Assembly: GCA_963576785.1 (NCBI GenBank)
Contig: OY756141.1
Span: forward strand, 3,224,001-3,288,000
Reading direction: 5' to 3'
Source: Chlorophyllum brunneum
Taxonomy: Eukaryota; Basidiomycota; Agaricomycetes; Agaricales; Agaricaceae
Length of the DNA: 64,000 nucleotides
In this document: positions 1-64,000 of the stretch, in pieces
Layout: every line of letters starts with the position of its first letter
Position numbering within the stretch: position 1 is the first letter of the stretch
Position numbers and translations under genes: made by a program
The notes under the pieces: generated by a model
Database searches by the model: none
What the model saw: the letters and a program-made list of their open reading frames with translations, nothing else
Told to the model about the DNA's origin: nothing

Positions 1-1451
1 AGGAGAAGGAATGAGTCTTGCCACGCAGAAGATCGCTTACGTGGTACCAACGTGATTGCTTTGTGGGTCCCAGACCGCAGGTGCCGGCAAGGAAACTTTT
101 TGCCGTACGAAGTCCCGGGAGACAGACAATTACGCCCGTTTGAAAGCCGATATCTAAAGGACTCGGATAATGAGGTGTCAATAATGCGACTGTGCGACAT
201 GACCAAGTTACCAAGTGCAGCTGGTGGTGCTTCAGAGAGTAAGCAGCTGTTTGGACCCACTCAGCGCCACGTTCACACAATTAATCACAGTAATACACAT
301 GACTTGTATCCATTCTGATAGGTCAATAAACAAATAACGGGTAGAACCACCACCTACTGACATTCCCTTCAAGCCTCAACGGGGAAAGTTCTGAAACTCC
401 GGCTGCGCATCTGATCAATTGAAATAGAACAATCAAGTCGAGACTTAGTGTAAGATAAACAAGGCTCGTAGTCGGCGGAGAATAATTGAAGATGAAATGT
501 ATCCCAGAATAGAGAATTCAGGATGAACTACTTACTGTGGCGGGCTGACCGACCGATGAACTCTGCACATTGCGGCAAGACCACCCCATTCTTGGGTCCC
601 CTTTGTTACAACTCCTTTCGGCCATGCTACGGCGTTTTAACAACGATAAATAGAATGGTTTAATTTCCGACCACCAGAATGAAGTCGTTGCTATTCATTG
701 GTGTTAGATTTCATGTAACAACAGTGCTGTCGTTGGAACGCCGGAATCGAACAGTTCGGGAATTCGGAGTAGACAAGTACCGTCAGTATCTGCACTCATC
801 GAGGACACTGGGCTCCGCTGGGGTTGGGCCCAGCCACGTATCTCTGAACAAGGGCTGTTTACCACAATTGCGACAACACAATGCAGAATCGTATGACTTC
901 ATTTACCACTAGTATTTACCCCCATCGGTTTAGGTTTGTATTGAACTCAACTTCGTGGTCAAGATGGCGGTTGTCATTGGTGTAGCTGTAGGGATACTAC
1001 AACAGATTGGACTCAGAACTGAGCGTAGATATAGTGGCGAACATCAAAGGTGCTGTGAACATGCAGGATGGCGAACACGAAAGAGGTGGGAGTTGGAGAG
1101 GACGTGTGACGACAGCGAAGCAGCACTCCCCCTTTCCTTTCTTTCGTCAGCGCAGGGTCCCCGTCATGGACGCCATGGGTTTCTAGGACCTCCGAATATA
1201 CCCTCAGAGGTATGCTTTCGGATCTGAGGTCTGAGATAAATCCTCAAGAGACCCCCGATCATCCTCAGATCGGTGACATACCTCACGAAAACCGGCGCAT
1301 AAATTAGCCCCGGACGGTGCTCCATAGGCGCTTTATCTGGTTATGACCTGTGGATGCCGAACATACCCAGGGTGGCTGGGTCTGCGGACCGCTAGACATA
1401 CCTCACGGCCAAAAATCGGCCGGTACCTGCAGATCCTAAAGTGGAAATTTA
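1..1451. other. Host-like non-repetitive DNA upstream of the SUV3 pseudogene
   Basis: No complete gene was recognised here. CpG dinucleotides are frequent, unlike most of the transposon DNA that follows. The short open frames have no recognisable domain and overlap on both strands. A 13-base direct repeat (GACATACCTCACG) occurs near 1273 and 1395, close to the presumed promoter of the helicase relic. A possible exon on the minus strand is listed separately. Confidence 0.5.
536..625 (-). pseudogene. Possible first exon of a decayed zinc-knuckle (CNBP/Gis2-like) gene
   Basis: On the minus strand an ATG at 625-623 opens 30 codons that end exactly at a strong splice donor (GTAAGT, 535-530). The peptide starts MAERSC and is followed by a cysteine and glycine pattern resembling a shifted CCHC knuckle. 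Further along the same strand (about 182-230 and 357-382) are short stretches readable as LGHVA and as REC preceded by a TGA, both reminiscent of knuckle repeats of Byr3/Gis2/CNBP proteins. Frames are broken between them, so no intact gene exists. The orientation would make it divergent from the SUV3 relic. The identification is weak and rests on short motifs. It could be chance. Confidence 0.22.
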
Positions 1452-2256
1452 TTGTTTGTGGCCATGTTCAGAAACCCGACGACGGTGTGTCTGCGCTGCA
1501 GGCTTGTGCTCACAGCCAACGCCGCCCAGAAACGTTTTTGCACAAAACAGGCATTTGTTCCAAAACCAAAACCACGACGGCCAGCATATTCTCCACGTCC
1601 GTGTCTACACCCTTCCCCGTTCGCACAAGGATCATCTTCTCTCGAGCAGACCAGATCTGCACCGCCAGAGGACATCACTCCGGAAACATGTAGCACGTAT
1701 TTCGAGAACCACATCAAGCATTGCTCTGCGGATACACGTCTCTTCAACGGTTCCACAGGTTCACGGAAGATACGACACCTATACTGGCTGCATACGCCCA
1801 TGCTGGTTCTTCTAAATTCTTCTCAACACATACCAACCAAATTAAATACCAACTTGCACGTTTCGCAGACCAACTGTCTGCCTCGACTCTATAACTCAAA
1901 ACAATGACACGTCGAAGCATAAATCAACACCTCCAACATCTTCTTCGCTTGGTGTTTACATTCCGTCGACTGTGGCATCCTCAACTCTCTCGCCTCACAA
2001 GTGAATATCAATCCTGCCACCTTTCCGCCGGAGATTAGGAGCGAACAGGCTGCGTTGGTTGATTATTCGAATTCTGGATTCGACGTTATCATTGGGAGCA
2101 ATGATGCCTCCCCATTTTAATTCACAACTACTTTTTTTTCACGGAAGTCAGACGAATTATATTTGATTCTGTATCCAAAGGCGACGGTTCATCAAACCAT
2201 AAAACTCCCCTCATCATCTCCCAAACCAAACAAATCGCAGGTCGCGCAGGTTGATA
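1452..2256 (+). pseudogene. SUV3: Decayed mitochondrial ATP-dependent RNA helicase (SUV3 family)
   Basis: The family is the helicase subunit of the mitochondrial RNA-degrading complex. The frame opening at 1452 starts with an arginine- and cysteine-rich leader (CLRCRLVL near its start) that suits a mitochondrial targeting sequence. Further on, shifted frames encode PPEIRSEQAAL followed by FDVIIGSNDA (about 2020-2110), matching the second RecA domain before motif V, then VRRIIFDSVSK and KQIAGRAG (about 2143-2250), matching the segment up to motif VI. The first motor domain with Walker A and B motifs is missing, because leader and motif VI lie only about 0.8 kb apart. There are frameshifts, and a TGA stands where motif VI normally has arginine, consistent with CGA to TGA. 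Homology ends at about 2256, just before LINE-derived sequence, so the 3' end is lost. This is the only recognisable host gene in the window. Confidence 0.75.
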
Positions 2257-2264
2257 TGGTCATT

Positions 2265-3227
2265 CTATTGATACATCCACACCACCAGGAGGTTATATGA
2301 CAACTCTTTATGCAAAAGATCTTCCTTCACAATGTCCAATAGTAATTTGGTTTCTTCATCAGACTCTCGTGGGATAACTAGTTTCTCAATTATGATATTG
2401 GCTTGAGGAATGGGGAGGTGGATTAGCAGAGGGGCATGGTCCAAACTGAGACAATCCCCAGCCTGGATACTGTGGATAGGGATGTGAGGGAGGGTGGTGG
2501 AGACAAACAGTAGATCTATCACTGTATCAGGGAGGGCAGGATCTGTTGCATAACATGTAGGCCTGGCCACATCGGGGTGGGAATGTTCCATGTTGAGCAC
2601 ATCCACAATAAGCAGCAATCAGTCTGCACTTGCTGGGTGTGAATCAGTCGAAGGGTCCTAATTACATGATCTGATGTTGAAGTCTCCCCCCATAACAAGG
2701 AAGGGGGGTAGGTTGAATAAACACTCTTTAAGATGATGGATAGCTGAGTTTCTGCTGTTGTTGTAGACATTTAGCACTAAAATTTCCTTGCCTTTGATAA
2801 ACAGGGAAATACACATAAGGTCTCTGTGCTTGACAACATCTTTTCTAAGGGAGGGTTGGAGCTTCAGTAACCATTTGTGTGTGAAAGCCATAACTTGCAG
2901 TAGAGCCTGGAGGTCAACTAAAACTGCCTTTCTAAACCCATTGGGCCAAGGTTGAAGTCCAGGATGCTGAGGGAACTGTCAAGCATGGTGTCCATCTGAG
3001 ATTGTGAGTACATCACTTGGATTGAATGGATAGCAAATGGGGGTCCAGTCTGGATGAATCAGGCCACCAATGAGAGAGTTACTGTCAGGGAAAGTTGACG
3101 ATGGAATATCACAGATATAGTACCATGGGGGTTCTTGAATGAGAAGGAGGTTGACATCACCTCTATGAGCAAGGACTGTCTCCATCACTCCATACAATTT
3201 ACCTACATTATGAGAGCAGACCTTCAA
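2265..3227 (-). pseudogene. LINE-0 ORF2 N-terminal fragment (APE-type endonuclease)
   Basis: Three frame-shifted pieces (3227-2979, 2891-2658, 2618-2265) give the apurinic-like endonuclease that nicks target DNA for target-primed reverse transcription. Visible motifs are CSHNVGKLYGV at the start, LLLIQEPPW, then GGDFNIRS, and LDHAPLLI in place of the usual SDHAPL. The last residues before 2265 no longer match the other copies, so LINE homology probably ends near 2280-2300. It is a non-functional relic with no RT attached. Confidence 0.82.
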
Positions 3228-3717
3228 CTCCTTCAGTAAGGAAGGAGGTGAGCAATCTGTCTTCAGTGTTAGGTGTGATATTTATGATGAACTAGACTGT
3301 TGGCTTCATCCAGCTAGGGAAGAGGAGGGGGAAATGTCCTGGTTGGCCCAAAGTTCAAGGGCTTTGTTAGCATACCAATTATGATCAAAGTATTTCCTCC
3401 AGAAGGAGCACTTGTTGCAATCAGATGCAAGGTAGTCTTTGCCACAGTTGATACATATGGGCTTGTGAGGGCAGGGTTTGCCTGCCAGGGTGGCTATGAT
3501 AGGCAGGGTAGCTTTTTCATTGCCTTTGCAACAAACAGCAAAAGAGTGGTGATTGACAGTAGCATGTGGACCTTTGCAGTCTGTACACATGTTAAGGCAA
3601 GATCTGCATTTGAGAACAGAATGGTCCCATCAACACCATTTAGTGCAGAATGGAACACTGGGAGTGGTATTGGCTCTCATGATATGGTATATGCCTCTGT
3701 AAATAATGAGGGACTTG
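2280..3717 (-). mobile_element. LINE-0: old truncated LINE copy (Gag zinc knuckles to endonuclease)
   Basis: Translated minus-strand fragments align with LINE-1, LINE-2 and LINE-4 in this window from the end of ORF1 to the end of the endonuclease. The 3' part (RT, RNase H, poly-A) is absent, so the left edge is not a normal LINE terminus and implies a deletion or rearrangement against the SUV3 relic. The right edge is cut by the 5' LTR of Gypsy-1. The exact left boundary is uncertain by some tens of bases. It is among the most decayed LINE copies here, in keeping with its place at the bottom of the nest. Confidence 0.85.
3306..3717 (-). pseudogene. LINE-0 ORF1 C-terminal fragment (zinc knuckles)
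   Basis: The fragment corresponds to the nucleic-acid-binding C-terminus of the LINE Gag-like protein. The clear stretch (3590-3306) begins CTDCKGPHATVNHH and continues to a second cluster, CINCGKDYLASDCNKC, matching the knuckles of LINE-4 ORF1. Upstream (3590-3717) the first knuckle is recognisable but broken, with a stop where LINE-4 has arginine after the second cysteine pair. The normal ORF1 would extend a further 580 codons or so, but the Gypsy-1 LTR begins at 3718. No function is expected. Confidence 0.8.
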
Positions 3718-3721
3718 TGTT

Positions 3722-4357
3722 ATGTCTAAACCTTGAACCTATGTCAGAGGTTACAACAAGTTTCCAGAAGCAATACCACTCATCCCACCACCACGATCCA
3801 ATGACACTGTTATCGATTCTCTACTTTGACTAGCCTGGAAATATGTACCATACTTACATGTATGCAATACTAATGGACTCTACTTATGCACCATCGAGAA
3901 CAACCTCTATGGTGCCTGGAATAATGGTTGGAAAGCACGACTGACTACTGAAGGAACTATGCAGTACATCCACCCTTACATGTATACTCATGGTCCAGTG
4001 CTTGAAGTACTCATTCACCAACAAATTGCCAATGGAATCTATTGTATAGAAATGCAACCTAGAGACTTATCACCAGACGATGAACCCGCTGTACCCAGTA
4101 GTGACAGTGATGATTCTCCCCATCCACTGTTGCAATCTACTCGAGCCTTTGTCGAGTCACCCAAGTCTTATCTCTCTGAAGAACCAATCGCATCTATGTT
4201 ATTCCTATCATCCAACTCCAATCATCCTATGGATGCAGTTCTTCCATTACTACCATCATTGTCATTGCCTTCTACTACTTTGTCCTGCATGTCTTGTGAC
4301 TGCAGCTGTTCTGATGAATCTCCATCATTGTCATCTGAGATCTCTGAGGATGAGTAA
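3722..4357 (+). pseudogene. U3-encoded reading frame of Gypsy-1, 5' LTR copy (211 codons plus stop)
   Basis: The frame begins at LTR base 5 with ATG and ends at TAA 4355-4357, upstream of the TATA box, so it lies wholly in U3. Only two stops interrupt it: TGA 3734-3736 and TGA 3827-3829. At the first of these the 3' LTR still has CGA. Conversely the 3' LTR has TGA at 11133 where this copy has CGA. The predicted product has an N-terminal half rich in Tyr and Trp (motifs AWKY, NGWKAR, MQYIHPY) and an acidic, Ser-rich C-terminal half ending with a cysteine cluster and SEISEDE. I do not recognise the family. In the 3' LTR the frame is continuous with pol (see 10779-11335). Confidence 0.7.
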
Positions 4358-4544
4358 GCACTCATCCATTTCACCATCATCAGTTTCACTTTGCTCTATG
4401 TTTAGCTGTTTCATCTTTATCAGTTTCATGTTTATCTTTAGTAGTGTTTCACCTTGAGTTTCATATCTATCAGTTTCATATTGTGAAATGTGTTTCAGTC
4501 TCATTATCTATACTTCGTAGTATTCATAGAAAAGAAGTAGTTAG

Positions 4545-4552
4545 TATAAATA
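4545..4552 (+). promoter_or_regulatory. TATA box of the Gypsy-1 LTR
   Basis: TATAAATA occurs in the 5' LTR, with the same sequence in the 3' LTR copy near 26029. It lies 35 bases upstream of the segment complementary to the primer site, which fits a transcript starting at about 4580. The promoter assignment is inferred from sequence only. Confidence 0.7.
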
Positions 4553-4579
4553 GCCGACTGTATTAGGAAGTCAAAGCTT

Positions 4580-4591
4580 AAGCTTTGATCT
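4580..4591 (+). promoter_or_regulatory. Presumed RNA 5' end of Gypsy-1 (self-primer segment)
   Basis: AAGCTTTGATCT here is the exact reverse complement of 4856-4867 just inside the 5' LTR. In Tf1-type elements the first bases of the transcript fold back on the primer site and are cleaved to prime minus-strand DNA. The spacing from the TATA box supports the same use here. Confidence 0.65.
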
Positions 4592-4855
4592 TCTACAAGG
4601 ATAGCCTTCTTGATTGCCCAAGAAGAGTTTCCATTGATAATTGCTGTCAATCAATAGAAGATTGCTTAACTGCTTATTTTCTACTTGCCCTCATTACTCA
4701 GAGCTACAAGATAAATGGGATTCCCATTTCTTGGTTGAGTAATGACAGTTTGATAACATTTGCTTATCTGGTTACTTAGCTGAGATAGGTATTAAGGCCA
4801 TACCCTAGAGATTGTATCCTCTTTGATTGCCCATAGTAGCTGAATCTGTAACAAT

Positions 4856-4867
4856 AGATCAAAGCTT
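4856..4867 (+). promoter_or_regulatory. Self-primer binding site of Gypsy-1
   Basis: AGATCAAAGCTT begins two bases after the LTR end and pairs over 12 bases with 4580-4591. I see no match to a tRNA 3' end. This is the layout of self-primed Tf1/sushi chromoviruses. Confidence 0.65.
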
Positions 4868-5506
4868 CTGCTGAGTCATTTTGGCATAGGGAACAAGAAC
4901 TCCAGTGTTATCTGCATCATTGCCATTGTCACTGAACAAGGATAACATCTTCCTGCATCATTGCTGTTGTCACTGTTACAGGAAGCTAAAAAGAGTTGTA
5001 CACAGTGCCTATCTGCTGCATAGGAGTGTAACTCGCTATCAGTCACATAGGACCCACACTGTGCTTGCCAGTACCTGGAGTACCCCTCAAGTTAGTAGGG
5101 CTAAGCACAAAGACCCACTCATAGAATGTACACTATCGACCAACTTTGTGGTTTCCTCCTTGAGAAGAAGAGAAACTTGCCTGCCATGTGTCCCGCCTCT
5201 GTATTCCCATTGAGAAGTACTCCAGTTGAAAGAAGACCTAGAAGGAATGGAAGGTCACAACCACTAGGCTATGGAGAAGCTGTCTGTAGAGAAGCTAAAC
5301 TGAGCAGCTGCCATCTAGTCAGCCAGATGATACTAGCAACCGTGAAGATGCATCATGCCTTGTTGCTGCTATGCCAGTAACAGATTCCCTCGAAAAGTGA
5401 GAGCACTCAGTAGAGGACACCCTCAAAACCTGTTGTGTATTCCCAAGAAGTACAGGAAGAAGTTGTGAATAATTGTTGGTGAGATAAAGGTGCAACTCTG
5501 TCAAGA
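4868..5506 (+). other. Gypsy-1 leader between primer site and gag
   Basis: This stretch lies between the primer site and the first recognisable Gag-like frame. It holds short open frames without recognisable domains, and duplicated phrases around CATCATTGC(C/T)(A/G)TTGTCACTG near 4915 and 4957. I regard it as untranslated leader or very decayed gag N-terminus. Confidence 0.5.
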
Positions 5507-7440
5507 TTGAATGAGTCTGATGTCATGCAAAGCAAAAGGAGACTACTCCACCTGCACCTCTGGTCTACAGGACTAGATCACAATCCAAGGCTGCAGAGTC
5601 TTACAATGTTGAGCCTACTTAATGAACCTCCCAGCAAACTCCAGAACCAGTTCAATATTCCCCACCAGCCTCCATCCAATAGTCCACCTCAACCACTTCC
5701 CAACCCTTTGAACAACCCTTGACTAGTGCCACAGCTAGTAGGATTAGAACCAGTGAACCTGCCCCAAGACAGAGTTCAGAGTCTTATCAGACACCTACTT
5801 ACATGCAGTCTAACTGGACACAACAAGCAATCTCAAGACAACAATCACAGCAATCCCAGCAATCCCAGCAGTCCAACCAACAGTACAGAGAAACTATCTC
5901 TACCGAGTCTGAACACTCAGACAACCCTGAGCACTCCAAACACGGAAGTGAGCACTCTGAAGAGCCACCACCCCAGACACCAGAACTTGAGCCCCAATAC
6001 AAATCCAATGACAACATATCAAACTCACCAAACCCACTTGCTGGAGCCCTCCAGCTACTCCGAGAACAAAGAGAAAGGGAAGTTCAATGAAGTCAGACCA
6101 GCTAGACAACCAACTATCAGTTAACCAGCTACTAGACAACCCAACCAGTGGTACCTCCCAGCACCCACCAGTAGACAACCAGAGCACCAGGACCTCCAAT
6201 TACACTCAGGACAATCCAACAGCCACAAACCCACCAATTGTCCCTGTCAAACTCCCCAGTGAACTCACTACCAAACTCACCCACAGGATCAAACATGCCA
6301 GATCCCAAGCTCCCAAAGCCTGCCATTTTCTATGGTGACCCACTTAACTATCCCAACTGGAAGCAGAACCTCCAGATCTACTTTGCATTATAGCCCAACA
6401 ATCTACCAAACAACAAGTCCAAAATCATATATGCCCTCCTTAGTATGGAAGGATTGGCCAGAGAATGGAAACAAGCCTACACCATCTCACACACCACCAA
6501 CAATGTCTTCAGCCCCATACAGACCATCGAACAATTTCTCACAGAACTTGACACTTTGTTTCTACCAGAAAACGATACCCTCGTCACCATCGATCAACTA
6601 TCTAATGTTACCCAGAATGGATGACCCGCCACAGTCTATGTTGAGCAATTCAAGAATATGTGTACCCAAGCCAGAATCACCCACGCAGAGACCAAAATCA
6701 CATTCTTCATTAAAGGACTGGATCCGTATTACAAAAGGCTTGTCTATAGTCAGAACCCCGCCTTGAATGACATCAATGCTTGGTACACAGCCACGCAAAA
6801 TACAGCAACAATGGCACACCTACAACAGAATTTTAGCTCAATAGGACATTGTCACTCAGTATAACATACCTCTCATTGCTCGAAATATCGCACTCCGAAA
6901 GCATCAAGTTCAATGTCTTATGCAAGACCTTACCAGCTAACTCAAAGAAGCAGTAACCCCCCAGGCTATGGTCCCATGGATGTCAACCACATCTTCAAGC
7001 AGCAGCTCAATAATCTTTATTCAATGGGAGAAGGATCTGACAAAGAAGGAGAAGAATCTGAGGAAGAAGCATCATCAGATGATAATGAATATTCGAACAC
7101 AACTACCCAGCAAGTTACCCACATGGCCACAAAACTTGCCACAGCCCAACTCAATACAATCTTATCACCCGAACTCTGGAAGTTATATAACGAATGAAAA
7201 TGTTTCACATGCAAATCCACTGGACATTTCTCCAGAAATTGCCCACAACAAAGCTGTGGAAAGAACCATGCCAGTATGTCAAAGAATGTTGCTTATAAGT
7301 CCAAATGCTTCGACCGAAGCAAGCAACGATTCAAGTCTACCTGAATCACAAATGTAATGGAAGACACCTCCGATAAAGAGATAGAGGAACTCTTCAATGT
7401 TGCAGACAGTCATCCCAACAAAGACTTAATCAAGTCTTTT
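5507..7440 (+). pseudogene. gag: Gypsy-1 gag (capsid and zinc knuckle), decayed
   Basis: Gag would form the cytoplasmic virus-like particle. The first 250 or so codons are low-complexity, rich in Pro, Asn, Gln and Ser, including a QQS repeat (about 5827-5880). From about 6294 a capsid-like region reads PKLPKPAIFYGDPLNYPNWK and then LSMEGLAREWKQAY, followed by QARITHAETKITFFIKGLDP, typical of retrotransposon Gag. A CX2CX4HX4C knuckle starting CFTCKSTGHF is at 7201-7243. Frames shift several times, and stops such as the TAG after FAL and the TGA after NVTQNG interrupt it. It is followed directly by the protease region. Confidence 0.8.
5827..5880 (+). repeat. Short tandem repeat encoding Gln-Gln-Ser
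   Basis: About four imperfect 9-base units of the type CAATCCCAG lie inside gag and encode QQS repeats. The low-complexity run explains an open frame on the opposite strand, which I do not call. Confidence 0.7.
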
Positions 7441-10400
7441 GTCTAAAGAGACTAGCTACTGCATCTAGATCTCAAACTACAAAGAAACCACAGATTTCTT
7501 ATTCAACGCCACAATACAATGACTACCTCCAACCCAACCCACCTCACAAACCCAACACTGAACAAATCACCACCATTAACATTGTTCCAAAGAACAATAC
7601 TATCTATGTTCCAACTATTGTTCACTTACCTACCACAACTACCAAACACCTTGCCCTTCTAGATTCAGGAGCAGCCGGAAATTATATTGACCCATCTCTT
7701 GTAGAATGATGGAACTTACCAACCCGTCCACTTGATACACCAGTTACCATCCTTAATGCCAATGAAACCACCAATAGACAAGGACAAGCCACCCATGATG
7801 CTGTCCTTAGACTCACCATAGATGGACAACAAATAATTCTAAAACCAAGAATCATTGGACTAGGAATGCCATGCCTAATCTTAGGAATACCCTGGCTATC
7901 GCAATTCAACCCAGAAGTCGATTGGTCAAGGAAAACTATGAAATAGAGAATCCCATTTATCAACAACCCCCAGCTCAACTGCCTTGTTACCTCAATGGAT
8001 GATAGTACAAATGAAGCTGAACAAGTGAACCACATCTACCTTGAACCTGCCACATTTGAAGAAATAAACTTCAAAGCCAATGTCTCCCAGTTTATTGTCC
8101 AGCAATATGGAGAGAAAAGAGAGACTGACCCTTTGAAAATTGTACCAGCTGATTTTCATGACTACCTTGATATATTCAGTGAACAAGCTGCTTCATGATA
8201 CCTACCCACTTGACCATGGGATCACAAGATCGAGATGAAAGAATCTTTCGAACCAAAAGCTGGACCCGCCTATTAACTATCACCTCAAGAGACCAATGAA
8301 CTCAATAAATTCATTGAAGAAAACTTAGCCAAAGGTTATATTTGATGATCAAAATCACCTATGACCTCACCTTTCTTCTTCATAGGGAAGAAAGATGGAA
8401 AACTCTGCCCATGTCAAGACTATTGATACCTCAATAGTCATACTATCAAGAATGCATACCCGATCCCACTCATCTCATCATTACTTGACAAACTCAAAGG
8501 ATCAAATTGGTTCACCAAACTTGATGTATGTGCCAGATACAACAATATCCACATCCAAAAAGATGATGAATGGAAAGCCACATTCAGAACACCAAAGGGC
8601 CTATATGAGCCAACTGTGATGTTCTTTGGGATATGCAACTCCCCAGCCACTTTCCAGTCCATGATGGACCACATATTCCACCCCTTAATTGATAAAGGAG
8701 GAGTCCTTGTATACATGGATGATATTCTCATACATGCCAAAATGCAAGAAGAACTCCGATGCCTTACCTGTGAAGTATTGAAACTACTTCATGAACACAA
8801 CCTATTTCTCAAGCCTGAGAAATGTGAATTCAAGAAACAATGCCTTGAGTACCTTGGTGCTGTAATCTCCCCATCATCCATTGAAATGGATGCAGCCAAA
8901 CTCGAAGGAATCAAGAATTGGCTAGTACCCAAAATGACCTGCAATGTGTGAAAATTTATTGGATTCTGCAACTTCTACAGAAGATTCATCAAGAATTATG
9001 CATGACATGCCACACCGCTAAACTCCCTCATGTCCAAGAATGTTAAATTCCATTGGACCAATGAGTACCAAGCCACCTTCAAAGATCTGAAGAAACACTT
9101 CATGGAGAAGCCTATTTTGATTGTGCCAGATCCTGATAAACCCTTTGAAATTGAAACTGATGCCTCCATATATGCCTTAGGAGCTGTCCTCACCCAATGC
9201 AATGATAATGGAGTAAAGCACCCAATTGCCTTTATCTCCAGAGCATTCAACTTGACAGAACAAAACTACCACTGCTCAGAGCAAGAATGGCTAGCTATCA
9301 TATGAGTCTTAAAAGAATGGTGCCACCATTTGGAAGGAGCCAAACATGAATTCATTGAATGGAGCAATTACGAGAGCTTATCCCAATTCAAGGAACCCCA
9401 AACCCTTAATCAATGCCAAGCCCATTGGGCAGCCTATATGGAATACTTCAAACCTCAGCTAAAGGTTAAGCATATACCTGGCTAAAAGAACAGCCCAGCC
9501 AATGCATTATCACAATGGCCTGACCACACTCCTGATGACAAAGACAACCAGGAAGTGACTGTATTTGATGGTACTATAGTACATCTCCTCACCAAGGCTA
9601 AGCTTGACAAAGTATGTCAACATCGTGATATGGTCAACCCTGATCTTGATGAGACACCTGATAGTGATCTCCCACACAATGCTGACCGAGTCATCATTCC
9701 AAATAACCCTGGATTGAAGTACCGGATCACTGAACACACCTACGATGCCTTACCAAACCTCCACCCAGGAGTAGCAGCTACCCTATCCAAGATATTGGAT
9801 TACGCCTATTGGCCAGAAATCAAGGACTATGTCCACGAGTATGTTGCTGGATGTCCAAAGTGCCAGCAATTCAAGATTAACCATCACCCAATGAAACCAC
9901 TACTATAACCTATTCCTGCACCCAAGTCGACCTGTCCATTTTCCCAGATATCAATGGACCTTATCACTGATCTCCCCCCATCCTGAGGATATGATTGTAT
10001 TTTATCCATAGTGGACCATGGATTATTGAAGGGGATAATTCTAGTGCCAACTACCAAAAACACCAATGCACAATAGATTGCACAACTATTGGTTGACCAC
10101 CTCTTTGTCAAATATGGCATACCTGACAAAATCATCTCCAACCAAGATCTGCAATTTACCACCAAAGCAATGCAAGAATTCTATAAACTACTTAACATCG
10201 ACCCTGCCTATTCAATAGCCTATCACCCACAAACCAATGGATTAACTGAACAGATCAATCAGGAAATCGAGCTATATTTAGCACTTGCCACTTCAGCTCA
10301 ACCAAATGATTGGGCAAAGTTCCTCTCACTCTACAAATTTGCTTATAACAACCACCCCCATGCTGGACAAAAGGAGTTACCTTTCCAGCTACTCTATGGC

Positions 10401-11056
10401 TATACACCAAAAGCATTTCCCACTACTCTGGAACCAACAAACATCCCTGCCACTGAGGATTATCTCAAGAAACTATCTGATGCTTGACATTGAGCCCTCA
10501 AAGCACACAACTATGCCCATGAAATCATGGCCAAATGAACTGTGAATTATAGGTTACCAAACTTTAATAAAGGGGATAAGGTTTGGTTAGAAAACAAATA
10601 TCTACCAATAAACTTTGCAAATAGGAAAATTACCCAAAGAAGGGAAGAACCTTTCACAATTGTCAAGAAGATCTCACCCATTGTGTTTCAACTAAAATTA
10701 CCTGAAACATGGAAGATCTATAACAAGTTTCATGCCTCTCTTCTTACCCCTGCAATCGAAAACACGATCCATGGATGACACACGTCTCAACCCCTCCCTC
10801 TCCTTGTTGATGATCAAGAAGAATATGAAGTTGAGGCCATTCTTCACCATAAAAGGGTAAAACCTCAACCTTACCACCCTACCAGGATGAAAGCCATTAC
10901 AAGAATCCCTTCTCAGACATTGGAAGCAGCCAATCACATTAGATACTGACCTGTCGAACTATATAGAGTAGAAGAACTCCCTGAGGACAGTCCTTACTAC
11001 CAACCACCGAAGATTGAATGTAACAAAATGGAATTTGTTACTAACAAAGGGAATAA
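7441..11056 (+). pseudogene. pol: Gypsy-1 pol (protease, RT, RNase H, integrase), decayed
   Basis: One frame can be followed through the region, interrupted by stops. Protease has LLDSGAAGNY (Asp codon 7662-7664). RT shows FFGICNSPATFQSM and the catalytic YMDD at 8712-8723. RNase H follows (FEIETDASIYALGAVL near 9150, then HPIAFISRAFN). Integrase has a zinc-binding segment ending CPKCQQF (about 9855), a core with ISNQDLQF, and the conserved YHPQTNGLTEQINQE (about 10220). Downstream is a tail resembling the start of a chromodomain (EEYEVEAILHHKR) but lacking the usual VKWKGY part. Most stops are TGA, including 10485-10487, 10776-10778 and 10947-10949. The frame has no terminator before the LTR and runs on into U3. 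Confidence 0.87.
11044..11056 (+). promoter_or_regulatory. Polypurine tract of Gypsy-1
   Basis: ACAAAGGGAATAA lies immediately before the 3' LTR start at 11057. This is where plus-strand DNA synthesis would be primed. Confidence 0.7.
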
Positions 11057-11335
11057 TGTTATGTCCAAACCTCGAACCTATGTCAGAGGTTACAACAAGT
11101 TTCCAGAAGCAATACCACTCATCCCACCACCATGATCCAATGATACCATTATCGATTCTCTACTTTGACTAGCCTGGAAATATGCACCATACTTATATGT
11201 ATGCAATACTGATGGACTCTACTTATGCACCATCAAGAACAACCTCTACAGCACCTGGAATAACGGTTGGAAAGCACGACCGACTACTGAAGAAACTATG
11301 CAGTACATCCACCCCTACATATACACTTGTGGTCC
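11057..11335 (+). repeat. Gypsy-1 3' LTR, block 1 (U3 start)
   Basis: It matches 3718-3997 of the 5' LTR. It ends with TACACTTGTGGTCC (11322-11335), which is repeated at 18151-18164 as the target duplication of LINE-1. Confidence 0.9.
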
Positions 11336-11774
11336 TTTTTTTTTTTTTTTTTTATCAACCATTTATATAGCGGTACTCGATTGCAGTCTGCACATACATA
11401 CATACAGAGGCAGAACGTACAGAATGTTCGGAGCAAGGAAAGCTAACCCCACAAGACTTAACGCCATCTAGCGTGTATACTATAGAGATGTTTAATACCT
11501 AAGTTGAACAGCGGGAAAAGGAAAAAAGGAATTCGGAGAGAGAGAGAGTGAAAGAGAGAAAATGATAGAGAAAAACTATCGACTCACAAACACAAGGGAG
11601 AACAACAAATGGTACTAGCATGTGGAGGGGCATTTTGCCCAGACACCACGGGAATGATGGATATTGAATGAAAACTATATAAAATAGTAGACGAGCAAGG
11701 AGGGGGTAGAAAGAGAAATGGAATTGAAAGCCATAACCGGGAGAACATAAGAAAAATGAAAAGAGGAAAAGGAC
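11336..11774 (-). other. LINE-1 3' UTR and poly-A
   Basis: The sequence next to the poly-A (ATCAAC, ATTTATATAGCGG, then a CATACATACA run) is shared with LINE-2 (26753 onward) and LINE-3 (52280 onward). A GA-rich microsatellite near 11540 is also shared. The conserved terminal 80 or so bases may be what the element's own RT recognises; that is inference. Confidence 0.75.
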
Positions 11775-14700
11775 TCACACAGGTGCAGACCCGAACCTCT
11801 GATGGACTTGACGACGATGTAATGGGGGTATTAAACCAGCATGGATACAAGGGCAATCAGGTTCAGGTGGGAAACTGAATGCAGCAGGGTTGCAATGCAG
11901 GAAGTTAACAAACTTCTTGATGGTGTTGACACCAAAGTGATGATTGAAGGTGTTACAATGATGGAGGATATGTGACCTAGTCTGGACTATTTGATTGTCA
12001 CAGTGGTGGCAAGATAAATCCTCATTGGGGAAGAACCAAAGTCGGTATTCACCAATCGGAGCGTGGCATAAGATGGTGCAACAAGCTTGTGCGAAGAGCT
12101 GTGGCTGGTATCTGCATTCTCGTATCCAGGGACCGGACTTGATGTGCGATGGTAGAGTGGAGGCCCTGTTTGCTCGCACTGGGAGGTGGAGGAAAAGCTA
12201 CCGCTATATTTCTTGAACCCGAACATGGCTTGCCATGTGTGAATGGTGCATTTGGCGGACTTCTTGCATAGGTAGGTGATTGTGTTGGGGACTCAGTGAT
12301 TTCTACCCCAGTTGGGCCAGGTGACCGTTTGGATCCAGTCATGTGTGGCTTTTTGGATACTGTCTTGTACTTCAACAGAGTGTGATAAAATGTGAGGCAG
12401 TGTTGGTCGGACTTGTTGAACCAAGCCAGGAGCACCTTCGAAGTGAGGATGGACTGCTGCTGACAGGAGTGCGGCGAGCAGTCAAGTAGGAGCTGGGAGG
12501 CTGCAAGGGAGTTGGTGAACACATGAATGTGCTCAACCTGATTGTAGTCATTGGTGGTGAGTACTTTGGTGATTTCTAAGTACTGCGCGACCAGTTCGGT
12601 GTCAGTTGACATCATTCCTCTGAGCCTCTTCATGATAGAGCTCCCTCCATCTAAGTGTTGAATAGTGGCTGCCGCCGTGAACTGGCTAGCAAGTAGGTTG
12701 GGGTTGGGGTGGACCAAGCCATCCGTGCCAATGATGATGGATTTGAAGTCCATCATCACATTCATCGTTACATCATCCCAAAGTATCTTCAAGAGGTGGG
12801 GGTCATCCCGGTTGAATCCTATAAAAGATACATTAGTAGGGAAATGGTCAAGTAACCTACATCCATGCCAGATAGATTTAGAAACAGAATTGAAATGTTC
12901 TATATAACAAGTCTCGAGGGTGGGGTGTGAAACATCCATCACAGCTCCAAGTGTCTTCTTCTTCTGAATCTCCGTGAAATTCTTGATGTGAAGTCGGTGG
13001 GGGGAAGAATGATACTCCTTTGTCAATCTTGCCAGTGCGTGTTCATTGTCCAACATGTGAAGCCTCGACGTTTGTCATTTGGCCAGCTTTCGGGGATGGA
13101 GTTTGATGGGCATGAGCCCCATGAGGGATTCAATGCCGCCAGTGGGAGATGTGCAGAAGACCCCAGTGATCCAGAGGGCTGCACATTGCTGTATCTTGTT
13201 GAGGATTTTTCAAGTCCCTTTTGTTTGTGACTTGTCATGAAACTATAGTCGGTATCCGTATGTTGCTACCAGTATGACACATGAATGGTACAGTAGTCTT
13301 TTGTTGCTAGGGGACAAACCACATATGGAGTTTCCTAGCATTTTCATTGCCTTGATCAAAGATATTGCCTTAGCGGAGTAGTAGCATATGTGTTCCTTGA
13401 AGGTTAACGTCTGGTCAAAGTAGAAGCCGAGATACCACCAGTGGGTTTTTGGCTTGAGAGGGGTACAACCAGTGAATGGTGGGGATCCCAAATTGATAGA
13501 GGGATTGGAGTCCTGCCTCACACATGTAAAGTGAAAGACTTTGGACTTACTGTGTTCAATCACTAGGCCAAATTCATTCATGAGCCACTCCATTTTGTGG
13601 TACATGTGTTGGAGTATTTCGACATTCCGTTTGAGGGATGGGAATTGTGTGACAAGGGTGCTGTCATCCACAAAAGATAGGATGTCAAAGTCCCAATTGT
13701 CACGGTGTTCCTCCATACAGATGTTGAAGATTTGAAGGAGGGGGACAAGGTAAAGGGCAGAGAAAATAGGGCTGAGGGCTGAGCCTTGGCCTACTCCAAC
13801 TGCCACATCGTATTCCAGGGAGTTTTCGTTGTTCCACTGGTAGGTAGTGTGGCATTCTTTGAGATAGTTGTTGAAGAACCCCGCGATTTGAGGAGGAAAT
13901 CCCTGCCGATTGAGTATGTTGGTAAGGAGGTCATGATTGAGGGAGGGGAAGAATTGGGCTACATTGAATGCAAGCACCGATGTTTTCTTTTTCCTCGTCC
14001 ATGCTCCCTGAATAATGTGGGTTAGGAAAAGCCCTGTGTCCTCAGTGGATCATTGTCAGATGGCTTCCAGTTGGTGAGGGTGGAGAACCTTGAATTTCAC
14101 TGCCTCAAATTGGAGTCACTTGGCTAGCATTTTCTCTATTAGCTTGCCAAGCATATTGAGTAAGACAATTGGCCTGAATACCTTTGGAGTGAAGTAGTCG
14201 GGTTTGTTGGGTTTGGGGATAATTACTGACGTTGACCTTTTGAAGTGTGAGGGCCAGTGTCCAAGGGTTAGGCACATGCAGCTGATTCTGAGGAAAAGAT
14301 TGGTGCAGGTGTTGATGGCGGCAATTTGTTTGAGGTGGGACCAGAAGATGTGGTCAGGACTGGGGGCAGAAGAATTTGAGGTATCCTTGAGCAATTCTCT
14401 CATCTCCAATAGAGAGAAGTCGACCCAAGTTCTATTCTCCATGCTGATTGGTGGTGGTAGTTCTTCTAGGACAGCTGCATTGACAGGTCTGTCCTGAGCT
14501 GAATTGTAATGATGGTTGAGGGCTGTCCATAGGTTGTCCATGGTGAGGCAAGGCCAACTGTTGTGGCGAATGGCTTTGGTAGCTGGGAGAGTGTGTGCTT
14601 TGACCCACGGCATCAGATCCCATGGACATCGGTTATCAACCGAGATTTCTTGGATCTTCCTGTCGAAATATACCCTCTTTGTTTTCTTTGTGGTTTTACA

Positions 14701-15814
14701 AAAGGCGTTCCATTTGTGCTTGTTCTTGCAGTCTGTGCAGTGTGTTGCAAGTGCATTAGAGCATTCTTCGTTCCACCAGGTCTTGGACCTAGTGGTGATC
14801 TTGGTCTTCTTTGCGTTGCAATTCTAGGACCTGTCAAACAAAACTCCCAATTCGGCAACAGCTCTCTCCAGCTCGTCCGTGTCATTCATTGGACAGTTCT
14901 TGTTGCTTATCCCCTCTGTGATATCTGTCAGGAATTTGGTTTCCTCTTCCGATCCTTTAGGAATTGTCAATCTTTCAATGATGATGTCTATCTGCAGAAT
15001 AGGAACTTTGATTAGAAGGGAGGCATGATCTGAGTTGTATTGATCACCTTCCTGGATAGCATAGGTGGGGATGTATGGTAACATTTCCGATACAAACAAC
15101 AGGTCAATGACCATATCTGGTAGGCTGGGGTCTGAGGCATAGCATGTTGGTTTGGCCACAGATGGAGTTGACCTAACTAAATTGAGGGCTTTGGTGATTA
15201 TGAGGAGACGGTCTGCACTCACCAGATGTTGGTCCATTGAAGGGTCCCATCTCTCAGATCGAATATTGATGTCTCCACCCAATAAGGGAAAGGTTGAAGA
15301 GACGCTCCTCAAGGAAGTGGAGTGTAGTATTATGGCTGTCATTGTATATGTTCAGCAACAGCAGTTCCTCTCCTCCTGCACAAAGGGAGATGCACAGGAG
15401 GTCTTGATGTTCTATGATGTCTCTTCTAACAGATGGTTGGAGGCATTTGAGTCTCTTGTGAGTGAAGGCAAGGACCCAGGGTGTGGTATGGTGTTCCATG
15501 TTCACCATCCATTGAGGGTGGCGCCAGTGTCCAACTTGGAGGACTTCTTCAGCGATAATCGGATATGAGAGGAGCATCCAGTCTGGGTGGACTAGGCCTC
15601 CTATGAGGGGGGAGCTATTGTTAGAGATGGGGGAAGGGATATCGTGGAGATATCTCCATGGGGGTTCTTGTATGAGGAGGAGGTCGGCGTCACCTCTATG
15701 TGTGAGAACTGTCTCCATCACTCTATACGATTTTCCAATGTTGTGAGAGCAGACCTTCAACTCACTCAGAAATGAGTGAGGAGGCCTGTCTTGGTTGTCG
15801 GGTGTGTTATTCAT
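11775..15814 (-). pseudogene. LINE-1 ORF2 (endonuclease, RT, RNase H, zinc finger), decayed
   Basis: The expected start is ATG 15814-15812, and the terminal codons end at 11775. Endonuclease pieces are in 15814-14824 (CSHNIGKSYRVM, LLLIQEPPW, NSDHASLLI). RT pieces are in 14613-13243 (PNKPDYFTPKVFRP, FNVAQFFPSLNHD, GVGQGSALSP, FVDDS). RNase H (13056-12049) shows IGTDGLVHPN, TDTELVAQYL and FTNSLAAS, in which the third acidic residue is Asn. The C-terminal CHHC finger is at about 12005. At least four frame breaks are visible. The catalytic FVDD of RT is kept, but the protein cannot be made whole. Confidence 0.9.
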
Positions 15815-18061
15815 TGGGAGGGGGTTAGTCTGGTTTTGACTAGTCTGGGATGATGAGGAGGGGGGCAATGGAACTCCTTTGTTGGCTCTTAGTTTGAGCG
15901 CTTTGTTGGCATGCCAGTTGTGGTCGAATTGCTTCTTCCAAAACTGACATTTTTGGTCAGTGGCAAGGTGGTCCTTGCTGCAGTTGGAGCACGTAGCCTT
16001 ATGGGGGCAAGGCTCTCTGGTGGGGGTGGCCGTGATGGGCAGGTCTGCTTTGTCGTTACCCTTGCAGCAGTAAGCAAAGGTGTGGTGGTTGGCAGTGGAG
16101 TGGGAACCCTTGTAATGAGCGCAGGTGAACAGCCTTGCACAGCAATGGATAAGAGGGTGGCCCCATCTGCAGCATTTGGTGCAGAACAGAACTCCCAGGT
16201 TGGCGTTGGCCCTCCTGATGTGGAAGAGACCTCCATAGATGTTGAGGAATTTGTCCTCGATTTTTGTGACGTTGGACCCCACCTTGGAGTCCCAGATTTC
16301 AAACCACGCCATACAGGTGTCGGAGTGCTTGGAGTTGCATCACACTCTTGGTGGTGACACAAATTGGATTGCGTCCGAGTGGATGGAGCTCCAGACACTA
16401 GAGATGACATCGGCCTCGGTGAGGATCTGACCTCGGGGTGTGATATAGCTGATGTCTGTGACTTTCACAAGCAATTTGGATTTGGGGAGGGACACATCGC
16501 CCATGGTGATTTCTCCAAACTTCTCTTTGAGCCATGCCTTAATGACATCCAGCTCCATAGGGGTCAACACCTCCGAGGTGTGGACCATAAGGCCCAGCTT
16601 ACCCTGCGAGGTAGCAATGACCCTGGTCTTTGACTTCTCGGCTATCAGGCAAGTATTGAGAGAGTCAATGATGGCCCCGAAGTTGGAAATGTTGGGTCCA
16701 GTGAGGAGAGAAATGATGACTTGCTTGTGCAAGGGACTATTCAATGTGGAACAAATAACACCAGCTTTCTTAGCCAGCTTCTTGTTTGCGGGGGAGAAAG
16801 TAGAGAAAGCAGCATCATACATTGCTACTACCTTCTTATATGACAATTCCGGGAATTTGCTCACAAATTCCAAGAGTTTGAGGGGGTCACACCCTGGGGA
16901 GGAAGGGGTGGGAGATTTGTCCTTCTTGGCAGCAGCTACCGTGTAGGAGGGTTTGGCACCTTCTTTTGAGGGGGAAGGTGGAGTGGTGGTGGTGGCCGTC
17001 TTGGCAGGGGTGGTGGCCTGTGCCTGTTTGGCCTTCTGATCCATGGCTGCTGGTTTCTTGGCAACTGCAGGTTTATTAGTGACGGGGGCAGGTTTTTGGC
17101 CCTTACTTTTTCCTTTTTTCCTTGTGACGGTTTTAAATTCCGCCTCGGTGATCATTTGTACATCATCATCGGAGATACCTGGATAAGTGATGTTAATGAC
17201 ACCAGCACTACCCACACCAGTAATACCTCGAACGTCATTATCGGAGATACCCGAGTGAGTGGCATTAGTGACACTGGCGATATCCGGTGTGACAATATGT
17301 TCAATGACATCCATGCGGACATTGTCAGATTTTTGAGAGGGGCCTTGATGGGCTGCGCATTGCAGGGGGGAAACGTCCAGTTGAGGTATTTCCTCAGCAC
17401 AGACAGTAATCTTACCAAAATTTACCCCCATCCAACCATGGAGGTTGTTCTTCTGCTTGTCAACGGCAACCTTGAGCCATCCCGCCTTCATCAAGGTCCC
17501 CATTAATTCTGTGAAGGCCCGCCCAAATGCAAGCCCATCATTGCCACTCATGTTGTACGAGCTGTAGGCCTTAACCCACTCGGAAAGCCTTCCAACCTCT
17601 CTCACAGCATCATTGTGGTATTCCTCCAGGCCACCTTCATGTTCCGCAGTGTCTTTCTCTATCACTTTGACCTTGGACTCCAACTCCTCTTTGACTTGGT
17701 CAGCCCAGTCCTTGTCGTCGCTTTTGCCTGAGTAGTAGTGATCGCCTTCCGGCCTTACTCATTTGGATGATCGGTGGACAGTCTTTTCTACATCGCCATT
17801 GAGAGGGTCCAAGGACTGTAGGGGGGTTGTCAGCTGTCTGCTGAGTACAGATGAGGGAATGGTGTGACTGTAGGCCTGATCAGTAGGGATCACAGGCCTA
17901 GACATGGACAAAGTCCTAGGGAATAGGATGCCAGGAGGGGGCAGAGCTGGGGAGGCCACAAAGATGGAGGGAGCGGGAACATGTGTTGTGGTCCCAAAGA
18001 TGTCCCTATCGCCATCAGGCATAGGCTCTCTCAGAGAGAGGTCAGAACGTAACACAGGCAT
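15811..18061 (-). pseudogene. LINE-1 ORF1 (Gag-like), decayed
   Basis: The start ATG is at 18061-18059 (MPVLRSDLSLREP). A 100-codon frame stops at 17759, and a second frame (17683-16340, 447 codons) covers the central part with NMSGNDGLAFGRAF and KQVIISLLTG. The C-terminal knuckles (CTKCCRWGHPLIHC and following) are in the frame 16312-15254. In this copy a one-base insertion before the ATGA junction places ORF1 and ORF2 in one frame, so a fused 352-codon frame spans the boundary. LINE-2 and LINE-4 keep the normal overlap, so the fusion is a mutation. Confidence 0.88.
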
Positions 18062-18164
18062 GGTGTATATCCTTTGTACTGTAGACTAGTACTGTGTAAT
18101 CGAGTTTTTGCAAATCGATGGTGGTGGTACAAGTCAAAGAAGGGATGTTGTACACTTGTGGTCC

Positions 18165-18616
18165 AGTACTCAAAGCGCTCATTCACCAACAAATCACTGA
18201 TGGAATCTATTGCATAGAAATGCAACCTAGAGACTTATCACCAGACAACGAACCTGCTGTACCCAGTAGTGACAGTGATGATTCTCCCTATCCACTGTTG
18301 CAATCTACTCAAGCCTTTGTCGAGTCACCCAAGTCTTATCTCTCCGAAGAACCAATCGCATTTACATCATCCCTATCATCCAACTCCAATCATCCTATGG
18401 ATGCAGTTCTTCCATCACCACTGTTGTTGTTATCGCCTTCTACCACTTTGTCCTGCATGTCTTGTGACTGCAGCTGTTCTGATGAATCTCCATCATTGTC
18501 ATCTGAGATCTCTGAGGATGAGTAAGCACTCATCCATTTCACTGTCATCAGTTTCACTTTGCTCTATGTTTAGCTGTTTCATCTTTATCAGTTTCACGTT
18601 TATCTTTAGTAGTGTT
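18165..18616 (+). repeat. Gypsy-1 3' LTR, block 2
   Basis: It continues the LTR after the LINE-1 target duplication and matches 3998-4449 of the 5' LTR. It contains the remainder of the U3 reading frame (stop 18523-18525). It ends with GTGTT (18612-18616), the 5-bp duplication of Copia-A1. Confidence 0.9.
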
Positions 18617-19188
18617 TGTTGAGGAAATGACCATAACAAGTTGTTTGCTGGGAGCAGCAGTAAATGCAGTGGGAGCAAATATAAGGTCTACTCACTGAGA
18701 TAATAAGCTTCTATCTGATACCTGTAGAAAGGTAATTTGGATAGACAGATATTATTGATAAAGCAGTCGGTGTCAGAAGTGTAGAGGTCAAAGTTGAGTA
18801 AGTCAAGACTGGTGTTGTACTCAAGAAGATAGGCAATGATGAAGAAGTTGTTTGATTGAACAAGATGCAGAACTAAGTCTGCTACATGGGGTTTATATAC
18901 ATATTGAAGCATAGGCAAGTCATACTACATAAAATACTAGGAATGCATAGAATGTTCCTTAGGACTCCCATTAACTGCGGCGTAGTGCCTGCAGAGTACT
19001 GCGGAACGTAGTATACTAGTCATTGGTACTATGTAGAATAATCTATCAAGTACTTATGACTCTCATCGTATGCAGAGCAACTCATAGGAAGTTACTATGG
19101 ATTGAAGTTACTGGAAAGTAACGGATTAGTCTATTATTAGAATAATGACTTCATAATCTATTTCTAGAATATGTCCGAAACTTCAACA
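18617..19188 (-). repeat. Copia-A1 3' LTR
   Basis: It matches 25356-25927. Next to it (19189 onward, read on the minus strand) lies the purine-rich GCAAGGAGAAG, the plus-strand primer tract. A 76-codon open frame inside (18918-18688) overlaps the TATA region and is not called as a gene. Confidence 0.93.
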
Positions 19189-19223
19189 CTTCTCCTTGCT
19201 CTGTATTAATGTAGAGTTTTTAA

Positions 19224-22200
19224 TTACTCAAACATCAAGCCAAGACAAGATCGGAATAGATTGAATTTAATTTTGCCTAGATTTTTTGTGAGAATATCGG
19301 CAGGGTTTTCAGTGCCTTTCACAGAGAATATTTCAATCTTTCCTTCTTCTACCAAATCATGAATGTAATGGTATTTGACGTCGACATGTTTCAATCATTT
19401 TTCTGTTACTGGATTTTTGGCCCAAAATATTGAACCCTCATTATCACCGAAGAGATAAGGTGCCAATGATTGGATACCAATTTCTTCTAACAAATTGATA
19501 GTCCAAATTAATTGTCGACTGCAATCTGACAAAGCCATATACTTGGCTTCAGTGGAAGATAAAGCAACAGTTTTCTGTTTTCTACTTAACCAAGCAATAG
19601 CTCTGCTAGCTAGTAAACAGAAATATCCAGTTACAGATTTACGACTAATTGGATCACCAGCCCAATCAAAATCAGAAAAAGTATTAAGGCCTTGCATAGA
19701 ACTTCTATTATAGGTAATTCTATATTTGCAAGTAGCATTAAGATACTTTAGCAAATGTAGGCCTGCATTGTAATATGCTTTAGTAGAATTGGTCATATGT
19801 TGTGATAATTTGACAGTGGCAAAAGCTATATTGGGCTGACTGCCTATCATCAGATACATAACTGATCCTACTAACTGTTGGTACCTTTTTATGAAGTCAG
19901 GTGTTGCCTTTTCTGTATTGGATTCGAAGATAAATCCATTTGGTAATGGGATTTCTTCTTTTCCAATTACTTTAAATCAATCAAGAACTTTTCCTAGATA
20001 ATCTATTTGGTCTAGGGAGATTGATTGGTTTATAGGGTTTTGCAAAATTTTCATGCCAAGAAACTCTTTGGTTGGGCCAAGGTCTTGGCATTCCCATTTC
20101 TTCATAAAGAGTGCTCGCTTCTCATATAGAAGTCTAGAGCCTCTGATTCCAATGAACATTGAGTCATCTACATAGACTAGAGCTATAATAAGCTCTTTGG
20201 TTTTAGGGTCGTAATAATAATAGACTCCAGTATCTACTTTGGATTGGACAAATCCTAGGTCAGTCATTGACTTAGTCAATTCCTTCCACTATTGTCGTCC
20301 AGATTGTTTTAGTCCATAAATGGCTCGGGTTAATTTCCAAACCAAATTACCACGACCTGTATTGAAACCTTCTGAAAGTTCCATATAGAGTTCTTCATCC
20401 AGTTTTCTGTAGAGATAAGTAGTTTTAACATCTAAACTGAGCATCTCCCAATCGTTGAGGGCAGTGACTGCAAATATACGTCGTGCTATCTCATAACGGA
20501 CTACTGGTGAAAATAGTTCATCGTAATCAATTCCCTCTATCTGAGAGAATCCTTTTGCTACTAGTCGAGCACGGTATCGACCATCTGATTTGGGTGTAAA
20601 GACCCATCTATTTTTGACAGCTTTTCTTCCAGGCGGAAGTTTAGCTAAGTCATAAACATGTCTTTCTTTGAGTGAATTTAACTCTTCTAAGCACGCTTTC
20701 CACCATTTAGATTTCTCTTCTGGTGGTAGTCGATTTAGATCCTTGAAAGAAATAGGAACTAATGGTGATTTGACTTTTTGAGCGCACAGATAATCAATCA
20801 TCCCTACTCCTCCTTCTCTGTATAAGTCTTCCATTGTAGAAGCTTCATGCTGAGAATGTCTATCGATTATTTCAGGTTTGGAAGCCTCTGATTGAATTTG
20901 TCTAACAAGTCTACTTGTAGAACTTGTTAATTTCGACTTAGGAGGTTGGAACATCTCATAGTCCTGGAGTATTTTGGTCGGATGCTTAGTAGAACCATAG
21001 AAGTTTCCTGGATGTTCAGATACTTTTCTGGTTCTTTGCAGTCTCTGGGGTATTTCAGGAACCGGTATTTTATCCGAGTGACCTCATGATACAGAAGGAC
21101 CAGCATCCCGATCATCTTCGACAGGGGTATAGGGTATGAACGGTTGTACATCCGGATCATCTCTTTGAGAAGGCAGATGGTTTGAACCTTCAGGGTGATT
21201 GGGTGGATCAGCATATGATAATCCATCACTGTCATTGCCTTCTGGTATTTGTGCTTCTCTTGCTGGGAAGAGAATGTTTTGCACAATACTATCCCACTCC
21301 TCCTGAACATCTGTATCAATATTTGGTGCCTTTCCCTTTCCTTTATTCTTTTTAGGTTCAGGGAAAGGAGTTGGAATTCGTCCATGAACAGATCTATAAG
21401 TCCTATCTTCCAGAGAACCTTCAGGAGAAGTTCAGGGTATAGGACTCGGTGATCTATCAATAGGTAAACCAGTAGATGGATCTGGAGCATGGAAGACGAT
21501 TACTTCCGAAGGTGTGCTTCAAGAAGTGGAAGATGATGGTTAGTTCATCCGTCCTTCTCATCTTTTTCCAATATATTTAGGGAAGTATTCTTTGCTGAAT
21601 ACAGCTGTTGGAGATGTATAGATTACATTTCCATTTAGATGCCTCATGAAATGATAATTTTTCCTATCTGATGTCCAACCAAGGAAAATCATGAGTTCTG
21701 ACTTCGCTGTCAGGTTATTATCTCTTATCTCTTTTGGGAGAAAGACATAAGCACCACAGCCAAAGACTCTCTCTTTGGAGATGTCTGGAATCTTCTGATT
21801 CAACACTTCATAAGGTGTTTTCCACATGAGCCATGATACTGGTGTTTTATTATAGATATGTATCGCATGATCTATAGAAAACTCCCACCAACCGTCAGAA
21901 ATACAAGCATGATGCCACATGGCTTCTGCTTTATCCATTAGAGTTTGGTTTAAGCATTCTGCTCAACCATTCTGTTGGTGTATATGTGGTGCACTGGTCT
22001 CATGTATAATCCCTAATGAGTGCAAATGAAATTGCAACTCGTCAGTTGCATACTCTCCTCCTCTATCAGTGCAGAGATATTTTAATTTAGTCTCATATTG
22101 AGTCTGAATTAAGGCAATGAAATTTTTCATTTCTTCTGCTACTTCTGATTTCTTATGGAGGAAGCGAATCCATCCATGAGAGGAAAAGTCGTCCATTATG

Positions 22201-25196
22201 GTCATGACCCATTTAAATTTATAGTAAGAAAGAATCGGAAGTTCAACTAAATCCAAGTGAATTCTTTCAAAAGGATGTTTTGCATGTGTAGGGTTCTCTC
22301 TAAAGGGTTTCTGGTACATCTTTCCCTTGGCACAACCATCACAGACTCGGGAATTTGCACCAGAGTAAACCCAATCGTATTTTTCTCAAAGTGATTGAGG
22401 ATACAATTAGAGGGATGTCCTAATCTTGCATGTACAACTTTGTAGCCAACGATCGGATCTGCAGTTATAGCTGCATATTCCGAATGTACAATTTTGGTAT
22501 TAACAAAATGTAAAGTAGTGTTATGACTTGCTGAAGGATATGCTTGAACTACTACTGATTCATTGGCATCTGTTCTAACAGTTTTGCCATCTTGGCATAA
22601 CTGTCCCACTGACATTAGTCGTTTAGAGGTTTCTTTTAGAAGGAAGACTGGATATATTGATATCTGCATTGGTTGAATGCTGTCAGTCTTTCCGTTATAG
22701 ACTCTATACTTAAGCATAACTGCGCCAAGACCAACTGCATTAAGGTAGGGGCCTTGTGCTCCTACAGTCTTAATTGGGATCGAAACTTCGAGTTCTTCGA
22801 AGTTGGTGAAGTCTTCTGCATAAGGGGTGTAATGATATGATGCCCCTGAGTCTAATAACCAAATGTCACTATATTCTTCTAGTGGCATTATGATTTGATC
22901 ATTGCTTATCGATTGAGATCTTATTTGATCCGGTACTCTTAAAAACTGATCAGGCATGCGTGTGGAGAAACAAAAAAGTTGAGAAGTGTTAAAACACTTC
23001 TCATTTATCCATTCACTCGTAACAACATTATTATGGGATCCTAAAGATCCCGATAGTATAATTACATGCCCAGCCCCCGATGTCCCTTCCCCTTGCCCTT
23101 GCCCTTCTTCTTGCGAAGTTGGCCAGTCGGCATATTGGTGACAGGACTGTGTATCAGGGTTAGTAAGAGTATCTGAGATCGAATTGATCATGTACCCAGC
23201 TCCTCCCTTCTTCTTGAAGTCACTTCCGTAGTCAGTTGACAAAAGTCCAAGAGACACCTCAGATTGAGGTACTGAAGCAAAAGGTTCGGACTTTGGAGAC
23301 TTCAGAAGGGGCCCAGAAGAGGGTCCTGCAGCGTTTGCAGGGTTCCTAGGGTTGCAGATGTTGTAGGCGACATCCTGAGCTGGTGCCATGAGGTTGTCAA
23401 CCTCCTTCTCACTTTCGAGCCACTTGAAGGCCTCATCTACCAATACTGTAAGTGTGGCAGGTCGCCTATAAGTGGTCTTGACTTTCTGAGTAAGGGAATA
23501 TTCCTTACTCTGAAAGTGCTCTGTAGGAGGAGAGGCCCATGGAAGAGGAGGGAACTCCTCGTCATAGGTCTTGACAGCCAGATCTACTATTTTCTCTGGA
23601 GGAGGAAGGTAGAACAGCTGAACCTCTCTGGGTTCAAGCAAGTTGCCCTGGGCAATGGAGTCCATGCTTGGAATCTTTACCACATGGTACATAGCCAAAT
23701 TGATTTTTGTCCCAAATTTGGGGGAAACCAATAAGGTGTATGGCAAACCAATGGGTAAAAGAAAAGAGAAGCAGATGTGAGTTACATTAATATCGGGGTT
23801 ATTATGCTTCAAGAACCATTTACTCACCCTCATATGTCCCTCACAGGTACAGCCTGGAGGGTGACCAGAAGGAACAGAAGGTGCACCGGGAGGTGTCACC
23901 AATCGTTCTTGTTGGGCATGGGGATGAGTGACCTGGTACATCCTTTGATCATAACAATCGAGGGCATGCTTCTTTGCCATTTGCATGGGCAAAGGACCAG
24001 TGATGTGGTCACGCCAGGTGATCACCTGTTGGATCTGCAGTGAGTTTTCGAGCAGGGCGGTGAAACATAAGTTTTGTGCTTCAGCACGCACCTTTTTCTC
24101 GAGCTCAGCACGAGCATTTTCTCGTGCCTGCTGAACCTTCTTGGGGTTAACCCAGTAACAGGTTTAGGTCTCTCACTCACTAGAACATGAGTGGTTGGAG
24201 GAGCAGGAGTGGGAGCGGGTTGAGGCACATCCATGCACCTCATCAGGTCGAAGGGAGTCATCCCCGGACTAGTGAAGTGATGGACTGCTGGTTCCGTGGC
24301 AGTGGCGAAGCCCGCCATGTGGGCCTGTAGTTTACCCTGGCACTTTTTGGGCTTCTTCTTTTTCTGGACGTTAATCCAGATAGGAGTAGAAGGAGAAGGC
24401 TGAGGGGGCTGCCCACTCGGATTGGCAGGGTGGTGAGGTCCTCTCGCAGGCTGGGCCCTGGTGTTGCCTCCAGGGTGGAAGTGGTTCCAGGGTGGTCCAG
24501 GGTGAGTCCTGGGGAAGTTGCCCTGAGGGTGAGCTTGGTAGTTAGCAGTGGCAGCATAGGATGCTTGTTGGTTAGACATAGAGGTCTGGATCCTTCATGT
24601 CTTGACCACTCAGCATTTATAGCTTGCTGAACTACCTCCCAGGTCATATCTACAACATTGCTATTATTTGCTAATGTTGTTTGTGCCACTGCATTCCAAT
24701 TGGGTAGTAATGTGTTCAAAGTGATCATCATGCCAAGAACTTCTGGCAACTTTACCTTAGCTGTTTCTAATTGAGAAGCCATTGTTCTCAATTCAGCTAG
24801 ATCCATTGCTGGATCTTGATTCCCTGAGATGCATTTTTGCAACATTCTCTGGAGGATTGAATATACCACGGCAAGAGAAGGTGTCCCAAAGCGGGTTTTC
24901 AAATCTTCCCAAAGGAATCCAGGAGTGTCATGCCCATGGAGTAATAAGGAATCAGGTAAGGTACCATTAATAACAGCCAATGCCTGACCTCTCAGTTGAT
25001 CTCTCCTTCTGTCCTCCTCTGTTAAGGCAGCAGGATTTGCAGGGGAGAGATTCTGACTTGTCACAGTCCATCCTGATTGGTCGGAACCAGTGACAGATAT
25101 GAGTATCAAGGTATCCTGAAGCCTTCTAGACCAGAATACATAGTTCTTAGGCCCATTGAGCTTAGGCTAACCAGAGACAATATTATTAGTAGACAT
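19224..25196 (-). pseudogene. Copia-A1 Gag-Pol polyprotein, decayed
   Basis: The start is ATG 25196-25194 (MSTNN) by comparison with Copia-A2, with a stop at 19226-19224. Visible parts in order: Gag (25109-24258, shifted to 24579-24022), a proline-rich unassigned linker, protease with WLLDSGASYHY, GAG-pre-integrase with HARLGHPSN, integrase core (22319-21963: MDDFSSHGWIRF, CTDRGGEYATD), RT (20954-19977, ending in VYVDDSMFIG) and RNase H (19859-19395). Frame breaks occur near 24260, 22250, 21950, 21500 and 20285. One stop, after SGRQ, replaces the Trp codon present in Copia-A2 (TGG to TAG) and is not a CpG change. Confidence 0.92.
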
Positions 25197-25343
25197 AATA
25201 TCTTCATCGAGTGTATTTCTTTCTAGAAGAAAATTCTCATATCAGCAATGATCAAATACAAGGATAACTCTGTCAGGTAAAGCCCTATCATCCTATCTTG
25301 GTTAGAGGGGATGATAATGGTTTAACCATCGGTAAGGCTACTG

Positions 25344-25355
25344 GGGCCCATAACC
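25344..25355 (-). promoter_or_regulatory. Primer site of Copia-A1 (half-tRNA iMet type)
   Basis: On the minus strand GGTTATGGGCCC follows the 5' LTR directly. It is complementary to the anticodon-loop region of eukaryotic initiator Met-tRNA (GGGCCCATAACC), the primer used by Drosophila copia. The tRNA sequence is recalled knowledge. Confidence 0.8.
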
Positions 25356-25927
25356 TGTTGAGGAAACAACCATAATGAGTTGTTTGCTGGGGGCAGCAGT
25401 AAACGCAGTGGGAAAGAATGTAAGGTCTACTCACTGAGATAATAAGCTTCTATCTGATACCTGTAGAAAGGTAATTTGGATAGACAGATATTATTGATAA
25501 AGCAGTCGGTGTCAGAAGTGTAGAGGTCAAAGTTGAGTAAGTCGAGGCTGGTGTTGTACTCAAGAAGATAGGCAATGATGAAGAAGTTGTTTGATTGAAC
25601 AAGATGCAGAACTAAGTCTGCTACATGGGGTTTATATACATATTGAAGCATAGGCAAGTCATACTACATAAAATACTAGGAATGCATAGAATGTTCCTTA
25701 TGACTCCCATTAACTGCAGCGTAGTGCCTGCAGAGTACTGTGAAACGTAGTATACTAGTCATTGGTACTATGTAGAATAATCTATCAAGTACTTATGACT
25801 CTCATCGTATGCAGAGCAACTCATAGGAAGTTACTACAGATTGAAGTTACTGGAAAGTAACGGATCAGTCTATTATTAGAATAATAACTTCATAATCTAT
25901 TTCTAGAATATGTCCGAAACTTCAACA
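25356..25927 (-). repeat. Copia-A1 5' LTR
   Basis: It matches 18617-19188. Read on the minus strand it contains TATATAAA near 25635, a probable TATA box. Confidence 0.93.
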
Positions 25928-25932
25928 GTGTT

Positions 25933-26272
25933 TCACCTTGAGTTTCATATCTATCAGTTTCACATTGTGAAATGTGTTTCAGTCTCATTATCTATACTCC
26001 ATAGTATTTATAGAAAAGAAGTAGTTAGTATAAATAGCCAACTGTATTAGGAAGCCAAAGCTTAAGCTTTGATCTTCTACAGGGATAGCCTTTTTGATTG
26101 CCCAAGAAGAGTTTCCATTGACAGTTGCTATCAATCAATAGAAGATTGCTTAACTGCTTATTCTCTACTTGCTCTCATCACTCAGAGCTACAAGATAAAT
26201 GGGATTCCCATTTCTTGGTTGAGTAACAACAGTTTGATAATGTTTGCTTATCTAGTTACTTGGCTGAGATAG
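25933..26272 (+). repeat. Gypsy-1 3' LTR, block 3 (truncated)
   Basis: It continues from the GTGTT duplication and matches about 4450-4787, including TATA box and self-primer segment. Homology to the 5' LTR ends at GATAG, where the LTR of Gypsy-B starts. The last 70 or so bases are not found in the window. Confidence 0.88.
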
Positions 26273-26578
26273 TGTTATGACCTTAGTCTAAGACTCAGGT
26301 TGCAAGTCTTTGGATAAAGACAAGGAAGTAGAGAAGAGAGTAAGGGATGATATGATTGGTAAAGTGTAAGGAATACATCAAGTATTACTACACTTTATAT
26401 ACTAGTGGTAAGAGCTAAGAATAAGGGATCAGAGTAAAGGAGTCATAGGGGACAAGTCGAATGAGTCGGTAAGGGTACAGCCATAAGGGATGAAACAAGG
26501 GGATGAAACGGATACATAGGAATGATAAATGTGATGGGTGCATGATAGGAATATACTGTCTATCTATAGTTCATAACA
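26273..26578 (-). repeat. 3' LTR of Gypsy-B (306 bp)
   Basis: Its ends are TGTTATGACC and TTCATAACA. Read on the minus strand it is the same family as the LTR at 56868-57181 of Gypsy-C. A purine tract (AAAAAGGGAGG on the minus strand, 26581-26593) adjoins it at the right, which makes it the 3' LTR of a minus-strand element. Confidence 0.85.
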
Positions 26579-26732
26579 ATACCTCCCTTTTTACTTTCAT
26601 GACCCCATGAAATACCGTAGCCTACTTGTCATCTTGTTCTTTGTGTAAGGCGTTGACAAGTTGACGTTTGGTAGGACCAATCATTGGGGTTCCTGATTTG
26701 CATTGACATCCAATCCAAAAGGGGGCATGGTC
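26579..26732 (-). mobile_element. Gypsy-B 3' internal end (polypurine tract and ORF3 C-terminus)
   Basis: This piece links the 3' LTR to the LINE-2 insertion. It holds the polypurine tract and, from 26720 to 26622 on the minus strand, the last 33 codons (stop included) of ORF3. It ends with GGGGGCATGGTC (26721-26732), repeated at 40878-40889. Confidence 0.82.
26622..26720 (-). CDS. Gypsy-B ORF3, C-terminal 32 codons
   Basis: This is the continuation of the frame at 41717-40890 across LINE-2. The two halves stay in phase once the 12-base duplication is counted once. It reads FWIGCQCKSG and ends in EQDDK before TAG at 26624-26622, just inside the polypurine tract. The phase match supports both the insertion model and the reality of ORF3. 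Confidence 0.68.
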   Translation of the reverse strand, partial: FWIGCQCKSGTPMIGPTKRQLVNALHKEQDDK

Positions 26733-27194
26733 TTTTTTTTTTTTTTTTTTTTAAAATCAACAATTTATATAGCGGTGCTCGAACGCAGTCTGCGTGTACA
26801 TACATACAAAGGCAGAATGTACAGAATGTTCGGAGAAGGGAAGGTAAACTATAAGTAAACTAACCCCACGAGACTCGTTGTCATCTAGCACGTACACTAG
26901 AGAGATGTTTGGTACCTATGATGTTCAGCGAAAAGAGAGAAGAGAGGGATTCGGAAATAGAGAGAGTGAGAGAGAGAAATCGATAGAAGAGAAACTATCT
27001 ACTCGCAATCACAAGGGGGAACATCAAACGGTACATAGCGTGTGGGCGGATATTTACCTGGGCACCATGGGAGAGATGAATTTTGAATGAAAACTATATA
27101 AAATAGTAGACAAGCAAGGGAAAGGGAAATAGAGAAGTGAATTGGAAATCCATAACTGGGAGAGCAAAAGAAAAAAGAAGAAAAGAAAAGGATC
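26733..27194 (-). other. LINE-2 3' UTR and poly-A
   Basis: It is collinear with the 3' UTR of LINE-1 and LINE-3, with the same terminal block next to the poly-A and the same GA-rich run near 26960. No coding potential is assigned. Confidence 0.75.
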
Positions 27195-30100
27195 CTATGC
27201 AGGTGCAGACCCAAACCTCCTTTGGACTTGACAACGATGTAACGGTGGAATAGAGCCGGCACGGATACGAGGGCGGTCAGGTTCCGGAGGGAAGCTGAAT
27301 GCAGAGGGGTTGTGATGCAAGAAGTTGACAAAAGTCTTGATCGTGTCAACGCCAAAGTGGTGATCGAAGTTGTTGCATTGATACAGGATGTGTGACCACA
27401 TCTGCACCATTTGACTGTTGCAGTGGTGGCACGAAAGGTCCTCATTAGGGAAGAATTGTAGTCGGTATTCTCCAATTGGGGCGTGGCATAGTATGGTGCG
27501 ACAAGCTCTTGCGAAGAGCTGGGGCTGGTATCCGCACTCTTGTATCCATGGACCGGACTTGATGTGTGACGGCAAGGTGGAGGCCCCGTTCGCTCGCACC
27601 GGGAGGTGGAGGAAGGAGCTACTGCTGTAAGTTTTGAACCCAAACATGGCTTGCCATGTGTGAATGGTGCGTTTGGCGGACTTCTTGCATAGGTAGTCGA
27701 TCAAGTTTGGTACTCGATGGTTTCGACCCCGGTTAGGCTAGGCGACCATCTGGATCCAGTCGTGTGTGGCTTTTTGTATCCCGTACTTGCATTTCGACGG
27801 TGTGTGATAAAACAAAAGGCGGTGTTGGTCTGATTTGCTGAACCAAGCCAGGAGTACCTTCGACGTGAGGATAGACTGTTGCTGGCAGGAGTGTGGCGAA
27901 CAGTTGAGTAGGAGCCGGGAGGCCACGATGGAATCGGTGAACACATGAATGTGTTCAACCTGGTCGTAGTCGTCAGTAGCGAGCACCTTGGTAATACCTA
28001 AGTACTGTACTACCAGTTCCGTGTCTGTCAACGTGGTTCCTCCGAGCCTCTTCATAATAGAGCTCCCGCCATCAAGATGTCGAATGGTAGCTGCCGCCAT
28101 AAACTGGCTGGCAAGTGGATTGGGATTGGGGTGGACCGAGCCGTCTGTACTGATCGTTATGGATTTTGCATCCATCGTCGCGTTCATCGTTACATCATCC
28201 CAAAGTGTCTTTGAGAGGTGAGGGTTGTCCCGGTTGAATCCTATAAAAGATATATTAGTAGAGAAATGGTCAAGTAACCTATGTCTGGGCCAGAGAGATT
28301 TAGAAACGGAATTAAAATGTTCTATATACCGAGTCTCGGGGGTGGGGTGTGAAAAGTCCATCACAGCTCCAAGTGTCTTCTTCTTCTGAACCTCCGTGAA
28401 GTTCTTGATGTGAAGTCGGTGGGGGGAAGAATGATACTCTTTTGTCAATCTTGCCAATGCGTGTTCATCGTCCAACGTATGAAGCCTCGATGATTGTCAT
28501 TCGGCCAACTTTCGGAGATGCAGTTTGATGGGCATGAGCCCCACGAGAGACTCTACACCACCAGTGGGAGAAGTGCGGAAGGCCCCAGTAATCCAGAGTG
28601 CCACCCTTCGTTGCATTTTGTTAAGGATCTCACAAGTTCCCTTGGTATGGGATCGATCGTGAAACCATAGCCGGAATCCGTATGTTGTAACCGGTACAAC
28701 ACACAAATGGTAGAGTAGTCTCTTGTTGCTGGGGGATAGACCCCTGACAGAGTTTCCCAGCATCTTCATCGCCTTGATGGTGGATATTGCCTTGGCGGAA
28801 TAGAATCGAACGTGTTCTTTGAAGGTCAACGTCTGGTCGAAGTAAAAGCCAAGGTACCACCAATGGGTCTTCGGTTTGAGGGGGTTGCGACCCGTGAACG
28901 GCGGGGATCCCAAATCAATTGAGGGATTCGAGTCCTGTCTTGCATGCGTGAAGTGAAAGATCTCGGACTTGCCGTGTTCAATTTCCAGGCTGAATTTGTT
29001 CATGAGCCGCTCCATTTCACGGTACATGTGTTGCAGGATTTTCACATTCTTCTCAAGAGATGGGGATTGTGCAATTAAAGTGCCATCATTGACGAATGAC
29101 AGGATATCAAAGTCCTATTTGTCGCGGTGTTCCTCCATGCGGGTGTCAAAGATGTGTAAAAGAGGGGCGAGGAATAAAGCAGAGAGAATAGGGCTGAGGG
29201 CCGAGTCCTGACCTACTCCTACCGCTGTGTCGTATTCCGGGGAAGTTTCATTGTTCCACCGGTAGGTAGTGCGGTGTTCTTTTAGGTAGTTGTTGAAGAA
29301 CGCTGTGACCTGGGGGGGAAATCCTTGTCGTCGTAGAATTTCGATAAGGAGATCGTGGTTGAGGGAGGGGAAGAATTGGGCCACATCGAATGCAAGCACC
29401 AATGTCTTCTTCTTCTTTGTCCAAGCTCCCCGGATAATGTGCGTGAGGAAGAGACCCGCGTCCTCAGTAGACCTCTGGCGGATTGCTCCCAATTGGTGCA
29501 GATGGAGGACCTTGAATTTAACGGCCTCGAATTGGAGTTGCTTGGTGAGCATTTTCTTGATGAGCTTGCCCAACGTGTTGAGGAGGACAATCAGTCGGAA
29601 TGTCTTCAGAGTGGAGTAGTTGGGTTTATTGGGTTTCGGAATAATTACTGACGTTGACTTTTTGAAGTGAGTAGGCCAGTGTCCAATGTTTAGACACGAA
29701 CTACTGATTTTGAGGAATAGACCAGCACAGGTTTCATTGGCGACGATCTGTCTTAGATGGGACCAGGAAATATGGTCGGGACCGGGGGAGGAAGAATTTG
29801 AGGTATCCTTGAGTGACTCCATCATCTCTAAGAGAGAGAAATCTACCCAAGTCCTATTCTCCATTCCATTTGGGGGAGAAAGCTCGTCCAGTACTGCCGC
29901 GTTCGTTGGTCTATTGCGTGCAGCGTTGTAATGGGAGTGGAGAGCTGTCCACAAATTGTCTAGTGTGAGACAAGGCCAACCGTTGTGACGCATGGCTTCC
30001 ATGGCCGGAAGTGCGCGGTCTTTAACCCATGGCATGAGATCCCATGGGCATTTTCGGTCGACGGAGATTTCTTGTATCTTCTTGTCGAAGTAGGCTCTCT

Positions 30101-31244
30101 TCATTTTCCTCATGGTCTTGCGAAAAGTGTTCCACTTGCGCTTGTTCTTGCAGTCTGCGCGGTGCGTAGCGAGTGTGGTCGAGCACTCTTCGTTCCACCA
30201 GGTCTTGGATCTAGTGGTGATCTTGGTCTTCTTCGCATTCCGAGTCCACGATCTGTCAAGTAAAACTCCCAATTTGGCAACAGCCCTCTCCAGCTTGTCC
30301 ATGTCGTTCATCGGCCAGTTCTGGTTCTTGATTCCTTCTACGATATCCATCAGGAACCTGGTTTCCTCTTCTGAGTCTTTGGGGATGGTCAATCCTTTGA
30401 CTACAACATCCATCTGTGGAATAGGTAACCTGATTAGTAGAGGGGCATGGTCTGAATTGTATCGATCGCCGTCCTGGATAGTGTGGGAGGGAATGTGTGG
30501 AAGCGTTCCCGAAACAAAGATTAGGTCAATGACCATGTCTGGTAAGTTAGGGTCTGAGACATATCGAGTTGGTTTGGCCTCAGATGGAGTTGTCCTCACA
30601 AGATTGAGGGCTTCGGTGACCATAAGGAGTTGGTCCGCACTCACCGGATGTTGATCCATCGAAGGGTCCCATAACTCCAATCTGATGTTGATGTCTCCTC
30701 CCAACAGAAGAAAGGGCGGGAGGTCGAAGAGTCGCTCCTCGAGGAAGTGGAGTGCAGTGTTACAGCTGTCATTATAGACGTTCAACAGCAGTAGTTCTTC
30801 TCCTCCTGCGTATAGAGATATACACTGGAGGTCTCGATGGCCGATTACGTCTCTTCGGATGGAGGGTCAGAGTCGTTTCAGTCTCTTGTGAGCAAAGGCG
30901 AGGACTCGCGGAGTGGTATGGTGTTCCATGTTGACCGTACGTTGAGGGTATTGTCAGCGTCCCACTTGTAGGACTTCTTCGGCGATAATTGGATAAGAAA
31001 GGAGCATCCAGTCCGGATGAACTGGGCCTCCTACGAGGGGTGCTCCGTCGTTAGAGACAGATGAGGGAATGTCTCGGAGGAATCTCCAAGGGGGTTCTTG
31101 TATGAGGAGGAGGTCGACATTACCTCTACGTGTGAGGACTGTCTCCATCACTCCATACGATCTACCTACATTGTGAGAGCAGACCTTTAACTCATTCAGG
31201 AGTGAACGAGGAGGCCTGTCTTGCTCGTCGGGGACGTTATTCAT
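27195..31244 (-). pseudogene. LINE-2 ORF2 (endonuclease, RT, RNase H), lightly damaged
   Basis: The start ATG 31244-31242 overlaps the ORF1 stop in ATGA. Pieces: 31244-30954 (CSHNVGRSYGVM, LLIQEPPW), a long frame 30785-29115 of 556 codons (LGGDINIRLELWDPS, NSDHAPLLI, PKPNKPNYSTLKTFR, FDVAQFFPSLNHD, GVGQDSALSP), 29045-28497, 28475-27738 (RNase H: ISTDGSVHPN, TDTELVVQYLG, FTDSIVAS) and 27704-27195 (C-terminal finger). The catalytic RT motif reads FVND: the first Asp is Asn (codon 29090-29088), consistent with a CpG change from GAT. GVGQG is also GVGQD. This copy cannot be active even apart from its frame breaks. Confidence 0.92.
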
Positions 31245-32837
31245 TGAGGGGGGTTTGTCTGGCTTTGACTAGCCCGGGATGGTGAGGAGGCAGGTGATGG
31301 AACTCCTTTGTTCGCTCGAAGTTCGAGCGCTTTGTTTGCATGCCAGTCATGGTCAAATCGCTTTCTCCAAAACTGACATTTTCGGTCGGTAGCGAGGTGG
31401 TCCTTGCCACAGTTGGAGCACGTCGCCTTGTGCGGGCATGGTTCTCCGGAGGGGGTAGCCGCAATAGGTGGAGTGGCCTTATCATTGCCCTTGCAACAGT
31501 GGGCGAACGATCGGTGGTTGGCGGTGGAGTGTGGCCCTTTGCAGTGTGCACAAGTGAAAAGCCTCACTCAGTAGCGAACTAGGGGGTGGCCCCATCGACA
31601 GCATTTGCCGCAGAATGGCACTCCCAGGTTTGCGGTTGCTTTCCTGATGCGGAAGAGCCCTCCGTAAATGTTGAGGAACTTGTCCTCGATCTTCGCCAAG
31701 TTGGACCCCGCCTTAGAGTCCCATATTTCGAACCACACCGTACAGGTGTCCGAGTGCTTTGAATTGCATCGAACGCGGGGTTGCGATGCGAACTGGATGG
31801 CGTCCGAGTGGATTGAACTCCAGACGCTGGATACCACATCGGCTTCAGTGAGGATTTGTCCTCGGGGGGTAATATAACTGATGTCCGTGACTTTCACAAA
31901 CGATTTGGACTTTGGGAGGGATGCATCACCCGAGGTGATTCCTCCGAATTTCTCTTTGAGCCACGCCTTGACGACGTCAAGCTCAGTGGGGGTCAACACC
32001 TCCGAGGTGTGGACCATAAGGCCCAACTTACCCTGCGAAGCGGCGATGACCCTCGTCTTGGACTTCTCTGCAATGAGACATGCATTGAGAGAGTCGATGA
32101 TGGCCCCAAAGTTGGTAACACTGGGACCGGTGAGGAGAGGGATGATCACCTGTTTGCGTGAGAGACCATTGAGGGTGGAGTGAATAATGCCAGCCTTCTT
32201 AACAGGCTTTTGATTCGCGGGGTTGGAGAAAGCAGTGTCGTACATTGCGACAATTTTCTCATTAGATAGCTCAGGGAACTTACTCGCAAACTCTAAGAGC
32301 TTAAGAGAGTCCCGGGCGTTGGTGGGGGAGGCAGCAGCGGGAGCAGCATTGTTGCCCCTTTTTTTTGCGGTGGCGGCATAGGAGGTCTTTACTCCTTCTT
32401 GGGGTGTGGTCTTGGCCCCTTTACTGTTGGGCGCGGGAGCCGGGGTCTTGGTGGCCTTGGCAGGCACATTGGTAGGGGCAGCCTTGGTCGGACCGGGGTT
32501 CACTGGGGCCGGAGTTCTCGGTTTCCTGGCCTGCTTCTTCTTTCTGTGAGTCATGGTCTTAAACTCCACTTCGGAGATCATTTGAACGTCATCATCGGAG
32601 ATACCTGAATGAGTGACGTCATTGCCAACGGAGATACCCGGTGTGACAATGTGTTCTATGACCTCCATGTGGACATCGTCAGGTTTCCGCGTGGAGCCTT
32701 TGGAGGCCTCGCGGGGGGAGTGTGCAACGTCCAGCAGGAGGGATCTCTCGGCGCAGACAGCATACTTACCAAAATTCTTTTCCAACCAGCTTTGGAGGTT
32801 GTTCTTACCATCGTCAACCGCTACCTTAAGCCATCCC
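31241..32837 (-). pseudogene. LINE-2 ORF1 (Gag-like), C-terminal 530 codons
   Basis: A 405-codon frame (32785-31568) holds the central domain (LKLLEFASKFPEL, KQVIIPLLTG, QGKLGLMVHTSEVLTP, WFEIWDSKAGSN) and the first zinc knuckle (CGKCCRWGHPLVRY, last Cys lost). The remaining knuckles (CAHCKGPHSTANHR, CSNCGKDHLATDRKC) are in a frame ending at 31241. The N-terminus is beyond Copia-A2 at 40205-40788. Part of the linker is shorter than in LINE-4. Confidence 0.9.
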
Positions 32838-33408
32838 TGTTGAAGTTTCGGACATATTCTAGAAATAGATTATGAAGTCATTATTCTAATAATAGACTGA
32901 TCCGTTACTTTCCAGTAACTTCATTCCGTAGTAACTTCCTATGAGTTGCTCTGCATACGATGAGAGTCATAAGTACTTGATAGACTATTCTACATAGTAC
33001 CAATGACTAGATACTATATTCCGCAGTACTCCGCAGGCACTATGCCGCAGTTAAAGGGAGTCATAAAGAACAATCCATGCAATACTAGTATTTTATGTAG
33101 TATGACTCGTCTATGTTACAATATGTATATAAACCCCATGTAGCAGACCTAAGTTCTGCATCTTGTTCAATCGAACAACTTCTTTACCATTGCCTATCTC
33201 CTTGAGTACAACACCTCAACCGATCTCATTGACTTTAGCCTCTATTCAACTGACGTTGATTGCTTTATCAATAATATCTGTCTATCCGAATTACCTTACT
33301 ACAGGTATCAGATAGAAGCTTATTATCTCAGTGAGTAGACCCTATGTTCTCTCCCACTGCGTTTACTGCTGCCCCAGCAAACAACTCATTACGGTCATTT
33401 CCTCAACA
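32838..33408 (+). repeat. Copia-A2 5' LTR
   Basis: Ends are TGTTGA and TCAACA. TATATAAA at 33126-33133 is the probable TATA box. Confidence 0.95.
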
Positions 33409-33420
33409 GGTTATGGGCCC
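33409..33420 (+). promoter_or_regulatory. Primer site of Copia-A2 (half-tRNA iMet type)
   Basis: GGTTATGGGCCC directly follows the 5' LTR and is complementary to the anticodon loop of initiator Met-tRNA. The same site is in Copia-A1, Copia-A3 and Copia-B. Confidence 0.82.
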
Positions 33421-33567
33421 CAGTAGCCTTACCAATGGTTAAACCATTATCATCCCCTCTAACTGAGATAGGATGATAGGGCTTCACCTGACAGAGTTAT
33501 CCTTGTATTTGATCATTGCTGATTCGAGAATTTTCTTCTAGAAAGAAATACACTCGACGAAGATATT

Positions 33568-36500
33568 ATGTCTACCAATAATATCGTCGCTGGTTTACCT
33601 AAGCTTAATGGGCCTAAGAACTATGCGTTCTGGTCTAGAAGGCTTCAGGATGCCCTAACCCTCATTTCTGTCACTGGTTCTGACCAGTCCGGATGGACTG
33701 TGACAGACCAGGATCTCTCTCCTGCGAATCCTACCACCTTAACGGAGGAGGATAAAAGGAGAGAACAATTGAGAGGTCAGGCATTGGCTGTTATTAATGG
33801 CACCTTACCTGATTCCCTGTTACTCCATGGGCATGACACTCCTGGATTCCTCTGGACTGATTTGAAAACCCGCTTTGGGACACCTTCTCCTGCTGCGGTG
33901 TATTCAATTCTCCAAAGAATGTTGCGAAAGCGCATTTCAGGGAATCAAGATCCAGCAATGGATCTAGCTGAATTGAGAACGATGGCTTCTCAATTAGAAA
34001 CAGCTAAAGTAAAATTGCCAGAAGTTCTTGGCACGATGATCGCTTTGAACGCATTACCACCGGATTGGAATGCAGTGGCCCAAACAACATTGGCGAATAA
34101 CCACGATGTTGTAGATATGACCTGGGAGGTAGTTCAGCAGGCTATAAATGCTGAGTGGTCAAGACGTGAAGGATCAAGACCCAACATGTCTAACCCCCAA
34201 GCATCTTTTGCCGCAACCGCTAACTACCAAACTCGCCCTCAGGGCAATATCCCCAGGACTCGCCCTGGACCACCCTGGAACCGCTTCCACCCTGGAGGCG
34301 ATACCAGGGCCCAGCCTGCGAGAGGTCCACGCCACCCTGCCAATCCGAGTGGGCAGCCCCCTCAGCCTTCTCCCCCTTCTCCTACCTGGATTAACGTCCA
34401 GAAGAAGAAGAAGAAGCCCAAGAAGCGCCAGGGTAAACCCCAGGCCCACATGGCGGAAGCCATGGCGGGCTTCGCCGCTGCCACGGAACCAGCTGTCCGT
34501 CGCTTCACTGGTCCGGGGATGACCCCCTTCGACCTGATGAGGCGCATGGACGCGCCTCGACCCATTCCCGCTCCCGCTCCTCCGACCACTCATGTATTAG
34601 TGAGTGAGAGACCCAAACCTCTTACTTGGGTTAATCCCAAGAAGGTCCAGCAGGCACGAGAGAATGCTCGTGCTGAGCTCGAGAAAAAGGTGCATGCTGA
34701 AGCACGAAACTTATGTTTCACCACCCTCCTTGAAAACTCACTGCGGATCCAACAGGTGATCACCTGGCGCGACCGCATCACTGGTCCTTCGCCTATGCAA
34801 ATGGCGAAGAAACGTGCTCTCGATCGATATGATTGAAGAATGCACGAGGTCTCTCACCCCCGCGCCCTGAAAGGATGATTGGTGACACCGCCCGGTGCAC
34901 CTTCGGTTCCTTCTGGTCACCCCCCAGGTTGTACCTGTGAGGGACACACGAGGGTAAGCAAATGGTTCACTAAACATAGTAACCCCGATATTAACGCGAC
35001 CTGCATCCGCTTTTCTTTTCTTTTACCGCATGATTCACCATATGCCCTATTGATTTCTCCCAAATTTGGGAATAAACTCAATTTGGTAATGCATCATGTG
35101 GTAAAGATCCCAAGCATGGACTCCGTCGCCCGGGGCGACTCACTTGAACCTGGAGAGGTTCGGCCGTACTACCTTCCTCCTCCGGAGGAAATAGTAGCTC
35201 CGGCCGTTAGGACCTACGAAGAGGAGTTCCCTCCTCTTCCTCGGGCCTCCCCTCCAACGGAGCAATTCCAGAGTAAGAAATACTCTCTTACTCAGAAGAA
35301 CAAGACCGCTGATAGGTGTCCTGCCACACTTTCAGTGCTGGTAGATGAAGCCTTCAAACAGCTTGAGAGCGAGAAGGAGGTCGACGACCTCATGGCGCCG
35401 GCTCAGGATGTCGCCTATGACATCCGCGACCCCAGGAACCCTGCAAACGTCACAGGACCCTCTTCTGGGCCTCTCCCCAAGTCTCCGAAGTCCGAACCCT
35501 TTGCTTCGGCACCTCAATCTGAGGTGTCACTCGGACTCTCGTCGACCGACTACGGGAGCGACTTCAAAAAGAAGGGAGGAGCTGGGTACGTGATCAATTC
35601 GATCTCAGATACTCTTACTAACCCTGATACACAGTCCTGTCACCAATATGCCGACTGGCCGTCTTCGCAAGAAGAAGGGCAAGGGCAAGGGGAAAGGACA
35701 TTGGGGGCCGGGCTTGTAAATACGCAATCGGGATCTTTAGGATCCCATAATCATGTATTTTCTTTGTGCGAATCGATGAATGAGAAGTGTTTTAACACTT
35801 CTCAATTTTCCTGTTTCTCCACGCGCATGCCCGATCAGTATTTAAGAGTACCAGATCAATTTAGATCTCGATCACAAAGCAATGATCAAAGCATAACGCC
35901 ACTAGAAGAATATAGTGACATATGGTTATTAGACTCAGGGGCATCATGTCATTATACCCCTTATGCGGAAGACTTTATCAACTTCAAAGAACTCGAAGTT
36001 TCGATCCCAATTAAGACTGTAGGAGCACAAAGTCCCTACCTTAATGCGGTTGGTCTTGGCGCAGTTATGCTTAAGCATAGAGTCTATAACGGGAAGACTG
36101 ACAGCGTTCAACCAACGCAGATATTAATATATCCAGTCTTCCTTCTAAAAGGAACCTCTGAACGACTAATGTCAGTGGGACAGTTATGCCAGGATGGCAA
36201 AACTGTTAGAACAGATGCCAACGAATCAGTAGTAGTTGATAGCGAAGGAAATGCTATTCTTCAAGCATATCCTTCAGCAAGTCGCAACACTACTTTACAT
36301 TTTGTTAATACAAAAATTGTACATTCGGAACAAGCAGCTATGACTGCGGATCCGATCGTTGGCTACAAAGTTGTACATGCGAGATTAGGACATCCCTCTA
36401 ATCGTATCCTCAATCACTTTGAGAAAAATACAATTGGGTTTACCCCGGTGCGGATTCCTGAGCAAAAACCAGTCTGTGACGGTTGTGCCAAGGGAAAGAT

Positions 36501-39500
36501 GCACCAGAAACCCTTTAGAGAGAACCCTACACGCGCAAAGCGTCCATTTGAAAGAATACACTCGGATTTAGTTGAACTTCCAATTCTTTCTTACCATAAA
36601 TTTAAATGGGTCATGACCATAATGGACGACTTTTCCTCTCATGGATGGATTCGCTTCCTCCATAAGAAATCAGAAGCAGCAGAAGAAATGAAACATTTCA
36701 TTGCCTTAATTCAGACTCAATATAAGACTAAATTAAAATATCTCTGCACTGATAGAGGAGAAGAGTATGCAACTGACGAGTTGCAATCTCATTTGCACTC
36801 ATTAGGGATTATACATGAGACCAGTGCACCACATATACACCAACAGAATGGTTGAGCAAAATGCTTAAACCAAACTCTAATGGATAAAGCAGAAGCCATG
36901 TGGCATCATGCTTGTATTCCTGACGGTTGGTGGGAGTTTTCTATAGATCATGCGATACATATCTATAATAAAACACCAGTATCACGGCTCATGTGGAAAA
37001 CACCTTATGAAAAGTTGAATCAGAAGATTCCAGACATCTCCAAAGAGAGAGTCTTTGGCTGTGGTGCTTATGTCTTTCTCCCAAAAGAGATAAGAGACAA
37101 TAAACTGACAGCGAAGTCAGAACTCATGATTTTCCTTGGTTGGACATCAGACAGGAAAAATTATCGTTTCATAAGGCACCTAAATGGGAATGTAATCTAT
37201 ACATCTCCAACAGTCATATTTAGCAAAGAACACTTCCCTAAATGTGTTGGGAAGAAGCGAGAAGAACGGATGAACCAACCATCATCTTCTACTTCTCGAA
37301 GTACACCTTCGGAAGTTATTGTCTTCCATGCTCCAGATCCATCTACTGGTTTACCTATTGATAAACCACCAAGCCCTATTCCCCGAACTTCTACCGGAAG
37401 TTCTCCGGAAGATAGGACTTATAGATCTGTACATGGACGAATTCCAACTCCTTTCCCTGAACCTAAAAAGAATAAAGGAAAGGGAAAAGCACCGAATATT
37501 GATACCGATGTTCAGGAGGAGTGGGATGGTATTGTGCAAAATATTCTCTTTCCACCAAGAGAAGCACAAACACCAGAGGACGATGACAGTGATGGATTAT
37601 CATATGCTGATCCACCTAATCACCTTGAAGGTTTGAACCATCCGCCTTCTCAAAGAGATGATCCGGATGTACAACCATTCATACCCTATACTCCTGTCAA
37701 AGATGATCGGGATGCTGGTTTTTCTGTACCACGAGGTCACTCGGATCAAATACCGGTTCCTGAAATACCTCAGAGACCGCAAAGAACCAGAAAAGTACCT
37801 GAACATCCAGGAAACTTCTATGGTTCTACAAAGCATCCAACCAAAATTCTCCAGGAATATGAGATGTTCCAACCTCCTAAGTCGAAATTAACAAGTTCTA
37901 CAAGTAAACTTGTTAGACAAATTCGATCAGAGGCTTCCAAACCTGGAATAATTGATAGACATTCTCAGCATGAAGCTTCTACATTAGAAGACTTATGCAG
38001 AGAAGGAGGAGTAGGGATGATCGATTATCTGTGCGCTCAAAAAGTCAAATCACCATTAGTTTCTATTTCTTTCAAGGATCTAAATCGACTACCACCAGAA
38101 GAGAAATCTAAATGGTGGAAAGCATGCTTAGAAGAGTTAAAATCACTCAAAGAAAGACATGTTTATGACTTGGCTAAACTTCCACCTGGAAGAAAAGCTG
38201 TCAAAAATAGATGGGTCTTTACACCCAAATCAGATGGTCGATACCGTGCTCGACTAGTAGCAAAAGGATTCTCTCAGATAGAGGGAATCGATTACGATGA
38301 ACTATTTTCACCAGTAGTCTGTTATGAGACAGCATGACTCATATTTGCAGTCGCTGCCCTCAACGATTGGGAGATGCTCAGTTTAGATGTTAAAACTGCT
38401 TATCTCTACAGAAAACTGGATGAAGAACTCTATATGGAACTTCCAGAAGGTTTCAATACAGGTCGTGGTAATTTGGTTTGGAAATTAAACCGAGCCATTT
38501 ATGGATTAAAGCAATCTGGATGACAATGGTGGAAGGAATTGACTAAGTCAATAACCGACCTAGGATTTGTCCGATCCAAACTAGATGCTGGAGTCTATTA
38601 TTACTACGACCCTGAAACCAAAGAGCTTATTATAGCTCTGGTCTATGTAGATGACTCAATGTTTGTCGGAATTAGAGGCTCTAGACTTCTATATGAGAAG
38701 CGAGCACTCTTTATGAAGAAATGGGAATGCCGAGACCTTGGTCCAACCAAAGAGTTTCTTGGTATGAAAATTTCGCGAAATCCTATAAACCGATCAATCA
38801 CCCTAGACCAAATGGATTATCTAGGAAAAGTTCTTGATCGATTTAGTATAATTGGAAAAGAAGAAATACCATTACCAAATGGATTTATCTTCGAATCCAA
38901 TACAGGAAAAGCGACACCTGACTTCATAAAGAGGTATCAACAGTTAGTAGGATCAGTCATGTATCTGATGATAGGCAGTCGGCCCGACATAGCTTTCGCC
39001 ACTGTCAAATTGTCACAACATATGACCAATCCAACTAAAGCGCATTACAATGCAGGCTTACATTTGCTAAAGTATCTTAATGCTACTCGCAAATATAGAA
39101 TTACCTATAATGGAAGTTCTATGCAAGGCCTGAATGCATTTTCCGACTCTGATTGGGCTGGTGATCCAATTAGTCGTAAATCTGTAACTGGATATTTCTG
39201 TTTGTTAGCCAGCGGAGCTATCGCTTGGTTAAGCAGGAAACAGAAAACTGTTGCATTATCTTCCACTGAAGCCGAATATATGGCTTTGTCAGATTGCAGT
39301 CGACAACTCGTTTGGACTGTCAATTTGTTGGAAGAAATTGGTATCCAATCATTAGCCCCTTATCTCTTCGGTGATAATGAGGGTTCAATATTTTGGGCCA
39401 AAAATCCAGTAACAGAAAAACGATCTAAACACGTCGACGTCAAATACCATTACATCCGTGATTTGGTAGAAGACGGAAAGATTGAAATATTCTCTGTGAA

Positions 39501-39594
39501 AGGCACTGAAAATCCTGCCGATATTCTCACAAAGAATTTAGACAAAATAAAATTCAATCTATTCCGACCTCGTCTTGGCTTGACGTTTGAGTGA
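33568..39594 (+). pseudogene. Copia-A2 Gag-Pol polyprotein, 2009 codons with five TGA stops
   Basis: The frame starts MSTNNIVAGLPKLNG, typical of copia Gag, and ends at TGA 39592-39594. Order: Gag to about residue 300, with a lysine-rich stretch (KKKKKPKK) but no CCHC knuckle; an unassigned region to about residue 785; protease WLLDSGASCHY (Asp near residue 789); GAG-pre-integrase HARLGHPSN with CDGCAKGK; integrase core (HSDLVELP, MDDFSSHGW, CTDRGEEYATDE); RT with YVDD near residue 1695; RNase H (FSDSDWAGD, SSTEAEYMAL). The stops are TGA 34834, 34876, 36853, 38335 and 38521. Where Copia-A1 is intact at these places it usually has arginine. No frameshift is needed between gag and pol. Confidence 0.94.
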
Positions 39595-39615
39595 TTAAAA
39601 CTCTATATCGATACA

Positions 39616-39628
39616 GAGCAAGGAGGAG
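39616..39628 (+). promoter_or_regulatory. Polypurine tract of Copia-A2
   Basis: The purine-rich AGAGCAAGGAGGA(G) segment abuts the 3' LTR start at 39629. Copia-A1 has the equivalent GCAAGGAGAAG. Confidence 0.75.
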
Positions 39629-40199
39629 TGTTGAAGTTTCGGACATATTCTAGAAATAGATTATGAAGTCATTATGATAATAATAGACTGATCCGTTACT
39701 TTCCAGTAACTTCATTCCGTAGTAACTTCCTATGAGTTGCTCTGCATACGATGAGAGTCATAAGTACTTGATAGACTATTCTACATAGTACCAATGACTA
39801 GATACTATATTCCGCAGTACTCCGCAGGCACTATGCCGCAGTTAAAGGGAGTCATAAAGAACAATCCATGCAATACTAGTATTTTATGTAGTATGACTCG
39901 TCTATGTTACAATATGTATATAAACCCCATGTAGCAGACCTAAGTTCTGCATCTTGTTCAATCGAACAACTTCTTTACCATTGCCTATCTCCTTGAGTAC
40001 AACACCTCAACCGATCTCATCGACTTTAGCCTCTATTCAACTGACGTTGATCGCTTTATCAATAATATCTGTCTATCCGAATTACCTTACTACAGGTATC
40101 AGATAGAAGCTTATTATCTCAGTGAGTAGACCCTACGTTCTCTCCCACTGCGTTTACTGCTGCCCCAGCAAACAACTCGTTACGGTCGTTTCCTCAACA
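39629..40199 (+). repeat. Copia-A2 3' LTR
   Basis: It is nearly identical to 32838-33408. Some CpG sites kept here (GATCG, CTCGTTACGGTCG) are TpG or CpA in the 5' copy, so decay has begun since insertion. Confidence 0.95.
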
Positions 40200-40204
40200 A
40201 TCCC

Positions 40205-40788
40205 GTCTTGCCTAAGGTCTCCATCAATTCTGTGAATGCTCGCCTGAAAGCCAGCCCTTCATTGCCGCTCATGTTGAAGGTGCTGCAGGCTTTCACCCAC
40301 TCTGAGATCTTACCGACCTCTTTCACAGCATCTTCATAAAACTCTTCAGGACCTTCTCCCTGATCCTCTTGGGTTTTGTTCTTGTCTTCTTCGACTTGGA
40401 CTCTTTTCTTGGGTGTGAGCTCCTCTTCGACCTGCTTAGCCCAGCTTTCTTTCGAGTGGTATTGATCACCGCTGACTCTTATCTGTTTGGAGGCATGGTG
40501 AATGGTGCGGTCTCCTTCGCCCTGGAGGGGGTTCGAGGTAATCGAGGTAGGTGTGGTCGGTCTGCTACTCTGGACCGACGGGAAAATGGTGTTACTGTAG
40601 GCCTAGTCTGTATGTACAAATGGCCTAGTTGTAGTTGGCATCCTAGGGAACAGGACACCGGGGGGTGGCAGAGCCGGAGAGGCTGCAAAGATGGAGGGGG
40701 GTGAAATATGTGTTGTGTTTCCGAAGACTTCCCCATTGCCGTCAGGCGTGGTCTCTCTAGGAGAGAGATTCGAATGTAGCGCAGGCAT
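40205..40788 (-). pseudogene. LINE-2 ORF1 N-terminal part
   Basis: ATG 40788-40786 opens the frame (MPALHSNLSPRE), like LINE-4 ORF1. The middle (about 40340-40205) encodes a segment matching SEWVKAC.TFNMSG and GLAF..AFTEL of LINE-4. It has at least one frame break, and Copia-A2 separates it from 32837. Confidence 0.85.
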
Positions 40789-40877
40789 TGTTTTATCCTA
40801 ATACTGTAGACTGGTACCGTATAATCGAGTTTTTGCAAATCGATGGTGGTGGTACGAGTCAAAGAAGGGATGAGGGG
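40789..40877 (-). promoter_or_regulatory. LINE-2 5' UTR
   Basis: The sequence contains an imperfect inverted element around ATCGATTTGCAAAAACTCGAT (written on the minus strand, 21 bases with two half-sites), shared with LINE-1 (about 18090-18120) and LINE-4 (about 57890-57915). Internal promoters are usual for LINEs; any role is inference. Confidence 0.55.
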
Positions 40878-40889
40878 GGGGGCATGGTC

Positions 40890-41717
40890 TTGGTCTCCTC
40901 TGAAGAGGGCTATGGTGCATTCTTTGAATGTAGCTGTATCATTTGTTTCAGCTGCAACAAGGTTGTGTATTATCTCTTCCCAGTAGTTTTCTTCGAACTG
41001 TCCTCCATCTTTGAGTGTGAGATAAGATGGGGGTGGGTTGAATATCATTGGTTTGGGTGGCGGGTCCATATCAGGCAGTTGAATAAGGAGGTGGTCTACT
41101 TCATCTCGCATATCCGGTTCCATTAGATGGTCTGGGACTGATTTGTCGATTCCCTCCATTCCTTCATCTAACCAGTCCTGTTCATCGTCTTTGTGGTAGG
41201 GCAGCTTGTCGGGTAAGGTAGTAGGGATGTATGAGTTGAGATCCATTAGTCTCCATGCAAGTCTGTAGGTGGGATTGTTGCTCAAGTTGGTGAGGTGATT
41301 GAGTCTTTTGCCTGTCATGATTAAGGTACTTTGGATGCATTTCTTTGCATCAGAGTGCACTAGTACATTGAGGTCGGTGGCTGCTTTATCTAATAACTCC
41401 TTCATAAGTTCGTGTTTCCCAGTTGACATGGCGGTGGGGAGGGCTCTGGTAGTGGTGACGAGTAGAATGTGGCTCAGGGCTTTGGCTTGGATTTGGAGGT
41501 TGTTGATGGCATGGGCGATGTATGTGAGTCCTTTGGTTGTGGTGGTATAGTGTTCAATTTGATCTTCAGTGGACTGGGCATCAAGGAGGTTGTTAAGTTC
41601 TTGTTCGAATTCTGTGTCATTGGCTGGGAAAGGGGTGGGCTTGCATTCAGTGTGCATGGTGTGTTGTGAAGGTAGTTGGCAAAGTTTAGTGTGCAGTGGA
41701 TACAGTGTGAGGTGCAT
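40890..41717 (-). CDS. Gypsy-B ORF3, N-terminal 276 codons (interrupted by LINE-2)
   Basis: ATG 41717-41715 starts 54 bases after the pol stop. The frame is uninterrupted to 40890, crosses the four codons of the LINE-2 target duplication, and resumes in the same frame at 26720-26622, giving 312 residues before a TAG. The predicted protein has a helical-looking centre (INNLQIQAKALSHILL, LMKELLDKAATDLN), an acidic stretch near residue 160 with DDEQDWLDEGMEG, and a C-terminus beyond the LINE with CQCKSGTP and TKRQLVNALHKEQ. No signal peptide or clear membrane segment is visible, so it does not look like an envelope protein. I do not recognise the family. It lies in the position where some retroelements carry an extra gene. 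Confidence 0.7.
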
Positions 41718-41770
41718 CGAGTGTAGTGATCTCTTGTAACATGAGGTTTGTTGTTTATAATTGTCACTTT

Positions 41771-44581
41771 TTACCCCCCCCTTTTTATAGGTTTTGTCCT
41801 CGAAATCTTGTCTAAAAATTCTTGAACTGCCTCCTTAGCATTTCCCAACTCTGACTCATTCTCCCATGTGTCTTCCTCGGAGGTATACCCTTTCCAGTGT
41901 ACTAGGAATTGCTTTTGTCATCCTCTTGTGCAGTGTCCTCGGATCTCTTCTACCTCATATTGTTCTTCATTGTTGATGATCTCGGGCATTGGTGGTTGTG
42001 GAGTGCGCTGGCTATCAAACTCGGGTTTTTGATAGGGGGAGAGGAGTCTGCTGTTAAACACATCGTGTATTGCCCATGTTTCAGGTAATTTCAATTGGTA
42101 GCTTGTTTCGCCTATTTTTGTTTTTATCCTAAACAGTCCATATCGTTTGTGATCCAGCTTTTCGGTTGGTCTTGTTGTCCTGATATTACTTGCTTCAAGC
42201 CAAACTTGTTCTCCTGGGGTGTACTCATGTTCCGGTTTAGTACTGTTGCATTTCTCCATTTGTTCCTGACTGCATTGTAACATCTTTGTCGTTTCTTGTT
42301 GCATGTTCTGTAACTCCTGTATTTGTTCCATAATTGCAGGTGCTTTGGTGATACTCATTATATCTCCTTTCCAAGGGTGTTGTCCATAAACTATTTTGAA
42401 TGGTGAATATCCAGTGGCTGTATGGATTTTGTCATTGTATTGGAATTCCGCTATGGCTAGCCATTTTTTCCAATTGTCTTGAGCATGGTTTATTACATTT
42501 CTGAGGTATGTTTCAACCTCCTGGTTGATGTGCTCTGTTTGGCCGTCGGTTTGTGGATGGTATGCTGTGGACAAGTTTTGCTGGGTTCCTGTTGCTCGGC
42601 ATAATTCTACCATGAATTTGGATGTGAATTATGGGCCTCTGTCGCTGATAATTCTGCAGGGTATTCCATGTGTTCTCCATATGTCATCTTGATAGATATC
42701 TCCTAGCTCCTCAGATGTTAAGGTAGTGTTGACTGCACACAATCTGATCATTTTGCTGAAACAATCGACTATGACAAGTATTGCATCATATCCTTCTGAT
42801 TCTGGTAGTGGTCCTATCATGTCAATTGATATCTCCTCCCAAGGTTCTGCTGGTGTCGGTAACAGATGGAGATGTGTTGTCGGTCTTGTTCGGAGTATTT
42901 TATTTCATTGGCATGCTTTACATCCTCTGATGTATTATTTGACATTGTTACATATCTGGGGCCACCAATAACTCTGTTTAAGGAGTTCAATCATTCGATA
43001 TTGTCCTGGATATCCTACATCTGTTTTGTCGTGGTGTTGTTGTAGTATTTCTTGTTGTATTTGGTTGTTGGGTGGGACATATATTCTTCCTTCAAACATC
43101 GGTACTCCATCTGTTTCCCATATCTCCTTTGGTCGCTTCTCTTTTTCTTTTAGCCATTGTGTTTCCCTTCTTGTCTCCTTTCATATTTGGTGTTTCAGAT
43201 CTTCTTCTCCTAAGATTTCCCAGATTTGTCGGATTGTGGTAATTGTACTGTCATCGAATAAGTGGTTGGGTAGTAAGATGATGTCAGTGTTATCTCGAGT
43301 AGTGTCCATTTTTGTTAGTCTTGACAAGACATCAGCTTTTGTGTTGGTTTTTCTGGGGATATGTTTCAGTATGTAATGGTATTCTTGTAGCTCCATCTGC
43401 CATCTCGCTTGTTGTCCTGTGAGTTGCTGTGGTTTTCGGAAGTATTCTAGGTTTTTGTGATTGGTCCATATTTCAAATGGTTCATCTGCATCAAGTAGAT
43501 ATTGTCTCCAGGTCTTGGTTGCTTCTTGAATGGCGAGTAACTCTTTATCATAGATTTGATAGTTTCATTCTGCAGGTATCATTGTTCTTGAATGGAATGC
43601 AATTGGGTGCCAGTGTTCTTCTTGATTTTGCAATAATACAGCTCCTACTCCATATCCTGATGTATCCACTTCTACCCTGTATTGACCCTTGTCTTCTGGC
43701 ATTGCTAGTACTGGTTTGCTTGTGATCTTTTCTTTGATCCTTTCGAAGGCTTGCTGCTGTCATTCCTTCCATACCCATTGCATGTCTTTTTTCTTCAACT
43801 CATGTAGCGGGGCTGCTATGTTGCTGAAGTTGTGGATGAATCGTAGGTAGAAGTTTGCAAATCCTAGGAATTTCTTGACATCTTTTAGGGATTTGGGTGT
43901 TGGCCATTCTTTCACCGCTTTCACTTTCTCCTCCTCCATTTTAACGCTGCCTTGTCCAACCACAAATCCTAGTATAGGTATTTCTTTTGCATCAAATATG
44001 CATTTCAATCTTTTGAAATATAGTTGGTGTTTTGCTGCAATGTTGAGAAATTGTTTTGTCCTGTCTTCAAGTTCCTGTTGTGTGGTCCTGGGTATGATGA
44101 AATCGTCCATGTAGTTGACGACTGCTCCTTCATGTAGCATATCTCGAAAGACAGTGTTCATCATTCTTTGGAATATTGCTGGCAAGTTACTCATTCCAAA
44201 AAACATGACCGTTGGTTCAAATAATCCGTTGTTCATTACGAATGCTGCTTTCCATTCATTGCCTTCTCTTATCCTAACATTATTGTATCCCCAGATGATA
44301 TCGAGTTTGTTAAAGACTTTTGCGTTCTTGAGTTTGTCAATAACTTTGCTTATGAGTGGAAGTGGTGTTTTGTCTTTGATCGTGTGTTCATTTAGCTTCT
44401 TGTAGTCTTGTACCAGTCATTTGGTTCCATCTTTTTTGGGTATGAAGAAGCATGGTGTAGCGTAGGGGGATTGTGATGGTCAAATTCGTTCTGAGGCAAT
44501 ATTTTCATCGAGAAATTTTTGTAGTTCTTGTTTCTCCATTAATGTTATTGGGTAGACCTTGGACTGTAATACCGGTGGTGC
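41771..44581 (-). pseudogene. pol: Gypsy-B pol (RT, RNase H, integrase, chromodomain), decayed and truncated
   Basis: RT shows FFGMSNLPAIFQRM and YMDD (codons 44114-44103). RNase H follows (about 43760-43180), with the linker HYILKHIPRKTNTKADVLSR, then the integrase zinc region and core (42820-42629: FSKMIRLCAV, ISDRGP) and YHPQTDGQTEHINQEVE. A GPF/GPY-like segment (HKRYGLFRIKTKI, SYQLKLPETW) precedes a chromodomain (YEVEEIRGH, then after a TGA at 41920-41918 FLVHWKGYTSEEDTWE). The stop is TAA 41773-41771. The TGA in the chromodomain fits CGA to TGA. The chromodomain places it among chromoviruses, which direct integration to heterochromatin in known cases. Confidence 0.9.
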
Positions 44582-45141
44582 TGTTGAAGTTTTGGACATA
44601 TTCTAGAAATAGACTATGAAGTCATTATAATAATAATAGACTGATCCGTTACTTTCATTCCATAATAACCTCCTATGAGTTGCTCTGCATACGATGAGAG
44701 TCATAAGTACTTGATAGATTATTCTACATAGTACCAATGACTAGATACTACATTCCGCAGTACTCCGCAGGCACTATGCTGCAGTTAAAGGGAGTCATAA
44801 GGAACAATCTATGCTTTGCTAGTATTTTATGTAGTATGACTTGCCTATGTTACAATATGTATATAAACCCCATGTAGCAGACCTAGTTCTGCATCTTGTT
44901 CAATCGAACAACTTCTTCATCATTGCTTATCTTCTTGAGTACAACACCAGTCTTGATCTACTCGACTACAACCTATCTACCTCTGACACCAAATGTTTCA
45001 TTACCAATATCTGTCTATCCGAATTACCTTTTTACAGGTATCAGATAGAAGCTTATTATCTTGGTGAGTAGACTCTATGTTCTCTCCCACTGTGTTTACT
45101 GCTGCCCCAGCAAACAACTCATTACGGTCATTTCCTCAACA
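44582..45141 (+). repeat. Copia-A3 5' LTR (560 bp)
   Basis: It aligns over its length with the Copia-A2 LTRs, with short deletions. It is followed directly by GGTTATGGGCCC. Confidence 0.92.
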
Positions 45142-45300
45142 GGTTATGGGCCCCAGTAGCCTTACCAATGGTTAAACCATTATCATCCCCTCTAACTGAG
45201 ATAGGATGATAGGGCTTCACCTGACAGAGTTATCCTTGTATTTGATCATTGCTGATTCGAGAATTTTCTTCTAGAAAGAAATACACTCGACGAAGATATT

Positions 45301-46293
45301 ATGTCTACCAATAATATCGTCGCTGGTTTACCTAAGCTTAATGGGCCTAAGAACTATGCGTTCTGGTCTAGAAGGCTTCAGGATGCCCTAACCCTCATTT
45401 CTGTCACTGGTTCTGATCAGTCTGGATGGACTGTGACAAACCAAGATCTCTCCCCTAAAAATCCTACCGCTTTAATGGAGGAGGATAGAAGGAGAGAACA
45501 ATTGAGAGGTCAGGCATTGGCTGTTATTAATGGTACCTTACCTGATTCCCTATTACTCCATGGGCATGATGCTCCTGGATTCCTTTGGGATGACTTGAAA
45601 ACCCGCTTTGGGACTCCTTCTCCTGCCGTGGTATATTCAATCCTCCAAAGAATGCTGCGAAAGCGCATCTCTGGGAATCAAGATCCAGCAATGGATCTAG
45701 CTGAATTGAGAACATTGTCTTCTCAATTAGAAACAGCTAAGGTAAAATTGCCAGAAGTTCTTGGCATGATGATTGCTTTGAACGCATTACCATCCGATTG
45801 GAATGCAGTGGCACAAACAACATTGGCAAATAACCACAATGTTGTAGATATGACCTGGGAGGTAGTTCAGCAGGCTATAAATGCTGAGTGGTCAAGACGT
45901 GAAGGAACAAGATCCAACATGTCTAACCAACAAGCATCTTTTGCTGCCACTACTAACTACCAAGCTCGCCCTCAGGGCAACTTCCCCAGGACTCGCCCTG
46001 GACCACCCTGGAACTGCTTCCACCCTGGAGGCGATACCAGGGCCCAGCCTGCGAAAGGACCTTGCCACCCTGCCAATCCGAGTGGGCAGCCCCCTCAGCC
46101 TTCTCCTCCTACTCCTACCTGGATTAACGTCCAGAAGAAGAAGAAGAAGCCCAAAAAGTGCCAGGGTAAACCTCAGGCCCACATGGCGGAAGCCATGGCA
46201 GGCTTCGCCGCTGCCACGGAACCAGCGGTCCGTCACTTCACTAGTCTGGGGATGACCCCCTTCGACCTGATGAGGCGCATGGGCGCGCCTTGA
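45301..46293 (+). pseudogene. gag: Copia-A3 gag, 330 codons, truncated
   Basis: It starts MSTNNIVAGLPKLNG like Copia-A2 and is collinear with it through the Gag region, including AELRTLSSQLETAKVKLPEV written in part here, and the lysine-rich stretch. It ends at TGA 46291-46293, where Copia-A2 has CGA (Arg in APRPIP). Homology continues 35 bases further before the element breaks off. Polyprotein domains after Gag are absent. Confidence 0.9.
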
Positions 46294-46328
46294 CCCGTTC
46301 CCACTCCCACTCCTCCGACCACTCATGT

Positions 46329-46845
46329 ATGCACGGCATTCACTGTAGCGTGAATTTGACTCCCCTCGTTCATAGGGTTTTCTTGAGCTGATTAACACCA
46401 AGATGACACATGTCCAAGATCCGAGGCCAATCGAAGAAGTTCGTTGTTTTCTCGCCTCATTCGTAATTTTCTCCACCAATACCCCCAATTCTGGCATACT
46501 CTCCCTGAAAGAGATTACAATCATTCTTACTAAAATTGGGAATATCCTCCACATTAACATAGGGCTCACAAATTTGTTAAAGGAGGAATAGAAAGATTGC
46601 AGGTTTTCATCTTACTGAAACACATATTAAGTATGCATTGTTTCTTTCCCTATAATGACTCTAAAAGAACACTGTAAGAGTAAGGTGCAAAGTGGGCCAC
46701 AAGATGTCAAAACTAATGAGGCAAACCAACCCACAGCCAGACTTGCAAGCTAATTACACCAACAAGTTATCATTTTCATCATACTGGGTAGCAGATAAGA
46801 TACTAAAGTCTGGTGACTGTGCCAATGAATGTGAGCAATGGCCTA
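46329..46845. other. Unassigned DNA between Copia-A3 and a Copia-B LTR relic
   Basis: No similarity to other parts of the window was seen. CpG is moderately frequent in the first 150 bases. Open frames of 62 and 65 codons (46403, 46692) have no recognisable features. It may be host DNA or an unrecognised transposon piece. Confidence 0.4.
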
Positions 46846-47253
46846 TGTTGAACAGTACAGTACTATGCAGTAGCAAACACACTATTTGACTCACTGATAA
46901 GTGGTTAGTAGACTAGTGAGAGTACTAGTAAGAGTTGCTGTGAGAGTTGAGTAGAGTATAAGAGAAGACAAGTAGATTGTCCAAAGAAATAAAGGGGATA
47001 CATGCTACTTTATATACTAAATGTCTGGGATGCAAAACCTTAAGACCTATGAGTAATAAGTAAGCATAATGAGTCAGTAATGACTACAGAGTCCCTTGAA
47101 ACACTGTGATTACTCAGCAGTGTCCAGTACCATAATTGGAGTGACAGAGTATCAGTCAGCTCATGAAATACATGAGGAAATGGTGCATAATGTGAGTCAG
47201 AGGGTATAGCCTTGATGACAAATATTAGAGAGAGAATATTACTAATCTACTGT
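46846..47253 (-). repeat. Diverged LTR of the Copia-B group, truncated by Copia-B
   Basis: It begins TGTTGAACAGTACAG and aligns loosely throughout with 47254-47695, for example GAGTTGCTGTGAG, CTTTATATACTAA and AATACATGAG. It breaks where the Copia-B LTR starts. It is probably an older related LTR into which Copia-B inserted. Confidence 0.7.
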
Positions 47254-47695
47254 GTTTTCCAGCACAGTAACATACAGTGACAGATGGATAATCTGACTTA
47301 CTGATAGTTTGGTTAGTATATAGTAAACTTACTAAAGGAGTTGCTGTGAGTCAAGTAGAGCAAGATAGAATAATCAAGTAAATTGTCTAAGAAAACATAA
47401 GGGAATACATACTGCTTTATATACTAAGTGTCTGGGTAGCAAACCCTAAGACCTATGAGTAATAACTATGCATAATGAGTCAGTAATAACTATGGAGTCC
47501 CTTAAAACACTGCAATATCATCAGTGGTGTCCAGTAGCATAATTGGAGTGACAGTGATCAGTTAGCTCATGAAATACATGAGTAAGAGGTGCATAATGTG
47601 AGTCAGAGGGCACAGCCTCGATGACAAATATATGAGAATAATATACTGAAGAGCTAGTTACATGTAATGCAGCTTAGAAAGTGCAAATGACAACA
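47254..47695 (-). repeat. Copia-B 3' LTR
   Basis: It begins TGTTTTCCAGCACAG and ends GACAACA. TAGGAGAAG on the minus strand adjoins it as polypurine tract. Confidence 0.85.
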
Positions 47696-47722
47696 CTTCT
47701 CCTAGCTCAAAGTGCAATATGA

Positions 47723-50700
47723 ATCAAGCACTGAACTGAATAGGTAAATAATTGCACCATTGTTGGAATTTAACAGTATCCAGACTTTTTGTACAGATGT
47801 TGGCAGGATTCTTTTCGGACTCAACATAAAATAATTCGATACTACCTGTCTCAACAAGTTTATGGATGAAATGCTAGTGAATTGTGACATGTTTGGATCG
47901 ATGTTCAATGACCAGATTAGAAGCCCAGAAAGTTGAACCCAAATTGTCACACATAAGATGTGGAGCAGGTTGTTCAAAACCAATCTCACCTAGTAGCTGA
48001 TAAATCCAAATCAGTTACAGTGCTGTGGTGGCTTGTCGATGACTCAACCAAGAAACTGGTCCATTAGCAAACAAGACTAAGTTGCCAGAGGTAGACTTGC
48101 ACATAGCAAGACATTCTGTGAAGTCAGAATCAGAAAAGTCTTGAATGGACTTCTTTGATTGCCTATTAAAAACTAGGCAATAGTGTTGTGTGCTTAGAAG
48201 GTAGCAGCACAAGTATAAACTATGCTTGTAATACTCCTCTGATGGACTAGCCATTTGCTGACTGAGTTTCACAATAGCATAAGTGATATCAGGTCATGAG
48301 CCAATCATGAGATACATCAGGGATCCAACAAGTTGTTGGTATTTCTGGCAGAACTCAAGGTCAATGGTACCCTTGTAGGGCAGAAAGGCACATCCTGTTG
48401 GAAGAGGTGTTTGAGTTGGCCTTGCAGTGACATCAAATTTAGCAAGGACTTTATTGAGATATGAAATCTGACTGACATAGATCCACTTGTTCTTCTGGTC
48501 CCATGAGATAGTCATGCCAAGAAACTCAGTAGTTTCTCCAAGGTCATGACATTCCCATTGTTCTATGAAGTTTTTCTTCATTTGGTTAGAAGGGGCACTT
48601 CTTGCCCATAAAGACAATATTGTCAACATAGACAAGGGCAATCATGATCAAGCCAGTCTTTGGACAGCAATTGTAATATACTCTAGCATCAGATAGATAT
48701 TGGTTGAAACCTATGGTAAGCAGTGATTTTGTCATCATGCCAAGCCGGCTTGCTTAAGGTCATACAATGCTTTTTGTAACCTCTACACTTTATTATGTCC
48801 AAGTGTGAATTCTTTCGGTTGTTTCATAAAGATCTTTTCATCCAGATCACCATATAAATAGGTGGTATTTATGTCAACACTTTTGATCTCCCAGTCTTTG
48901 ACTACTGCTAAGGAGAACAGGAGACAAGAAGTTTTGTAGTGGACAACTGGAGAGAAAAGCTTGTTGTAATTGAGGCCTTCCTTTGGTGAGAAACCTTTTG
49001 CTACTAGTTGAGTATGGTGGCATCTGTCCAACTTAGTATTGAAGACCTATCTGTTTTTGACAACATTAACACCCTTAGTAGGGTAGTCAACTAACTTGTA
49101 CACATTGTATTGTCTGAGTGCATCGAGCTTCTCAAGGTATGCCTTAAGCTATTGGTTGTGCTCAGCAGGCAGCAACTTGGCAAGGTTCCGAAATTGGACT
49201 GGCTGTGGCAATGGAGAAGTTGTACTGGCCTTAGAGAGGCAATATTGGATTAACTCCATACTGCCTTTGCAAATTAATTGGCAAAGCTCTTCCTCACTCA
49301 GCTCAAGCATAGGTGAATCAATGTCAATGTTCTGCTCATGTGCTGGCAGGAGAGGTTGCAACCTGTCAAGCACATACTCATTCTCTCCTGGAATGCGATC
49401 ACCAAGCCCTAGTGGGACATTAGGTTGGCTAGGATTCCATTGTCCTCATCTTGGCTGACCAAAAGGTTTGTACCTTTCATAGTCCCTAAGGATATCCTTT
49501 GGGTGTCAGCAGTTACCATAGACATTTCCTTCTCTTTGTGGAGCCTGAAGAGTAGTTTGATTATGAAGTTTTCTTAGTACTTTGATATCTAGATGAGGAA
49601 TGAAGATTTCTTCCAGAATGGGTATGGAAGCCCAGTCATCAGCACATAGATTAGGTGTGGATGTAGCCTTCTCAATATTATCCTCAACCTTAACTCCTCC
49701 TAGAGGCTGAGATGGCATAGGTAGAGAGAGAGGTAGAGTTGGATCCTTGTAGGATAATCCTGGAGAAGATCCTCTAGAAGAGGAAGAAGGCAGAGGTAAT
49801 GGAATCTGGTCTCTGGGACTAGGAGTAGGAGTTTATGGATAAGGAGGTGGCAGCGGTGGTCCAGTATGCAGCACACTCAGACTGGATAGTCTTGGAACAA
49901 ATCTATCTTCAGAAGGGGGAGGATTTAATCTCTTGTTCAAGTTTCTTTCTGTAGGTGGCAATATACCTTGTCATTTGGACTATGATGGACATCTGGGAAA
50001 ATAGAGTTCATTAAAGACAGCATAGGGGGAGACAAAAATAGAATTATTCTGCTAATAGTACATAAACTTGAAGTTGCTGCCATCACCTGCATAACTGATA
50101 AAGATCATTAATTCTGATTTGGGCACAAGTTTGTCTTGCTGTACCTCATCAGGAAGGTATATATCCAGATAGGGAATGAAGATCCTTTCTGGAATGGGTA
50201 TAGGAGCCCAGTCATCAGTATGTGGAGTAGACACAGATACAGCCTCCTCAACATCATCCTCAACCTTAACTCCTCCTGGAGGCTGAGATGGCATAGGTGG
50301 AGAGGGAGGTGGAGTTAGATCCTTATAGGATAATCCAGAAGAAGATCCTCTAGAAGAGGAAGAAGGCAGAGGTAATGGAGTCTGCTCTCTGGGACTAGGA
50401 GTAGGAGTTCTTGGACAAGGAGGTGGTGGCAGTGGTCTGGCACATGGCATACTCAAACTGGATGGTCTTGGAACAAATCCATCTCTAGAAGGGAGAGGAT
50501 TTAATCCATCTCAAATATTTGAATTGCTATTATTAGGCAGCAATTGGCCTTGTCATTCAGACTGTGATGGATATCTGGGAAAATAGAGTTTATTGAAGAC
50601 AGTGTGGGGGGAAATGAAGATAGAATTGTTCTGCTGATGGCACATAAACTTAAAGTTGCTACCACCACCTGTATAACCAATGAAGATCATCAATTCTGAT

Positions 50701-52247
50701 TTGGGTGCAAGTTTGTCTTGCTGTACCTCATCAGAAAGGTATATGTATACCCCACAACCAAACATTTGGAGATGAGAAACATTAGGTTTCCTTCCAAACC
50801 ATATTTTATAGGGGGTAACCCATTTTAGGTGCTTCATAGGTGTCCTGTTATAGACATGAGTGGCCATACTGAATGCAAACTCCCAGTAGCTAGCCAGAAG
50901 GCATGCTTCAAGTTGCATGGATTGCATCTTTTCTAGAAGTGTTCGATTAAGATGTTTGGTATACCTATTTTGTTGATGAATGTGCAGTGCACTTGTTTCA
51001 TGAAGAATTCCTTTCTTAGCAAAGTAGTCCTTAAGTTCCTGAGACAAGTATTCTCCTCCATTATCAGAGTGCACCTGCTTGATGCATTTGCCTGTTTGGT
51101 TTATCACCAATTCAGCATATGCTTTGAAGGCATGTGCAGAGTCTGATTTATTGTGCAAAAAGGAGATGCACACAAAGGAAGAATAGTCATCAAGGAATGT
51201 CATAACCTATTTGAACTTATGATAAGAAACAATGGGGAATTCCTGAAGATCCAAATGGATCAATTCACGGATCTTGGATATACGAGATGTGTTCTCATGG
51301 TAGGCCTTGTTTGGCAGCTTTCCAAGCACACAACCAGGGCAAACCTTCTGTTCCTTTGGTAGGAGCACTGGAACAGATTTTGTGTGTTTTGGCACATATC
51401 CCAGAGTCTGGTTGGATGGGTGTGCAAATATTTGATACCAGATATCATAGAATGTGGTATTTTTGTTAATCAATGCCAAGGAGAATCAAAAATCTCCATC
51501 GTGCAAGATGTGTATGTCCACAAAGTAAACTTGGTTCAAAGAAGTATCCTGACAACATTGTCTACTTAGGAATGGACAAAAGTCACGAATAACAGTCTTT
51601 CCATTGGATGTTTCTGCAATCAGACCAGTTTTATCCATGATGGATCTGGTTGAGAGAAGTCTCATATCTAACCTCAGTATATGATATACTGGACAAAGGT
51701 GCAAAGTCTGCTGCTAAACTTCACTGGACTCAAGTTTTACTTCTGTCTCTAAATAGACAGTGCCATAAGATCCAATAGAAAGTGTAGATCCATCTGCAAT
51801 TGATGCTGATCCAAAAGAACCTTCAATAATATCAACAAGATTCCTCTTGTTTGGAGTAACATTAAGGGAGGCACCGGAGTCCAAAAGCCATTTATCACTC
51901 ATTTTACAAGGTCACCTATTCATTACACATCCACATATGCTATTACAGCTATGTGTTATTTCACATGTATTCTTCACTCTTGAAAACAGAGGAGAAAATT
52001 TTATTTCTGAAGTATTATTTAATCATACATAACTGTGTACATAAGTAGTTTGGCTATTTATCCAAAAGTCTACATCAGCTGAGGTTGCACTCTGTACACC
52101 CAGTTGAGAGTCTCCTTGGACATTAGCAACACATATGATACTTCTGCAGCAATCTTCAGAATTGTGTGAAAAGCTAGTGAGATTTGGCTTATCTACCATT
52201 GCTTTATCTGAGTAATCCTTGTTCTCAGATCCCATTGACACTGCATC
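47723..52247 (-). pseudogene. Copia-B pol (protease, integrase, RT, RNase H), decayed
   Basis: From 5' to 3' on the minus strand: protease WLLDSGASLNV (51902-51714), GAG-pre-integrase with CPGCVLGK (51479-51207), integrase core (51203-50553: FLDDYSSFVCISF, HSDNGGEYLSQE), a proline-rich linker that is duplicated in tandem, RT (49031-48294: LVAKGFSPKEGLNY, SVDINTTYLYGDLDE; the YVDD region near 48625 is degraded) and RNase H (48272-47723: FSDSDFTE, NGPVSWLSHRQATTAL). Frames shift between all pieces. The family is distinct from Copia-A. Confidence 0.87.
49585..50750 (-). repeat. Tandem duplication of about 580 bp in Copia-B pol
   Basis: Two successive units (about 49585-50165 and 50166-50750) share the order: acidic proline-rich linker (PSQPPGGVKVEDD-like), serine-proline stretch, and the end of integrase (KLVPKSELMIFI or KLAPKSELMIFI, NFKFM). 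Equivalent points are offset by about 575-581 bases. The duplication is internal to the element and breaks the coding order. Confidence 0.8.
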
Positions 52248-52277
52248 CTCATCCATCTTTTTTTTTTTTTTTTTTTT

Positions 52278-52714
52278 AAATCAACAATTTGTAAAGTGGT
52301 GCTCAATTGTAGTCTGCATGTACATACATACAAAGGCAGAATGTACAGAATGTTTGGAGCAAGGAAAGTAAACTACTCGTAAACTAACCTCATGAGACTC
52401 AACACCATTTAGCGCATACACTAGAGAGATGTTTGGTACCTGAGTTAAATAGCGGAAACAAGAGTAGAAGGAATTTGGAGAGAGAGAGAGTGAAAGAGAG
52501 AGATTGATAGAAGGAAACTATCAACTCGCAAATACAAGGGGGAACAACAAATGGTACTAGCATGTGGAGGGATGTTTTGCCCAGACACCATGGGAATGAT
52601 GGATATTGAAAGAAAACTACATAAAATAGTAGGCAAGTAGGGAATGGAGAGATAGAGAAATGGAATAGAAGTCCATAACTGGGAAAGCACAAGAAAAATG
52701 AGAGAAAAAAGGAC
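52278..52714 (-). other. LINE-3 3' UTR
   Basis: It matches the 3' UTRs of LINE-1 and LINE-2, including the terminal block next to the poly-A and the GA-rich run near 52485. Confidence 0.75.
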
Positions 52715-54666
52715 TCATGCAGGCATGGACCTGAACCTCTGATGGACTTGATGACAATGTAACAGGGGTATTGAACTGGTGCGGATACAAGGGCAATCAG
52801 GTTCTGGAGGGAAGCTGAACATGGCGGGGTTGCAACACAAGAAATTAACGAATGTCTTGATAGTGTCGATGCCAAAGTGATGATCAAAGGTGTTACATCG
52901 ATAGAGGATATGTGACCTAGTCTGGACCATTTGATTGTTGCAGTGGTGGCAAGATAGATCCTCATTAGGGAAGAACTGAAGTTGGTATTCACCAATTGGG
53001 GCATGGCATAAAATGGTGTGACATGCTCTTGCAAAGAGCTGTGGTTGGTACCTGCATTCTCATATCCAGGGGCCGGAGTTAATGTGTGATGGTAAAGCAG
53101 AGGCTCCATTTGCTTGCACCGTGAGGTGAAGGAAGGAGCTACTACTGTATTTCTTGAACCCGAACATGGCCTGCCATGTGTGGATGGCACATTTGGCATA
53201 CTTCTTGCATAGGTAGGCAATTGAGTTGGGGACTCAGTGATTTCTACCCCGGTTGGGCCAGGCAACCATCTGGATCCAGTTGTGCATGGCTTTTTGTATT
53301 CCATACTTGCACTTCGACGGAGGGTAATAAAATGAAAGGCGGTGCTGGTTGGACTTGTTGAACCAAGCCAGGAGTGCCTTCAAGATGAGAATGGACTGTC
53401 GCTGACAGGAGTGTGGCAAGCAGTTGAGCAGGAGCTGAGAGGCTGTGAGGGAATTGGTGAACATGTGGATGTGTTCAACCTGATCATAGTCATCAGTGGT
53501 GAGTACTTTGGTAATTCCTAAGTATTGCGCCACCAGTTCTGTATCGGTCGACATTGTTCCTCTGAGTCTCTTCATGATAGAGCTCTCTCCATCCAGGTGT
53601 CAAATAGTGGCTGCCGCCATGAACTGGCTAGCAAGTAGGTTGGGGTTGGGTGGACTGAGCCATCTGTGCCAATAATAATGGTCTTGAAGTCCATCGTCAC
53701 ATTTGTCGTTACATCATCCCAGAGTGTCTTTGAGAGGTGGGGGTCATCCCAGTTGAATCCTATAAAGGATACAATAGTAGGGAAGTGGTCAAGTAACCTA
53801 TGTCTGGGCCAGATAGTTTTTGAAACAGAGTTAAAATGTTCTATATAACGAGTCTCAGGAGTGGGGTGTGAAACGTCCATCACAGCTCCAAGTGTCTTCT
53901 TCTTCTGAGTTTCTGTGAAATTCTTGATGTGAAGTCAGTGCGGGGAAGAATGATACTCTTTTATCAACCTTGCCAGTGCATGTTCATTGTCCAATGTATA
54001 AAGCCTCGACGCTTGTCATTTGGCCAACTTTCGGAGATGGAGTTTGATGGGCATGAGCCCTGCAAGGGACTCAATGCTGTCAGTAGGAGATGTTCGGAAG
54101 GCCCCAGTAATCCAGAGGGCTGCCCATCATTGCATTTTGTTGAGGATTTCACAAGTCCCTTTTGTTCATGACTTATCGTGAAACCATAGTCAGTATCCAT
54201 ATGTTACCACCAGTATGACATACGAATGGTATAGTAGTCTTTTGTTACTAGGGGACAGACCACATATGGAGTTTCCTAGCATTTTCATTGCCTTGATCGA
54301 GGATATCGCCTTGGCAAAATAGTAATGGACATGTTCCTTGAAGGTTAACATCCTGTCAAAGTAGAAACCAAGGTAATGTCAGTGGGTTTTCAGCTTGAGG
54401 GGGGTATGGCTAGTGAACGGGGGGGATCCCAAATTGATGGAGGGATTGGAGTCCTGCCTCACATATGTAAAGTGAAAGACTTTGGACTTGCTATGTTTGA
54501 TCACTAGGCCAAATTCATTCATGAGCTGCTCTATTTCATGGTACATATGTTGGAGTATTTCAATGTTCCTTTCAAGGGATGGGAATTGAGCAACAAGGGT
54601 ACCATTGTCTACAAATGATAGGATGTTAAAGTTCCATTTGTCATGATGTTCCTCCATACAGACAAT
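52715..54666 (-). pseudogene. LINE-3 ORF2 C-terminal half, decayed
   Basis: It begins at MEEHHDKWNFNILSF, just before the RT catalytic motif, which reads FVDN: the second Asp is Asn (codon 54606-54604), consistent with a CpG change. RNase H fragments are in 53883-53234 (IGTDGSVHP, TDTELVAQYLG, FTNSLTAS), and the last codons end at 52715. The 129-codon frame starting at 54768 joins Copia-B gag codons to LINE RT by chance at the insertion point and is not a real fusion gene. Confidence 0.9.
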
Positions 54667-54678
54667 CTCATCCATCTT

Positions 54679-56002
54679 AATGGCAGTTAGAGCTGGGATG
54701 CTCACAACCGATTTGGTTGCTGGAGTGGTGCCAAACAATTTGCCAACCTCCATAATGGAGGTAGCCATCAGAGGAGAGGCCAGTCAGAGGAGGGAAGTGT
54801 TTCCCATATATTTCTCATAAAGATCCAAGACTTTTGCCTTGGCAGCTGCATACAGAGACAGGCAGCACCAGGAATCTTGAGTCTTTTTCTTGGCAGGATT
54901 TGTCATCTGCAAGAAAAGAGAAGGTGGGAGAGGTGTAGAGGACCATACCTCAGTAATGAGGCTGTGGGTACTCTTCTTTGGTTTAGTTGTCATCTTGGCA
55001 AAGCCAAAGTTAACAGAATCCATTGTATAGGCTGGTTGCCTGGCATCATTCCCAGAGGAAGCTGGTTGTCCAGTGTTGACCTCATTTACTTAGCCTTTGC
55101 TGCTGCTGCACTTGCTGTATTGTTGCTTCTTCTTCTCTTCCTCACTGCTGCTGCTGCTACTGTAGTGGACACTGTTGCTACTGCTGCTACTGTGGCAGAC
55201 ACTGTTGCTGCTACTGCTGAGAGCACAACTGCTACCCTTGCTGCTGCTGCTGCTGCTGCCCCTGATAATATGGGGGCATGCCTTGGGGTTTTATGCCAGA
55301 GAACTTATTAATTTTCTGGTTCATTTTGATAGTAGACCAGTGGTTCATGATGGTGTTTTGTACTTTGTTAAATGTAACATTTTGGATGGTCATATTGACT
55401 ATAAGGAAAGGAATGGTGATGTTCCACTGGTTCAGAATACCAGCAAGAAGGGTCATTGCCTGGATTACCTCCAGAATGTCACAGTCACCAGTTGAATTCA
55501 GCTATTAGTACAGCAATTCCAATTGGGTAATAGGACTGGACAGGTCCTGGTAAGGATAGAGACAGAAATAAATCATCTCAACATATGAGCTATAGAGTCC
55601 TGACACAAAAATGGTTCCATAGGTGGAGTACATTGTAGTTCAGATCTCTGCAGCATCAGTGAAGGGTTGGTTAATCATATCAGCTAGCGGTTTAGACTTC
55701 ACAAGCATGTAGACCATTTTGGCCAGTTGTATGCAGGTGGTATACTCATTAACATTGTGAGCAGGGTTTGGACCAGTGATATTTCCATTGGTATCAACCA
55801 GATTCTCATAGGCAGAGTACTTGGGTAAGAGGGTATATATCAAATCCATCAAACATGACAGTATTTCTGAGCCAAGGATGGTAGTACTATCCTGAGTCAT
55901 TAAGGAGAGCACATTATCAAGGCAAGACAACCACTTAGTGTAGTTCCTGGCACCATTGAGAGTTGGAATGGAAGACATGAGGATGTTTATGGTGGAAGAC
56001 AT
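54679..56002 (-). pseudogene. gag: Copia-B gag, decayed
   Basis: The start is probably ATG 56002-56000 (MSSTINILMSSIPTLNG), close in style to the Copia-A Gag start, followed by NYTKWLSCLDNVLSL. The clear N-terminal frame stops at 55640. Further on, a glutamine run (QGQQQQQQQG, from the CAG repeat) and a segment with KKTQDSWCCLSLYAAAKAK (55023-54784) are seen. The ELRT-type central part is not clear, and frames shift. LINE-3 interrupts the region downstream. Confidence 0.72.
55090..55262. repeat. CTG/CAG-rich simple repeat in Copia-B gag
   Basis: Runs of CTG triplets on the plus strand (CAG on the minus strand) expand the gag region, with interruptions. The purest run is near 55240-55260. Confidence 0.85.
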
Positions 56003-56230
56003 TATTCTATAAATGAATAGAGTTAGCAATCAGGTTCATGGGTGATCAGATCTGTGCCACTGCACTGTTCAAGCTATGAACCCATATGAGGAAGTCTTTA
56101 ATAGAGCATGAAACAATCAAGTCATGTTAGAGGGATGGGCTAGAAAGACCATGCTCTACAGGACGAGTCAGATTAGCCTATCTACAACCCACTTGCAGCC
56201 AGCCATGGCATATGGGGAGCAGGTGATCCA

Positions 56231-56242
56231 GGGCCCATAACC
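56231..56242 (-). promoter_or_regulatory. Primer site of Copia-B (half-tRNA iMet type)
   Basis: On the minus strand GGTTATGGGCCC follows the 5' LTR directly, identical to the Copia-A site although the two families differ elsewhere. Confidence 0.8.
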
Positions 56243-56685
56243 TGTTTTCCAGCACAGTAACATGCAGTGACAGATGGATAATCTGACTTACTGATAGTTT
56301 GGTTAGTATATAGTAAAGTTACTAAAGGAGTTGCTGTGAGTCAAGTAGAGCAAGATAGAATAATTAAGTAGATTGCCTAAGGAAACATAAGGGAATACAT
56401 GCTACTTTATATACTAAATGTCTGGGTAGCAAACCCTAAGACCTACAAGTAATAACTATGCATAATGAGTCAGTAATGACTACAGAGTCCCTTGAAACAC
56501 TGTGATATCATCAGTGGTGTCCAGTAGCATAATTGGAGCAACAGCAATCAGTCAGCTCATGAAATACATGAGTAAGAGGTGCATAATGTGAGTCAGAGGG
56601 TGCAGCCTTGATGATGAATATATGAGAATAATATACTAAAGAGCTAGTCATATGGAATGCAGCACAGAAAGTACAAATGACAACA
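56243..56685 (-). repeat. Copia-B 5' LTR (shared with a second tandem copy)
   Basis: It matches 47254-47695. Its right edge abuts a copy of the sequence that follows the left LTR (CTTCTCCTAGCTC). Confidence 0.88.
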
Positions 56686-56867
56686 CTTCTCCTAGCTCAA
56701 AGTGTGATTAAATCAAGGACTGAACTGAATAGATAAATAATTGTGACATTGCTGAAACTTGATAGTATCCAAACTTTTTGTGCAGATGTCCACAGGGTTT
56801 TTCTCAGATTCAACATAAAATAATTTGATACAACCTGTTTCAATGAGTTCACAGATGAAATGCCAGT
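56686..56867 (-). mobile_element. Fragment of a second Copia-B copy (RNase H end)
   Basis: The sequence matches 47696-47880. On the minus strand it encodes the end of RNase H (ESEKNPVDICTKSLD). It is cut by the Gypsy-C LTR at 56868. Together with the shared LTR it shows a tandem arrangement, as left by LTR-LTR recombination. Confidence 0.88.
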
Positions 56868-57181
56868 TGTTATGAACTATTTTTAGTTGTTTCATTCCTG
56901 TCATGCACCTGTTACCTCATATACCATCTGTTTTACTCTATCTATTTCATCTTCTGTTTTATCCCTAGAAGCTATGTTTCTCTCTAACTTATTTACTTGT
57001 CTCCTATGACTCTCTTACTCTGTTCCTCTATCATTAGCTATTACCACTAATATATAAAGTGTAGTAATACTTGATATATTCCTTATACTTTACCAATCAT
57101 ATCATTCCTTTTTCTCTTTTCTCTACTTTCTTGTCTTTATCCAAAGACTTGCAACCTGAGTCCTAGACTAAGGTTGTAACA
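56868..57181 (+). repeat. 5' LTR of Gypsy-C (314 bp)
   Basis: It starts TGTTATGAAC and ends TTGTAACA. It is the same family as 26578-26273, so Gypsy-C and Gypsy-B belong together. TATATAAA at 57051-57058 is the likely TATA box. Confidence 0.87.
57087..57096 (+). promoter_or_regulatory. Presumed RNA 5' end of Gypsy-C (self-primer segment)
   Basis: ACTTTACCAA lies 36 bases after the start of the TATA box and is the exact complement of 57183-57192. The spacing equals that in Gypsy-1 within one base. Confidence 0.6.
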
Positions 57182-57182
57182 T

Positions 57183-57192
57183 TTGGTAAAGT
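57183..57192 (+). promoter_or_regulatory. Self-primer binding site of Gypsy-C
   Basis: TTGGTAAAGT begins two bases after the LTR end and pairs with 57087-57096 over 10 bases. The Gypsy-B LTR contains the same primer segment (near 26363 on the opposite strand). Confidence 0.6.
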
Positions 57193-57548
57193 GTCATTTG
57201 ACTCACCTTTCAAGAGAGGTACTACTATCTATAGCTAGGCTTAGAATAATAGCTTCTGACTAAAACAACAGTATATGAGCAGTAGTGGCTTATTAAGAAC
57301 ACCAAGAAGACCAAGAGCTCTGAGACCAACCAACATCCAGGGATCACCCATAGTAACAGGGTCCAAGTGACTAATAGAACCAAAAGTTCCTGAAAAAATT
57401 AAATAACAGAAATCTGAACACAACATAGATGAAAAAACAACTCTATTTGAGATCTTATTCAATACTAAAGTTGCTAAGACCCATATCTAATATAGAAATT
57501 GCCAAGATACACAAGAACAAACATACTAAGTCAGAACCTGAGACAGAA
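57193..57548 (+). other. Gypsy-C leader
   Basis: This lies between the primer site and the gag start. An open frame from 57429 runs into gag without a stop, but the first good Gag-like Met is at 57549. No other feature was recognised. Confidence 0.5.
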
Positions 57549-57864
57549 ATGGCAGACAAAATCAATTTCCCAAAGAATTTAGCCCTGGAACCAGGATATT
57601 TTAATGGAGATAGAACCAAATTCAATGATTGGTAGAGAGTAATGTCCCTATAGACTTTATTCAATAAGACTAATGACAATAAGCAGAAGATAATTGGAAT
57701 ACTAGCATATATAAAGGGAGGACTAGCAGGTCCATACACCAATACCAAACTTTCAGCCATTCAAGATAAGAAAACACTGATATTTGATGACTTTACAAAG
57801 GAGATAGTAGCAACATTCTCCTTGGGAAATAGAAAGACTATTGCAGAAGGAGAAATTGAGATGT
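57549..57864 (+). pseudogene. gag: Gypsy-C gag N-terminus, truncated by LINE-4
   Basis: The frame reads MADKINFPKNLALEPGYFNG, then KFNDW followed by TAG (57633-57635), and continues in the same frame with KGGLAGPYTNTKLSAI and FDDFTKEIVATFSLGN, the pattern of Ty3/gypsy Gag. Two TAG stops are not CpG products. Homology ends at the LINE-4 5' end near 57865, so the rest of the element lies beyond that insertion, outside the window. Confidence 0.78.
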
Positions 57865-57949
57865 TCAAACATCTTTGACTCTTACCACCACCATCGATTT
57901 GTAAAAAGTCGATTATACGGTTGAGAGTACAAGTACTAGGATAAATAAT

Positions 57950-60067
57950 ATGCCTGCCTTACGCTCCGATCTCTCTCGCAGAGATCCTGCGTCCGATAGT
58001 GAGGAAGATGTCTTCGGGTACTCGCCACGTGCCCCCGCCTCCTCTCTCTTCGCGCCCTCCACGGCTCCACCCTCCCCTGGTACCCTGCGCGCCAGGACAA
58101 CCACTGCTACTGGTCCCAGCCCCTTGGGTGGCACGACCGCCGCCCCCCCTGTGGCCGCCCCGACCACTCCACCCCCCCCCGCGGTTCCCACTGTAGGCAC
58201 CACGGCGAAAACCCCGCACAGGTCTTCCAAACGCCCGAGAAAGGAGGGCGATCACTACTACTCCGGCGAGGCTGGAAAGGACAAGGACTGGGCCGAGCAG
58301 GTGGAGGAGGAACTGGCCCCAAAAGTGACGATCGAGGATGAAGATCGGGAGAACCCCGAGGAATTCTACGACGCGGCTGTTCTGGAGGTCAGCAAGATCT
58401 CTGAGTGGGTCAAGGCCTGCAGCACGTTCAACATGAGCGGTGACGACGGGCTCGCTTTCGGGCGCGCCTTTGTCGAATTAACGGGCACCTTGATGAAAGC
58501 GGGATGGCTTAAGGTGGCCGTCGACGAGGAGAAGAACGACCTCCACGGTTGGCTTGGAGTCAACTTCGGCAAGATCGTCGTCCGCGCTGAGGAGACCCCC
58601 CAGCCCGACCTTTCCCCCTTGCGCCGGGCCCCCGCTGCACGCAAACCTGCTGACGTCCGCATGGACGTTGTCGAGCAGATTATCACGCCGGGCATCGCCG
58701 AAGATGCCAAGACCAATGACGTCCCTGATGAGGACGTCCAGATGATTACCGAGGCAGAGTTCCGGACTGTCTCAAGGAAGAAGCCGAGGACACGACGGGC
58801 CAAGGCCGCCCGGCCCGAGCCCCCGAAAGCCCCGGCCCCCACCCCCTCTGCTGGCCCGCCCAAGGCCGCGCCAGCCCCCAAACCTGCCCCTGCCCCCGAG
58901 GCCCCGACCCACCGGGCCAAGTCCTCCTATGCTGCGGCCGCGGCCGGGGCAAAAGCCCCAAAAGCCCCCCCTCCTGCCACCATCGGGCGGGACCCCCTCA
59001 AACTCCTGGAGCTCGCCAGCAAGTTCCCGGAATTAGCACACAATAAGGTGGTGGCTATGTACGACACCGCCTTCTCCCCCTCCTCCCCCGCGGACAAGAG
59101 GCCGACCAGAAAAGCGGCCACTATCCGCTCGACACTTAATGGTCCTTCGCGCAAGCAGGTGATCATTCCCCTCCTGACTGGTCCGATTTCCCCCAACTTC
59201 GGTACCATCATCGACTCTCTTAATACCTGCCTCATCGCGGGTAAATCGAAAACCCGGGTCATCGCCGCCTCGCAGGGTAAGCTGGGCCTCATGGTCCACA
59301 CCTCGGAGGTCTTGACCCCGGCTGAGCTTGACGCCGTCAGGGCCTGGCTCAAAGACAAGTTCGAGGGAACCACCACTGGTGAAGCCTCCCTCCCGAAATC
59401 CAAGTCGTTCGTGAAGATCACGGACGTATCCTACGTCACCCCTCGCGGCCAAATCCTGACAGCCGAAGACGTCACCACTAGCATCCGTGGGTCGATCCAC
59501 TCGGATGCCATCCATCTCGTGTCCCCCCCGAGGGTGCGACGCAACTCCAAACACTCGGACACCTGCACGGTGTGGTTCGAGATATGGGATTCCAAGGCGG
59601 GGTCCAACGTCAACAAAATCGAGGACAAGTTCCTCAACATCTACGGCGGTCTTTACCGCATCAGGAAGGCCAACGCCAACCCGGGCGTCCCATTCTGCGG
59701 CAAGTGCTGCAGGTGGGGCCACCCTCTAGTTCGATGTCGGGCAAGACTCTTTGTGTGCGCGCACTGTAAGGGCCCCCACTCCGTCGCCAATCACCGCTCC
59801 TTTGCCAACTGTTGCAAGGGCAACGACAAGGCCGACCCGCCTATTGCGGCTACCCCCGCTGGCGAACCGTGCCCTCACAAGGCATCATGCCCCAACTGTG
59901 GCAAGGAACACCTCGCCACTGACCGCAAGTGCCTGTTCTGGAAGAAGCGATTCGACCACGACTGGCACGCCAACAAAGCCCTTGAGCTTAGGGCCAACAA
60001 GGGAGTCCCGCTCGCCCCTCCCTCCTCTTCCCTGGCTGGTCGAAGCCAGACCAACCCCCCCAAATGA
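57950..60067 (+). CDS. LINE-4 ORF1: Gag-like nucleic-acid-binding protein, 705 aa
   Basis: ORF1 proteins of LINEs bind element RNA and carry it with ORF2p to the target. The start ATG 57950 (MPALRSDLS) is conserved in LINE-1 and LINE-2. Residues 20-110 are rich in Pro, Ala and Thr; a region around 120-220 (SEWVKACSTFNMSG, HGWLGVNFGK) is conserved in all copies; residues 275-345 are again Pro/Ala-rich; 350-575 form a conserved block (LKLLELASKFPEL, KQVIIPLLTG, QGKLGLMVHTSEVLTP, WFEIWDSKAGSN). Three zinc knuckles follow: C583-C586-H591-C596, one starting at C603-C606, and C647-C650-H655-C661. The stop TGA overlaps the ORF2 ATG as ATGA. No stops or shifts are present. Confidence 0.93.
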   Translation: MPALRSDLSRRDPASDSEEDVFGYSPRAPASSLFAPSTAPPSPGTLRARTTTATGPSPLGGTTAAPPVAAPTTPPPPAVPTVGTTAKTPHRSSKRPRKEGDHYYSGEAGKDKDWAEQVEEELAPKVTIEDEDRENPEEFYDAAVLEVSKISEWVKACSTFNMSGDDGLAFGRAFVELTGTLMKAGWLKVAVDEEKNDLHGWLGVNFGKIVVRAEETPQPDLSPLRRAPAARKPADVRMDVVEQIITPGIAEDAKTNDVPDEDVQMITEAEFRTVSRKKPRTRRAKAARPEPPKAPAPTPSAGPPKAAPAPKPAPAPEAPTHRAKSSYAAAAAGAKAPKAPPPATIGRDPLKLLELASKFPELAHNKVVAMYDTAFSPSSPADKRPTRKAATIRSTLNGPSRKQVIIPLLTGPISPNFGTIIDSLNTCLIAGKSKTRVIAASQGKLGLMVHTSEVLTPAELDAVRAWLKDKFEGTTTGEASLPKSKSFVKITDVSYVTPRGQILTAEDVTTSIRGSIHSDAIHLVSPPRVRRNSKHSDTCTVWFEIWDSKAGSNVNKIEDKFLNIYGGLYRIRKANANPGVPFCGKCCRWGHPLVRCRARLFVCAHCKGPHSVANHRSFANCCKGNDKADPPIAATPAGEPCPHKASCPNCGKEHLATDRKCLFWKKRFDHDWHANKALELRANKGVPLAPPSSSLAGRSQTNPPK

Positions 60068-63000
60068 GTTACACACCCGGCGCAAACGACGGACCTCCTC
60101 GCTCGCTACTGAGGGAGTTGAAGGTCTGCTCGCACAACGTTGGAAGATCGTATGGAGTGATGGAGACAGTCCTCGCGCGCAGAGATGACGTCGACCTCCT
60201 CCTCATACAAGAACCCCCGTGGAGATACCTCCGCAACATCCCTTCCCCCATCTCCAACGACGGAGTCCCAATCGTAGGAGGCCCGGTCCACCCTGACTGG
60301 ACACTCCTCTCCTATCCCCCCCCTGCCGAAGAAGTCCTCCAAGTTGGACGCTGGCGTTTCCCTGGACGTACGGTTGACCTTAACCACCGCACCATACCTC
60401 GAGTCTTGGCCTTCGCCCACAAGAGACTTGCCAAACTACGACCATCTGTCCGGCGAGACATTATCGACCATCGAGACCTCCTGTGTGTATCTTTATACGC
60501 GAGAGGAGAAGAACTGCTTCTGCTCAACGTCTACAACGACTGTCGCAACACCGCGCTCCACTTCCTCGAGGAGCGACTTTTTGACCTGCCTCCTTTCGTT
60601 CTGGTGGGAGGCGATATTAATATCAGATCTGAGCTATGGGACCCTTCGACGGCGCAACACCCGCCGAGTGCGGACCGGTTGCTCATGATCGCTGAAGCCC
60701 TCAATCTGGTCAGGACGACTCCGACCGTGGCCATTCCAACGCGATACGCCGCGGACCCCAATCTCCCGGATACGGTCATCGACCTCATCTTTGTCTCGGC
60801 GATGTTACCCCACATCCCCTCCCACACCATCCAGGCGGGCGACCGGTACAATTCGGACCACGCCCCCCTGCGTATCGACATCCCGATCCCACGTACGGAC
60901 GTCGTCATAGAGAGATTGACGATGCCTAAGGGATCGGACAACGAAACCAGATTCCTCGCGGATGTCACGCAAGGAGTCATTAACAGAGAGTGGCCGATGA
61001 CTGACGCGGACGAGTTGGAGAGTTCCGTCGAAGAACTCGGAGGCTTGTTTCACAGATCCTGGGACCGCCACGCGAAGAAGACCAAGATCACCGCCAGATC
61101 CAAGACCTGGTGGAACGAAGAGTGCGCCACGGCGCTGGCAACACACCGAGCGGACCGGAAGAGCAGGCGCAAGTGGGCCGCCTTCCGTAAAACCACGAGG
61201 AGGGTGAAGAGGGAATACTTCGACAGGAAGATACAAGAGATCTCAGTCGACAACAAACGGCCATGGGACTTAATGCCATGGGTCAAGGATCGGGCCCTCC
61301 CGGCCACGGAAGCCATCCGTTACAATGGGCAACCGTGTCTCACCACAGACAGCCTGTGGAGAGCCCTCGACGAACACTACAACGCAGCACACGATCGACC
61401 GGTCGACGCGGCGGTTTTACAGGAACTTCCCCCTCCAACTGGGGAGGAGAGTAGGACTTGGGTCGACTTCTCTCTCTTAGAGATGATGGAGGCGCTCAAG
61501 GATACCTCGAACTCTTCTGCCCCCGGCCCCGACCACATTTCCTGGTCCCACCTCAAACAGATCGCTGCTACGGACGCGTGCGCTGCGCTCTTCCTCCGGA
61601 TCGGTAATGCGTGCCTGGCCCTCAGTCACTGGCCCGCACACTTCAAAAAGTCAACGTCGGTCGTCATCCCCAAACCGAACAAAGCCGACTACTCCACTCC
61701 CAAGGCGTTCCGCCCGATCGTCCTGCTCAACACCCTCGGCAAGCTCGTAGAGAAGATGCTGGCCAAGCGGCTGCAATTCGAGGCGGTGAAGTTCAAGGTT
61801 CTTCATCCCCACCAACTGGGAGCGATACGCCAGCGGTCCACTGAGGACGCGGGTCTCTTTCTCACCCACATTATCCGGGGAGCTTGGACGAAGAAGAAGA
61901 AAACGTCGGTGCTTGCATTCGACGTCGCCCAATTCTTCCCCTCCCTTAACCACGCGCTCCTCGTCAATATACTCGAACGACAGGGGTTCCCTCGCCAAAT
62001 CGCCGCCTTCTTCGGGGACTACCTCGAAGGGAGACGCACCTCCTACCGATGGAACAACGAGACTTCCCCGGAATTCGACGCTGCGGTGGGAGTGGGGCAG
62101 GGCTCTGCTCTTAGCCCCATCCTCTCCGCACTCTACTTGGCACCCCTCCTCCATGTCTTCGAGGCGCGAATGGAAGAGCACCGCCACCACTGGGATTTCG
62201 ACGTCCTCTCATTCGTCGATGACGGCACACTTGTCGCCCAGTCCCCCTCCCTCGAACGCAACATTGAGATACTCCAGCACATGTACCGCGAAATGGAGCG
62301 GCTCATGGGCCAGTTTGGTCTCGCCATCGAACACAGCAAGTCCGAAGTCTTCCACTTCACCCGCGCTAGGCAGGACACAAACCCCACAATTGACCTTGGC
62401 TCCCCCCCATTCACGGGTCACACCCCACTCAAACCGAAGGCGCACTGGCGATACCTCGGCTTCTACTTTGACCGGACGCTCACGTTCAAGGAGCATGTAC
62501 GGTACTACTCCGCCAAGGCCATCTCGACAGTCAAGGCATTGAAAATGCTGGGGAACTCGGCTAGGGGGCTATCCCCGAGCAACAAGAGGCTCCTTTATCG
62601 CTCGTGCGTCGTACCCATTGCAACCTATGGGTACCGGCTCTGGTTCCACGACAAGTCCCGGACGAAGGGGACCTGCGACATTCTCAACAAAATGCAGCGT
62701 TGCGCTGCTCTCTGGATTACCGGTGCCTTCCGGACGTCCCCCTCTGGCGGCGTTGAGTCCCTTGCGGGGCTCATGCCTATCAAACTCCACCTCCGAAAGC
62801 TCGCCGAACGACAAATGTCGAGGCTACACACTTTGGACGACGAACATGCCCTGGCAAGACTGGTCAGGGAATACCACTCTTCTCCCCACCGACTTCATAT
62901 CAAGAATTTCACTGAGATTCAGAAGAAGAAAACGCTTGGAGCAGTGATGGACGCTTCCCGCCCCACCCCTGAGACTCGTTATATAGAATCTTTTAACTCT

Positions 63001-64000
63001 GTTTCAAAGACTCTCTGGCCCGGACGTAGGTTACTTGACCGGTTTCCCACTAATGTATCATTCATAGGTTTCAACCGAGACGAACCCCACCTCTCGAAGA
63101 CCCTCTGGGATGACGTGACGACGAACGCGGCGATGGACCCCAAGTCCATCACCATTGGCACGGACGGATCGGTCCACCCCAACCCCAACCCGCTCGCCAG
63201 CCAGTACACGGCGGCGGCCACCATTCGACATCTGGACGGAGGAACGTCTGTCATGAAAAGGCTCGGAGGCACCACCTCCACCGACACAGAGTTGGTTGCG
63301 CAGTACCTGGCTATCACCAAGGTCCTCGCTTCCGCCGACTTCGACCAGGTTGAGCACGTCCATGTGTTCACCGACTCCCTCATAGCCTCCCGGCTACTGC
63401 TCGACTGCTCGCCACACTCTTGCCAGCGGCAGTCCATCCTCACCTCGAAGGCACTCCTGGCCTGGTTCAATGGATCTGACCAGCGCCGCCTCTCGTTTTA
63501 CCACACTCCATCCAAATGCAAGTACGGGTTACAAAAGGCCACTCACGACTGGATCCAAACAGTCGCCTGGCCCAACCGAGGTCGTGGTCACCGGGTCCCC
63601 AACTCGATCGACTACCTCCGGAAAAAGTCCGCCGAGCGCACCATTCACACATGGCAGGCCATGTTCGGGTTCAAGTCCTACAGCGGGAATTCCTTCCTCC
63701 ACCTTCCGGTCCGAGCGAATGGAGCCCCCGCCCTACCGTCGCACATCAAGTCCGGTCCCTGGATACGAGAATGCGGACACCAGCCACAGCTCTTCGCGAG
63801 GGCTTGTCACGCCATACTCTGCCATGCCCCGATTGGGGAGTACCGCCTACGGTTCTTCCCCAATGAGGACTTGGCATGCCACCACTGCGACAACCAGATG
63901 GTTCAAACCAGGTCGCACATCCTATATCGGTGTCAGAGTTTCAACCACCACCTCGGCGTCGATACTGTCAAGATGTTCACCAACTTCTTGCGCCGCAACC
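60064..64000 (+). CDS. LINE-4 ORF2: endonuclease, reverse transcriptase, RNase H (open to window end)
   Basis: From ATG 60064 I read 1312 codons without a stop to the window edge. APE-type endonuclease spans about residues 19-275 (CSHNVGRSYG, LLLIQEPPW at 46, GGDINIRSELWDPS near 181, YNSDHAPL near 263). RT spans about 525-800 (PKPNKADYSTPKAFRP, FDVAQFFPSLNH near 619, GVGQGSALSP near 676, catalytic FVDD at 717-720). RNase H has Asp1034 (IGTDGSVHPN), Glu1076 (TDTELVAQYL) and Asp1104 (FTDSLIAS). A terminal finger has C1272-C1275-H1285-C1290. All catalytic residues are intact. By comparison with LINE-2 fewer than 50 codons should remain beyond the window. The ATGA overlap suggests translation by termination-reinitiation. 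Confidence 0.94.
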   Translation, partial: MSYTPGANDGPPRSLLRELKVCSHNVGRSYGVMETVLARRDDVDLLLIQEPPWRYLRNIPSPISNDGVPIVGGPVHPDWTLLSYPPPAEEVLQVGRWRFPGRTVDLNHRTIPRVLAFAHKRLAKLRPSVRRDIIDHRDLLCVSLYARGEELLLLNVYNDCRNTALHFLEERLFDLPPFVLVGGDINIRSELWDPSTAQHPPSADRLLMIAEALNLVRTTPTVAIPTRYAADPNLPDTVIDLIFVSAMLPHIPSHTIQAGDRYNSDHAPLRIDIPIPRTDVVIERLTMPKGSDNETRFLADVTQGVINREWPMTDADELESSVEELGGLFHRSWDRHAKKTKITARSKTWWNEECATALATHRADRKSRRKWAAFRKTTRRVKREYFDRKIQEISVDNKRPWDLMPWVKDRALPATEAIRYNGQPCLTTDSLWRALDEHYNAAHDRPVDAAVLQELPPPTGEESRTWVDFSLLEMMEALKDTSNSSAPGPDHISWSHLKQIAATDACAALFLRIGNACLALSHWPAHFKKSTSVVIPKPNKADYSTPKAFRPIVLLNTLGKLVEKMLAKRLQFEAVKFKVLHPHQLGAIRQRSTEDAGLFLTHIIRGAWTKKKKTSVLAFDVAQFFPSLNHALLVNILERQGFPRQIAAFFGDYLEGRRTSYRWNNETSPEFDAAVGVGQGSALSPILSALYLAPLLHVFEARMEEHRHHWDFDVLSFVDDGTLVAQSPSLERNIEILQHMYREMERLMGQFGLAIEHSKSEVFHFTRARQDTNPTIDLGSPPFTGHTPLKPKAHWRYLGFYFDRTLTFKEHVRYYSAKAISTVKALKMLGNSARGLSPSNKRLLYRSCVVPIATYGYRLWFHDKSRTKGTCDILNKMQRCAALWITGAFRTSPSGGVESLAGLMPIKLHLRKLAERQMSRLHTLDDEHALARLVREYHSSPHRLHIKNFTEIQKKKTLGAVMDASRPTPETRYIESFNSVSKTLWPGRRLLDRFPTNVSFIGFNRDEPHLSKTLWDDVTTNAAMDPKSITIGTDGSVHPNPNPLASQYTAAATIRHLDGGTSVMKRLGGTTSTDTELVAQYLAITKVLASADFDQVEHVHVFTDSLIASRLLLDCSPHSCQRQSILTSKALLAWFNGSDQRRLSFYHTPSKCKYGLQKATHDWIQTVAWPNRGRGHRVPNSIDYLRKKSAERTIHTWQAMFGFKSYSGNSFLHLPVRANGAPALPSHIKSGPWIRECGHQPQLFARACHAILCHAPIGEYRLRFFPNEDLACHHCDNQMVQTRSHILYRCQSFNHHLGVDTVKMFTNFLRRN

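What the first reader, a model, noticed from the sequence alone, without database searches (positions are those of the whole stretch)
11057..18525. Gypsy-1 pol reading frame continues through the polypurine tract into LTR U3
Seen directly: from the chromodomain-like tail (10779) the frame passes the polypurine tract and enters the 3' LTR. After excision of LINE-1 it continues to TAA 18523-18525. The 5' LTR has the same frame from ATG 3722 to TAA 4355. The two LTR copies have diverged, yet neither shows a frameshift over 211 codons. The stops are all TGA: 3734 is CGA in the other copy, 11133 is CGA in the other copy, and 3827/11166 is TGA in both. U3 lies upstream of the TATA box, so the coding part is transcribed only as the 3' end of the genomic RNA. 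An LTR-encoded product is known for MMTV (sag) and partly for lentiviral nef; I know of no Ty3/gypsy example. Inference: the LTR encodes either a pol extension or a third protein of about 23 kDa.
Basis: partly seen in the sequence, partly recalled or inferred. Interest (0 to 1): 0.88.

Follow-up and report, generated by a model that had tools for sequence, protein, structure and literature searches.

The report
Third retrotransposon gene ending inside LTR
A fungal-type retrotransposon carries a third gene, after its usual two, whose last third lies inside the control repeat that ends the element; in the copy first noticed a deletion had merged its remains with the gene before it.

Summary
The open frame in U3 is real but is not an extension of pol. 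The window copy lacks 1,376 bases that sister copies keep; the loss fuses a cut-off chromodomain to the tail of another gene, and 1 of 40 scored genome matches (the window itself) spans that junction. In 16 longer copies pol stops right after a chromodomain (16 of 16). Seven bases on, in another frame, a third ORF starts (ATG in 15 of 16). It moves by +1 at a fixed place, passes the polypurine tract and ends in U3 of the 3' LTR: about 691 codons, 212 in the LTR. The sampled copies are decayed, mostly by CpG changes. Purifying selection shows in the U3 frame: non-CpG pN/pS is 0.91 for variants seen once, 0.49 in two or more rows, 0.37 in three or more; other frames and the noncoding LTR give 0.62-1.87. 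No relative of the protein was found in Pfam or a 5.8-billion-protein set, and two structure predictions failed. The element is a chromodomain Ty3/gypsy with Tf1-like self-priming signals. The layout resembles MMTV sag, without shown homology. Function is unknown; an accessory protein in env position is my best guess.

The parts
3718..4853 (+). 5' LTR, 1136 bases, TGTTA...TAACA
   Evidence: Paired ends of the sister element in L078/L099 with 5-base target duplication GCAGG; full-length matches elsewhere
3719..4357 (+). 5' LTR copy of the last 212 codons and stop of ORF3 (in U3, upstream of the promoter)
   Evidence: Open-frame and selection tests
4545..4550 (+). TATA box
   Evidence: Sequence match
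4580..4591 (+). predicted 5' end of RNA, reverse complement of the primer-binding site (Tf1-like self-priming)
   Evidence: 12-base exact complement; start site inferred
4856..4867 (+). primer-binding site AGATCAAAGCTT, 2 bases after the LTR
8427..8948 (+). reverse transcriptase
   Evidence: PF00078, E 2.5e-28
9486..9905 (+). integrase zinc-binding domain
   Evidence: PF17921, E 2.1e-13
10491..10861 (+). end of pol: SH3_Tf2-1 domain and the first part of a chromodomain, cut off at 10861
   Evidence: PF24626 E 8.5e-11; full chromodomain seen in sister copy L079 (PF00385 E 6e-16)
10861..10862 (.). deletion junction: 1,376 bases missing relative to sister copy L078 (rest of chromodomain, pol stop, ORF3 start, most of ORF3 upstream of the LTR)
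10862..11056 (+). remnant of ORF3 upstream of the LTR (65 codons)
   Evidence: Matches L078 8868-9062
11046..11056 (+). polypurine tract, read through in frame by ORF3
   Evidence: Sequence; frame kept in sister copies
11057..11335 (+). 3' LTR, first piece (ORF3 U3 codons)
11336..18150 (-). LINE inserted in the 3' LTR (T-run at the left, target duplication of 14 bases)
18151..18617 (+). 3' LTR, second piece; ORF3 stop codon TAA 18523-18525
25927..26272 (+). 3' LTR, third piece, beyond a further insertion that starts at 18617

Best explanation
The U3 frame is the 3' end of a separate third gene (ORF3) of a chromodomain Ty3/gypsy retrotransposon with Tf1-like self-priming signals. In longer copies the order is gag, pol (ending after the chromodomain), then ORF3, starting at an ATG 7 bases after the pol stop and in another frame. 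ORF3 runs 93 codons in frame A, moves by +1 into frame B at ATC AAA AGA TGA C, and continues through the polypurine tract into U3, ending before the TATA box. The product would be about 691 residues, 212 of them LTR-encoded. Shown: gene order, frames, the conserved +1 join, selection in A, B and U3, and the deletion in the window copy. Inferred: translation from genomic RNA by re-initiation after pol (or from a subgenomic RNA), a programmed +1 ribosomal frameshift at the join, and an accessory role for the protein, perhaps membrane-linked because of one strongly hydrophobic stretch, in the env position. Because both LTRs are copied from the RNA ends, ORF3 would impose its codons on the 5' LTR too.
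For: Pol stop in 16 of 16 copies; ORF3 ATG 7 bases on in 15 of 16, ATA in L085. Non-CpG pN/pS for variants in 2 or more of 16 copies: A 0.28 (0.07-0.78), B 0.44 (0.28-0.71), U3 0.41 (0.25-0.64); other phases 1.13-2.10 over nearly the same stretches. U3 in 51 rows: 0.91 for variants seen once, 0.49 (0.36-0.67) in 2 or more rows, 0.37 in 3 or more, 0.29 in 5 or more; other U3 frames 0.89-1.87; rest of LTR 0.62-1.63, all those intervals including 1. Shared variants more constrained than private ones is what genes of once-active elements give. Frame B kept from 7909 to the U3 stop in 13 of 16 copies. Five divergent copies (50-85% identity per matched piece) carry ORF3 protein; 4 of 5 show A then B at the same join. 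L089 is stop-free across the LTR edge for 318 codons, 72 of them in U3. The deletion junction is spanned only by the window copy, 1 of 40 matches.
Against: No RNA or protein evidence. All 51 sampled U3 rows have at least one stop, so no intact gene was seen. The same test on the last 166 bases of pol gave no clear signal in pol's own frame (0.79 for shared variants, against 0.51 and 1.51 in the other phases; 12 shared variants), so short stretches are noisy. The +1 site is not specially conserved (427 of 2050 windows of 24 bases are as conserved); a programmed shift rests on the fixed join and on selection on both sides. Indels are not clearly in multiples of three (U3 3 of 8; ORF3 after the ATG 6 of 12). 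No homologue outside this genome was found.
Confidence: 0.82

Rival explanations
1. Pol itself is extended through the polypurine tract into U3 (the first reader's first option; Ty3 POL3 is recalled to run a little way into its LTR).
For: In the window the frame from the truncated chromodomain runs on into U3.
Against: Pol has a stop after the chromodomain in 16 of 16 longer copies; pol and ORF3 lie in different phases; the fused junction is spanned by 1 of 40 scored matches, the window itself.
Confidence: 0.03
2. Two separate small genes follow pol: A (93 codons, ending at a stop) and B, started independently; no frameshifting.
For: A ends at TGA in 14 and TAA in 1 of 16 copies; the join is not unusually conserved; B-phase ATGs exist upstream, inside the A stretch (L078).
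Against: The conserved B protein begins at the join, with no ATG there; in L078 the next B-phase ATG is codon 40. Over the A stretch the B phase shows no constraint (2.10 for shared variants).
Confidence: 0.2
3. A and B are joined by splicing of a short intron rather than by a ribosomal shift.
For: Third ORFs of LTR elements are typically expressed from spliced messages (said of such elements in PMC5408684, passage read).
Against: Conserved A and conserved B meet within about 5 bases, leaving no room for an intron; one GT...AG candidate that I saw just before the join has GC instead of GT in several copies.
Confidence: 0.1
4. The open U3 frame is kept as DNA or RNA signal (promoter, priming), not as protein.
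For: U3 must keep cis signals.
Against: The constraint is phase-specific: it shows in one frame and not in the two others or in the noncoding LTR.
Confidence: 0.04

Closest known systems
MMTV sag (superantigen gene in the 3' LTR)
   Same: A gene downstream of pol with coding sequence in the LTR, and an unusually long LTR (MMTV about 1.3 kb, PMC3026287, passages read; here 1,136 bases).
   Different: No homology shown. [quoted passage not shown] here the gene begins about 1.4 kb before the LTR and the genome is fungus-like, not mammalian.
Lentiviral nef (recalled, not looked up)
   Same: Accessory gene after env that runs through the polypurine tract into U3.
   Different: No homology tested; nef starts close to the LTR, and lentiviruses have an env.
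Ty3 POL3 of budding yeast
   Same: Ty3/gypsy element in a fungus; a programmed frameshift expresses POL3 (reference title seen; that it is +1 is recalled). POL3 ending in U3 is recalled, not confirmed by the passages read.
   Different: There it is pol that is joined by the shift; here pol stops and a third gene enters the LTR.
[quoted passage not shown]
   Same: Chromodomain Ty3/gypsy elements of fungi; the legend of figure 3 lists an additional ORF.
   Different: The section does not mention an ORF entering the LTR; it says that the majority have one or two ORFs.
ORF3 of bdelloid rotifer LTR elements (PMC5408684, abstract and passages)
   Same: Varied third ORFs after pol, only some env-like.
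   Different: No LTR overlap is mentioned in the passages seen; several of those proteins have recognised families, this one has none.

Membership tests
Chromodomain Ty3/gypsy (chromovirus) | Order PR-RT-IN | tested here: met
   PF08284 (E 2.7e-5) before PF00078 in one frame of L078, then PF17921; integrase core PF00665 found but below its curated cut-off
Chromodomain Ty3/gypsy (chromovirus) | Chromodomain at the integrase end | tested here: met
   PF00385 E 6e-16 in sister copy L079; truncated in the window copy
Tf1/sushi-type self-priming elements | Primer-binding site complementary to the 5' end of the element's own RNA | tested here: met
   12-base complement at 4580-4591, 35 bases after the TATA start; the RNA end is inferred, priming not shown
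Tf1/sushi-type self-priming elements | RT phylogeny inside the clade | not tested
   Only the SH3_Tf2-1 domain match
LTR-encoded accessory genes (sag/nef kind) | Conserved coding sequence in U3, downstream of pol | tested here: met
LTR-encoded accessory genes (sag/nef kind) | Expression from its own or spliced RNA | not testable with these tools
   No RNA data
Retroviral-type env | Recognisable env homology | tested here: not met
   No Pfam family above its cut-off; weak best matches are DUFs, E 0.049-0.13
Retroviral-type env | Signal peptide and transmembrane segment | tested here: inconclusive
   One hydrophobic stretch (Kyte-Doolittle 2.3-2.6 over 19 residues) early in B in the three copies examined; no hydrophobic start in A by eye; 3-5 N-x-S/T sites in B
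Pol extension (Ty3 POL3 kind) | Pol frame open into U3 | tested here: not met
   Stop after the chromodomain in 16 of 16 copies

The most novel reading that the evidence does not exclude
A fungal self-priming chromovirus has evolved, independently of retroviruses, the sag/nef arrangement: an orphan third gene in env position whose last 31% is stored in the LTR, expressed by re-initiation after pol plus a programmed +1 frameshift inside the gene.
Probability: 0.5. Interest if true: 0.78.

Novelty: new variant of a known kind. Interest (0 to 1): 0.62.

Why it matters
Coding sequence in an LTR ties a protein to the promoter repeat, so gene and regulatory DNA evolve under one another's constraints and even solo LTRs carry gene fragments. 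It is established for MMTV. A fungal Ty3/gypsy example with measurable selection would show that the arrangement arises outside vertebrate retroviruses, and at least 150 U3 matches in one genome (capped) allow it to be studied. It also warns that LTRs taken as noncoding can hide genes.

Tried and rejected
Rejected: pol extension. Rejected: chance open frame. Considered and not supported: selection on DNA signal only. Protein searches gave nothing: U3 piece, 80 candidates, 0 at E <= 0.01; ORF3 piece, 6123 candidates, 0 (its first 103 residues lay in the B phase over the A stretch, which weakens it). A pol piece as control found 2280 at E <= 1e-10, so the collection does hold this kind of element. 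Viral contigs: 1 stretch matched a pattern, no relative. PDB by sequence profile: best E 0.051, choline kinase, taken as chance. Two structure predictions failed (mean pLDDT 29.8 and 33.0), so no fold search was made. Ten paper searches were answered (one search found no paper); in the listed titles and abstract starts I saw no Ty3/gypsy gene ending in the LTR. The library holds open-licence papers only, and a term such as 3' LTR cannot be entered. Conservation of the +1 site did not stand out. Error found and corrected: searches counted the window LTR twice (52 rows for 51); one search repeats the U3 tests with 51 rows, among which one copy is still there twice under two locus numbers (L004/L011) and one pair is a near-identical duplication (L033/L040); the results barely changed. 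The rows are distinct LTRs out of the 77 loci L001-L077 whose alignment covers the U3 frame; repeats and shorter ones were dropped. In some searches the 'U3' region of the 16-copy set began 9 bases before the true LTR start; one search uses the right edge.

Full report
What was checked. The window U3 frame has 2 stops; 2000 dinucleotide shuffles average 12.5 and none has 2 or fewer.

The element. The LTR is 1,136 bases (3718-4853), TGTTA...TAACA; the sister element in L078/L099 has a GCAGG target duplication at both ends. A TATA box lies at 4545, and 12 bases starting at 4580 are the reverse complement of the 12 bases that begin 2 bases after the LTR. That is the self-priming layout of Tf1-type elements (named from knowledge; self-priming as such is mentioned in a passage of PMC2864245 seen). 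Pol carries protease, RT, integrase, an SH3_Tf2-1 domain and, in sister copy L079, a chromodomain.

The deletion. Window 3717-10861 matches L078 346-7491 and window 10862-11335 matches L078 8868-9341: 1,376 bases are missing. Searching the own genome with 126 bases across the junction gave 40 matches (40 of 86 candidates scored); only the window spans it, the other 39 cover one side. The pol-to-U3 frame is therefore private to this copy as far as seen, and accidental.

The third gene. I compared 16 copies (L078-L093) out of 86 matches to ORF3 in this genome; they are 16 of the 18 best-scoring rows, rows 2 and 11 not being fetched. Pol has a stop in 16 of 16 (15 TGA, 1 TAA) at L078 7616, just after the chromodomain. 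An ATG in another phase follows at 7626 in 15 of 16 (ATA in L085). Frame A (7626-7904) ends at 7905 with TGA in 14, TAA in 1, CAA in 1. From 7909 the conserved protein continues, moved by one base, in frame B, to the TAA at 9700-9702 inside U3; the LTR starts at 9063. 13 of 16 copies keep frame B the whole way (597 codons in L078; 594 or 596 where bases are lost in threes); 3 of 16 have frame-breaking indels. Five more divergent copies (L094-L098; 50-85% identity per matched piece) carry the same protein. In 4 of 5 the A part ends and the B part starts at the same place, with bases like ATCAAAAGATGACTAT; L094 is broken there. With a slip on AAAA the product would be about 691 codons, 212 of them in U3 (arithmetic from these coordinates).

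Selection. Copies decay mainly by CpG changes, so transitions in CpG, TpG or CpA context were left out. Each variant was sorted inside its carriers' own codons. In U3 (51 rows, 50 places), variants seen once give pN/pS 0.91 (0.61-1.45), those in two or more rows 0.49 (0.36-0.67), three or more 0.37 (0.23-0.56), five or more 0.29 (0.16-0.49). The two other forward frames give 0.89-1.87; the noncoding rest of the LTR 0.62-1.63, all those intervals including 1. The first 115 U3 codons are tighter (0.35 for two or more rows) than the last 96, the Ser-rich acidic tail (0.64). In the 16-copy set, variants in two or more copies give A 0.28, B 0.44, U3 0.41, other phases 1.13-2.10. As a control, the last 166 bases of pol gave no clear signal: 0.79 in pol's own frame, 0.51 and 1.51 in the others, on 12 shared variants. 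Private variants near 1 and shared ones well below 1 is the pattern of a gene that was kept while elements moved and is free to decay in each dead copy.

Decay. All 51 rows have 1 to 7 stops in the U3 frame; 147 of 169 are TGA, and 155 of 169 lie in columns that also hold CGA, or both TGA and CAA. This fits deamination of methylated CpG (inference).

What the protein is. No Pfam match above a cut-off, no PDB relative by sequence, none among 5.8 billion proteins, while a pol piece of the same element finds 2280 relatives there. Structure prediction failed twice. In the three copies examined, B has one strongly hydrophobic stretch near its start, and the last 97 residues hold 29 serines with net charge -14. 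My best guess, an accessory, possibly membrane-linked protein in env position, is weakly held (about 0.35).

Against my reading. No transcript or peptide; no intact copy seen; the +1 site is not specially conserved (427 of 2050 windows as conserved); among U3 indels 3 of 8 are multiples of three, among ORF3 indels after the ATG 6 of 12, no clear excess; the pol control was uninformative.

Known kinds. MMTV encodes Sag in a 1.3 kb LTR (PMC3026287, passages). A survey of fungal chromoviruses lists an additional ORF of unknown function (PMC2864245, section 5), and bdelloid elements have varied ORF3s (PMC5408684, abstract and passages). In the listings of my ten paper searches I saw no Ty3/gypsy third gene ending in U3; this is no proof that none is in print.

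Noticed in passing
window about 2265-3718, - strand: Remains of a second LINE next to the 5' LTR; window 3044-3718 is about 68% identical to 15577-16254 of the LINE in the 3' LTR.
   Followed up: no
window 18617-25926: A further element sits in the 3' LTR; ORFs at 19395-22385 on the - strand read like copia pol by eye, and its start motif recurs reversed at 33396 and 45129.
   Followed up: no
L078 7905-8500, frame A: Frame A beyond its stop shows stops that are mostly CGA-derived, so two overlapping frames may once have been open there; shared variants favour B only.
   Followed up: partly
L099 526-1549: A related LTR lies inverted close to the L078 element.
   Followed up: no
L039 (C8:1745488-1747562) and L034: Start of U3 is repeated in front of the 3' LTR in L039; a short U3 piece also precedes the LTR in L034.
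   Followed up: no
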